Below are positions 1-46,939 of a stretch of 46,939 bases of DNA, in pieces. Source of the stretch: a candidate division CPR3 bacterium 4484_211. GTDB taxonomy: Bacteria; Patescibacteriota; 4484-211. Numbering within the stretch: position 1 is the first letter of the stretch; every line of letters starts with the position of its first letter. The DNA is taken from the NCBI GenBank assembly GCA_002084955.1, contig MZGJ01000002.1, positions 1 to 46,939 on the forward strand, read 5' to 3'. A program made the translations under genes and the position numbers. The notes below the pieces were generated by a model. That model made no database searches, was not told the origin of the DNA, and saw only the letters and a program-made list of their open reading frames with translations.

Positions 1-66
1 CGAAAACGTTAAGTGGAATACTACCTTGATAGCTACTTTTCTTAAATAAACTTAAGGAGGAAAACT

Positions 67-741
67 ATGGATAAGTTCGAATACTACCTTAAAAAATTGG
101 CTGATCACGAAGATGAAAAATCTAAACCTTATTTAAGTGGCCCTCGAGCACGAATATTGGTAAATGCAGGAATTAGGCTTAACTGGTTAGGTGATTTCCT
201 TGCCAATCCTGAAATTAAATGGGAAGAACGAGAATTACCTGTTGAAAAAATACAATTTACGGGAACTAGCCTCAAATGGAATAAGGTCTTAATTGATCAG
301 TGTGGGAGATCGGTAAGTAAGTTTAGAGCACTGATGGCAAGGAATCCTAAATTGAAAGAAGAATTTCAGCAGGAAGCATCATTTGGAAATGAAATAATCT
401 TAGTGAGAAAAAGCGAGGGGGAAGGGTTTTATAAGGTGCTTGATGGCATGCACCGATTTATGGGAGCTGTTTTAGAAGGCAAAGAAAAGCTGCGAGTATT
501 TCTGCCTATTAATGAAGATGAACATTTGCCGGTATGTGAAGCACATACAGTCTATGATCTCATTCGTGGATTTGTTAGGAACGCAAAGGACAGAGAAGGA
601 GAGATGGGTTTGTATCATGCTTTGAAACTGCTATGCAGAACATACGCGAACGTTAAGGGATTACTTAGAGAAAGGTTTAATAAAGACTACGTACATGACG
701 ATAAGGTTCAGAAGATTATTAAAAAAGTATTAGAAAAGTAG
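67..741 (+). CDS. ParB/sulfiredoxin-like fold protein (putative)
   Basis: 224-aa ORF with AAGGAGG-like RBS just upstream; 'YKVLDGMHRFMGAVLEGKEKLRVFLP' resembles the DGxHR motif of ParB-like nuclease domains. Confidence 0.5.
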   Translation: MDKFEYYLKKLADHEDEKSKPYLSGPRARILVNAGIRLNWLGDFLANPEIKWEERELPVEKIQFTGTSLKWNKVLIDQCGRSVSKFRALMARNPKLKEEFQQEASFGNEIILVRKSEGEGFYKVLDGMHRFMGAVLEGKEKLRVFLPINEDEHLPVCEAHTVYDLIRGFVRNAKDREGEMGLYHALKLLCRTYANVKGLLRERFNKDYVHDDKVQKIIKKVLEK

Positions 742-759
742 CTATCTGCGTTATACGTC

Positions 760-840
760 GTTTAACACGGCAATATCTTAAATTTGCTGACAAAAACTTC
801 GTTTTTGGTGCAAACTTCGGATATACCGACGATATTAAAC
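760..840. repeat. 81-bp imperfect hairpin, attC-like
   Basis: Nested arms GTTTAA/TTAAAC, ATATC/GATAT, AATTTGC/GCAAAcTT (one extrahelical base), AAAAAC-TTC-GTTTTT; lies 19 bp after the stop of the preceding ORF. Confidence 0.5.
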
Positions 841-866
841 GAGATTACTATTAACTTTCCTAAATT

Positions 867-1020
867 ATGGATATAGTAAAAAAATCAAGAAATTTTGCTC
901 TTTCCGAAATAGAAAAATTTGGTGTCCCTCATTTGATTCATTTTGAAATTGCTGAGAAGAAAGCAATTCAACTAGTTGGCAGAGGACCGGCTCATTTGCG
1001 TTTTCGCCGCTTTAAATTCA
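867..1020 (+). pseudogene. N-terminal remnant of an HD-domain-like hydrolase (putative)
   Basis: 'MDIVKKSRNFALSEIEKFGVPHLIHFEIAEKKAIQL' reads like the start of a longer protein, then degenerates and runs antisense into the next gene. Confidence 0.3.
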
Positions 1021-1024
1021 CCAC

Positions 1025-2233
1025 TTATTTTAAGCAAATTTGTTTAAAGGCTTGCAGATATTCCTCGGCGGTATTTTTCCAGGAGAATTTTTGACTGAAT
1101 TGCTTGGCGTTTTTGCCCAGTTTCTTCCGTACTTCTTCTTTCTGTATAAATTGCTCAAGATAATTTTTAAACTCTTCTAAATTATCTGCTATAAATCCAG
1201 TTTTTCCATGTTTTATTATCTCGTTGGCAGCGCAAAAGTTGAGTGCTAATGAAGGTTTTCCAAAAGAGGCGGCCTCCATTATTGGCAGCCCGAAGAACAA
1301 ATACCGGTCGCAGGTAGCATATGCTTCACACGACTGATAGAAGGTTGCCAGCTGTTTGTCGGGGATGTTGGTATAAAAAAGAACGTCCGGAGTTGAAATT
1401 TTTTTTAGATAATTTAGGTACTTTTTGGAACCTAAAGAACCGGCCAGAATTAGCTTTAAGTTGCCATATTTAAGACTAAGCTGCTTAAAGATTTCAATTA
1501 GGTGATGAAAGCCTTTATATGGCGTGAACCGGCTTACGGAGAGAATGGTGAACTTGGCTTTGGGCTTGCTCGTCTGCTCGGTCCACTGGATTTGCCCTGC
1601 ATCAAAGCGAGTTGAAACGGGTTGGTGGAGCGGACAGCTTGTTGTCTGAGGGTTGTCGTCGGGGGTTGCGGGAAGTAGTTTTGTTCCTTGATAGATAAAG
1701 AGAGCGTGGCGGCGGTATAGTTTTTTTACTTCCTGTTGCGTGTATTGGCTGATGGCGATAACTTTTTGGGCGGAAAGGATTGAGAGAGCTGATTTTAGCC
1801 AGATGATGGTATTGAGCAGCTTGTCTAGAGGAGTGATAAGATAAGATCCCAGGGAATTGGGAATAAGCTTTTCTTTAAGAATGTTGAATTGAGTTCCGTG
1901 GTAAGTCATTACTGTGGGTAAGCCCGTTAGCTTGCACCCGATGAAGAAGGGCAGCATGCAGTGGGTGGAGAGAAGCCTTGGTTGGTCTTTTTTAATTGTG
2001 TAGGTGAGATTTAAAGCGGTTATCCATCGGCCGATAAATGGCGTTTTGTTTTGGGAAAGAAGTCTAGTTTTTACCCCATGGTTTTCCAGATCTTTTTGGG
2101 TGTCTGGGTCTTTTTGGCTATCGGTGGCATAGAAAAGAACCTCGTTTTTTTCAGCCAGAGCTTTTGCCAGTTCAATGGGCGCACGAGCTCCGGATTTGGG
2201 ATTGCAGATTTCGGCAACAACAGCAATTCGCAT
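1025..2233 (-). CDS. Glycosyltransferase family 4 protein
   Basis: 402 aa; 'ILSVSRFTPYKGFHHLIEIFKQL', C-terminal 'FGLPIMEAASFGKPSLAL' GT4 pattern. Confidence 0.85.
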   Translation of the reverse strand: MRIAVVAEICNPKSGARAPIELAKALAEKNEVLFYATDSQKDPDTQKDLENHGVKTRLLSQNKTPFIGRWITALNLTYTIKKDQPRLLSTHCMLPFFIGCKLTGLPTVMTYHGTQFNILKEKLIPNSLGSYLITPLDKLLNTIIWLKSALSILSAQKVIAISQYTQQEVKKLYRRHALFIYQGTKLLPATPDDNPQTTSCPLHQPVSTRFDAGQIQWTEQTSKPKAKFTILSVSRFTPYKGFHHLIEIFKQLSLKYGNLKLILAGSLGSKKYLNYLKKISTPDVLFYTNIPDKQLATFYQSCEAYATCDRYLFFGLPIMEAASFGKPSLALNFCAANEIIKHGKTGFIADNLEEFKNYLEQFIQKEEVRKKLGKNAKQFSQKFSWKNTAEEYLQAFKQICLK

Positions 2234-2241
2234 AACATCTG

Positions 2242-3351
2242 TTAGGGCCTGTCTTTTCCCTTAGAGACGGGCTCAAATACTATTTCCTGTGCCGTGTTTT
2301 TAAGTATATTTTCCACCAGCTCGATCTGAGGAGTGTTTTGGCTAAAAACTGCCGCGGGGGAGATGTTTTCAAACAGATTGTACTGAAAGGCAATAAGATT
2401 GCTGTCAACAATTTTAACCCCGTAGTCATTAATTTGGCTGAATTTGTTTGCCCAGACAATGATGTGGTTTGAGTTTCTAATCCCAATGCCCTGGTTTGTA
2501 AAAGAATTGTTCTCAATGGTGATGTAGGGATTGCTTTTGGAATCTGTTATCTCAATGTAGGGCAGAGTTCCGCCGGTAAATATATTATTGGCAATCTTTG
2601 TGCCCATTTGATTAATTTCTGCCAGGAGAATTGAGGTTTGATGGTTGCTGTCAAAGAGACTGTGATCAATGAGGAGCCGGGGGACTAGGCGGGTTATTTT
2701 GCCTTCGGCATCGGTAATTTCTTGTTGTTGGGTTAAAAAGATAGTGCCGTTGTTGTTTTTAAATTCGGAGTTGATTGCTTTAACTTCTGATCTGCCGCTG
2801 ATTTGAAAGAGGGGATTGGCGTTGCTATTTTGGAAGCGGGAGTTTTCTATTGAAAGGCGGGCTTGGGTGATGTGAATTGGCCGGGTGTTGTTTTGGATGG
2901 TGGTGTTTAAAATTCGGGCCAGGGAATTGCTGCCGATATTAATTTGGACATTGTCAAGAACGCTGTTGATGACAGCAATATTTGTTCCGCTGAGGTTTAG
3001 AGTTGAGTCCCCTATATAGTTGTTGTTTAGCTTGGTGGCAGAGCTAAGATTGATGGTGCAGTTTTGGAGATGGGTGGAATCTAGTTCCCCGGCGGGGGGG
3101 AGGCTAATGGTGGTATTTGTTCGTTGGTTGGTGTAGTTAATACTTTGGGGAGGGGAGATGGACAGGGGTTTTATCGGCCGAAACTTTTGGAAGGTGGGAT
3201 AGGCATCCGAGAGGTTTTTGTTTTGAATTTTAACCAGAGAAGAGATTAGCGGGGGATAGAAAAAAAAGATCATCAGGGTTAGCACTCCTGCGGACAGGAG
3301 GAGAAGAAAGAGCGAGAGCGTACTTTTGGACCCGGGTGTAAATTTGGGCAT
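2242..3351 (-). CDS. Right-handed beta-helix surface protein with N-terminal TM
   Basis: TM 'LFLLLLSAGVLTLMIFFFY' then repetitive N/S/I-rich beta-helix-like rungs; start likely MPKF at 3351 because the longer ORF overlaps the upstream gene. Confidence 0.7.
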   Translation of the reverse strand: MPKFTPGSKSTLSLFLLLLSAGVLTLMIFFFYPPLISSLVKIQNKNLSDAYPTFQKFRPIKPLSISPPQSINYTNQRTNTTISLPPAGELDSTHLQNCTINLSSATKLNNNYIGDSTLNLSGTNIAVINSVLDNVQINIGSNSLARILNTTIQNNTRPIHITQARLSIENSRFQNSNANPLFQISGRSEVKAINSEFKNNNGTIFLTQQQEITDAEGKITRLVPRLLIDHSLFDSNHQTSILLAEINQMGTKIANNIFTGGTLPYIEITDSKSNPYITIENNSFTNQGIGIRNSNHIIVWANKFSQINDYGVKIVDSNLIAFQYNLFENISPAAVFSQNTPQIELVENILKNTAQEIVFEPVSKGKDRP

Positions 3352-3353
3352 GT

Positions 3354-4175
3354 TTATTTTCTCAATATGCCAATTCCGCCCCAATTTTGGCTGGGGTCTT
3401 CGATAATTTCTTGAAATTTGGGTATTTCTTCCTGTTTTGCCGATGCGAAATCATTGATTTTAGGTTGTGGGAGTCCCGCTTTGATCTCGTGCCAAAAATT
3501 GCTCACCCTGCATCGAGTTTGCGGAAGGTGTATTTTTATATCGTGAAAGGCAATGAGGCCTCCTTTTTTTACCAACGGCGAATACATTTCATAGTCCTGT
3601 TTTACCCCTTGGTAGCTGTGATCTCCGTCAATAAATAGAAAATCAACCTTGTTGCTCTTTAAGATGGATTTAACTTTTTCCAGGGTTGTGTAATGGTGGG
3701 AGTTGGATTTTATCAAATAAAGTTGTTGATTGGCGCTGGCAAATGATTTGTATAGGGGAATTTTCCATCTGGGATAGCTGCCGTCTCCGAATCCGCCGCC
3801 GGGCAGGTCGATGCTGATAAGGGTGGCTTCTTGGGAGGCGACTCTGGAGAAAAGGAATAGACACCCGCCTCCGGCGGTGCCTATCTCCAGAATAAATTTA
3901 GGCTTCATGTTGTTGAGGATGCCCAGAAGAGCCCGCATTTCGGCGGGGATTTGCAGAGGCTTAAGCAGTCTCCCGCAATCCTGAAAAGTGAAATTGATGA
4001 GTTTATCTAGATTACTGCATTGGGCAAGCTTTTTTGCCTTGAAATAACAGTATGGCAGATGAAGCCCCCCTACAACATATCCGGCAAGGGCTCGAAGGTG
4101 CCGGGCAAGGGTTTTAAAGTCTTTTTGGCTTATAATTTCAATGCTTTTTTTAAGTCGCGGATCAAGGGTTGGCAT
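3354..4175 (-). CDS. Class I SAM-dependent methyltransferase (Methyltransf_24-like)
   Basis: 'PKFILEIGTAGGGCLFLFSRVA' motif I, 'DFLFIDGDHSYQGVKQDYE'. Confidence 0.8.
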   Translation of the reverse strand: MPTLDPRLKKSIEIISQKDFKTLARHLRALAGYVVGGLHLPYCYFKAKKLAQCSNLDKLINFTFQDCGRLLKPLQIPAEMRALLGILNNMKPKFILEIGTAGGGCLFLFSRVASQEATLISIDLPGGGFGDGSYPRWKIPLYKSFASANQQLYLIKSNSHHYTTLEKVKSILKSNKVDFLFIDGDHSYQGVKQDYEMYSPLVKKGGLIAFHDIKIHLPQTRCRVSNFWHEIKAGLPQPKINDFASAKQEEIPKFQEIIEDPSQNWGGIGILRK

Positions 4176-5217
4176 TTAAAATTTTTTGCTTGATGTTTTT
4201 TAATAAAGATTCCCGACGGTTAAATTTAAAAATTTCTTTGTCTGAAGTTAGTCTGATTTTTTGAACTTCTCTTCTTTTCTTCTTAATTGTACCAATTTTC
4301 CTTATTGCCGACCACAAGGCTTTTATTTTTGCCCATGCAAAATGACGGTGGTGGGGTCTGAGAAGGTCATTGAGGATATCGGCGGTCCGGAGGCCGAGGA
4401 AAATGGGTCCGTAAAGGATAAGGCTTTGCAGAGAATAATTTTTGATAAAAGTAATCAGGCTGTTTTGGGCGGTTAAAAAGACTTTTTCCGTTGCCGTATA
4501 GGCGGGGTCAATTAAAGCTGATCCCTGGTGATATATCAGACTTGCGGGAACGAGAAGAATCTTATATCCGGCCATACGGGCGCGGAAGCAGAAGTCAAAA
4601 TCTTCGTAGTAGAGAAAATAGATGGGGTCAAAACCTCCAATTTTGGTAAAAACTTCCCGTTTAATTAGCATTGCCGCCCCCGGGACCCAGATAGTTTCAA
4701 GGGGTTTTGGGGACGGTCCTTGTGCAGGATCCTTCTTTGTTTTTTTCATTTTAATTTTGTAGTGATAGGGGTAGCCGTATTTGGAGAAGCAGGGAATTTT
4801 TAACTCGGCAGGCGGTCGGCTGCCTTGTTGGGTTTCTTGCGTTGCAAACGGGAGCAATTGTGGGCCGGTAATGCCTACAGTTTTATCCTCTTTAAACGGT
4901 TCTAATAGATGAATGAGCCAGTCAGGGTGGAATTTAAGGTCTATATTTAAAGCGGCAATGTAATCACCGCGGCTTTTGGCAAGGCCCTTATTGATTCCGG
5001 CGCCGTAGCCTTCATTTGCGGTTTCAATAACTCTTGCTTGTGCAAAGTTTTCTCGGACGAAGGGAACACTGCTATCTTGAGAATTATTATCAACAACGAT
5101 GATTTCCAGTTTTTCTTGAGGGTAGTTGGTTTTCAACAGGGAGGGCAGGCAGTATTTAAGATGTTTCCTGCCGTTATAGTTGATAAAGATGAGGGAGATG
5201 GCAGGTGTGGCATTCAT
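4162..5217 (-). CDS. GT2 (rhamnosyltransferase-like)
   Basis: 'ISLIFINYNGRKHLKYCLPSLL', 'IIVVDNNSQDSS', 'GAAMLIKREVFTKIGGFDPIYFLYYEDFDFCFRARMAGYKI'. Confidence 0.9.
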   Translation of the reverse strand: MNATPAISLIFINYNGRKHLKYCLPSLLKTNYPQEKLEIIVVDNNSQDSSVPFVRENFAQARVIETANEGYGAGINKGLAKSRGDYIAALNIDLKFHPDWLIHLLEPFKEDKTVGITGPQLLPFATQETQQGSRPPAELKIPCFSKYGYPYHYKIKMKKTKKDPAQGPSPKPLETIWVPGAAMLIKREVFTKIGGFDPIYFLYYEDFDFCFRARMAGYKILLVPASLIYHQGSALIDPAYTATEKVFLTAQNSLITFIKNYSLQSLILYGPIFLGLRTADILNDLLRPHHRHFAWAKIKALWSAIRKIGTIKKKRREVQKIRLTSDKEIFKFNRRESLLKNIKQKILNANP

Positions 5218-5321
5218 GGTAAATTAATAACCAAATTCTAAGTCAGAAATTCAAAACTGTTTAGTATTTTGGATTTTGGACATTTGATATTGTTTGTTAT
5301 TTGGTGCTTGATTATTGTGAT

Positions 5322-6251
5322 TTATTGCTCTATATTTCTTAGTGCTTCCGAGAAGGCTTTTACTTTAAGTACAATATTTTCCTTCTTTTTTGCCAGATAC
5401 CGAAGGAGACTAAAAAAGGTCAGGTGGAGGGAAATGCTTATGATTTTCTGGGGAAGGTTTGAGTGTTTTAGTATCAGTCGAAATTTGGCTTTGTAGTAAT
5501 CGTAGTAGTCTTTGGAAAAGTCCGAATTCTCCGGAATCTGGCTTTGAGAATTTTTTGGACCTACTCTCTTTGCCCTCGGGCTTTTACTCTTGCCGTGATA
5601 GACAATAGCGTTGGGCAGACTGACCACTTTATATCCAGCCTTTTTGGCTCGCAGGCAGAAATCGGCATCTTCGCCAAAAAAGAAAAATTTTTCATCAAAC
5701 AGGCCGATTTTATCCACCAGGCTTTTTTTAAACATCATACTGCAGCCGGCAATCCAGTCGCATTCTTTAACCCGGCCGCAATTTTTAAGCCCGCATTCCG
5801 TTCCCAGCCATCGGTTCCAGGTATAGCCGCAAGAGATAATTTGATGGGGTTTGGTTTTGGAGACCACCTTCGCCCCCACTACTCCTACTTCTGGGTTCGT
5901 TTGTAGGTGATTTGCTAGAATTGGCAGGGTATTTGTGGTTAATGTTTGGTCATTGTCTGAGCAGAAAATTAGTTCTCCTTGTGCTTTTTCTATTCCTCTA
6001 TTGCGGGCATAGGCTGGGCCATAGTTTTTATCCAGTTCAATAATTTTAACTTTGGGGAAGTGCTGTTGCACTAGTTTCACCGTGCCGTCTTGTGAGTGAT
6101 TGTCTATCATAATAATTTCAATCTGGCCTTGAGGGAAGGGCGATTGCTTAATTGAGCCTAGGTAATCTAGAGTATCCTGCCTCCTGTTCCAGGAGGGGAA
6201 GATGATGGAGAGACCAATATTGGGCTTTTGATTGCAGGGGGATTTATGCAT
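5322..6251 (-). CDS. GT2 glycosyltransferase
   Basis: 'LSIIFPSWNRRQDTLDYLGSI', 'IIMIDNHSQDGT', 'LFDEKFFFFGEDADFCLRAKKAGYKV'. Confidence 0.9.
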   Translation of the reverse strand: MHKSPCNQKPNIGLSIIFPSWNRRQDTLDYLGSIKQSPFPQGQIEIIMIDNHSQDGTVKLVQQHFPKVKIIELDKNYGPAYARNRGIEKAQGELIFCSDNDQTLTTNTLPILANHLQTNPEVGVVGAKVVSKTKPHQIISCGYTWNRWLGTECGLKNCGRVKECDWIAGCSMMFKKSLVDKIGLFDEKFFFFGEDADFCLRAKKAGYKVVSLPNAIVYHGKSKSPRAKRVGPKNSQSQIPENSDFSKDYYDYYKAKFRLILKHSNLPQKIISISLHLTFFSLLRYLAKKKENIVLKVKAFSEALRNIEQ

Positions 6252-6472
6252 TGGTATTTAATAGTTCAGCCGTTTTGCGCATTTGTTTTATTGATGTCTA
6301 TTTACGTTAACAAAAGGAGATTTTCCGTGTGGCGGAAAGCCGTGTCTATATCCATAAGACGTGGACAAATGACCTTCGTTGCGGGGAGTTCGCTCTACTT
6401 GGGCGAATTCCCAAAATTAGGGATGCTGCCGCTGAAGGGCAGGGAGATCCACGCCCTGGAATTTGTGTGGTT

Positions 6473-7660
6473 CTATTTTACCAGCTTCAGCATCCAAAAA
6501 CTCAGAGAGAAAAGAACAACCGAAGAAAATAAACTTACCATCGCCGCCACTTTGTTTTCCCCGACAGCTGTGTAGTAGGCGGTAACCAGTGATAGGGCTC
6601 CGATGAGGCAGTAGATTAAGAATAGGCTGCGAACAATTGGGATGGCTGATGAATAAGCGGGTGAGTAGCGTAAAATAAGAGGTTTAGAAATTCCAATCCC
6701 AAGGGGGATGATGATTATACAGGCAAGTAAGAAGAGGACTAGGACTCTTTTGAGTTTCCTTAGCGAGCCGGAGGCGCCGTTTTTAAAGTGTTCCAAGGCA
6801 ACTTCGGGGAAAAAGATTTGCCCAATAGCTCCGGAGATTAGGGCAATGTTGGAGCTGATCATCATGGCGAAACTGTAGTATCCAATAATTTCTTGCTTGT
6901 AGAAAAGGGCTAGCAGAGGCACAATTAGACTGCCGGCTAGGCCGGTTAGGTTTACAAAATAAGTTGGAAGGCTGTAATGTTTAATAATTTGCCAGGTGTC
7001 AATTTTTTCTTTCTGCACGGAAAAAATTTTTTTCTGGAAGAGGAATTTTAGGCATAACCCAAGTCCGGGAATGATGCCTAGGGAAAGACCGAAAATGGCA
7101 CCGGTAATTCCCCAGATTAAAGCTAGGGCTAAGGCAAGGACGTTCCTTAGGGTGGAAATTAAAAAGTTGATATTTACATATAGCCTATAGTTTCTGAAGC
7201 CAATAACGCACGGCCGGAATAGGTCAGAAAAAGCAACTATAAAAAGAATGATGCCAGCACAAATTAGATTGTTGTAAGTACAAGTTCCTAGGAGCCACAG
7301 GGATAGTTGTCTTCTAAGTAAAAAGAAAATCACGGCGGTAATCAAGACTATTATTAATCGGATTTTTAAGAAGCTTTTTAAGAGACATTTGATTTTCCCC
7401 AAACTGTTTTGTGCCTCAAGTTCGGGAAGGTACTTAATAAGTGTGGTGTTGAATCCCATGCGGACGGGGAAGTTTTCAAAAAAAGAGGCAACTGTTTTTA
7501 ATGTCCCAAACCCGGCAGGCCCGAGGACTAGGGAAAGAAAGAAATTGCTTGTAAAACTGACGATGGTTCCGATGATATCTGCCAAAAGAAGGTAGCCACT
7601 CTGATCAATAATTGTTTTTTCCTTTTTAAGAAATGAGAAGACTGATTTGAATATGGCCAT
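6473..7660 (-). CDS. Polysaccharide flippase (MATE/Wzx-like)
   Basis: 395 aa polytopic membrane protein; 'LLADIIGTIVSFTSNFFLSLVLGPAGFGTLKTVASF' start typical of Wzx/PST family. Confidence 0.85.
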   Translation of the reverse strand: MAIFKSVFSFLKKEKTIIDQSGYLLLADIIGTIVSFTSNFFLSLVLGPAGFGTLKTVASFFENFPVRMGFNTTLIKYLPELEAQNSLGKIKCLLKSFLKIRLIIVLITAVIFFLLRRQLSLWLLGTCTYNNLICAGIILFIVAFSDLFRPCVIGFRNYRLYVNINFLISTLRNVLALALALIWGITGAIFGLSLGIIPGLGLCLKFLFQKKIFSVQKEKIDTWQIIKHYSLPTYFVNLTGLAGSLIVPLLALFYKQEIIGYYSFAMMISSNIALISGAIGQIFFPEVALEHFKNGASGSLRKLKRVLVLFLLACIIIIPLGIGISKPLILRYSPAYSSAIPIVRSLFLIYCLIGALSLVTAYYTAVGENKVAAMVSLFSSVVLFSLSFWMLKLVK

Positions 7661-7689
7661 CTTGCATTTAGGGGCGCAATATTATGCCC

Positions 7690-8898
7690 CTAATTAGAAA
7701 CTCTCAGTAGAAGTTGATAATAACACCATTTAATAAGTTCGGCTATTCTTCGTTTTTCTAGTTTCTTTATCATGGCCAGAAGAATTTTCCTTTTCTGGTA
7801 GCTAAGTCTGGTTGTAAAAATGCGGATAAGATTGATTGCAGTTTTTTGATAAAAAGGGAGTTTTTTGTTTATTAAGATTGGTGAACTGGTTAGCTGGATG
7901 AGTTGGGTTTTCAAGAGAGGATGATTGATAAAAAAATAACTTCTAAGCAAATTTAGTTTAATATCGGTCATTGTCATTTGGTTTGCATTATTGCCAGTGC
8001 CAGGATTATTTCTCGTGAGATCAAGGATTCTTGAAATGACAAGTCGGGCGCGATGAGAATAGGTGTGTTTTTGCCATACTTCTTTTTGTCCTTGCCCGGC
8101 AATTTGCTTCCTCTCCCTGCTGTGTTTAAGGTAGTATTTGGCTAGTGTGACAGCTTCTTTGAGTGAGTGATAAACGACGCAGTGTTTGCGGTCTTTGAAA
8201 AGGTTTAGAAGCCCGTTGGGGATATAATCTGTTAGGAGCAATCCCCCGCAGGATAGAGCTTCAAATACGCGCATGTTTAGATCCCGGGCTCCGCTGATGT
8301 TAAAGATAATTTTCGACTGGCTGTAGATTTTTGCCATATTTTCCAGCCAAACATTGGAAGCGATTTTAACATTAAAGTGGCTGGCCAGAGCTTTAAGGTA
8401 AAGAGAGCGGCGAGGGTTATGAGTGTTGTTTAATACTCCCACAAATCCAATATCGTATATTCTTTCTAGATGAAAATTACGATGAATTTTCGGGTCGCAG
8501 GCATTGGGTAGCCAATAGGTTTTTTTAATTCCCAGTCGTTTGAGTTTGTCAGCATACTCTTTCTGAGCTACGAAGACTAGGTCAAAGAGGGAAGCATAGT
8601 ATCTGTGCCAGTGAAAGTTAATAAAGGAATCGCTGAGGATAAGGATTTTGGGAATGGTTATTTTTTCAATGTTTTGGGGAAGGAAAAAATTGCCTTCGGG
8701 GAAAAGGATAAAACAATCTGCTTTGACTTTCCTGATGATCTGCTGGATATCGGCGTTAAACTCACAGGGAATATCCTGTTGTCTTCCTGGATTGTCAGAG
8801 GGTCCGCAGGTGGTTGTGTCTCCGAGTCTCCGAAAAGCTCTCTCGTAGTAAAAGGGAGTGGTGCCTTGGGTGTATCCGTAACCGAAGAGAAGTTTCAT
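7690..8898 (-). CDS. CgeB-like glycosyltransferase
   Basis: 'YDIGFVGVLNNTHNPRRSLYLKAL', 'SKIIFNISGARDLNMRVFEALSCGGLLLTDYIPNGLLNLF'. Confidence 0.8.
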   Translation of the reverse strand: MKLLFGYGYTQGTTPFYYERAFRRLGDTTTCGPSDNPGRQQDIPCEFNADIQQIIRKVKADCFILFPEGNFFLPQNIEKITIPKILILSDSFINFHWHRYYASLFDLVFVAQKEYADKLKRLGIKKTYWLPNACDPKIHRNFHLERIYDIGFVGVLNNTHNPRRSLYLKALASHFNVKIASNVWLENMAKIYSQSKIIFNISGARDLNMRVFEALSCGGLLLTDYIPNGLLNLFKDRKHCVVYHSLKEAVTLAKYYLKHSRERKQIAGQGQKEVWQKHTYSHRARLVISRILDLTRNNPGTGNNANQMTMTDIKLNLLRSYFFINHPLLKTQLIQLTSSPILINKKLPFYQKTAINLIRIFTTRLSYQKRKILLAMIKKLEKRRIAELIKWCYYQLLLRVSN

Positions 8899-8913
8899 CA
8901 GATTGAGTGTAAC

Positions 8914-9213
8914 GGCCGGGACATAATTTTAAGATTTAACTATAAAGCTCCACCGTGTTGGGAGCCGATGTATTTTTCTTGCAGGACTACGCGCTTGAAG
9001 AGAAGCAAGGTCGTAAAATGTCAAATTAAAAATGCCCAATGTCAAACCAGATCCAAATGACAAATCTCAAATAAGGCCCAAATCACAATTTCTAAACTCT
9101 AAATACGGGAAAGTTTTGATTATTTAAATTCTGAATTCTGAATCCTGAATTTTGAATTTGTTTGTAATTTGGTGCTTGGTTATTGTCATTATGACTATGA
9201 CAACTGGGTTGGG
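8914..9213. repeat. ~270-300 bp dispersed intergenic repeat, copy A
   Basis: Shares 'GGCCGGGACATAATTT', 'TTTCTTGCAGGACTACGCGCTTGAAGAGAAGCAA', 'AATTTGGTGCTTGGTTATTGTCATTAT' with copies B and C. Confidence 0.85.
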
Positions 9214-9376
9214 CGTTGCGTCCAATCCTTGTTGAGTATAATAATAACATTCTATGGTTTTAAAAACCTATCTTCAGAAAGCTGATCGGATGGTGTTTGG
9301 ATTTTAGAGGAGCAGGTTCCTGGAAGCTGCCGGACATTGCTGGATCTAGGCTGACAAGGTCAGTTCTCTGGAACGA

Positions 9377-10222
9377 TTAGGTTACTTGGGCTATGAGAAA
9401 TAGGTTGTTGCCCCAATATTTAAAAGGCGGCAGGGCGGAGAGTCTGGTCCAATTGGCTATTTTGCATATGGCGCGAATTAATGTTTTGGGAGATTCTTTT
9501 TGCTGGACATCCCAGCCGGAGCTTGCGTAAATAATTTTTAAGTTCCTTTTTTTAAGAAAACTGACCAATGTTTGCAAATTGGGCTCGGTGACCATGTCGT
9601 CGTCGGGGCTAAATTCTTTGCCGGAGGTAATTCTGGGATTAATTTTGTCCCAATTAAGCATAAATGGTTTGTGGAAGAGGTAATAGAAAGAAGCTATTAT
9701 TTGCTTGGCAATCTTTTTAGCTGGAGAGTATGTGGCGGTATGGGGTTTAACAAAGGGAGATCCGAAATTAATCGTCCAAAAGGCGATAAGCCCTCCTTTC
9801 TTGGTGACTCTAATCATTTCTTCAATAACCCTTTCGGGGCGGGTGAGGTGTTCCAGAGTGCCAATGTTGTAACAGAAATCAAAAGAGGCGTTGGGGAAGG
9901 GAATACTTTCGGCGTCGGCCACTTGAAATTTTAAGTGAGGATAGCTTTTCCTGGCCAGTCTAATAGCTAAGGGGCTGATGTCTATGCCGGCGGCCGAGGC
10001 CCCGGGCGGGCAAAGGTGAGACAAGTTTGTTCCTTCGCCGCAGCCGATATCAAGAATGGATCTTGCATGAGCGCAGTATCTTTTTAGAAGCTTAAACCAT
10101 GAGCTTTTAATGAACTCCTGGTCAAACTGGCGGCTAAGCTTGTAGTAGAAGGGGTTGTTCCAAGTTGCGGCTAAAAGAATATTTTTTGTGGTTTTGGCCA
10201 TTAAATTTGATTGGGGTGTCAC
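9377..10222 (-). CDS. Class I SAM-dependent methyltransferase (Methyltransf_11-like)
   Basis: 'ARSILDIGCGEGTNLSHLCPPGASAAGIDISPLAI', 'FDFCYNIGTLEHL'; start uncertain (GTG at 10222 or internal ATG). Confidence 0.85.
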   Translation of the reverse strand: MTPQSNLMAKTTKNILLAATWNNPFYYKLSRQFDQEFIKSSWFKLLKRYCAHARSILDIGCGEGTNLSHLCPPGASAAGIDISPLAIRLARKSYPHLKFQVADAESIPFPNASFDFCYNIGTLEHLTRPERVIEEMIRVTKKGGLIAFWTINFGSPFVKPHTATYSPAKKIAKQIIASFYYLFHKPFMLNWDKINPRITSGKEFSPDDDMVTEPNLQTLVSFLKKRNLKIIYASSGWDVQQKESPKTLIRAICKIANWTRLSALPPFKYWGNNLFLIAQVT

Positions 10223-10977
10223 CCTTTCAACTTTTTATATTTCCAATAACTCATAAATTCGTGGTACCCGGCGAAAAAGGAGAGAATTAGTCCTCTCCAT
10301 CCTTCAAGAATTCCTCTTTGGCGAATGTAGATGCTGAAGAAACGGGCGATGGGGCGGAAAAGAAGATAGCTAACTGCCGCAGGCGGCTTTTTTCTCTGAG
10401 CTAATTTGCCTGCCTCAAACTCAATGTAGCGGCGGACTTTAAAGAGATAATCTTTGAAGTCGTAGTATGAGTGGTGTTCGTAGGGGATGTTAATGGTACC
10501 GGTTGGCCCATTGGTGATAGTTACCTGTTCATGAACATGTTCGTTTTTGTAGTATCCATGTCCTTTCTTAAAAAATCTCGTCTGGTAGTCAGGATACCAG
10601 CCGCAGTGCCTAATCCATTTCCCTAAGAAATACCCCTTGCGGGGGAAGCGGTAGGCAACAGGATTTTCTCTCATTTGTTTAAGCACGCGTTTAATTTCTT
10701 GGGCGAGTTTGGAGGGGATCGTTTCATCGGCGTCAAGAATTAAAATCCAGTCACCAGAGGCGGCCTCAATGCCTTTATTTCTCATGGACATCATTCCGGG
10801 GTCATTGGGAGTGGAGATTATCTTGGTGGCGTATTTTTGAGCAACCTCTATGGTTTTGTCTGTGCTTTGACCGTCTACCAGAATAATCTCGTTAACCCAA
10901 AGAATGGACTTTAAGGCCTTTTCTATTTTTCTTTCTTCGTTAAACGAGGTGATGACGGCTGATATGGTCGGATTCAT
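10219..10977 (-). CDS. GT2 glycosyltransferase (KdtX/WaaE-like)
   Basis: 'ISAVITSFNEERKIEKALKSILWVNEIILVDGQSTDKT', 'WILILDADETI', 'CGWYPDYQTRFFKKG'. Confidence 0.9.
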   Translation of the reverse strand: MNPTISAVITSFNEERKIEKALKSILWVNEIILVDGQSTDKTIEVAQKYATKIISTPNDPGMMSMRNKGIEAASGDWILILDADETIPSKLAQEIKRVLKQMRENPVAYRFPRKGYFLGKWIRHCGWYPDYQTRFFKKGHGYYKNEHVHEQVTITNGPTGTINIPYEHHSYYDFKDYLFKVRRYIEFEAGKLAQRKKPPAAVSYLLFRPIARFFSIYIRQRGILEGWRGLILSFFAGYHEFMSYWKYKKLKG

Positions 10978-10993
10978 GGCTAGTTTAGGTAGA

Positions 10994-11032
10994 AAAAGGG
11001 TGTCACCCTTGAAAAGGGTGACACCCTTTTTT
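10994..11032. repeat. GGGTGTCACCC hairpin element
   Basis: AAAAAGGGTGTCACCCTTgaAAAGGGTGACACCCTTTTTT; overlaps the last codons and stop of the 11003..11839 CDS. Confidence 0.8.
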
Positions 11033-11839
11033 ATGAAGTACTGACACGGTTATTCCTACTGTTCCACAACAATAGTCTACCATTTTAAGAAAGCATAAGC
11101 CCAGAGCGTAAACTGGATTGGCAATTAAAAGCCTGATCTTTTTTAGATATACCGGCCTAAAAGGAGTAAATCGCCTCAAGGCTTTTAATTTGTTCTTAAC
11201 AACGTATTTTCGCAACATTTTGCCATAGTAGTACTTCTTTTTAGATATTTCTATTATATTTTGGCTTTCGTAATGTTTCAGAGCGGGCTGGCCAGTGCCG
11301 ATTTTGGCATTGGCTTTTCTTAGTCTGTCGTCTAAGTCGTAATCCTCAGCGGCAACAAGACTCTCGTCGTAACCTTTTATGGCGAGGAATATGTCTTTTT
11401 TTATAAAACGGGCCGCATTTAGATGCCACTCCCCGTGAGCCATTTGTTTTTCCAAGTTGCGGCACTGAGCCCAGAAATTTGGTGCAGGGTTTATTTCTGG
11501 TATTGTTAATGCAGAATAATCCTCGTTCTGGCACTCTTTGATGTAATTTGATAGCGCCCGGGGGGCTAATTCCATGTCGGCGTCGAGAATTAGTAAATAA
11601 TTTCCCTGGGCTCTAGTGACAGCAAAATTGCGTTGCGCGCTTCGTTCCGGGCCTTTAAGATAGACTTTGTTGGTGAACTTTCGGGCTATTTTTACTGTGG
11701 CATCAGTTGAGAAGTTGTCAACAACAATGATTTCGTAATGAGGATAAGTTTGCTGTTTAATGCTTTCCAGCAACCTTTCCAGGTTTTTCTCTTCATTTTT
11801 GGTAGAGACGATGATGGAAATTAGTGGGTTTTGAGACAT
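11003..11839 (-). CDS. GT2 glycosyltransferase
   Basis: 'ISIIVSTKNEEKNLERLLESIKQQTYPHYEIIVVDNFSTDAT', 'LLILDADMEL'. Confidence 0.9.
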   Translation of the reverse strand: MSQNPLISIIVSTKNEEKNLERLLESIKQQTYPHYEIIVVDNFSTDATVKIARKFTNKVYLKGPERSAQRNFAVTRAQGNYLLILDADMELAPRALSNYIKECQNEDYSALTIPEINPAPNFWAQCRNLEKQMAHGEWHLNAARFIKKDIFLAIKGYDESLVAAEDYDLDDRLRKANAKIGTGQPALKHYESQNIIEISKKKYYYGKMLRKYVVKNKLKALRRFTPFRPVYLKKIRLLIANPVYALGLCFLKMVDYCCGTVGITVSVLHKKGCHPFQG

Positions 11840-11849
11840 TTTTATATGT

Positions 11850-11990
11850 GATTTCTACTAAAATCCCAAATCTCAAGCACCAAATAGCAAACAATTTCAA
11901 ATGTTCGAAACTCAAAGTTCCAAACGGTTTGAAAATTGGAATTTGGAAATTAGAATTTGTTTGGAATTTGTGATTTGTAATTTGGTCATC
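11850..11990. repeat. Long imperfect inverted repeat, intergenic
   Basis: Left 'CAAATCTCAAGCACCAAATAGCAAAC...CAAAGTTCCAAAC', right 'GTTTGAAAATTGGAATTTGG...TTGGAATTTGTGATTTGTAATTTGG'. Confidence 0.6.
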
Positions 11991-11999
11991 GATCAGTTA

Positions 12000-13430
12000 T
12001 TAGGTCAATTTTCCGAACACATTTTTGATTCCATACATAATCCTATCCTTATTTAACCTTGATACTAAAGCAGGAATATGCGAGGGGCGCATATAGAATT
12101 TTCTATACGCCGCTGCCTGGTGCTCTAGCAGTTTTTCATGCGGCAGTTGTTTTAATTCTAGGCTTTTGCCAATTTGCTTCCCGTAAACTCTCCAGTCCTC
12201 GGTTAATATTTTAAGTCCGCCTACGTGTTTTTTGGCCATTTGGGCTACCTCGGTTCCGGGAAAGGGGACCAGTATGGCAAAGGTGGCGTATCGGGTTGGC
12301 AGAGAGCAGGCCAGATTAATTGTTTTTCTTATAGTTTCTTCAGTTTCAAACGGATGACCCAAAATAAATTCGGCTTCGGTGGTAATTCCTGCTTCGTGGC
12401 ACAGCCTAAAGGCTCTTTTTATCTGGTTAATGTTAATACCTTTGCCGATTTTTTCGAGAATTTCCTCGTCGCCTGATTCTACGCCAATTCCCAAATAATT
12501 GCATCCAGATTGTTTCATTAAATTGATTAATTCTTTGTTTAGCAAGAGATTAACTCGTCCGCCAGACGCCCATCTAATTTTGCGGTGCAGGTTTCTTTTG
12601 ATAAGTTCTTCACACATTTCTTGGGCAATTTTTTGGTTAACACCGAAAGTTCCTTCAATAAAGTGGATTTGAGTCGCCCCAAACTTTTCCACATTTCTTT
12701 GGACCTCATCTACAATTCTTTGGGCGCTTTTATACCGCATAGTTCTTCCCATCGTGCGGTAACAAAAGATACAGCCAAAAGGACAACCTCGTGCGCCCTC
12801 TACCGGAAGCTCCAGATTTTTGTAATTTCTTCTAAAAAGGTTGATTCGTGCGGCGAATCCGCTGGCAAGATTGGATCCGGAGTAGTTTTGCAGTTGATAC
12901 AGCTCCCAGGGCGGGTAGGGGAGAGCGTTAATATTTTCTATCAGCGTCCGGGGCGGGTTGATGATTATCCGAGTGTTTGATCTAAAGCAAATTCCCGCGA
13001 TGTCGCTTAAAGATCTGCGGTTGTCGGCTATTTCTAGCATTGTTTGCTCTCCTTCGCCAATGGCGGCGATGTCAAAAGAAGAAAATTCTTTAAGTGTTCT
13101 CTGGGGAACAGCAGAGGCGTGGGGTCCGCCGATGACTACTTTGGCTTTGGGGTAGATGCTTTTTACCCAGGCGGCGGTGGCGGCGGCGGCGTGTACTTCG
13201 CTGGTGTAGGCATTAATGCCTACTAGGCCAGGTTGGAATTTTTTAATTTTCTTTTTAATCTCAAATTCATTTTGTGTGACCGGATCGACCAACTGAGCTT
13301 CAATATTGTTCTCCAGTAAAAAAGAGAGAATGGAGGCTATGCCCAGTCTTAGGATGCGGTTTGCCATCTCCAAATTGTCTGCGCGTTGTCTAATTATTGG
13401 CCCGTTGAAGAGCAATGTTTTTAAGGACAT
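12000..13430 (-). CDS. B12-binding radical SAM protein
   Basis: 'LVGINAYTSEVHAAAATAAWVKSIYPKAKVVIGGPHASAVPQRTL' cobalamin-binding-like; 'EGARGCPFGCIFCYRTMGR' CxxxCxxC. Confidence 0.9.
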   Translation of the reverse strand: MSLKTLLFNGPIIRQRADNLEMANRILRLGIASILSFLLENNIEAQLVDPVTQNEFEIKKKIKKFQPGLVGINAYTSEVHAAAATAAWVKSIYPKAKVVIGGPHASAVPQRTLKEFSSFDIAAIGEGEQTMLEIADNRRSLSDIAGICFRSNTRIIINPPRTLIENINALPYPPWELYQLQNYSGSNLASGFAARINLFRRNYKNLELPVEGARGCPFGCIFCYRTMGRTMRYKSAQRIVDEVQRNVEKFGATQIHFIEGTFGVNQKIAQEMCEELIKRNLHRKIRWASGGRVNLLLNKELINLMKQSGCNYLGIGVESGDEEILEKIGKGININQIKRAFRLCHEAGITTEAEFILGHPFETEETIRKTINLACSLPTRYATFAILVPFPGTEVAQMAKKHVGGLKILTEDWRVYGKQIGKSLELKQLPHEKLLEHQAAAYRKFYMRPSHIPALVSRLNKDRIMYGIKNVFGKLT

Positions 13431-14502
13431 CTAGGGTTATTTTAGCACTTTTATCCCAGGTGAGTTTTTGATTTAGTATCTGAGCTTGCCTGCCTAATTT
13501 CATGCGCAGATTTGAGTTGTGTATAAGTTCGTTCAGCTTTCTTTCCAGTTCTTCCGGTGTGCTTTTTTGGCAGATGAGCCCTGTTTTTTTGTGTCTGACC
13601 GCATCCCGCAACCCAGGGGAGTTGTAAACCACGGCCGGCGTCCCCAATACCCCGGCTTCTGTAATGTTTAGTCCCCAGCCTTCACGCGCAGAGGTGGAAA
13701 TAATTGCCCAGGCACGCTGTAGAAGTTCTGCTTTCTTCTTCTCATCAATGTATCCCCAAAAGGATATTTTGGATTCTAATCCAAATTCTCGGGCAAGTTT
13801 TATTAGATGATTTTTGTAGCGGCTTTCTCCTCGTCCGACAATCCAAAGTCTGGCATTTACTTTCTGGCTTAGGAGATAAAAGGCTTTAATGGTTTCTTCT
13901 ATTTGTTTGGCGGGTGTTAGCCGGCTAAGGGAGATAAATGTAGGCAGCTTTTCCTTGGCCCAATTTAAACTTGACGGGTTTAGATTAGGAGCTAAAGGGA
14001 AGGTGGTGACCTTTTGGATCTTGGCGGCTTTTAGTTCGTTATATGTTGATTGTGATGCTGTTAGAAAGGGGATTTGGCGATAGAGTCTAAGATATAGATA
14101 TTCGGCTTTGTGCCCAATTGTGCTTAATGGACGGGGCAGACTTTTGTCCCAGAGATTTTTGGCGATTTCAAAAATTAGGGCAACTTTTGGCTCTTTCACA
14201 TAAAGGGGTGTGAAGAAAGGCACCCAGTGTATTTGGTCGATAACCAGATCAACTTTCCCCTTGAAGTATTTCTGATAGTGCCAGAAGGCCCAGAAAAAAT
14301 GGGTGGTTTCCGGGTTGCCTCTGCGGGTGATGTCTATGCCCTCCAGTTTTTCTTTTGGATGACATTGGGGGTAGGTGGATGAGAGAAGAGCAACCTGGTG
14401 GCCGTTTTTTACCCATCTTTTTGCCAGTTCGTGGGTGACTATTTCCGCCCCTCCCGATGAAGGGTTTTTGATGTCTTTCCAGTTTAGGATTAGAATTCTC
14501 AT
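13390..14502 (-). CDS. Glycosyltransferase family 4 protein
   Basis: 'NPSSGGAEIVTHELAKRWVKNGHQVALLSS', 'FISLSRLTPAKQIEETIKAF', 'STSAREGWGLNITEAGVLGTPAVVYNSPGLRDAV'. Confidence 0.9.
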   Translation of the reverse strand: MRILILNWKDIKNPSSGGAEIVTHELAKRWVKNGHQVALLSSTYPQCHPKEKLEGIDITRRGNPETTHFFWAFWHYQKYFKGKVDLVIDQIHWVPFFTPLYVKEPKVALIFEIAKNLWDKSLPRPLSTIGHKAEYLYLRLYRQIPFLTASQSTYNELKAAKIQKVTTFPLAPNLNPSSLNWAKEKLPTFISLSRLTPAKQIEETIKAFYLLSQKVNARLWIVGRGESRYKNHLIKLAREFGLESKISFWGYIDEKKKAELLQRAWAIISTSAREGWGLNITEAGVLGTPAVVYNSPGLRDAVRHKKTGLICQKSTPEELERKLNELIHNSNLRMKLGRQAQILNQKLTWDKSAKITLDVLKNIALQRANN

Positions 14503-15320
14503 TTTATTTTTATAGCAGGGAGGGATTCGGCCTCTGAGGGATAGATGTAGGGCAGGAACTTTTTTTGGTAATGGTTGCGCAGATAGCGCCGGTAGAAAAC
14601 GGCCGCGGTGTCCCTTAAAATGTTGAAGACGGCTTCTATACCTACGGTACTGCCAATTTTTTGGTGGGTGAGGACAACCGGAGCTTCGATGATCTTAGTA
14701 AAACCATTTTGCCGGGCGGCAACTAGAACTTCTATGTCAAAAGCCCATCGCTTAATGGTTAGTTTGGGAATTATTTTTTCCAGCACCCGGCGCCGAAATA
14801 TTTTTAGGCCGAGCTGAGTGTCTCTAATATTAAGACCAAAAAGTAAGCGGGTTAAATGTTGGTAGGCTTTACTCATGAGGCATCTCGCCCGGGGATAATT
14901 TGTTTGCGAGTCCGGATGTCGGCGGGAGCCGACGACAATATCGGCATTGTGATAAATGAGGTATTCAATAAGGAGATGAATTTGGCGGGGGTGAAGGTCT
15001 AAATCGGCATCAAAAAAAACAATGGGGTCGCCTGAAGCTTTAGTAAAGCCGTAGCAGAGAGCAAATCCCTTGCCTACATTAAGAGGATAACTATAGATTT
15101 TAAAGTTTTTTTGCCGCGAGTTGGCAACATAATCTATTGCCTTTCTTAGAGTGTTGTCCTGACTGCCGTCGTTAATTAAGATAACTTCGTAAGGATAGGG
15201 GAGTTTTTCGAGCTCTTCTGCAAGGATGCGGAGATAGTCGTTAAGGTTGTGTTCCTTATTGTAGGCGGGGACGATAATGGAAATTTTTTTAAAGTCGTTT
15301 TTAAATTCGGGTATACTCAT
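14499..15320 (-). CDS. GT2, dolichyl/undecaprenyl-phosphate sugar transferase-like
   Basis: 'ISIIVPAYNKEHNLNDYLRIL', 'VILINDGSQDNT', 'DPIVFFDADLDLHPRQI', 'NIRDTQLGLKIFRR'. Confidence 0.9.
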   Translation of the reverse strand: MSIPEFKNDFKKISIIVPAYNKEHNLNDYLRILAEELEKLPYPYEVILINDGSQDNTLRKAIDYVANSRQKNFKIYSYPLNVGKGFALCYGFTKASGDPIVFFDADLDLHPRQIHLLIEYLIYHNADIVVGSRRHPDSQTNYPRARCLMSKAYQHLTRLLFGLNIRDTQLGLKIFRRRVLEKIIPKLTIKRWAFDIEVLVAARQNGFTKIIEAPVVLTHQKIGSTVGIEAVFNILRDTAAVFYRRYLRNHYQKKFLPYIYPSEAESLPAIKIK

Positions 15321-15516
15321 GATCGTTGTTTTTTTATGTAAACATTATATGCATGGCTATTTTTAAATTGCAAGAGAGGTTGAAGAAAGCGATGTTTTGG
15401 TGTAAGATATGGGTGTTCTGCCCTGATTCCAGATTCGTCTCTGGCGGAACGGTACAGGGCTCAACCTGGTTATTGGAAAAACTTGCGCCTGCGGCTTGTT
15501 TTTTGAACTTCATTGA

Positions 15517-15590
15517 GGGGATATAGCTCAATTGGCTAGAGCACTACGCTGGCAGCGTAGAGGTTGCCGGTTCAAATCCGGCTATCTCCA
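15517..15590 (+). tRNA. tRNA-Ala(GGC)
   Basis: Acceptor GGGGATA/TATCTCC, D-arm GCTCAATTGGCTAGAGC, anticodon stem CTACG-CTGGCAG-CGTAG, T-arm GCCGGTTCAAATCCGGC. Confidence 0.95.
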
Positions 15591-15618
15591 CAAATGGCTT
15601 CTGTGGTACAATTCCTCC

Positions 15619-18111
15619 GTGGACAAATATATTCCTTCCAAAATTGAGCCTAAGTGGCAAAGATGGTGGGAAAGGGTCGGACTTTATCGGACGATGGAGC
15701 CTACGGCTGAAAAGCCTAAGCTCTACTGTTTGGGCATGTTCCCTTACCCTTCCGGGGCCGGGCTTCATGTGGGTCATGTCCGCATATATACAGCCTCAGA
15801 TGTCTTGGCTAGATTTTTTAGGGCTAGGGGGTACACAGTTCTCCACCCGATGGGATGGGATGCTTTTGGCTTACCCGCGGAGAATGATGCCATACGAAAT
15901 AGACAAAATCCCAGCGATCGGGTATCTGGGAACATCAAGAATTTCAAAAGACAGATGAAGATGTTGGGGCTTTCTTATGACTGGAGCCGAGAGTTTGCTA
16001 CTTGTGACCCTTCCTATTATAGATGGACTCAGTGGTTGTTTTTAAAATTGTATGAGAAGGGTCTAGTTTATCAGGCGGAAATTCCTATTAATTGGTGCCC
16101 TTCCTGTAGGACGGGATTGGCTGATGAGGAGGCGGTTGGCGGCAAGTGTGACCGCTGTGGGGCGGCGGTGACGAAAAAGGATATGAAGCAGTGGCTGCTG
16201 AGGATTACCAGCTATGCTGACAGGCTCCTTTATGATTTAGATGATTCCTCTTTGGATTGGCCGCCCGGTATTGTAAAAATGCAGAAGGATTGGATTGGAA
16301 GGAGTGAAGGGGTGGAGATAAACTTTGCTGTTTTAGGTAGTGAGCGGGAGACTATAAATGTTTTCACCACGAGGGCGGATACCATTTTTGGAGTCACGGC
16401 TTTGGTTCTGGCTCCAGAACACCCAATTGTTGCCGCGCTTCTGAATTCTAAACTCCAAGTTCCCGATTCCAGAAAGGAAGAAGTTAAGAAGTATGTGGAG
16501 AATTCCAGGCGGAAGTCTGATCTTGAAAGAACAGAACTAGCCAAGCAGAAAAGCGGTGTTTTTACCGGTTGCTTTGCGGTTAACCCTATAAATTCGGAAA
16601 AGATTCCAGTCTGGGTTGGTGATTATGTTATTGGCGCTTATGGAGGTGGAGCGGTAATGGTGGTTCCGGCTCACGACCAGCGGGATTATGATTTTGCTAG
16701 GAGGCATAATTTGGAAATTCGCCAGGTTGTTAAAGGGGGGAATGTTCAGGAATCTGCCTATGAGGGCCGAGGGATCTTAATTAATTCTGGCGAGTTTAGT
16801 GGTTTGGAATCGGGCAAGGCAATTGAGGCAATAGCCGATTGGCTAGAGAAGCGCGGACTGGGCAGGCGAGCGGTCAGCTACAAGATGCGTGATTGGGTTT
16901 TTTCCCGTCAGCGCTATTGGGGAGAACCTTTTCCTCTGATTCATTGCGAAAGGTGTGGAGTAGTTCCGGTTCCCTACGAAGACCTCCCGGTGAAATTGCC
17001 CTATCTTAAAAGTTACGAGCCAACGGGAACTGGAGAATCTCCTTTGGCGGCGGTTGAGGAATGGGTCAATGTTAAGTGCCCGCGGTGTGGCCGCCCGGCC
17101 GGGCGGGAAACGGATACCATGCCCAACTGGGCGGGGTCCTGCTGGTACTTCCTGCGCTTTGCCGACCCCGGAAATAGCAAATTGCCTTTCTCTAAAGATT
17201 CTATGGCCAAGTGGTTGCCTGTTGATTGGTATCTGGGGGGAGCAGAACATGCAGTTTTGCATCTATTGTACGCACGTTTTTGGGTTAAGGTTTTTTATGA
17301 TTTAGGCCTTTTGTCTTTTAAGGAGCCTTTTGTGCGGTTGAGGGGAGTGGGGATAGTTTTGGCAGAAGATGGCCGAAAAATGAGTAAGTCCTGGCATAAC
17401 GTGGTAAATCCCGACGATGTGGTTAGGGATTACGGAGCTGATGCTTTGAGACTCTATGAAATGTTTATGGGGCCTTGGGGTCAAGTTATTCCCTGGAGTA
17501 CGCGGGGAGTTGCCGGGTGTGCCCGATTTTTAAATAAAGTGTGGGATTTGGTGACAGAAGCTTGCTCTAATGAGGCCAGGGAAGTTGTTGAAGCCGACGA
17601 GAGAATTCGTCTGATGCACCGGACGATTAAGAAGGTTACCAAAGACATTGAGAATTTTTCTTTTAATACGGCTATAGCCGCCCTAATGGAGTGGGTTAAC
17701 CGGGTTAAAAGTGGAAAGTCAAGAATTAAAAACTCATGCCAGGGTGCGCTCTCTAGAGAGGAGGCGAGGACGTTATTGAAATTATTGTCTCCGTTTGCTC
17801 CGTACATAACCGAGGAGCTCTGGCAGAAGATTAATGCTTTTAATCAGAATGATTTTGAGAAAGAAAAGTCTATCCATCTTGTCCCATGGCCGCAATACGA
17901 TTTAAAGTTGGCAACAACCAAGAAGGTGACTATTGTTGTTCAGGTAAATGGCAAACTGCGCGATAAGATGGAATTGGAGCGGGGAAGTACTAAAGAAGAA
18001 GTGGAAAAGCTTGCCCGCCATTCCGCAAGGCTTAAAAAATATCTTGAAAGAAAGGAAATAAAACGTGTTATCTTTGTGCCGGATAAATTGGTAAACTTTG
18101 TTACCTCCTAA
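15619..18111 (+). CDS. leuS: Leucyl-tRNA synthetase
   Basis: 'PYPSGAGLHVGHVRIYTA' (HIGH), 'DGRKMSKSWHNVVNPDDVV' (KMSKS), 'MGWDAFGLPAENDA'; likely GTG start at 15619 because the longer ORF overlaps tRNA-Ala. Confidence 0.95.
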   Translation: MDKYIPSKIEPKWQRWWERVGLYRTMEPTAEKPKLYCLGMFPYPSGAGLHVGHVRIYTASDVLARFFRARGYTVLHPMGWDAFGLPAENDAIRNRQNPSDRVSGNIKNFKRQMKMLGLSYDWSREFATCDPSYYRWTQWLFLKLYEKGLVYQAEIPINWCPSCRTGLADEEAVGGKCDRCGAAVTKKDMKQWLLRITSYADRLLYDLDDSSLDWPPGIVKMQKDWIGRSEGVEINFAVLGSERETINVFTTRADTIFGVTALVLAPEHPIVAALLNSKLQVPDSRKEEVKKYVENSRRKSDLERTELAKQKSGVFTGCFAVNPINSEKIPVWVGDYVIGAYGGGAVMVVPAHDQRDYDFARRHNLEIRQVVKGGNVQESAYEGRGILINSGEFSGLESGKAIEAIADWLEKRGLGRRAVSYKMRDWVFSRQRYWGEPFPLIHCERCGVVPVPYEDLPVKLPYLKSYEPTGTGESPLAAVEEWVNVKCPRCGRPAGRETDTMPNWAGSCWYFLRFADPGNSKLPFSKDSMAKWLPVDWYLGGAEHAVLHLLYARFWVKVFYDLGLLSFKEPFVRLRGVGIVLAEDGRKMSKSWHNVVNPDDVVRDYGADALRLYEMFMGPWGQVIPWSTRGVAGCARFLNKVWDLVTEACSNEAREVVEADERIRLMHRTIKKVTKDIENFSFNTAIAALMEWVNRVKSGKSRIKNSCQGALSREEARTLLKLLSPFAPYITEELWQKINAFNQNDFEKEKSIHLVPWPQYDLKLATTKKVTIVVQVNGKLRDKMELERGSTKEEVEKLARHSARLKKYLERKEIKRVIFVPDKLVNFVTS

Positions 18112-18335
18112 ATCTTTTTTGGAAACTGTTTTTCGGGTCTTTTAGGAAGCAATCCCAGTATAACAAAAATATTTTTTGCCCGTGAACTAGAGAGCTGCGC
18201 GGGAGAGAGAGCAATTGTGAAGAAATTTCGAGAAGCCGCCGCCGTGAAATAGCGAGGGTTCACTATTCAATATAGAAACAAACATATCATAATATAACTT
18301 TGGGTATAAGAACAGGCGTTGCGGGCTGAACTTTT

Positions 18336-18659
18336 CTAAAGAGGAGATTCTTCTTTGTAGTCGGGGAAGAGTTCCTTTTTTAGATTAAAGTTTTGCTTGC
18401 GGCAGAGGTTGAAAGCCTTCAGCAATGTTTTAACTCCGGCCAGGTTTATCCCTTTTTCTTGAGTAAGAAATTGAATGAATTTAATCTCCATGATGTTCTT
18501 AGGGCTGTAGAGCCGCCGGTTGGTGCCAGTCCGATACGGGGTTAAAACACCTTTGCTTTCGTAAAGCATGAGCGTCCTTGGATGCAATCCGGCCAGATCG
18601 GCGGCTACCGAGATGCTAAATAATGGCTTGTTACTTATTTTCCTTCCTGTCATAAGCAA
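18336..18659 (-). CDS. MerR-family regulator (HspR-like)
   Basis: 'PLFSISVAADLAGLHPRTLMLYESKGVLTPYRTGTNRRLYSPKNIMEIKFIQFLTQEKGINLAGVKTLL'. Confidence 0.9.
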   Translation of the reverse strand: MLMTGRKISNKPLFSISVAADLAGLHPRTLMLYESKGVLTPYRTGTNRRLYSPKNIMEIKFIQFLTQEKGINLAGVKTLLKAFNLCRKQNFNLKKELFPDYKEESPL

Positions 18660-19109
18660 ATTCTTTCTTGAGAACCTATTTTTTTATCTGTGTTAGCTTA
18701 ATAATATTTTGTGATAGCAACTTTGTCAAGTGTGAATTTAATGTGGTATCGAAATGAGAATGGAAAGGTTGCAAGTGGCGGGGAACATAAGTGTGACTGT
18801 ATATGTTGTGTTTTATGGCAGTAGTGGTTGTAGTTTACACATAAACAATCATATCTTTGAACAAGTCGGCGCAGAGAATGGATTGCGCACACGATAGAAT
18901 TAGATTAAATACCAAATCGACTATATCAGAATTTATACTCTAGTTTTGCTCTTAAATTATAGCCGTGGGCAGATAAAATTGATAAGTTTATATCCCATGA
19001 TGTTTTCGCATTAAATCCGATAGTGGGATACGAGGACAAATTTTAAAAGTCTACGCTTGTGGAATTTTTTGAACTGCCTGTTTTTTAGATAGACATTATT
19101 CATGAAGTA

Positions 19110-19172
19110 GGAAGCCCAATGCCAAACCAAATCTCAAACAATGTCCAAATGACAATTAGGTTGGGTATTTAT
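19110..19172. repeat. Partial copy of dispersed repeat family
   Basis: 'GCCCAATGCCAAACCAAATCTCAAACAATGTCCAAATGACAATTAGGTTGGG' matches the right-central part of copies A-C. Confidence 0.6.
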
Positions 19173-19302
19173 GATCCATTCTCTAATGTAATTGTGTGAG
19201 AGAGAGTCCGTCCTTGCTAAAAATTTCAAGTCTTGCTGTCTGGCAATCCCTTTTGGCCTTTATTTCGGTTTGTTGAGAATTAAATGAGAGAAATTTTGGT
19301 TG

Positions 19303-19331
19303 TTGACATTGTTACCCGTATCTATTAACAT
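19303..19331 (+). promoter_or_regulatory. Candidate sigma70-type promoter for the giant ORF
   Basis: TTGACA (19303-19308), 17 nt spacer, TAACAT (19326-19331), 75 bp before the start codon. Confidence 0.45.
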
Positions 19332-19405
19332 TTTTTATGTAGGAATGTCACGGGAGTTTGCCTTCCCATATATTAAATATTATGGGATAGGCACCGGATC
19401 TGTTT

Positions 19406-22400
19406 ATGGCTAAACCTGCCCGGCTTAAACTTATTGCACTATCGCGCGTTCTCAAGAATAAGGAAAGTGTTGCCGCTGTTTGCCGAAGTTTAAGCATTGC
19501 TCCTAAAACCTTTTACCGTTGGAAGCGGAGATTTGAAGCGCTTCCCCCAGATAGACAAAAAGATTTGTTAAGTGGGGGGAGCTCTCTGCGTCTTTTATCT
19601 CCCCAAGCTGAGGATTTCCGTCGGGAAATTCTAGATTTAGTAATAAGGTGCCCCGGGTTGAGTGTGCGCCAACTCTACAAGAAGCTCGCCAGGCAAGAAA
19701 TTAGAGTTAGCTTTGCTTCGTTTATTTCTTTTCTTAGGGAACATAAATTGTCAACTCGCCGCCAGCGTCTTAATTATGCTCGGTTGCACGGCATGATTGT
19801 TGCCGAGAGAAGGAAGAGGGGAAAAATTGGAATGCCGGTGGATAAATTTGGCGCCCGGACGCCGAAATTAAGGAAAGAAATGGTGGAAAAGGTTATCCGG
19901 CAGGGATATCCGGTGAGTGAGGTCTGTAAGGAATTTGGAGTTTCACGGCCAAGTTTTTATAAATGGAAGAGGCGTTACGAAAAGGCCAGAGTTGACGGTC
20001 GAGATTTGTTGGAGGCTATGGAAGATCGGGTGGTGGCGGGAGAAAATCATCATCAAAGTTTAAATGAAAAGCTCCAGAAAAAAATTCTGGATTTGGCGGT
20101 AATGGTGCCCCACTTCTCTTCCGCCGAGATAGCCCGGAGACTAAAAGGAGTAACCAATCACGGAGTACAGAGGGTTTTGGAGAAAAATGGACTAAGTTTA
20201 ACGGCACACCGGGAAATATTTGCGAGGCAGGTTAAAGACGGTAAGGTGGCCTATCCGCTTTCCTGGGAAATGAAGCTGGCTTTTGTTTGGGAGAAAATTT
20301 GGCGTCTTCCTTCGCCGCCAGCCTTCTTTTTTAGAGATTTTGTTAAGAAGTTCATTCTTTGGGGCTTTTTAATTCTTTTTAGTTTGTTAAGCCTGGTTGG
20401 CCTTTACAGCTGGGGGCGAGTCTTGTTTACCACCCCGGGAGCCTCGCCGCTGGGTTTGACTCTGGCTTCTATTAGTTTGCTTATTGGGGGTATTTTCTTT
20501 CTTTACTCTTTTAAATACTATATTTCTTTATCTTTGGTGCTTTCTTTTTCCAAGAGAGGAGGGTTTGGAGAAAATAATCATAAAAATCAATCAAACCTAA
20601 AATCCGCATTTAGAAATAGATTGCAGGGGCTGGTTCAAGAAGGGAATAGGCCGAGGGGCGTTTTCTCTTATCTTCTTAGGCTGGCCAATCCGGTTATGAG
20701 AGGAGTAAATGAAGACAAGGGGAAGGAGAGGCCGGGTTTTTGGTCACATTTTTTTGGATTATCTGGGAGCAGGAAGAAAGATTCGAATGGGGCATTGATT
20801 AACGGGGAGATTGGTCAACTAAACTTGGAAAGGAAACCTTTTGTCTCCATTCATTTGCCGATGTACAACGAAAAGAGGGTGGCCAGAAGGTTAATTGAGG
20901 CCTGTGCTCAGATAGATTATTTTGATGAAGCAGGCTCTCCCAATTTTGAGATTCTGGTTTGCGACGACAGTACCGATGAGACGACTAGAATTGTTGAGCA
21001 AGTAGCGGAGGAGATTAATGCGAGTCTAAACTCCCTAGAGCCAGGCTCTAAAGAACTCCCAGAGCCTGGCTCTTATTCTTCAGGCCCGCGCCGGCTCGTA
21101 AGGATTCTCCACCGTCCTACCCGTGCGGGCTTTAAAGGAGGTGCGCTGAAATATGCTCTGGAGAAAATGAATCCCAGAACCGAGTTTGTGGTAGTTTTTG
21201 ACGCCGATTTTGTCCCCTTTCCAGACACTATTGAACAGTTCTTAAAACATTTTCAATTCGTCTGCCGAGGGTTAAGGTGGTCTAAAATTAAAAAGAGCAA
21301 GGTGGCGGCGGTAACCGGTTATCAGTGGCACGTTTTGAACAAGAGTGAGAACTGGATAACCCGCGGGGTAAGGACTGAGTATTCCGGTTCCTATCTTATT
21401 GAAAGACCGGCCAGGGAGTTAATGGGGGGGTTAAAGATAATTCACGGATCGGTGTATATGATACGGGCTGATGTTTTAAGAAACATCGGTTGGGGAACTT
21501 CGATTACCGAAGACTTTGAACTCACCCTTAGACTCTATGAGAAGGGGTATAGAGTGGTTTTTACTCCCTATGTACAAGCGCCGGCGGAATGTGTTTCCAC
21601 GCTTAAGAGGTTAATTAGGCAGAGGATGAGGTGGGCTGAGGGACACAGCAATAATATTAAGAAAATGTTTGGGAGGTTGATGTTTGGGAGGTTGATGTTT
21701 GGGAGGTGGAGGGAATCTAGGTTAGATGGCCATTCAGCCATTCAACAATCCAGCCATCTAAGACAAAATGGTCAAATGGTCAAATGGTTAAATGGCTTGC
21801 TGGGACGTCGATCTGCTGATAATTCTCGCTTTAGTCCTTCCCGTCTTTCATTAGCCGAAAAGATAGAGTTGCTTTTTCTTTCTCCCTATTATCTTCAGGC
21901 GGCTCTTTTCCTTATTGGCAACCTTAGCTGGTTAATTGCGGAGCTGGTCTTTAGGGTAAGACTGCCTTTTTGGACATCTATCTGGGGATGGTCTATGGTC
22001 TTAACCAATCTCTTTGCTCTGCCGCTGATGAACGGGGTGGGATTGTTTGTGGAAAGAAGCGAGAAGGAAGACTATTTAGGGCTTTTGTCCTTTATTGCCC
22101 TATGCTATTTGGTGGTTCCTTTTCAGGCCTATGCGAGTATCAAGGGCTTTTTGGAGAAAGAAGAGGGGACTTGGTTTAGAACTCCCAAAACCGGGAAGGT
22201 AACCATTTCGCTGATGAAATCCCGGTTCGCTCGCCTGCTTAAGATATTTTTCCCTTTTGGAGACCAGAAAGCCGCCGAGGAAGAAGGCCCGGCTTTGTCT
22301 GCTCAGAGCCCAGCTCTTAAAAGGCTTTCAGAGTTGGGGTCTAAAGGGAAGCTTGGCTTTTGTTCTCCCAGCTTTTCCGGTATTGGGAATGGGTTGAGAC

Positions 22401-25400
22401 CTGTTGGCCATGGGGTATTGGCTGTTTTATTGATCGTTTCGACTCTAATGTATAGCTTTTTGCCGTTAATTGAAAGTGGAGTGGTTCCTGTATCGGCTAA
22501 AGGAAAGATAGGGATAGGGGAACAGGAGTCAGGAGCCAGAAGTCAAAAGTCAGAAGTTAGGGATACGGAAACAGCAAACTCGGCGCTAAAGAGCGAGCCC
22601 GGTATTGTTTTGACTGATAACAGAAGTGAAAGCTCAAATCTCAAAGCTCAAAGTTCAAAACCACAGTTTAAAACTCAAAGCGGGGACGACAATGAATTAG
22701 CAGGAAGTGCAGGTTCAAAACTAAAGGTTGAGGAGCACAATCCTCAAAAGACCCCTGAAAAATTTTATCTTTCTTTGGATCAAGTGGCGGCTATTTTAAT
22801 TAAAAATGAAGGGGAGAGAACCAATAGGGTGGCGGAAGCAATAGAGTTGGTGGCTAAAGAAGGGGGCGGGGAGTTAAGCCCTGAGTTAAAAGAAGGAGTG
22901 GGATCGCCTTTTGGCGGTTGGGGGGGATCTCTTGCCTCTCTAAAGGAAAGACTAAAAAAGGAGTTGGGCAGCCGATTAATTGTGGTTAATGAGGAGAAAT
23001 TTCTTCCGTACTACTGGCTTCAAGTTGGCGGCAAATATTTGGTTCTGTTGCGGTCCCAAAGTGGGGTTCAGGCCTATATTTTGGATAAAAACTCGCTGCA
23101 GATTGCTCTCTTGGAGCTTAAAGATGGATCTGATAAGTTTGAACTTAAAGTATTAAGCAAGCCGGTGTACCAGTACCGGACGGGTTGTAGTAGCGCAACT
23201 CACTGTGTGGTGGAAGATGGCCCTGGCGTCGAAGGGAAAGAATCTGGCTCTAGGATTTCCTCAGAGCCGAGCTTGGGGAATTCCCTAGATTTTGACTCTT
23301 TTCCTCACCAGGCTCAATTTTGGCACGACTACACCGAGCTTTTCCCGTCGGAAATTAAGGTTGAGAAAAGTTCTGACTATGTTACTTTTACCCAAAGGTA
23401 CAATCTGGTGGCGGCTGGCGCTAAGTCGGGCAGAGTGGTAGGGGAGACCGAACTGAAGGTTGGATTCAACGGGCAAGAATATATCAATAAGCTGACTTTC
23501 AGGCTGGGGGACAATGAAAATGTTAATCGGGTTTTGTGGGAGAATCGGATTGTGGATGCAGGTGGGTGTGCTGCAAATTTAGGAAATGATAATGGGAAGA
23601 GGGAGCGTCCTTCTGAGAAAGATGTTCCCTGTCCGGTTACACCGACTGTTGTTCCTACTCCTTTGCCGGAGACGGTTCTAACCCCTTCCTTGTTTACTCC
23701 TATTCCTACTCCTACTTCTACTTTATCTCCATTTCCAACTCTAACTCCAACTCCAACTCCAACTCCTATTACCGCCGAGGTGTATTCTGCAACCGATAAT
23801 AGGGTGACACCCTCATTAGGGGTGTCACCCTATGAAACCCCCACTCCCAGGCCGCAGCCCAGCCCGGCTCCCTCTTCACAAGCCCCGTCTGGCGGGAGTT
23901 TGTGGCAGGCGTTGCTGGGGTTTGCTAAATGGTTGCAGCAGACTTTGGGTGGAGGCATAGAAAGGGTGGTTTCAGCGGCTTTGGATTTATTTAGCAAATT
24001 GTTTCATGGAGCGCAAATATCTTTTTCCCTGTTTGTTGCCAGACCAGTTCTGGCGGAGGAAAAGGATTCTTCTTTATCTGCCAAATCTTTTGACCCTCTA
24101 CCACCTGCTGATAGTTTTACCTGCGGCGATGTGGTGATTGACTGGAGTGATTTTATAACTGCCGAGGAAAAGAGCCCGGCTCTTGGGGAATTTTTAGAGC
24201 CGGGCTCTGGGGGGTCGGCGGCGAAAGCTACCAGCTACAAGTCTTCGACGGTGAGCTCGGTCGAACCGCTAACAGCTATCAGTTCGCCCGTTATTGCTTT
24301 TTACCCCTCCGGTATTCGGGGAGCCTTGGAGGTAGACCCGACGGTGAGTGTGGCAACCGCGACCAATACAATCACGGTTCAAAGCTCTGATTATGACAAC
24401 TCCGGCTCCACCGGATTTAAACTGGTTTTCGATGATACTAAGGGCGGAACAATTGATGAGTTTTATCATGACTCAGTTGGTTCTGGCAGTACTAATATTG
24501 TTTCTGCTAACAGCGGCTATGATGCTCTCTTTGATATTGAATACGGGGCCACTACCCTTTCCGCTGACACAACTGGATCGCTTACCCTGATCGAGGCGGA
24601 TAATAACAGGGCTGTCATTAAGGCCGTGGGCAATGTGACTGCTAATGATATTGCCACCGTCACCTATACTATTTATCCCGATGGGCAAATATACATGAAG
24701 GTTTCTTTAGAAATTCATGACGGCGAAAGAAACGCTGAGGATGATATGTTTTTCTTAATTGAAGACTACGCCGGTTATCAGGCTACCTATTCTTCGGTTG
24801 ATGATACTAACAAGGCAGCCGCTCTCCTACCAGACGGAGATGGTTTTGATACAGCCCTTATTCCTTATGATAGCTCTATTGTAGGTACAGTTGATGCTGC
24901 TCAAAGTTCGGGTAGTGACTACATCATGGTCAAATACGACTCGGCCGCTACCGGCTATGACGATGAGTCCATAGCTACTAGTTCTTGGTTCCTCGACCTT
25001 TCTGAAAGCGCTTACACTTCCCCTCTGCTGACTGCCAAAAGAAATGGGTATCGCAATCCCGTCAATTTAGCCGACGGATTAACGATTGGTTCGGAGTGGG
25101 ACAACAGCACCTTTCGGGTGACTACTTATGAATTTGAGGATGCTGAGTTTAGTGGAGCAAGCTATACATTATCTTTAAATAATAATTTGGCGGAGAATTA
25201 TTTTACTATGATAAATGGAGCTAATGATCAAACGAGTTCCCGGGGGCCTGACGATGACTGCGTCAGAGTAACTGGGGACCCTCATGGTAATTTTTCGACT
25301 GTTACCGACGCTGATCAGATTGAATTAACCCGCGCTTCCTCAGTAAATGATTGGGTTGGAGCAATAACAATAGTTGAGTGTTTACGGGACTGCTCTGATT

Positions 25401-28400
25401 CGGGTTTTCAACTAAAAGAAGTCAGGGAGGTAGCCCTGCCGGCTGGAACTGCTGGTTCAACTCAATCGGTAACCGATACCTTGTCTGCTGACCATACCGC
25501 GAATACTGTTCCGTTTGGGGGGCGTTTCGGCGGCGGTTTTGCTACCAGCTCTACCGGTGCTTCTAATACTACCTATGGTGTAACAAGAGGAATGAAGATT
25601 TATAAAGCCGGTACTAATCAGATTAAAATTGACAGGTATGGAGCTGAAAGTGATGTTCCTCAGGCAGGGACAGTAACTGTCTATATTGTTGAGTGGGGTA
25701 GTGGCTGGACGGTTCAGAATGTAAATGTAACTGGCACTAATGATGGCGATGGTGTTAATGCCACTGGGGAATATGACACAGCGGCGATTAATTCTGTAGT
25801 TCGGGAAAATACCTGGGTCTGGGGTTGTGGTTTTTCTCATGATGATGGCTTGGGTGATGGTGCCATGGGACAAGTGATTACTTTGGGCGATGGAGTTAAT
25901 GAAAATGCGTCGGAGACAACTGTCGCAGTGGGTTGTGAAGGAGCTCAAATCAGCCCTGGGAGGGACTTTCAGGTTTATGTCATGGAGCATCCTCAACTGA
26001 AGGTGGATTGGTCGTTTAAAACAGATGGTGATACTGGGCCATCAAGTGGATATCAAGAACTTAATTATACAATTGCTGGTGCTAGTAACAGCGAAGCATA
26101 TGATAATGCTTCTTCGGATGTGCGGTATACGGAAGGGTATAGAATTCCTTTGTTTTATACTTCTTCAGGAGGGACAGGCGAGGCTTATTCTCGCTCCGGC
26201 GGTTGGGGCTTGAGAATTGATTCAGATACAAATCTTCACTATTGGCGGACTTATGCTGGCCAGCCGTTCGCCGGCTGGGTGCAAATTATTGATTTTGGTT
26301 TTGTGAATTACAAAGGCGGGCTAAGCGGCTCCTTTTGGCGACCAGAAGGGGTCTACGGACTAGACGCCACTTCATCAACTGCTTATGACAAAGCCTCAAT
26401 GGTTCAGTTTGATATAGACGGAGGTACTTATACTCGGTATAAACCAGCTTTTAAGATCAGGAAATGGCGGGATACGGATTTGCCAGCGGCGGTGACGTTG
26501 GAGGGAAGCACTTTGTATCCGGGCACTTCTTCTAGTGATTCAGAAAACTACAATGCTTCTTTTAAGCCATTTTCCGAGGCCTGGTTTGATGACAACGGCG
26601 CTGAAGATCAGATTGCCGATGGCGGAGATACAGATTCGGCTGATGAATATCTTGGCGAAGCGGAAAATGACTACACCTTAACCGGGCTGGCCGATACCGA
26701 TTATTTGTACCTGGGTTCCGATGACCAGTTTACCGGCGTTAATTATTATCTTTCCACAAAAGGAACGGGAGGGGCAATTACTTGGCAGTATTGGAACGGA
26801 AGTGCTTGGACTAATCTTACCAATATTACAGATGAAGTTAATGGCAGTAAGGACCTATTGACAACTAATGGCAGTTTTTACTTCAGTGAGCCTGCTGATT
26901 GGACTGCTAAGACATTAACTTCGGGCAGCGAGGGCATTGCCGGAGAGCGAGAGCTTTATTGGATTAGAGGTGACGTGACCACTTCTTTTACCACCGCGCC
27001 GGTAATTGACCGGATGTGGACTGATATTTTAGTGTTCCAATATCTTGGTAATATTTCTTCTGATGATCAAACCTTTGTTATTTCCTCTGATCCAATTCGA
27101 TTATCTAAAGGCTCTATTCAGATTGACGTGCCCAATCGCTACCGAGCGATTATGAATACGGGAGATACGGATGATTATATAACCTTTTATGATCGGGCTG
27201 AGGATGACGCGGCTCCGGACGCAACCCACGAATTCAAGGGACCTTGTGTACTGGAAGGTTCAACCACCTATTGTTTAAGGGATGATGACAGTCGAATTAC
27301 CACTATTCTGGAAAGCAATTCCACCCGGGTCAAGGTGAGAGTTGAGGGTAAGTTTAACAATGAGGCAGGCAGTGATTATTTAGATGATGAGTCGGCTACG
27401 CCCGAGGATTTAACGGTTATTGTTGACTACACTTTTACTACCGAAGGAGTCTTTGTGGAAAACATCACTGATTTTAGGACGACCGGGGTAACTTTGGACG
27501 CTGACTCAGGCCATAACGGCTATGAATGGCTAGGTGTTTGGGCCGATGTTACCGATGCGGCTTTTGATGATGCGGCCACGCCGACGATTCTTTATGGTGA
27601 TGGAGAAACAGAAAGCAATACCAGTACCGATGGGGCCGAGTTTGAAGACACGAACAAGTATGTGGTTATGCCCGGTGCCGGGGCAGATACCTATCAGGAT
27701 GCCTTTATAGGAATTATGCGAGCCGGTTGGTATGACGACAGCGGGGGCGTGGATGAGTGGCAATGGGATGAGGCTAATGATGGTACTCAGGATCTGATTG
27801 CCGCCCAAGAACAAAACCATCTTACGAAAGGTATTCACTATGCCAAATGGTTTTTCCTTATGCTGGCTGAGGATGACTTGGACACTGAAGCGGGAAGAGA
27901 GGGCTATGTCAATGACTTCAGAAACCCGGATATTCTCACCTACACCACCGGCTCAGAATGGAACGACGCTTCGGGAGGCTCAGCAGGCTCCGCCCCTGCC
28001 CCCGCCAGTCCGGGTCTAAAATTTGATGGGAGTGATGATTATGTAGATATTGGTACTGGACCTACTGGTGTACAAACTGTGGAATTTTGGGTGTATCCAG
28101 AAACTACTACCGAATATCTTGTCAATTTAACCAGCACTACTGATTATATCTGGGTTGATGCCGGAACTGTCACCGCCACTGGATTTACTAGCCCTACGAT
28201 CTACGTTAATGGCGCTGTTTCTAGTACTTTGGTAGCAGATAAATGGCAGCATATAGCGATAACTACGGGTACTGCGGAAAATGCCAGCAACTTGGACATT
28301 GGCAGGACTGCAGATGCTAATTATTTAGGAGGCAAAATTGATGAGGTTAGACTGTGGAATGATGTGCGGACCGCAGCTGAGATTCAACAGAATATGTTTA

Positions 28401-30169
28401 AGCAAATTGATCCTTCATCTGCTAACTTGGTTGGCTACTGGCGTTTTAACGAAAACACTGGCACAACTGCTTTTGATGAAACAACTAATAATAACGATGG
28501 GACCTTGACTAACGGGCCAATATGGACCACCGGCTTTGTTCCTGATCACTACAGCGAAGCCGAGGGGATTTATACTGTTGACGCCTCAGGTTCTCAGGTG
28601 GAGTTAGATATTGATGGAGGCAGTAATGTTTCTACCTTGCTTAATGGAGCGGTGAGCGCCGGCGCCACTTCAATTACGGTTGACTCTACCACCGGTTTCC
28701 CTTCTTCAGGCGTGGCTTATATTGACGGAGATAAATTTTCCTATACAGGAACTACCTCCACCACCTTTACCGGCATTCCTTCTAGTGGAGAACTTTCGGT
28801 TATTGGTCATGCGGACAACACTGTTGTTTCTCTAATGAACCGCCACAAACCCCAGTTTAAGATAAGAAAATATCGGGAAAACAGCAAGCCCTCTTCAGTT
28901 TCTTTGGAAGGCTCAACTTTAACCGAAGGCACGGATTACAATGTTGATTATAAACCCATCTCCGACGCCTATTTTGCCGATGAGCTGACCTGGTATTCAA
29001 CATTGGAGAGTGAGTCGGCAATTACTAGTCCCGACGTAGGTAGCGGGGGAACAAACAGTGGAGCAACATTTACTGCTGGGAGATATGGTAATGGTGCTTT
29101 GATGGATGCCAGCGGAGAAGACTTTCATATTCCCAGCTCTAATTTTTCTAAATCTGCCAGTGCGATTGAGTTTTGGTTTAAACCCGATTGGGATTTTACA
29201 GACAATGATAACCATGTACTTGTAGGGAACTACTATGATTCTTCTAATCTGTGGTATCTGTATAAATTGGGCGATGGGACATCAAGTTATCTAAGATTTC
29301 GTGCCACCTCCAATGGGGTTAATTGCAACTATTATATCAATTATCCCGAGATTAACTGGAGTGCCAATGAGTGGGTTCATATCAGAATGCAGTGGGATGA
29401 TAGTGCTCCCTTAGCCACTCAACAAAGGGTTTTCATTAATGGAGTAGAGCCTTCCCATACTGATGATACTGATGACTTAGACACAAGTTCTTGGACATGG
29501 AATGCCAATTGGACTATTAGCAGTGGTTCGGCAGGCTTTGATGCGGGTGGAATTTTTGATGAGATCAAAGTTTATAACCTAGCAGATACTCCGACAAGCC
29601 TTGCCCAGGGCGGCGACACGGCTGATTCTGATGAATACCTTTTCTCTGAAACTCGTGATTATACTTTGGATTTTGAACCCGTGGACAGCAATAATAGAGG
29701 AGAGTATGTATTTTTTGGCTCTGATTCCATGTTTTCCGGGATTAATGTTGATTTAGAGACCAACGGCGCTACCGGCGGAACCCTTAATCTTGACTGGGAA
29801 TACTGGGATGGGGATAGCTGGGCTAACCTGGAAAGCATCTCCGGCTTTACCGATGGAACCAATAACTTAACCCAGGATGGCGCTGTTTATTGGGATGAAA
29901 CTCCCACCAACTGGCGGCCTTACTCGGTTAATGGCTCTACCGATCTTTACTATATCCGGGCTTCTCTTAATAATTCCTCGGGCACCTATACCACCAATCC
30001 AGTGGAGAATTTCATCAAGACAGATATTTTAATTTTGCAGTATCTTGGCGATATTACCAGCAATGACCAGACATTGGTGGTGGTGCCGGAATATCTTTGG
30101 CCATTTTTGGGGGTTGTGCCGGCCTTGCCTGGCTTGTTGCGGCGAAGGAGGAAGAAGCGTAAAATTTAG
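19406..30169 (+). CDS. Giant 3587-aa multidomain protein: IS3-type HTH x2 + TM + processive GT2 + TM + PT-rich linker + beta-sandwich/LamG ectodomain + C-terminal sorting-like tail
   Basis: HTH 'VAAVCRSLSIAPKTFYRWKRRFEA' and 'VSEVCKEFGVSRPSFYKWKRRYEK'; GT2 'DDSTDE','DADFVP','TEDFELTLRL','RQRMRWAEGH', 'FRTPKTGK'; LamG-like 'LKFDGSDDYVDIG...KIDEVRLWNDVRTAAEI'; C-term 'VPEYLWPFLGVVPALPGLLRRRRKKRKI'. Confidence 0.85.
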   Translation: MAKPARLKLIALSRVLKNKESVAAVCRSLSIAPKTFYRWKRRFEALPPDRQKDLLSGGSSLRLLSPQAEDFRREILDLVIRCPGLSVRQLYKKLARQEIRVSFASFISFLREHKLSTRRQRLNYARLHGMIVAERRKRGKIGMPVDKFGARTPKLRKEMVEKVIRQGYPVSEVCKEFGVSRPSFYKWKRRYEKARVDGRDLLEAMEDRVVAGENHHQSLNEKLQKKILDLAVMVPHFSSAEIARRLKGVTNHGVQRVLEKNGLSLTAHREIFARQVKDGKVAYPLSWEMKLAFVWEKIWRLPSPPAFFFRDFVKKFILWGFLILFSLLSLVGLYSWGRVLFTTPGASPLGLTLASISLLIGGIFFLYSFKYYISLSLVLSFSKRGGFGENNHKNQSNLKSAFRNRLQGLVQEGNRPRGVFSYLLRLANPVMRGVNEDKGKERPGFWSHFFGLSGSRKKDSNGALINGEIGQLNLERKPFVSIHLPMYNEKRVARRLIEACAQIDYFDEAGSPNFEILVCDDSTDETTRIVEQVAEEINASLNSLEPGSKELPEPGSYSSGPRRLVRILHRPTRAGFKGGALKYALEKMNPRTEFVVVFDADFVPFPDTIEQFLKHFQFVCRGLRWSKIKKSKVAAVTGYQWHVLNKSENWITRGVRTEYSGSYLIERPARELMGGLKIIHGSVYMIRADVLRNIGWGTSITEDFELTLRLYEKGYRVVFTPYVQAPAECVSTLKRLIRQRMRWAEGHSNNIKKMFGRLMFGRLMFGRWRESRLDGHSAIQQSSHLRQNGQMVKWLNGLLGRRSADNSRFSPSRLSLAEKIELLFLSPYYLQAALFLIGNLSWLIAELVFRVRLPFWTSIWGWSMVLTNLFALPLMNGVGLFVERSEKEDYLGLLSFIALCYLVVPFQAYASIKGFLEKEEGTWFRTPKTGKVTISLMKSRFARLLKIFFPFGDQKAAEEEGPALSAQSPALKRLSELGSKGKLGFCSPSFSGIGNGLRPVGHGVLAVLLIVSTLMYSFLPLIESGVVPVSAKGKIGIGEQESGARSQKSEVRDTETANSALKSEPGIVLTDNRSESSNLKAQSSKPQFKTQSGDDNELAGSAGSKLKVEEHNPQKTPEKFYLSLDQVAAILIKNEGERTNRVAEAIELVAKEGGGELSPELKEGVGSPFGGWGGSLASLKERLKKELGSRLIVVNEEKFLPYYWLQVGGKYLVLLRSQSGVQAYILDKNSLQIALLELKDGSDKFELKVLSKPVYQYRTGCSSATHCVVEDGPGVEGKESGSRISSEPSLGNSLDFDSFPHQAQFWHDYTELFPSEIKVEKSSDYVTFTQRYNLVAAGAKSGRVVGETELKVGFNGQEYINKLTFRLGDNENVNRVLWENRIVDAGGCAANLGNDNGKRERPSEKDVPCPVTPTVVPTPLPETVLTPSLFTPIPTPTSTLSPFPTLTPTPTPTPITAEVYSATDNRVTPSLGVSPYETPTPRPQPSPAPSSQAPSGGSLWQALLGFAKWLQQTLGGGIERVVSAALDLFSKLFHGAQISFSLFVARPVLAEEKDSSLSAKSFDPLPPADSFTCGDVVIDWSDFITAEEKSPALGEFLEPGSGGSAAKATSYKSSTVSSVEPLTAISSPVIAFYPSGIRGALEVDPTVSVATATNTITVQSSDYDNSGSTGFKLVFDDTKGGTIDEFYHDSVGSGSTNIVSANSGYDALFDIEYGATTLSADTTGSLTLIEADNNRAVIKAVGNVTANDIATVTYTIYPDGQIYMKVSLEIHDGERNAEDDMFFLIEDYAGYQATYSSVDDTNKAAALLPDGDGFDTALIPYDSSIVGTVDAAQSSGSDYIMVKYDSAATGYDDESIATSSWFLDLSESAYTSPLLTAKRNGYRNPVNLADGLTIGSEWDNSTFRVTTYEFEDAEFSGASYTLSLNNNLAENYFTMINGANDQTSSRGPDDDCVRVTGDPHGNFSTVTDADQIELTRASSVNDWVGAITIVECLRDCSDSGFQLKEVREVALPAGTAGSTQSVTDTLSADHTANTVPFGGRFGGGFATSSTGASNTTYGVTRGMKIYKAGTNQIKIDRYGAESDVPQAGTVTVYIVEWGSGWTVQNVNVTGTNDGDGVNATGEYDTAAINSVVRENTWVWGCGFSHDDGLGDGAMGQVITLGDGVNENASETTVAVGCEGAQISPGRDFQVYVMEHPQLKVDWSFKTDGDTGPSSGYQELNYTIAGASNSEAYDNASSDVRYTEGYRIPLFYTSSGGTGEAYSRSGGWGLRIDSDTNLHYWRTYAGQPFAGWVQIIDFGFVNYKGGLSGSFWRPEGVYGLDATSSTAYDKASMVQFDIDGGTYTRYKPAFKIRKWRDTDLPAAVTLEGSTLYPGTSSSDSENYNASFKPFSEAWFDDNGAEDQIADGGDTDSADEYLGEAENDYTLTGLADTDYLYLGSDDQFTGVNYYLSTKGTGGAITWQYWNGSAWTNLTNITDEVNGSKDLLTTNGSFYFSEPADWTAKTLTSGSEGIAGERELYWIRGDVTTSFTTAPVIDRMWTDILVFQYLGNISSDDQTFVISSDPIRLSKGSIQIDVPNRYRAIMNTGDTDDYITFYDRAEDDAAPDATHEFKGPCVLEGSTTYCLRDDDSRITTILESNSTRVKVRVEGKFNNEAGSDYLDDESATPEDLTVIVDYTFTTEGVFVENITDFRTTGVTLDADSGHNGYEWLGVWADVTDAAFDDAATPTILYGDGETESNTSTDGAEFEDTNKYVVMPGAGADTYQDAFIGIMRAGWYDDSGGVDEWQWDEANDGTQDLIAAQEQNHLTKGIHYAKWFFLMLAEDDLDTEAGREGYVNDFRNPDILTYTTGSEWNDASGGSAGSAPAPASPGLKFDGSDDYVDIGTGPTGVQTVEFWVYPETTTEYLVNLTSTTDYIWVDAGTVTATGFTSPTIYVNGAVSSTLVADKWQHIAITTGTAENASNLDIGRTADANYLGGKIDEVRLWNDVRTAAEIQQNMFKQIDPSSANLVGYWRFNENTGTTAFDETTNNNDGTLTNGPIWTTGFVPDHYSEAEGIYTVDASGSQVELDIDGGSNVSTLLNGAVSAGATSITVDSTTGFPSSGVAYIDGDKFSYTGTTSTTFTGIPSSGELSVIGHADNTVVSLMNRHKPQFKIRKYRENSKPSSVSLEGSTLTEGTDYNVDYKPISDAYFADELTWYSTLESESAITSPDVGSGGTNSGATFTAGRYGNGALMDASGEDFHIPSSNFSKSASAIEFWFKPDWDFTDNDNHVLVGNYYDSSNLWYLYKLGDGTSSYLRFRATSNGVNCNYYINYPEINWSANEWVHIRMQWDDSAPLATQQRVFINGVEPSHTDDTDDLDTSSWTWNANWTISSGSAGFDAGGIFDEIKVYNLADTPTSLAQGGDTADSDEYLFSETRDYTLDFEPVDSNNRGEYVFFGSDSMFSGINVDLETNGATGGTLNLDWEYWDGDSWANLESISGFTDGTNNLTQDGAVYWDETPTNWRPYSVNGSTDLYYIRASLNNSSGTYTTNPVENFIKTDILILQYLGDITSNDQTLVVVPEYLWPFLGVVPALPGLLRRRRKKRKI
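21665..21709 (+). repeat. 15-bp tandem repeat x3 inside the giant ORF
   Basis: atgtttgggaggttg x2 + atgtttgggaggtgg encoding MFGRL MFGRL MFGRW. Confidence 0.9.
21722..21795. repeat. Inverted repeat plus AAATGGTC tandem inside the giant ORF
   Basis: TTAGATGGC ... GCCATCTAA perfect 9-bp arms followed by AAATGGTCAAATGGTCAAATGGTTAAATGGC. Confidence 0.8.
23801..23831. repeat. GGGTGACACCC hairpin element inside the giant ORF
   Basis: AGGGTGACACCCtcattaGGGGTGTCACCCT. Confidence 0.85.
24169..24212. repeat. Paired AGAGCCCGGCTCT palindromes inside the giant ORF
   Basis: AAGAGCCCGGCTCTTGGGGAATTTTTAGAGCCGGGCTCTGGGG. Confidence 0.85.
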
Positions 30170-30171
30170 GC

Positions 30172-30217
30172 AACTTAAGTATCTTAAGAGGCTTACGGAT
30201 CCCGCGCAGAGCGCGGT
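30172..30217. repeat. AACTTAAGTANCTTAAG...TTACG...TCCC-hairpin element, intergenic copy
   Basis: aacttaagtatcttaagaggcttacggatcccgcgcagagcgcgg; second copy at 30562-30604. Confidence 0.75.
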
Positions 30218-30228
30218 ATAAAGAAAAA

Positions 30229-30807
30229 ATGCAACCTTATAAGAAGCTTTTTACCTATTGGTATTCTCTGATAATTTATGACCTAACGGTCAAATTCTGC
30301 AATCGTTGGATCAGGAGTTGGAAACTCAGGGAGCAAATGAATGGCGCCGCCCGTTCGGGCAAACAAAACATTGTCGAGGGCTCGGAGGGGATGGCGACTA
30401 GTTTAAAGACGGGAATTAAGCTAACCAATGTAGCTAAGGCTAGTATAGAGGAGCTTTTGGGAGACCTGGAGGATTTTTTAAGACAGCGGGGACTAACGCG
30501 CTGGTCGAAAGACGACCAGCGTGTTAAAGTTTTTCGCGGTAAAGCCGCAAAACTCGTAAGTAACTTAAGTAGCTTAAGTAATTTACGACTCCCTGCAAAG
30601 CAGGTAGAAGAAAAGCAGCGCAAGCTGCTAGGGCAGCTGGGGCTACCCAGAGAATCTGAGGAAGCAGCCAACTTACTGCTCACTTTATGCCACCAAGCTA
30701 CTTATCTTTTAAATAAGCAAGTAAAGTCCCTTGAGAAAAAGCATCAAACAGAAGGTGGTTACAGTGAGAAGCTTTACCAACGCCGGATTAAGTACCGGAA
30801 AGGTTGA
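30229..30807 (+). CDS. Four-helix-bundle protein (S23/23S-IVP-like)
   Basis: 'MNGAARSGKQNIVEGSEGMATSLKTGIKLTNVAKASIEELLGDLEDFLRQRGL' with C-terminal helical suffix 'AANLLLTLCHQATYLLNKQVKSLE'. Confidence 0.85.
   Translation: MQPYKKLFTYWYSLIIYDLTVKFCNRWIRSWKLREQMNGAARSGKQNIVEGSEGMATSLKTGIKLTNVAKASIEELLGDLEDFLRQRGLTRWSKDDQRVKVFRGKAAKLVSNLSSLSNLRLPAKQVEEKQRKLLGQLGLPRESEEAANLLLTLCHQATYLLNKQVKSLEKKHQTEGGYSEKLYQRRIKYRKG
30562..30604. repeat. In-gene copy of the AACTTAAGTANCTTAAG element
   Basis: aacttaagtagcttaagtaatttacgactccctgcaaagcag. Confidence 0.75.
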
Positions 30808-30840
30808 CACCGAAAATAGCTTTTCCATACAATAAACTCA

Positions 30841-31560
30841 ATGTCTAAGCAAAATCCTGTAGACCAGGTTCTGGAGGAGTTGGTAGGGAAGTATCGTAAA
30901 GAATTGGGACTTTTTCTCTTAAGCATTATTGTTTTGGGCGGGTTTACTCTTTCGATTTTATTTTCACGAACACAACAAAAACAACCAGTTGAGGTAAAAG
31001 AGACAGGTAAATCTTTATCGGCGGAAGTTTCTGTAAGCCCGGCTAAATTATCTAAAATTTTGGTTGATGTTTCTGGAGCTGTTAATCAGGCCGGTGTTTA
31101 TGAATTGGAGGAGGGGAGTAGGGTTAAATCAGCCCTCGATGCCGCCGGCGGGTTGTCCGATCAGGCCGATTTAGACTTTGTCGCCCGGGAAATTAATCTG
31201 GCTCAGGAACTTGTGGATGGACAAAAGGTTTATATCCCAGCCAAGGAAGAAGTCCGAGCAGAGGTCGCTGGCGCTTGCCAATTGGGAGTGATAGGCGGCG
31301 GCAATTCTAGTGCGGCCGCTTTAAGCTCCGGTGGCGCCAAGTCAACAGCGCCGGTTGGCGGAAAGATTAATATTAATACTGCATCTCAAGATGAGTTGGA
31401 GAGCCTGTCTGGAATTGGTGCGGTTAAAGCTGCGGCCGTAATAGCCTATCGCAAGGAGCATGGTAATTTTAAGACAATCGAAGAGATTATGAAAGTTTCG
31501 GGTATTGCCGAAGGAATTTTTGCGAAAATAAAGGATAGGATAGCGGTTCATGGTCAGTAA
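30841..31560 (+). CDS. comEA: ComEA-like DNA-binding protein (SLBB + helix-hairpin-helix)
   Basis: N-term TM; 'ILVDVSGAVNQAGVYELEEGSRVKSAL' SLBB; 'KININTASQDELESLSGIGAVKAAAVIAYR' HhH. Confidence 0.9.
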   Translation: MSKQNPVDQVLEELVGKYRKELGLFLLSIIVLGGFTLSILFSRTQQKQPVEVKETGKSLSAEVSVSPAKLSKILVDVSGAVNQAGVYELEEGSRVKSALDAAGGLSDQADLDFVAREINLAQELVDGQKVYIPAKEEVRAEVAGACQLGVIGGGNSSAAALSSGGAKSTAPVGGKININTASQDELESLSGIGAVKAAAVIAYRKEHGNFKTIEEIMKVSGIAEGIFAKIKDRIAVHGQ

Positions 31561-31580
31561 TTAGTGGTTAGTAGAATTGT

Positions 31581-31845
31581 GGCCGGGGTGTGACTTTAGG
31601 ATTTAACTGTGGAGCTTCACCGTCTTGGAAATAGCAGTTTCTTTTCTTGCAGGACTACGTGCTTGAAGAGAAGCAAAGTCGTAAAATGTCAAATTAAAAA
31701 TGCCCAATGTCAAACCAAATCCAAATGACAAATTTCAAACAAGGTCCAAATTCTAAACGCTGGAAAATTTTGGTTATTTGAATTTTGGATTTTGAATTTG
31801 TTTGTGATTTGGTGCTTGGTTATTGTCATTATGGCTGGGACATAA
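31581..31845. repeat. Dispersed intergenic repeat, copy B
   Basis: Same conserved blocks as copies A and C. Confidence 0.85.
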
Positions 31846-31951
31846 TGCTGCACTTTATTTGTAATAGCAGGTTCTTGCCGTGTACCGAATGGTGCTGCGG
31901 TTAGTCCGCAATCTTAAGCGCGCAATAATTGTAGTAATAATCATGCGAATG

Positions 31952-31981
31952 AGGTGACACCCTCAAAGAGGGTGTCACCCT
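31952..31981. repeat. GGGTGTCACCC hairpin element
   Basis: AGGTGACACCCTCaaaGAGGGTGTCACCCT, immediately upstream of comEC. Confidence 0.8.
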
Positions 31982-31996
31982 GACAATTTTATCAAC

Positions 31997-33490
31997 GTGC
32001 CCCCCATTCTTATCATCAGCTTGGGTTTTATCGCCGGCGTATTATTTTCTCCCTTTTTTGCCGCCTGCTACAACGGCTTTATTTTCGCCGTGATTATCGT
32101 TTTCACTGTTTTAGTTGTTTGGGTTTTCCGTTGCGAGCAGGTGGTGGTTCTTTGGGGAATAGCCTTGATAAGCTTTCTTTTAGGGGTTATTCGTTATTGT
32201 CAATCTCTTCCTGGAACTGATTCCGGCTGGATTTCGTTTTATAATGGCCGGAAAGTTGTTCTTGAGGGTACCGTATCCGAGCCGCCGGAAGAAAGAGGCA
32301 AAACAGTTAAAGCAATCCTTTCGTCATTGGGAGTTGGCATTCTTCCCTTAACAGGTGATAAGGCGGTTTGTCAGACGAAAGGGAAAGTTTTGGCCGCTCT
32401 TAGGGGAAAAGAACTAAGTCTAAACTATGGTGATCGGCTGCGGCTGCAAGGCGCACTGCGCGAGCCGCCCATTTTGGAAGAGTTTTCCTATAAGGAATAT
32501 TTGGAGACCCGGGGCGTTTATTCGTTGATGGAGTTTCCCGCCGAAGTTGAGATAATTAGCCATGATCGGGGTAATCCTATTTTAGCCCTTCTTTATAGTT
32601 TGCGCAATGAATTTCAAAAGCGGCTGGAATTATTTTTCCCCGAGCCGCACGCATCACTGTTGGCGGGGATAGTTTTGGGCATAAAGAGAAACTTTTCCAG
32701 TTCGTTTTACGAGGCGATGAGAGCTACCGGGGTTTTGCATATTATTGTTGCCTCAGGGTTTAATATTAGCCTTCTTATTGATAAGGTAGCTCCCATAGTG
32801 GCTGGGAAAGGACGCTTAAAACAGACTGTTGTTCTGGCGATTTTAGTATTTGCCTATACCATTATTGCCGGCTTTCAACCGCCAATTGTGAGAGCCGCGA
32901 TAACAGGAGCAATTGCCTATTTGGCACTTGTTACCGGCAGGCGCAAGCACGGACTGCTAATGATGATTTTGTCCGCATCAATTATGTTGTTTTTTAATCC
33001 TTTTCTTTATAGGAATCTAAGTTTTCAGCTGTCTTTTGGGGCCACCTCGGCTCTAATTTTGGTCTTCCCTTATTTGCAGGGGAAATTCCCTTTTTTACCC
33101 GGGGAAGTTGGTGATGCTTTGGGTACTACTTTGGCGGTCCAGTTAATGCTTACTCCCTGGATTGTTTATAAGTTCTCCTCGGTGTCTCTGGTTGCCCCAG
33201 TAGTTAATATGGCGGTTTTGCCGGTGATAGGTCAGTTGATGTTGTACGGTTTAATTTGGTTAGGCTTTTCCTTTCTCGGTCCCAGAACCTTGGTAACCTT
33301 TTCGGCTTGGTTTTTGTGGGCCGTTGTGGAATATTTTGTACGGGTGGTTGAGTTGTTTGGCGGCTTATCGTGGGCTGGCTTGGCCGGATTAAAAATAAGT
33401 ATCTGGGTGGTGATGGCGTATTATTTAGTTTTGACTTGGTGCCTCTGGAAGCTGCGAAGAAAGGCAGTAGCGAGTAGTAAGGATAATTAG
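31997..33490 (+). CDS. comEC: ComEC/Rec2 family, membrane (competence) part
   Basis: 'LHIIVASGFNISLLID', 'AFAYTIIAGFQPPIVRAAITGAIAYLA'-type motif (TIIAGFQPPIVRAAI); polytopic. Confidence 0.9.
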   Translation: MPPILIISLGFIAGVLFSPFFAACYNGFIFAVIIVFTVLVVWVFRCEQVVVLWGIALISFLLGVIRYCQSLPGTDSGWISFYNGRKVVLEGTVSEPPEERGKTVKAILSSLGVGILPLTGDKAVCQTKGKVLAALRGKELSLNYGDRLRLQGALREPPILEEFSYKEYLETRGVYSLMEFPAEVEIISHDRGNPILALLYSLRNEFQKRLELFFPEPHASLLAGIVLGIKRNFSSSFYEAMRATGVLHIIVASGFNISLLIDKVAPIVAGKGRLKQTVVLAILVFAYTIIAGFQPPIVRAAITGAIAYLALVTGRRKHGLLMMILSASIMLFFNPFLYRNLSFQLSFGATSALILVFPYLQGKFPFLPGEVGDALGTTLAVQLMLTPWIVYKFSSVSLVAPVVNMAVLPVIGQLMLYGLIWLGFSFLGPRTLVTFSAWFLWAVVEYFVRVVELFGGLSWAGLAGLKISIWVVMAYYLVLTWCLWKLRRKAVASSKDN

Positions 33491-33547
33491 CGGCCAATAA
33501 TTGGCATTCCCTGGCGGCATACTGCTTGCTGTTGTCTTCTGTTTCTT

Positions 33548-34450
33548 ATGGGTATATGGGGATTAGAGGATAAAATTAGTAGCTTTTTCTCAACAGAGAT
33601 TACCCACCGGCGCATTTTATTGGCGCTTGCTTTGCTCGCCCTTATTGTCTGGCTTATTGTCTTAACTTGGCCGGATCATAAATTGCATCTTTATTTTCTT
33701 GATGTCGGTCAGGGAGACAGCATATTTATCCGCACGCCTGGGAATTATAAGATTTTGGTTGACGGAGGACCAGATAACTCCGTGCTTGAGCAGCTTTCTG
33801 GTATTTTACCTTTTTATGACCGCCAGATAGATTTAATGATTCTTACCCACCCGCACGCGGATCATGTAACGGGTCTGAGTGCTGTTTTGGAAAGATATCG
33901 TGTTGATAAAGTAGTTTATAATCCTGTGCCATACAGTTCCAGTGAATATCAGAGGTTTAAAGACCAGGTAGAAGGCTTGGAAATAGAAAGAAGTATGTTT
34001 ACACGGGGTCAAAAAATTGAACTGACGGACGGGGTAAGTTTAACTTGTTTTTGGCCCCTTAAACAGGAAACATTTATGGAACTGGAAGACGTTAATAAGG
34101 CCTCTATGGTAATTAGGCTTGACTACAGCGATTTTTCCTCTTTGTTAACTGCAGATGCGGAGTTTGGGGAAATTCCTCAGTTGGATAATTGGTTGTGGAA
34201 GCCGGTAGCCGTTCTTAAAGTGCCCCATCAGGGGAGTAGGGGAGCGGTTACCGAGAGAGCCCTATCTAGCCTGCGGCCTAAATTGGCGGTGATTTCGGTG
34301 GGCGAGAATAAGTTTGGCCATCCGGTGAATACAGAGATTTCCAAGTTGGAGGCGGCTGGAGCAAAGGTTTTAAGAACCGACCAGAACGGGACAATAGAAG
34401 TTGTTAGTGACGGGGAGAGATGGTATTATAGGAGCGAGAAATGGAGGTAG
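33548..34450 (+). CDS. ComEC C-terminal-type metallo-beta-lactamase protein
   Basis: 'HLYFLDVGQGDSIFIRTPGNYKILVDGGPD', 'MILTHPHADHVTGL', 'LKVPHQGSRGA'. Confidence 0.9.
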   Translation: MGIWGLEDKISSFFSTEITHRRILLALALLALIVWLIVLTWPDHKLHLYFLDVGQGDSIFIRTPGNYKILVDGGPDNSVLEQLSGILPFYDRQIDLMILTHPHADHVTGLSAVLERYRVDKVVYNPVPYSSSEYQRFKDQVEGLEIERSMFTRGQKIELTDGVSLTCFWPLKQETFMELEDVNKASMVIRLDYSDFSSLLTADAEFGEIPQLDNWLWKPVAVLKVPHQGSRGAVTERALSSLRPKLAVISVGENKFGHPVNTEISKLEAAGAKVLRTDQNGTIEVVSDGERWYYRSEKWR

Positions 34451-34491
34451 GAGGTGGAGCTTTGCCCAATCGCTTAATTATCTAAATTTTT

Positions 34492-36333
34492 ATGACTTAT
34501 AATAAATCGCCTTTTTCTGGTTTAATTAACCAATTCGCCGTTAAATATCAAATCCAGCTCTTGATTGCTAGGGCGTTGAAGCGGCTGTTTGAGATAGAGC
34601 TGAGCGCGGAGGAGATAGAGGTAAAACACCCGCAGAAAGAGAAATTTGGCGATTATTCTACTAATATTGGTATGGTCTTGGCCAAAAGATTGAAAAAATC
34701 TCCCCGGGAAGTTGCCGCATTGCTGGAAAAGTCAATTGGAGAGGGTGAGGAATTGGAAGGAGTGCTGGAATCGGTGGAGGCGGCTGGAGAAGGCTTTTTA
34801 AATTTTAAATTGTCCCGAAGGTGGCTGATTAAGCAGCTAAAGGAAGTTATTGAGCGGGGGGATAAATTCGGCAGTACCCAGTTGGGTAAAGGGAAGTGTG
34901 AAATGGTTGAGTTTTGCCAGGCTAACACCAATAAGCATTTTCATGTCGGCCATTTAAGAAATATTAGTTTGGGTGAATCACTTTGCCGTCTTATGGAATT
35001 CAATGGTTTTAAGGTGTGGAGAACAAATTATCAGGGTGATATTGGCCTCCATGTGGCCAAGACGATTTGGGCAATTCTAAAAGACGGTCAAGAAGACAAA
35101 ATTGATCAGCTTTTGGGAGAAGAATTAATGGACTTCCTGTCGGGTATCTATGTTAAAGGCGCCAGTGCCTATAGGGAAGATGAAAATGCAAGGGAGGAGA
35201 TTGATGATCTTAATAAACGAATCTATGAAGCCAGGGAGAAGAGAGAAGGGGAGTTGTATGATTTATGGGAGAAAATGAGGAGAAAAGCTTTGGATTACTT
35301 TGATGTTCTTTACAAACTGCTAGGGACCCATTTTGATAAACTTTATTTTGATAGTGATGTTGTGGCCGGCCGAGAAGATGTACTGGAAGGATTAAAGCAG
35401 GGGGTATTTGAAGAAAGTGACGGGGCAATTATTTTTAGGGGGGAGAAATATGGCTTACATACGAGGGTGTTTATAAATAGTCGGGGTGTGCCTACTTATG
35501 ATGCTAAAGATATTAGACTGGCTAAAATAAAGGCTGAAGATTTTAATTTTGAGCATTCCATTTTGGTAACGGCGGAAGAACACAAGGAATACTGGAGGGT
35601 TATTTTTAAAGTTTTGGAACTCTTAAAGATAATTAATCGGGGATCGTATTTTCATCGCACCTATGGTTTTGTAAATTTGGGGCGGGAGGGCAGAACAATG
35701 AAGATGTCTTCGCGGCTTGGAAATGTGGTTACACTGGTAGATCTGATTAGAGAGGCCGAGTTGAGAATTAGGGGCTATTTAGATGAAAATAGAAAGAAAT
35801 ACACTTCTGAGCAGGTGATGAATATTGCAGAGAAAGTTGCCGTGGGGGCGCTTAAGTATTCTATGCTTAAAATTGAGCCGGAAAAGTCAATCGCTTTTAA
35901 TTTAGATAAGAGTGTTTCTTTTGAGGGCGATTCAGCTCCCTATTTGCAATATACTTACGCACGAGCCAGGTCAGTTCTTCGTAAAGGTTTTGCCGGGGAT
36001 GCGGCGGCGAACTTTAGTTTGCGTTTCTGCTCGCACACAATTGAGCGCGCAGTGAATTGTGTTGTTACAGAAGAGGCTGACGCTCTTTTGAGGGCATTTT
36101 ATAAATTCCCAGAGGTGGTTAATGATGCGACCAGATTTTTAGAACCGCATCGACTTTGCCCATTTCTGTTTGGTTTGGCGCAAAAGTTTAACGTTTTTTA
36201 TCAAAAGGTGCCTGTTTTGAAAGCGGAAGATAAGGAATTGAGAGACTTTCGTCTACTCCTAACAGAAGTTGCCTCGCAAATATTAAAGAACGGCTTGTAC
36301 TTGTTGGGGATCGAGGTGTTGGAGGAAATGTGA
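34492..36333 (+). CDS. argS: Arginyl-tRNA synthetase
   Basis: 'EFCQANTNKHFHVGHLRNISLGESLCRLME', 'GRTMKMSSRLGNVVTL', C-terminal DALR-like. Confidence 0.95.
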   Translation: MTYNKSPFSGLINQFAVKYQIQLLIARALKRLFEIELSAEEIEVKHPQKEKFGDYSTNIGMVLAKRLKKSPREVAALLEKSIGEGEELEGVLESVEAAGEGFLNFKLSRRWLIKQLKEVIERGDKFGSTQLGKGKCEMVEFCQANTNKHFHVGHLRNISLGESLCRLMEFNGFKVWRTNYQGDIGLHVAKTIWAILKDGQEDKIDQLLGEELMDFLSGIYVKGASAYREDENAREEIDDLNKRIYEAREKREGELYDLWEKMRRKALDYFDVLYKLLGTHFDKLYFDSDVVAGREDVLEGLKQGVFEESDGAIIFRGEKYGLHTRVFINSRGVPTYDAKDIRLAKIKAEDFNFEHSILVTAEEHKEYWRVIFKVLELLKIINRGSYFHRTYGFVNLGREGRTMKMSSRLGNVVTLVDLIREAELRIRGYLDENRKKYTSEQVMNIAEKVAVGALKYSMLKIEPEKSIAFNLDKSVSFEGDSAPYLQYTYARARSVLRKGFAGDAAANFSLRFCSHTIERAVNCVVTEEADALLRAFYKFPEVVNDATRFLEPHRLCPFLFGLAQKFNVFYQKVPVLKAEDKELRDFRLLLTEVASQILKNGLYLLGIEVLEEM

Positions 36334-36370
36334 GGAAAAGTAAGTAGTAAGCAAGATAGGGGGTAAATAT

Positions 36371-36626
36371 GGCCGGGACATAATTTAAAGCTTTAACTGT
36401 GAAGCTTCACCATCTTGGAAACAGCAGTTTCTTTTCTTGCAGGACTACGCGCTTGAAGAGAAACAAAGTCGTAAAGTGTCAATTAAAAATACCCAATGTT
36501 AAACCAAGTCCAAATGACAAATTTCAAACAAGGCCCAAATTCTAAACGCTGGAAAGTTTTGGTTATTTGAATTCTGGATTTGTTTGTAATTTAGTGCTTG
36601 GTTATTGTCATTATAACTGAGTTGGG
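36371..36626. repeat. Dispersed intergenic repeat, copy C
   Basis: Same conserved blocks as copies A and B; includes GTGAAGCTTCAC and GAAACAGCAGTTTC palindromes. Confidence 0.85.
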
Positions 36627-36682
36627 TAATTTAGCGATCTACTCTCTGTATATAAATATATCAGTGGGTATAAAAACATGTC

Positions 36683-37744
36683 ATGTTTTTAAGTAAAAAA
36701 AGAGGGCCGGGGAGGCCGCCCAAAAGCAGGTCAACTGGAGTAAAACTAAGATTGGGAATTCTCTTTTTGGGGATGGTGACTATATTGGGATTGCTGTTTA
36801 GGGGTGGATACCTCACGCAGAAGACTGCCGCCAATTTGGGGAGGGATGTTTTAGGGATGGTATATGAGCAGGAAGGACGAGGAACTATCAATTTGGAATT
36901 ATTATTAAACAAACTGTTTAATCGAGGAGAAGATTTTTTAAAAAGGTACATGCGGGAGTCTGTTGGGGGAGGGAAGGGTCTATCTGACAAAGAGCTGGTG
37001 AATTTTAAGTTTGCTGTTGTGGCCGATTCCTCTCAGGATACGGTGTTTTTCCCCAAAATTTTGTCTCGGATACAATCCTTAGGGGTAGACTTTTTCCTTC
37101 ATCTGGGGGACCTTACCAAAGATGGGGATCTTGCTGAACTTAGAGAATCTAAGGCCATAATGGATAAAACAGGCTTAGACTATTATGTTATTCCCGGGGA
37201 CCATGATCTAAATTGGTTTCCCGACCACAGTCTGCAGAACTTTAAGGCAGTTTTTAAGGGGACAACCTATTCAAGTTTTATTCATAAAAATACGGCCTTT
37301 ATTTTGTTAGACAATAGTGACCATGAAAGAGGCATGTCTAGACAACAAATGGAATGGTTAGAAGAACGCTTCCGGCAAATTTCTGAATTAAAGTTGGAGA
37401 AAATTTTTGTTTTTACTCATATCCCTCTTTATAACGAACTTTTCCCCAGTAAGGTCATGGGGCAGGGCAGAGACGGAGAAGGGGTTGGGGCTCAAAGAGA
37501 CTATCTGCTGGGTCTTTTTAAGGATTTCGGTGTTGACTACATATTTTCTGGTGATGTTCATCATTTTTCCCAATACTTTGAGCCGAAAACCGGGCTTAAA
37601 ATGGTTACGGTGGGCGCGGCCTGCGGCGAATCGTGTAAGAGTTTTCTGCCCCAGTATGTACTGGTGACGGTTTACAAGGATGGTAGAATAGACATTATTC
37701 CCAAACCGTATAGGGAATTAGAGGATGTAAGGACCAGTGATTAG
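36683..37744 (+). CDS. Membrane-anchored metallophosphoesterase
   Basis: 'FKFAVVADSSQDT', 'FFLHLGDLTKDGD', 'YYVIPGDHDL', 'FVFTHIPLYN', 'DYIFSGDVHHFSQYF'. Confidence 0.9.
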   Translation: MFLSKKRGPGRPPKSRSTGVKLRLGILFLGMVTILGLLFRGGYLTQKTAANLGRDVLGMVYEQEGRGTINLELLLNKLFNRGEDFLKRYMRESVGGGKGLSDKELVNFKFAVVADSSQDTVFFPKILSRIQSLGVDFFLHLGDLTKDGDLAELRESKAIMDKTGLDYYVIPGDHDLNWFPDHSLQNFKAVFKGTTYSSFIHKNTAFILLDNSDHERGMSRQQMEWLEERFRQISELKLEKIFVFTHIPLYNELFPSKVMGQGRDGEGVGAQRDYLLGLFKDFGVDYIFSGDVHHFSQYFEPKTGLKMVTVGAACGESCKSFLPQYVLVTVYKDGRIDIIPKPYRELEDVRTSD

Positions 37745-37779
37745 CGGCGAACTTCCTTTTTTCGCCCGCTGTTTGCAAC

Positions 37780-38499
37780 ATGCCGATAAGAAAGGAAAGA
37801 ACATTTATTGCGGTTAAATCTGACGGCATCCAGCGGCACCTGATTGGTGAGGTTATTCAACGTTTTGAGCGTCGGGGTATGAAATTGGTAGCCTGTAAAA
37901 TGGTGGTTCCTACCGAGGAGGATTTGGGAAAGCAATACCCTGATGAAGAGTGGTGGTACCGCAATGTGGGAGAAAAGACGCTTAAAAGTCGACGGGAGAA
38001 GGGTATTGAGGATAACCGCAAGCCGGAGGAGATTGGCAGATGGGTAAGGCAGATGATAATTGACGATGTTTGCGGCAAGCCGATGTTGGTGATGGTCTGG
38101 GAAGGAGCGCATGCGGTGGCTTTGGGGAGGAAAACCGCCGGCTCAACTAATCCGTTAGATGCCGATGTGGGGACAATTCGGGGAGATTACACAGTTGAGT
38201 CATACGAGGTGGCCGACCATTTGGGGCATCCCATCCGCAATATCTTGCACGCCTCCGGTTCTGTGGAGGAAGCGGAAAAAGAGATTGGTATTTACTTTAG
38301 GAAGGAGGAAATTGTTAGCTATCCTTTAATTGTTGAGGAGGTGCTGTACGGTTCGGGGTGGGGGAGAGTTGAGGAGTTTTTAGCGGAGGCTAGGAGAAAT
38401 GTAAAGACGAAAAAAACAGCAGAGGAGACTTTGGAGGAGAAAGCCAGCGAGGATTTTATGAGTAGAATTAGAAAATTGTGGCGGCGAGCTTTTGGATAA
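37780..38499 (+). CDS. ndk: Nucleoside-diphosphate kinase (extended)
   Basis: 'ERTFIAVKSDGIQRHLIGEVIQRFERRGMKLVACKM', 'AGSTNPLDADVGTIRGDY', 'NILHASGSVEEAEKEI'. Confidence 0.9.
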   Translation: MPIRKERTFIAVKSDGIQRHLIGEVIQRFERRGMKLVACKMVVPTEEDLGKQYPDEEWWYRNVGEKTLKSRREKGIEDNRKPEEIGRWVRQMIIDDVCGKPMLVMVWEGAHAVALGRKTAGSTNPLDADVGTIRGDYTVESYEVADHLGHPIRNILHASGSVEEAEKEIGIYFRKEEIVSYPLIVEEVLYGSGWGRVEEFLAEARRNVKTKKTAEETLEEKASEDFMSRIRKLWRRAFG

Positions 38500-39439
38500 T
38501 TCTGGCTGTTGCCGTTGGCGCGTTTAGCGAGTAGACTGGTTTTCCCTGCCAGGTGGCAGTTTGTGGTTTCTTTTTAGCTGAAATTCTTCCCTTTTTATCT
38601 TTTGAATATTCGGTGATAAGATTTAGACTTTCTTGATTTTCCTGAAATTTGTTTACTGGAATATCAGTGCGCATTCTAATGTAGGTGATTTTAGAGCTTT
38701 GCTCTTTACACACCCTTTTTTTTAACTCTTTAGCAATCTTTTCGAATTCCTGCCGGCGTTTGTAAATTGCCGGTGAGAGTTGATCGCCCATTTTCCTAAT
38801 TAGGGGAATACCGCATTTTGGACAGACTAAATAGAATTCTTTGGTCTTATTGTTAAAGCTGATGTTCTCTAATACCGGGGTAAGGATGTTGTCAGTAAAA
38901 CCACATTTTGGACAAATACGGCGTGATTCTAATCGCGCGTCCAAAATTTCGTTGGCGACGTCAATTTCTAGGAATATCACTCTGTAGCCCTGATTGCCAA
39001 GCTGGTGGCTTTTCTTTATAACAAGGGGTATTTGATTTAGCTTGCGAGGTATTCCATCAAAAAGAACGGATTTATCGGGGGGCAGATCGACGAGCAGGTT
39101 TTTGAATATAGTTTTTACGCTGGGGAGTGAAAGCAGGTTGCTGACCGAAGATTTTTCCAGGTCGGTAATTAATTCTCTGCTCCATTTTCTTACCGCTTTG
39201 TTTTTGTTTAAGCAGATTTCTTCTTGAAGGTTCCTTACCGTTTCTCCAAAGCTGAGATTAATAAATTTTTTAGGGAAGGTCTCCATGAGATATTGAATGT
39301 AGGTGCTCTTGCCGGCCATTTTTTTTGTTAAGAAGAAAATGAATATCCGGTGGGTTTGTAGGTGTAGATTTAACTTTTTATACGCTAGACCGGCCTTTTT
39401 CTTGATGGAATACACATTTTCCTGTAGGGGTCTGACCAT
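38468..39439 (-). CDS. Adenylate/nucleoside-monophosphate kinase-like protein
   Basis: 'FFLTKKMAGKSTYIQYLMETFPKKFINLSFGE', 'VLFDGIPRKLNQIPLV', Cx2C...Cx2C lid; start at MVRPLQ because the longer ORF reads antisense through tRNA-Pro. Confidence 0.7.
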   Translation of the reverse strand: MVRPLQENVYSIKKKAGLAYKKLNLHLQTHRIFIFFLTKKMAGKSTYIQYLMETFPKKFINLSFGETVRNLQEEICLNKNKAVRKWSRELITDLEKSSVSNLLSLPSVKTIFKNLLVDLPPDKSVLFDGIPRKLNQIPLVIKKSHQLGNQGYRVIFLEIDVANEILDARLESRRICPKCGFTDNILTPVLENISFNNKTKEFYLVCPKCGIPLIRKMGDQLSPAIYKRRQEFEKIAKELKKRVCKEQSSKITYIRMRTDIPVNKFQENQESLNLITEYSKDKKGRISAKKKPQTATWQGKPVYSLNAPTATARIIQKLAATIF

Positions 39440-39504
39440 AGTGGCAATTATATCATTCTGTCTTGTTGGGTAAAGTAAGGAGGTGGTGGTACAATAAATG
39501 TAGT

Positions 39505-39535
39505 ATCTAGGTGGCTCAGTTGGCTGGTGTGACCT
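39505..39535 (+). pseudogene. tRNA remnant (D-arm only)
   Basis: 'AGGTGGCTCAGTTGGCTGG' matches the D-arm of the tRNA-Pro(CGG) 220 bp downstream; no anticodon/T arms follow. Confidence 0.5.
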
Positions 39536-39568
39536 GATGGGTATTGGATATGTTCGAGGGAAATAGTG

Positions 39569-39645
39569 CGGGGATTGGCGCAGTTGGCTAGCGCGCACGC
39601 ATGGGGTGCGTGAGGTCCCGGGTTCAAGTCCCGGATCCCCGACCA
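39569..39645 (+). tRNA. tRNA-Pro(GGG), CCA encoded
   Basis: Acceptor CGGGGAT/ATCCCCG, anticodon stem CACGC-ATGGGGT-GCGTG, T-arm CCGGGTTCAAGTCCCGG. Confidence 0.95.
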
Positions 39646-39646
39646 A

Positions 39647-39723
39647 GCCCTAGTAGCTCAATTGGATAGAGCATCCCCCTCCTAAGGGGAAGGTTGCAGG
39701 TTCAATTCCTGCCTAGGGTACCA
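39647..39723 (+). tRNA. tRNA-Arg(CCT), CCA encoded
   Basis: Acceptor GCCCTAG/CTAGGGT, anticodon stem TCCCC-CTCCTAA-GGGGA. Confidence 0.95.
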
Positions 39724-39725
39724 CG

Positions 39726-39802
39726 CGGGGTGTGGCTCAGTTGGCTAGAGCGCGGGCATCGGGAGCCCGAGGCCGTGGGTTCAAGTCCCACCACCCCGAC
39801 CA
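39726..39802 (+). tRNA. tRNA-Pro(CGG), CCA encoded
   Basis: Acceptor CGGGGTG/CACCCCG, anticodon stem CGGGC-ATCGGGA-GCCCG. Confidence 0.95.
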
Positions 39803-39990
39803 TAATTGACTTTTTGAAAATTTGGAAGTGATTGATTGCCTACTCCGCTTCACTAACTTAGAAGAACGCCGCCTCCTCCTGTCCTCTGTATCCGCTCTCG
39901 GCTGAGTGAAACAAGGGAAAAGAAAAGAAGATTGCGCTTGCCCCACCCAGCCCGTGCACGCGCAACGATGGGGAACTCCCTAATTTTTGC

Positions 39991-40060
39991 TTGACTGAAT
40001 TTTGATTGTAAATTATCATTATAGTAGATAGGATTGAGATAATACATTTTAACCTATCTA
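39991..40060 (+). promoter_or_regulatory. Promoter plus inverted-repeat operator upstream of the XRE regulator
   Basis: TTGACT (39991-39996), 17 nt, TATCAT (40014-40019); IR TAGATAGG (40025-40032)/CCTATCTA (40053-40060). Confidence 0.55.
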
Positions 40061-40087
40061 TTACAATAGTATATCTGGGGTGAGCAT

Positions 40088-40303
40088 ATGTCAAGCAAAA
40101 ATCCCATTTCCAAAATAGGAAAAAATATTAAAAGAATTAGGCAAGCAAAAGGCATTTCGCAGGATAGGTTGTCAAAGCGAGCAGATTTAGCGTTAAATAC
40201 AATTGTAAACATTGAATCAGGCAAAAACTCGAATCCAACAATAGAGACGCTTAAGAAAATAGCCGATGCTTTAGAAGTTTCAATTGAGGAGCTGTTAAAA
40301 TAA
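40088..40303 (+). CDS. XRE-family HTH regulator (controller-protein-like)
   Basis: 'IGKNIKRIRQAKGISQDRLSKRADLALNTIVNIESGKNSNPTIETLKKIADALEVSIEELLK'. Confidence 0.9.
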   Translation: MSSKNPISKIGKNIKRIRQAKGISQDRLSKRADLALNTIVNIESGKNSNPTIETLKKIADALEVSIEELLK

Positions 40304-40305
40304 AT

Positions 40306-40641
40306 ATGTCAACCACAAAGACAATGTCACAGGTGAGAATTTCAAAAACTTTTGAAACATCTCTCAATGGGGCAGATTTACCATTTGCTAATGTTAGGGA
40401 ATACGAGAGGATAAAACGTGTCCATAGCTTACATCCTTATTTAGGAAAATTTATCCCCCAATTAGTTGAAGTATTTTTAAAGCACTATTTTAAAAAAAGG
40501 AGATTGGATTCTTGACCCATTTTTAGGATCAGGCACAACTTTAATTGAAGCTAATGTTTTAGGAATGCACTCTGTGGGCATCGAAATTTCGGAAATTAAT
40601 TGTCTTATTGCAAAAGCACAAACTCAAAAAGTTTTAAACTA
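40306..40641 (+). pseudogene. DNA methyltransferase N-terminal part, frameshifted in an A7 run and truncated
   Basis: Frame 1 'KRVHSLHPYLGKFIPQLVEVFLKHYFKK' then shifted frame '...GDWILDPFLGSGTTLIEANVLGMHSVGIEISEINCLIAKAQTQKVLN*' (SAM motif DPFLGSGTT). Confidence 0.8.
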
Positions 40642-40664
40642 ATAAAATTAAGGATTTAAAAATT

Positions 40665-41603
40665 ATGTTAAATAGTCTACAAGTACAAATTTGGTTAGTA
40701 ATAGGAAGTATAGAGAACTGGATGACTGCCCTGTCACAGCCTCTCCCTGTGTGGGGACTTAAGGAAAGTTATTATGGACAATTTAATTCCTTAGCAATGA
40801 ATGATTTGTGTATCTTTTATGTTAAATCTCCAATTAAAGGAGTGATCGGCGTTGGGCTTGTAAAGGATAAATACATCGATAGGACCAATAAAATATGGAA
40901 AGAGGAGATTGAGAAGAAAAAAGTTATATGGCCATTAAGATTTCGCTTGCAAGTTCTAAATGTTCTTCCTTTTGAAGCTTGGCAAGGTAAAGAGGGGAAA
41001 CTTACTCCGGTAAGCATTTCTGATTTACCAATAATATGGCAGATAGGATTTCAACAGTTACCACCCCAAAAAAGCACTTGGGTTTTGGAGAAAATAAGAA
41101 AATCATGGGGGGTTAGTGATTTCATTAAAGGAGCAACAATACTAAGGATGCCATTGTCTATTAAACATGTAGATTATGGTAAAGAGAAGGAGGAATTTAC
41201 TCCGGGCCACAAAGAAATTCAGCGATTACTAGCAGAAACAGGAAAAATGCAACATTTCTTTTCGGAAACAGAATACAAATTACCAGTTGCTGGTGAAGAT
41301 AAACGTCTAGATGTAGTTTGGAAAAGAGAGTTTAGTGGGGTTCCGACTTATGCATTTGAGGTAGAAATTTCTCGAAATATAGAGAAAGCCCTTGCAAGAC
41401 TTAAAGTAGCTTTCGGTTTATGGAATACAAAACCTCGGTTAATTGTTCCAGAATCTGATTTTGAGAAAGTCAAATTTTATTTGGACAGAGAAAGTAAAAA
41501 CTTTCGTAAAGAATTTTTCTTTTTTGAACCAGAAGGAGTTAATAAAATACTAACAGCGAAATTAAAACTGCGAGACATAGAAGAAATGTATAAAATTTGG
41601 TAG
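40665..41603 (+). CDS. EVE/PUA-like domain fused to a PD-(D/E)XK-like nuclease (putative)
   Basis: N-term 'IWLVIGSIENWMTAL...PVWGLKESYYGQFNSLAMNDLCIFYVKSPIKGVIGVGLVKDKYI...WPLRFRLQVL'; C-term 'KRLDVVWKREFSGVPTYAFEVEISRNIEKALARLKVA'. Confidence 0.65.
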   Translation: MLNSLQVQIWLVIGSIENWMTALSQPLPVWGLKESYYGQFNSLAMNDLCIFYVKSPIKGVIGVGLVKDKYIDRTNKIWKEEIEKKKVIWPLRFRLQVLNVLPFEAWQGKEGKLTPVSISDLPIIWQIGFQQLPPQKSTWVLEKIRKSWGVSDFIKGATILRMPLSIKHVDYGKEKEEFTPGHKEIQRLLAETGKMQHFFSETEYKLPVAGEDKRLDVVWKREFSGVPTYAFEVEISRNIEKALARLKVAFGLWNTKPRLIVPESDFEKVKFYLDRESKNFRKEFFFFEPEGVNKILTAKLKLRDIEEMYKIW

Positions 41604-41642
41604 TTTCTCTAGATAAGTCAATATAGATAAATCAATATTCCT

Positions 41643-41837
41643 ATGAAGAATCTTTTTGTAATCTCTATAAAAGATATCCAGTATCTCGCTCAGAAGAAGA
41701 TCAGGAGAAAGTTAACAATCGAAGAAATAGAGCAAGTACAGAAAGGGTTAGAATTTGGATTGGAATGCTGGGAAGAAGTAGCCAGTGCAGCGATTGAGGA
41801 AATTGCCGGAAATAAAGACAGTAAAACCAAACATTGA
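41643..41837 (+). CDS. Small conserved-looking hypothetical protein
   Basis: 'MKNLFVISIKDIQYLAQKKIRRKLTIEEIEQVQKGLEFGLECWEEVASAAIEEI'; the last ~10 residues are out-of-frame REase sequence. Confidence 0.5.
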   Translation: MKNLFVISIKDIQYLAQKKIRRKLTIEEIEQVQKGLEFGLECWEEVASAAIEEIAGNKDSKTKH

Positions 41838-42144
41838 CGTTTTTAAAAGCGTAAAAAGGCAACTTCTGGAATGGGTTGCCATGAGAGCAAGCAAAGATGG
41901 CAATGTAAAAATAAAAACCATTCTTGCTATACCATATAATCCTTACGAGCCGGAACCTTACGAGCGCTGGACACTTCAAGGCTTATTTGATTTAGAACAC
42001 GAAGTAATGGTTGGAGAAGAATTTTGGGATTTTCTTGGCGGGAAAGGGACATATGAAGATTTGTTAAATGTTTTTGAAGAGGCCGGACTTGAGTTATATG
42101 ACGAAATTGACGAAAAGATGAGAAGTATAAAAAACAAAAATTAG
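41797..42144 (+). pseudogene. C-terminal remnant of a TdeIII-like type II restriction endonuclease
   Basis: 'PEIKTVKPNIDVFKSVKRQLLEWVAMRASKDGNVKIKTILAIPYNPYEPEPYERWTLQGLFDLEHEVMVGEEFWDFLGGKGTYEDLL' with ExK motif; no N-terminal half. Confidence 0.6.
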
Positions 42145-42153
42145 TTTTTTCAT

Positions 42154-42493
42154 TATGGACATATCAAATATCAACGGCTATACACTCAAGAATCTAAATA
42201 AAATCAATATTGTTTTAGGTTAAAACGGTTGCGGCAAAAGCACATTGCTAAGAATAGTTGAGCAAGGGCTTAACTCACAATCGGGCACTTATGGAAAGAC
42301 GAAATATATAACACCAAAAAGAGGCGGTGTGCTTACATATGAAGCTGGAATTGAGCAAAATCTGGCTAATGACACAAATTGGCTACTAAATCAAAGGAGA
42401 CGTAATTGGGCAACAGGGTTTAGGCAACAAAGAGTAGCTTACTTTACTGACCCTGACGGCAATCTTTGGGAAATTTCGCAATGGGTAAAATAG
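42154..42493 (+). pseudogene. P-loop ATPase fragment with in-frame stop, followed by the C-terminus of a VOC/glyoxalase protein
   Basis: 'MDISNINGYTLKNLNKINIVLG*NGCGKSTLLRIVEQGL'; '...GFRQQRVAYFTDPDGNLWEISQWVK'. Confidence 0.7.
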
Positions 42494-42500
42494 GATTAAC

Positions 42501-43271
42501 ATGAGATATTATTTCATTGGCAGGTACCGAGAAATTGATAAAGATCTTTTTGTCAACGCTCAAGAACAAGACTTAGGTGAAATCCATAAATATCTTCAAA
42601 CCGATGCCAAACTATGCGAAAATTTCAAATACAAGGTTTTTGACACAAGGACAAAGAAACAGAAAGAAGATCCTTTTCATAGTGTCAGTAGGGCGAGTGC
42701 TCGTTTTGACGAGTTAACCATTTATCGCTTTTGGAAGCCTCCTGAGGATCCTCATTTCCCTCACGAAATAACTCATTTGGTCGCTCATACTTGGGGGAAA
42801 TCCTACTTTTGGCAGGTTGAGCTTGATACTTATGACAACCAAAAAATAGAAAGAAAAATTGCCATGCTTTCAACTTCTTTCATGCAGGAAGGATTGGCTA
42901 TTGCGGTGGATGAGATAGTTTTCAAGAGAAAACTGTTGGAAGGCAAAAAAGAAAAATTTGTTGACGAATGGTGTAGAAAAAATGAAAGTCGGCTATCTTC
43001 CATTTCGCTTAAAGATGTGATTAGTTTTGATGGTTTTTGTTCGATAGAAAACTCAATAGTAGTTCCCTTTGCAGGTAGTTTTTCAAAATATTTACTTTTA
43101 AATTTCGGTGTTAAAAAATTTAAAAGAATGTATGTTGCCTTGAAGGAAACCCTTTCGCCTCAGGAAAATATTGCTATATTAGAAAGAGTTTATCAGAAAA
43201 AGGAAAGTCAGCTTTTGAGGGAATGGTATGAGTATATATTAGATTTTCCGCAAACGGGCTATGAGGCTTAA
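42501..43271 (+). CDS. Putative gluzincin-type metalloprotease
   Basis: 'PHEITHLVAHTWG' HExxH and downstream 'FMQEGLAIAVDE'. Confidence 0.6.
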   Translation: MRYYFIGRYREIDKDLFVNAQEQDLGEIHKYLQTDAKLCENFKYKVFDTRTKKQKEDPFHSVSRASARFDELTIYRFWKPPEDPHFPHEITHLVAHTWGKSYFWQVELDTYDNQKIERKIAMLSTSFMQEGLAIAVDEIVFKRKLLEGKKEKFVDEWCRKNESRLSSISLKDVISFDGFCSIENSIVVPFAGSFSKYLLLNFGVKKFKRMYVALKETLSPQENIAILERVYQKKESQLLREWYEYILDFPQTGYEA

Positions 43272-43809
43272 CTATAGAAAAATTTTTCGTCTTGGCTCAG
43301 GACTACCTTTTCATTTTGATGGCACCTTTCACAAACCCATAATTGTTTCAACAATGGGGGTCGATGGTAAATAGTTCGGGGCTAGAGATATTTTCTAGAG
43401 CGAATGGATGAGGTTGTAGATAGTTTTGTGTTTGTGTATCCCATAAAGTTGGGTCATGGCGGTAAAATTAAGTGCCCCAGATAAACTTTTAAAGCCTCGT
43501 ACCGTTTTGTATTGTATCTTTGTCCTCCCGATTGCCTGTGCATAACAACGATTATGAAATTACCCGAAATAGATGATAGAATACGATATGTTAGGCCTGT
43601 TCTTCTAGATGAGGTTTCGGTTAGATTAGGTCCCTGGAGTGGATACAATGCTCTGGCACATCACCGAAATGTGCGGGATAAACTCCGCCCGAAACAGGCG
43701 GCGAGACGGTGGGCAGATTTCTGCTGTTCGCGGCGGAAATTGTTGCTCAAAGCAGGTTCGAGCAGCATCGTTTGGTAATTGCGACCATGGAAAATGGGTT
43801 TTTAACATA

Positions 43810-44400
43810 ATGAAGATGAAGACAAAACTTGCTTCTACAACTGCCGCTGACAATTTTGGATTAGAGCAGGGTGAAGAGGTAAAACTGGCTACCCGCAAGC
43901 ACTGGTATGTTTTTAGAACTCCTTTTTTGCTAAGTTTCTTTTTGCCGTTTGTCTTTCTTTCCGCAACCTTTTTTTTGGATCACCTTGCCTGGCCGCAGCA
44001 GCTAACAAGTATTCTGGTGCAGTTTTTTCTAATTTTGTCTTTGATTTGCTTTGTGATAGGGGGGCTGGCGTTTTTTTGGACTTTGTTTTTGTGGTCAAGG
44101 ACAATTTATTTGGTTACCAGTAAGCGGTTAATTTTAATTAATCAGAGAGGGCTTTTTTCCAGAGATCGGAGGGAGACTTCTTTAGATATGATCCAGGATG
44201 TTAAGGCCAAAGTTGGTGGTTTTCAAGCGGCACTGTACGGCTTTGGTGATGTGGTGGTGCAAATTTCGTCTCAGGAGGCCCAGCTTACTTTAACAAAGGT
44301 AAGTAAGCCCTATTTTGTCCAGAGGGTGATTATGCGAGAGGCCCGGCTAAAGAATGGCAAATCAAGCGCCAACCTTGGGGCAACGAGTCTTTACGAATAA
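43810..44400 (+). CDS. PH-domain (bPH/YdbT-like) membrane protein
   Basis: Two TM segments then 'WSRTIYLVTSKRLILINQRGLFSRDRRETSLDMIQDVKAKV'; start at MKMKTKL. Confidence 0.8.
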   Translation: MKMKTKLASTTAADNFGLEQGEEVKLATRKHWYVFRTPFLLSFFLPFVFLSATFFLDHLAWPQQLTSILVQFFLILSLICFVIGGLAFFWTLFLWSRTIYLVTSKRLILINQRGLFSRDRRETSLDMIQDVKAKVGGFQAALYGFGDVVVQISSQEAQLTLTKVSKPYFVQRVIMREARLKNGKSSANLGATSLYE

Positions 44401-44487
44401 TTGCTTGTAGTTATTTGCGGCTCCTTTTTATGCGGCTTATTTCCCCATGAGCCGGAAAGCCGCACTGGCAAGGGGGCTTTACTGTTC

Positions 44488-45696
44488 TTATCTGAGGCTG
44501 ATGGAATAGAGGTTGTAGACTTTGGTTTCTGGATTAAAGGTGGTTAGAATAGCCACTTTTGTTCCGTTGGAAAAGGGAAATACATAATCTCCTTTAATTG
44601 TTCCCGAAAAAAATTCGTTTTTGTTTTGCCCGTCGGCTTCAATTAGACTTAGCTTGCCTTTTTCGGCTTCTTTAGACTCCTTCTCTAAGATAATTAGATG
44701 TTTGCTGTCTGGATACCAGACAAGTTTGGTAAATTTAGCTTTGTCTGCTTGGTAGGTGTTATATTCTTTGTAGTGGATGGATTGAGGAGTTGTGGAGGGC
44801 GAGATTTGATTGTTGGGTGCAGTTGAGGGGTTAAGATCCAGAACTTTATAGAAGACTTGGTTTTCGGTGATCTCTTTGTACACCACGGCGTTGCGGTTCG
44901 GAGACCATAGAGGATTGGTTACCGTGCTTAGGCGGGCAATAGTTTCCTGACTTAGGTTTTGGAGATTCTTTTCCTGCAGGGCCTCTGTTTCCTCCTGCCA
45001 TTCTTGTTCAAGTTTCTCTAAATTGCCGACTTTCTGCAAGCTTTTAGAATCAACATTAAAGGTAAAGGCGGTAATTTGTGGTTTGTTTTGAAGTGAGGGT
45101 GTATTAAGCTTAAGAAGAATTTCTCGGCTGTCTGGAGACCACTGCTTTGTGCTTTGGGAGTAGGCGTATTCTTTGGTGTCAGTGAGTAATTGGCGGGGTT
45201 TCGAGGCGAGGTTAAAGGGTCTTTCAACGATATCCAAGAGCCAAAGAGAAGACAGCCCATTTTCCGGGGCGGTAAAGAGAACTCTTTGACGGTCAGGGCT
45301 AATAATTGGATTAAGTACTCCGGTGTAGGTTAGTGGTTTTAGTTCTGGGAAAAGGGGTGCAAGCAGGGCCTCGACCTCACTTACCAATTCCTTGCGGATG
45401 ATAATCTCCCTTTGCCAGTGGTGGTAGCCTTGTTTTTCTACCTTTAAAGTGTATCTTCCGGGACTGAGTGCACTGATTGAGCTGTTGGTGGCTCCGTATT
45501 TTTTATCGTTTAGGTAAATAAGCGCCCCATCGGGGATAGAGCGAACGACTAGAATGCCTGTCCCCTCAATTTGCCTTTTCCTAAAGTCAAACTGATAGCC
45601 GCGGGCCAGATAGAAAATAATTAGGAAACTTATAATTAGGCCAATGCCCAAGAGGGCAGAAATAAGAGATTCTTTTTTCAGCATGGTATTTTCCAT
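44488..45696 (-). CDS. PEGA-domain protein with TolB/WD40-like repeats, N-terminal TM
   Basis: 'TGILVVRSIPDGALIYLNDKKYGATNSSISALSPGRYTLKVEKQGYHHWQREIII' PEGA; 'WSPDSREILLKL','WSPNRNAVVYK' blades. Confidence 0.85.
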   Translation of the reverse strand: MENTMLKKESLISALLGIGLIISFLIIFYLARGYQFDFRKRQIEGTGILVVRSIPDGALIYLNDKKYGATNSSISALSPGRYTLKVEKQGYHHWQREIIIRKELVSEVEALLAPLFPELKPLTYTGVLNPIISPDRQRVLFTAPENGLSSLWLLDIVERPFNLASKPRQLLTDTKEYAYSQSTKQWSPDSREILLKLNTPSLQNKPQITAFTFNVDSKSLQKVGNLEKLEQEWQEETEALQEKNLQNLSQETIARLSTVTNPLWSPNRNAVVYKEITENQVFYKVLDLNPSTAPNNQISPSTTPQSIHYKEYNTYQADKAKFTKLVWYPDSKHLIILEKESKEAEKGKLSLIEADGQNKNEFFSGTIKGDYVFPFSNGTKVAILTTFNPETKVYNLYSISLR

Positions 45697-45768
45697 GTTA
45701 TCATAGTGTTTCTCAGTTTTCCAATGATATAATGAATACTAACGGTAAACTGATTACTCTTTGTCTTT

Positions 45769-45880
45769 GAACCAGAAAGCCACGTCGGCAAGGAGGAGGC
45801 TTTCGGTTCAGGGTTTTCGCCCTACAGGAGTGAAATCCTGCAAGAAAAATACATCCGTTTCCAAGGCGGCGGGGCTTTAT
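45769..45880 (+). repeat. Run of hairpins upstream of mreB containing an inverted partial copy of the dispersed repeat
   Basis: GAACC-AGAAAGCC...GGCTTTCGGTTC; AGGGttttcgCCCT; CAGGAgtgaaaTCCTG; then 'TCCTGCAAGAAAAATACATCCGTTTCCAAGGCGG' = reverse complement of the copy A-C core. Confidence 0.6.
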
Positions 45881-45893
45881 TGTCTACTAGAGC

Positions 45894-46939
45894 ATGTTTC
45901 AACTTTCTAAGCGCATTGGAATAGATCTGGGCACGGCTAATTCTCATGTGTATGTTAGAGGGGAGGGGATTGTCTTAGACGAGCCGACAGTGGTTGCGAT
46001 GACGGCGGAGGAGGGGCGGGTTATTGCTGTCGGCAACGAGGCGAAGGAGATGCTAGGACGGACTCCTTTGGATATTGTGGCCTCTCGTCCGATGAGAGAC
46101 GGGGTAATTGCTGATTATGCAGTTACTGAGGCTATGTTGAGGTATTTTTTGGATAAGGTTTGTGGCCGGTTTCGCCTTTTTAAGCCGGAGGTGATGGTGG
46201 CAGCCCCGGCGGGGGTAACCTCGGTGGAGAAGCGGGCAGTTTTGGATGCTACTTTGTCGGCGGGAGCGAAAACAGCTTATCTTATTGACGAGGCGCTGGC
46301 GGCGGCCATTGGCGCCGGTATTCCTATCGCCGAAGCCTCCGGGCATATGATTGTGGATATTGGCGGGGGAACAACTGATGTGGCCGTAATCTCATTGGGC
46401 GGGATTGTGGTTCATAATACGGCCAGGGTGGCGGGAAACAAGTTGGATGAAGCTATTGCCGCTTTTGTACGTCGGGAAAGTAATTTAATTATTGGTGAGC
46501 GAATGGCAGAGGCGGTGAAAATTCAAGCTGGAACTGCCTTGCCGCTAAAGAAAGATTTGGAGGCGGAAGTAAAGGGCCGCGACGCGGTGGCCGGTTTGCC
46601 CAAGACAATTAAAATTACCTCTTCCATGATTTTGGAGGCGATAGGACCTTCCTTGCAGGAGGTAATTGATGCCGTTCGGTCTGTTTTGGAGCAGACTCCT
46701 CCAGAATTAAGCTCAGACATTGCGGAGAAAGGCATGGTCCTATCGGGGGGGACTTCTCAGTTGAGAAATTTAGACCGTCTTATAACGCGAAAAACGGGCG
46801 TTCCGGCCTATGTGGCTGACGATCCGATGATGTGCGTGGTTAAAGCCAATGCCTATGGTCATGGGCTAGTACCGGTGGCTAGAAAATTAGAAGAAGTAGG
46901 AGCTGATTTTCTAGCTGTAAGCTATATAGAAGAAGGCAT
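45894..46939 (+). CDS. mreB: MreB (rod-shape protein), reading in frame into alanine-racemase sequence at the window end; no stop in window
   Basis: 'RIGIDLGTANSHVYVRGEGIVLDEPTVVA', 'MIVDIGGGTTDVAVISLGGIV', 'VLSGGTSQLRNLDRLI...GVPAYVADDPMMCVV' then 'KANAYGHGLVPVARKLEEVGADFLAVSYIEEG'. Confidence 0.9.
   Translation, partial: MFQLSKRIGIDLGTANSHVYVRGEGIVLDEPTVVAMTAEEGRVIAVGNEAKEMLGRTPLDIVASRPMRDGVIADYAVTEAMLRYFLDKVCGRFRLFKPEVMVAAPAGVTSVEKRAVLDATLSAGAKTAYLIDEALAAAIGAGIPIAEASGHMIVDIGGGTTDVAVISLGGIVVHNTARVAGNKLDEAIAAFVRRESNLIIGERMAEAVKIQAGTALPLKKDLEAEVKGRDAVAGLPKTIKITSSMILEAIGPSLQEVIDAVRSVLEQTPPELSSDIAEKGMVLSGGTSQLRNLDRLITRKTGVPAYVADDPMMCVVKANAYGHGLVPVARKLEEVGADFLAVSYIEEG

Follow-up and report, generated by a model that had tools for sequence, protein, structure and literature searches.

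The window, i.e., the whole stretch of 46,939 nucleotides that was analysed, is the entire contig C23 of an 826-kb genome and carries a giant open reading frame whose 3587 codons are open without a break, as the original prediction had claimed. The encoded protein (the giant) consists of N-terminal HTH units, membrane helices, a GT2 domain, further membrane helices, a large ectodomain and a C-terminal sorting signal (Table 1). About 0.75 kb of non-coding DNA lie between the gene and that of a divergent MerR-family regulator; G149 (L075), a genome of a distant family, has a homologue of this regulator in the corresponding position upstream of its giant. The gene directly 3' of the giant encodes a four-helix-bundle protein with a homologue at the same place in G001 (L050 8884-9501, minus strand). 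A surface-glycan cluster also adjoins the giant on the minus strand of the window (1025 to 15320); it comprises a run of glycosyltransferase genes together with genes for a methyltransferase, a flippase-like protein and a B12/radical SAM protein.

Table 1. Positions of the giant gene, its parts and its direct neighbours in the window.
Feature	Position	Strand	Support
MerR-family regulator, divergently oriented on the 5' side of the giant	18336..18659	-	Pfam MerR_1 2.6e-16
Giant ORF, 3587 aa (HTH, two units / TM / GT2 / TM / ectodomain / CTERM)	19406..30169	+	
HTH unit 1, aa 5-140, two trihelical HTHs	19418..19825	+	Pfam, family HMM, AF2
HTH unit 2, aa 152-278, two trihelical HTHs	19859..20239	+	Pfam, family HMM, AF2
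TM helices 1-2, aa 306-342 and 348-382	20321..20551	+	hydropathy, AF2
GT2 catalytic domain, aa 480-745 (D, DAD, TED, QRMRW)	20843..21640	+	Pfam, alignment, AF2
Post-GT2 membrane helices, aa 830-848, 855-883 and 890-916, and gating-loop-like FRTPKTGK, aa 924-931	21893..22198	+	
Last TM helix before the ectodomain, aa 997-1021	22394..22468	+	hydropathy, AF2
Ectodomain: PT-rich linker, beta-rich region, LamG-like domains (best aa 3240-3397)	22469..30082	+	
Exosortase-type sorting signal: VPE, hydrophobic helix, RRRRKKRKI	30083..30166	+	
Four-helix-bundle protein (TIGR04258), directly 3' of the giant	30229..30807	+	

The same architecture, which had been proposed for a search in other CPR genomes, is present there: a profile search identified HTH-GT2 homologues in 9 of 389 genomes of a phylum-wide sample and in 14 of 192 genomes of one class, amounting to 20 genomes overall. 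The N-terminal region of the giant was matched by the Pfam models HTH_Tnp_1 (3.1e-17) and HTH_28 (8e-15), each in two stretches and above the cut-offs, and was modelled by AlphaFold2 as four trihelical HTHs in two units (mean pLDDT 87). The two HTH segments had been predicted, but their assignment to the IS3/OrfA type did not hold, as the IS481/IS630 type is nearer (NF033577, 1.6e-24, versus NF033516, 8.5e-13). Transposases of the latter type likewise carry paired HTH_28/HTH_32-type modules at their N-termini; the giant, in contrast, has no DDE catalytic domain, the best NF033577 stretch covering just positions 2-114 of 284 and remaining far below the cut-off, and its tandem HTH units are joined to a membrane protein. 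A fold search with the HTH model returned non-significant paired-domain matches (E 0.24), and neither a convincing HTH site array nor an Rfam family was detected in the 1.3 kb upstream of the gene. One or two HTH units were identified in all 21 readable N-termini by a family profile, which was made from 17 of the family's own sequences, six of these with independent Pfam support. Unit 2 was kept by every relative with a readable N-terminus. Because pN (0.25-0.36) was lower than pS (about 0.8) in three pairs in which dS was saturated, the HTH part is under purifying selection and not decaying. The units would most likely serve in DNA binding, which would tie the expression or the position of synthesis to the chromosome.

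The GT2 domain was identified as PF13641 (2.6e-18, above the cut-off). It contains the complete catalytic set predicted before, i.e., DDS at 520, DAD at 599, TED at about 701 and QRMRW at 739, all conserved in the alignment, and both the two preceding TM helices and the following helices with the FRTPKTGK motif were located where they had been proposed. The closest fold neighbours of the model of aa 300-1090 (mean pLDDT 71) were BcsA (E 1.6e-15) and hyaluronan synthase (HAS; 1.5e-13), with a Foldseek probability of 1.00 and query TM-scores of only about 0.3-0.4. With processive GT2 synthases such as BcsA, hyaluronan synthase and PgaC, which provided the best solved-structure matches, the giant has in common the D/DAD/TED/QxxRW motifs, the predicted flanking TM helices and the gating-loop-like motif, but it differs from them by the N-terminal HTH array, by a last TM helix that opens into a large ectodomain and by the lack of a Pfam match to the PilZ domain, which is C-terminal in BcsA. 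By its hydrophobicity, the helix at aa 890-916 could span the membrane, and counting it as a TM helix would place the ectodomain inside. Following the BcsA/HAS layout, we infer that this helix is interfacial and that FRTPK is gating-loop-like, and aa 997-1021 would therefore be the exit helix.

The GT2 domain is well conserved across the giants, whereas the ectodomains vary widely. In the window, the predicted PT-rich linker was confirmed at aa 1412-1495, and the LamG-like domains were recovered as three stretches of PF13385 (3e-13; 50.6 bits versus a cut-off of 27.6). The tail of the G001 giant also matched PF13385 (75.8 bits), while the ectodomains of other giants consist of different repeats. 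The stretch FSLFVARPVLAEE, previously taken to resemble a second signal peptide, reached a Kyte-Doolittle peak of 1.23 over 19 residues versus a TM threshold of 1.6 and is not a clear signal peptide. An N-terminal signal peptide is also absent from the giant, the N-terminus being formed by the HTH units and the first hydrophobic helix beginning at aa 306.

While the HTH, GT2 and LamG parts had been recognised, the sorting signal at the C-terminus had been overlooked. This end, VPEYLWPFLGVVPALPGLLRRRRKKRKI, has the tripartite form of [V/I]PE, hydrophobic helix and basic tail that is found in exosortase and archaeosortase substrates (PMC3237569; PMC7157517). The tag was present in 19 of 19 readable giant C-termini, once as APE (G393) and once as LPE (G534), and when the pattern was scanned over 450 ORF ends, eight of the nine matches were giants. 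Scored with the canonical PEP-CTERM model TIGR02595, the G020 tail reached 13 bits versus a cut-off of 16, and the tail from the window did not match.

The small membrane protein encoded beside the 3' end of the giant in G001, G003 and G020 is an exosortase/archaeosortase (TIGR04178). The enzyme scored above the TIGR04178 cut-off in four genomes including the window's own (27.5-37.4 bits versus 23), and C86, R130 and H150 were invariant in eight copies. Of 18 giant 3' ends, 15 have it as a neighbour, either immediately or after one intervening gene (L050, L052, L032, L075, L076, L077, L111, L112, L113, L114, L116, two ends in L117, L118 and L119), and none was found near the giant's end in the window, L080 and L121. 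In the window's own genome, the exosortase is located on a separate contig, C38 (29.7 bits, 72% identical to the G001 copy); it was missed by a PF09721 search and found with a relative's protein as query. Overall, 18 of the 20 giant carriers had a detectable exosortase, the exceptions being G098 and G378. Among the 389 genomes, this exosortase occurred clearly in eight, seven of which also harbour a giant, and weakly in one. Seven genomes thus had both, two the giant only and one the exosortase only (Fisher p 1.1e-12), a co-distribution that describes this subfamily and not all exosortases, as the profile was made mostly from giant-linked copies and the own-genome copy. In G003, the exosortase-only genome, the enzyme's neighbour is the tail of a giant's ectodomain.

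Exosortases, as in the exosortase/PEP-CTERM (EpsH) system, were themselves found through their association with exopolysaccharide genes (PMC1569441). As in that system (TIGR04178/TIGR02595), a multi-pass enzyme with Cys, Arg and His is co-distributed with substrates ending in a motif, a TM helix and a basic tail; in contrast to PEP-CTERM, the motif here is [V/I]PE without the final P, scores stay below the PEP-CTERM cut-off, there are usually one or a few substrates, and the substrate would enter the membrane via the synthase and not by a signal peptide. A tripartite tail is also common to the archaeosortase A/PGF-CTERM system, in which the tail of surface proteins is cut and a lipid anchor is put in place (PMC7157517), and the G020 enzyme matches the archaeosortase C model (36.6 bits). 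The PGF-CTERM motif is, however, another one, and its substrates are not fused to glycosyltransferases in the literature covered.

Contig edges end many relatives, and stop or frame breaks occur inside four giants (L080 1958-1960, L116 7106-7151, L117 and L121 4078-4103; genomes G098, G402, G542 and G534), which may represent errors or natural splits. Such observations could suggest that the giant ORF is an artefact of assembly or annotation, or a decaying fusion. This is strongly contradicted, and we give it next to no credence: the same order recurs in many genera and families and in one single-contig genome of 819 kb (G490), on account of which an assembly artefact was rejected, and pN is far below pS. 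Homologues are also not always encoded by separate genes, as seven loci are intact from the HTH units to the stop (window, 3587 aa; G149, 1642; G084, 2177; G490, 1399; G393, 1466; G390, 1160; G542, 1744). These loci are unbroken across the junction of GT2 part and ectodomain, which makes it improbable that the giant is a precursor cut at this point, synthase and adhesin acting as two proteins from one gene. A split of this kind might be seen in G402, where the frame break falls at the last TM helix and separates a GT2 ORF (873 aa) from an ectodomain ORF (713 aa) in a different frame, with the exosortase gene after them, and in the G098 giant with its one in-frame stop. However, since the MAGs are fragmented, sequencing mistakes may account for such breaks, and the window giant shows no clear second signal peptide or TM segment in this region (maximum Kyte-Doolittle 1.23). 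The original prediction had considered both a single chain and a cleaved precursor; the single chain of cytoplasmic HTH units, glycan synthase and surface ectodomain is supported, as its order is kept across distant families, whereas nothing was found in favour of a precursor cut between VLA and EEK. Processing is predicted instead at a conserved site, the C-terminal VPE tag beside the exosortase.

With respect to this tag, the VPE tail might simply anchor the giant in the membrane, with other proteins as the substrates of the exosortase, given that the two are unlinked in the window's genome and that exosortase copies outnumber the detected giants in some genomes. We regard this as quite improbable in view of the invariable presence of the tail, the frequent adjacency and the co-distribution described above, and also of the finding that no other protein of the window's own genome has a similar tail at E<=10. 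A realistic possibility, though one to which we assign somewhat less than even chances, is that the HTH units were exapted from transposases and, having lost DNA binding, provide the synthase with modules for oligomerisation or docking. It concerns the HTH part only, is compatible with the main model, and would agree with the resemblance to IS481/IS630 N-termini without a DDE domain, with the greater divergence of unit 1 and the differing number of units among relatives, and with a membrane-bound synthase, for which free regulation would be awkward. The presence of at least one unit in all readable N-termini, retained recognition helices of the SR.TFY.W type and purifying selection argue against it.

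The architecture of the giant, its conservation and catalytic motifs, the sorting signal, and the linkage and co-distribution with the exosortase are established by the analysis. We consider it probable that the giant serves as the substrate in a dedicated exosortase system, being a sorted surface protein and a processive membrane-bound GT2 synthase in one chain, and from this we infer its topology, processing, glycan product, attachment target and HTH function as follows. The HTH units would remain cytoplasmic, while the GT2 part, of the cellulose/hyaluronan-synthase kind, would polymerise sugar and probably pass the polymer through its own TM helices. The last TM helix would run directly out into the large adhesin-like ectodomain, and the far C-terminus would re-insert as VPE-type signal, at which the partner exosortase may cut and transfer the giant to some lipid or glycan. 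In this arrangement, the synthase would fasten the N-terminal side of the ectodomain and the sorting product its C-terminal side, anchoring it at both ends at the site of glycan emergence. A more far-reaching version, in which one polypeptide leads from DNA-bound HTH arrays via a glycan-making pore to an adhesin joined by the exosortase to the emerging glycan or lipid carrier, forming a chromosome-to-surface link that sets where or when the coat is made, appears unlikely.

The recurrence of the giant together with a tag-processing enzyme suggests a conserved and novel mode of cell-surface construction. To our knowledge, the acceptor for the substrates of bacterial exosortases is still open. 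Here, the link between exosortase and exopolysaccharide lies inside one gene, synthase and sorted protein being one chain with a dedicated enzyme, which opens the glycan-coupled hypothesis to a direct test. The arrangement further provides a named candidate surface system for the Patescibacteria, whose surface contact with their hosts is little understood. A literature search, with subscription journals mostly outside its coverage, found no publication on the giant architecture or on the fusion and exosortase in Patescibacteria/CPR.

Class sortases were rejected as the processing enzyme of the giant: PF04203 sortases occur elsewhere, but the giant's tail carries VPE and not LPxTG. In the window's own genome, a class sortase is encoded beside a 1206-aa protein ending in LPVTG (L058 4819-9197, minus strand), representing a second sorting system. 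Furthermore, a family of polytopic membrane proteins of about 700 aa occurs beside the exosortase or the giant in L075, L077, L032, L079 and L113 and also in L057 (8151-10268 and 4096-6189, minus strand). No clear Pfam family was assigned to it, one member giving a weak GT-C (PMT_2) match, and two copies are located on the exosortase-carrying contig C38 of the window's own genome.
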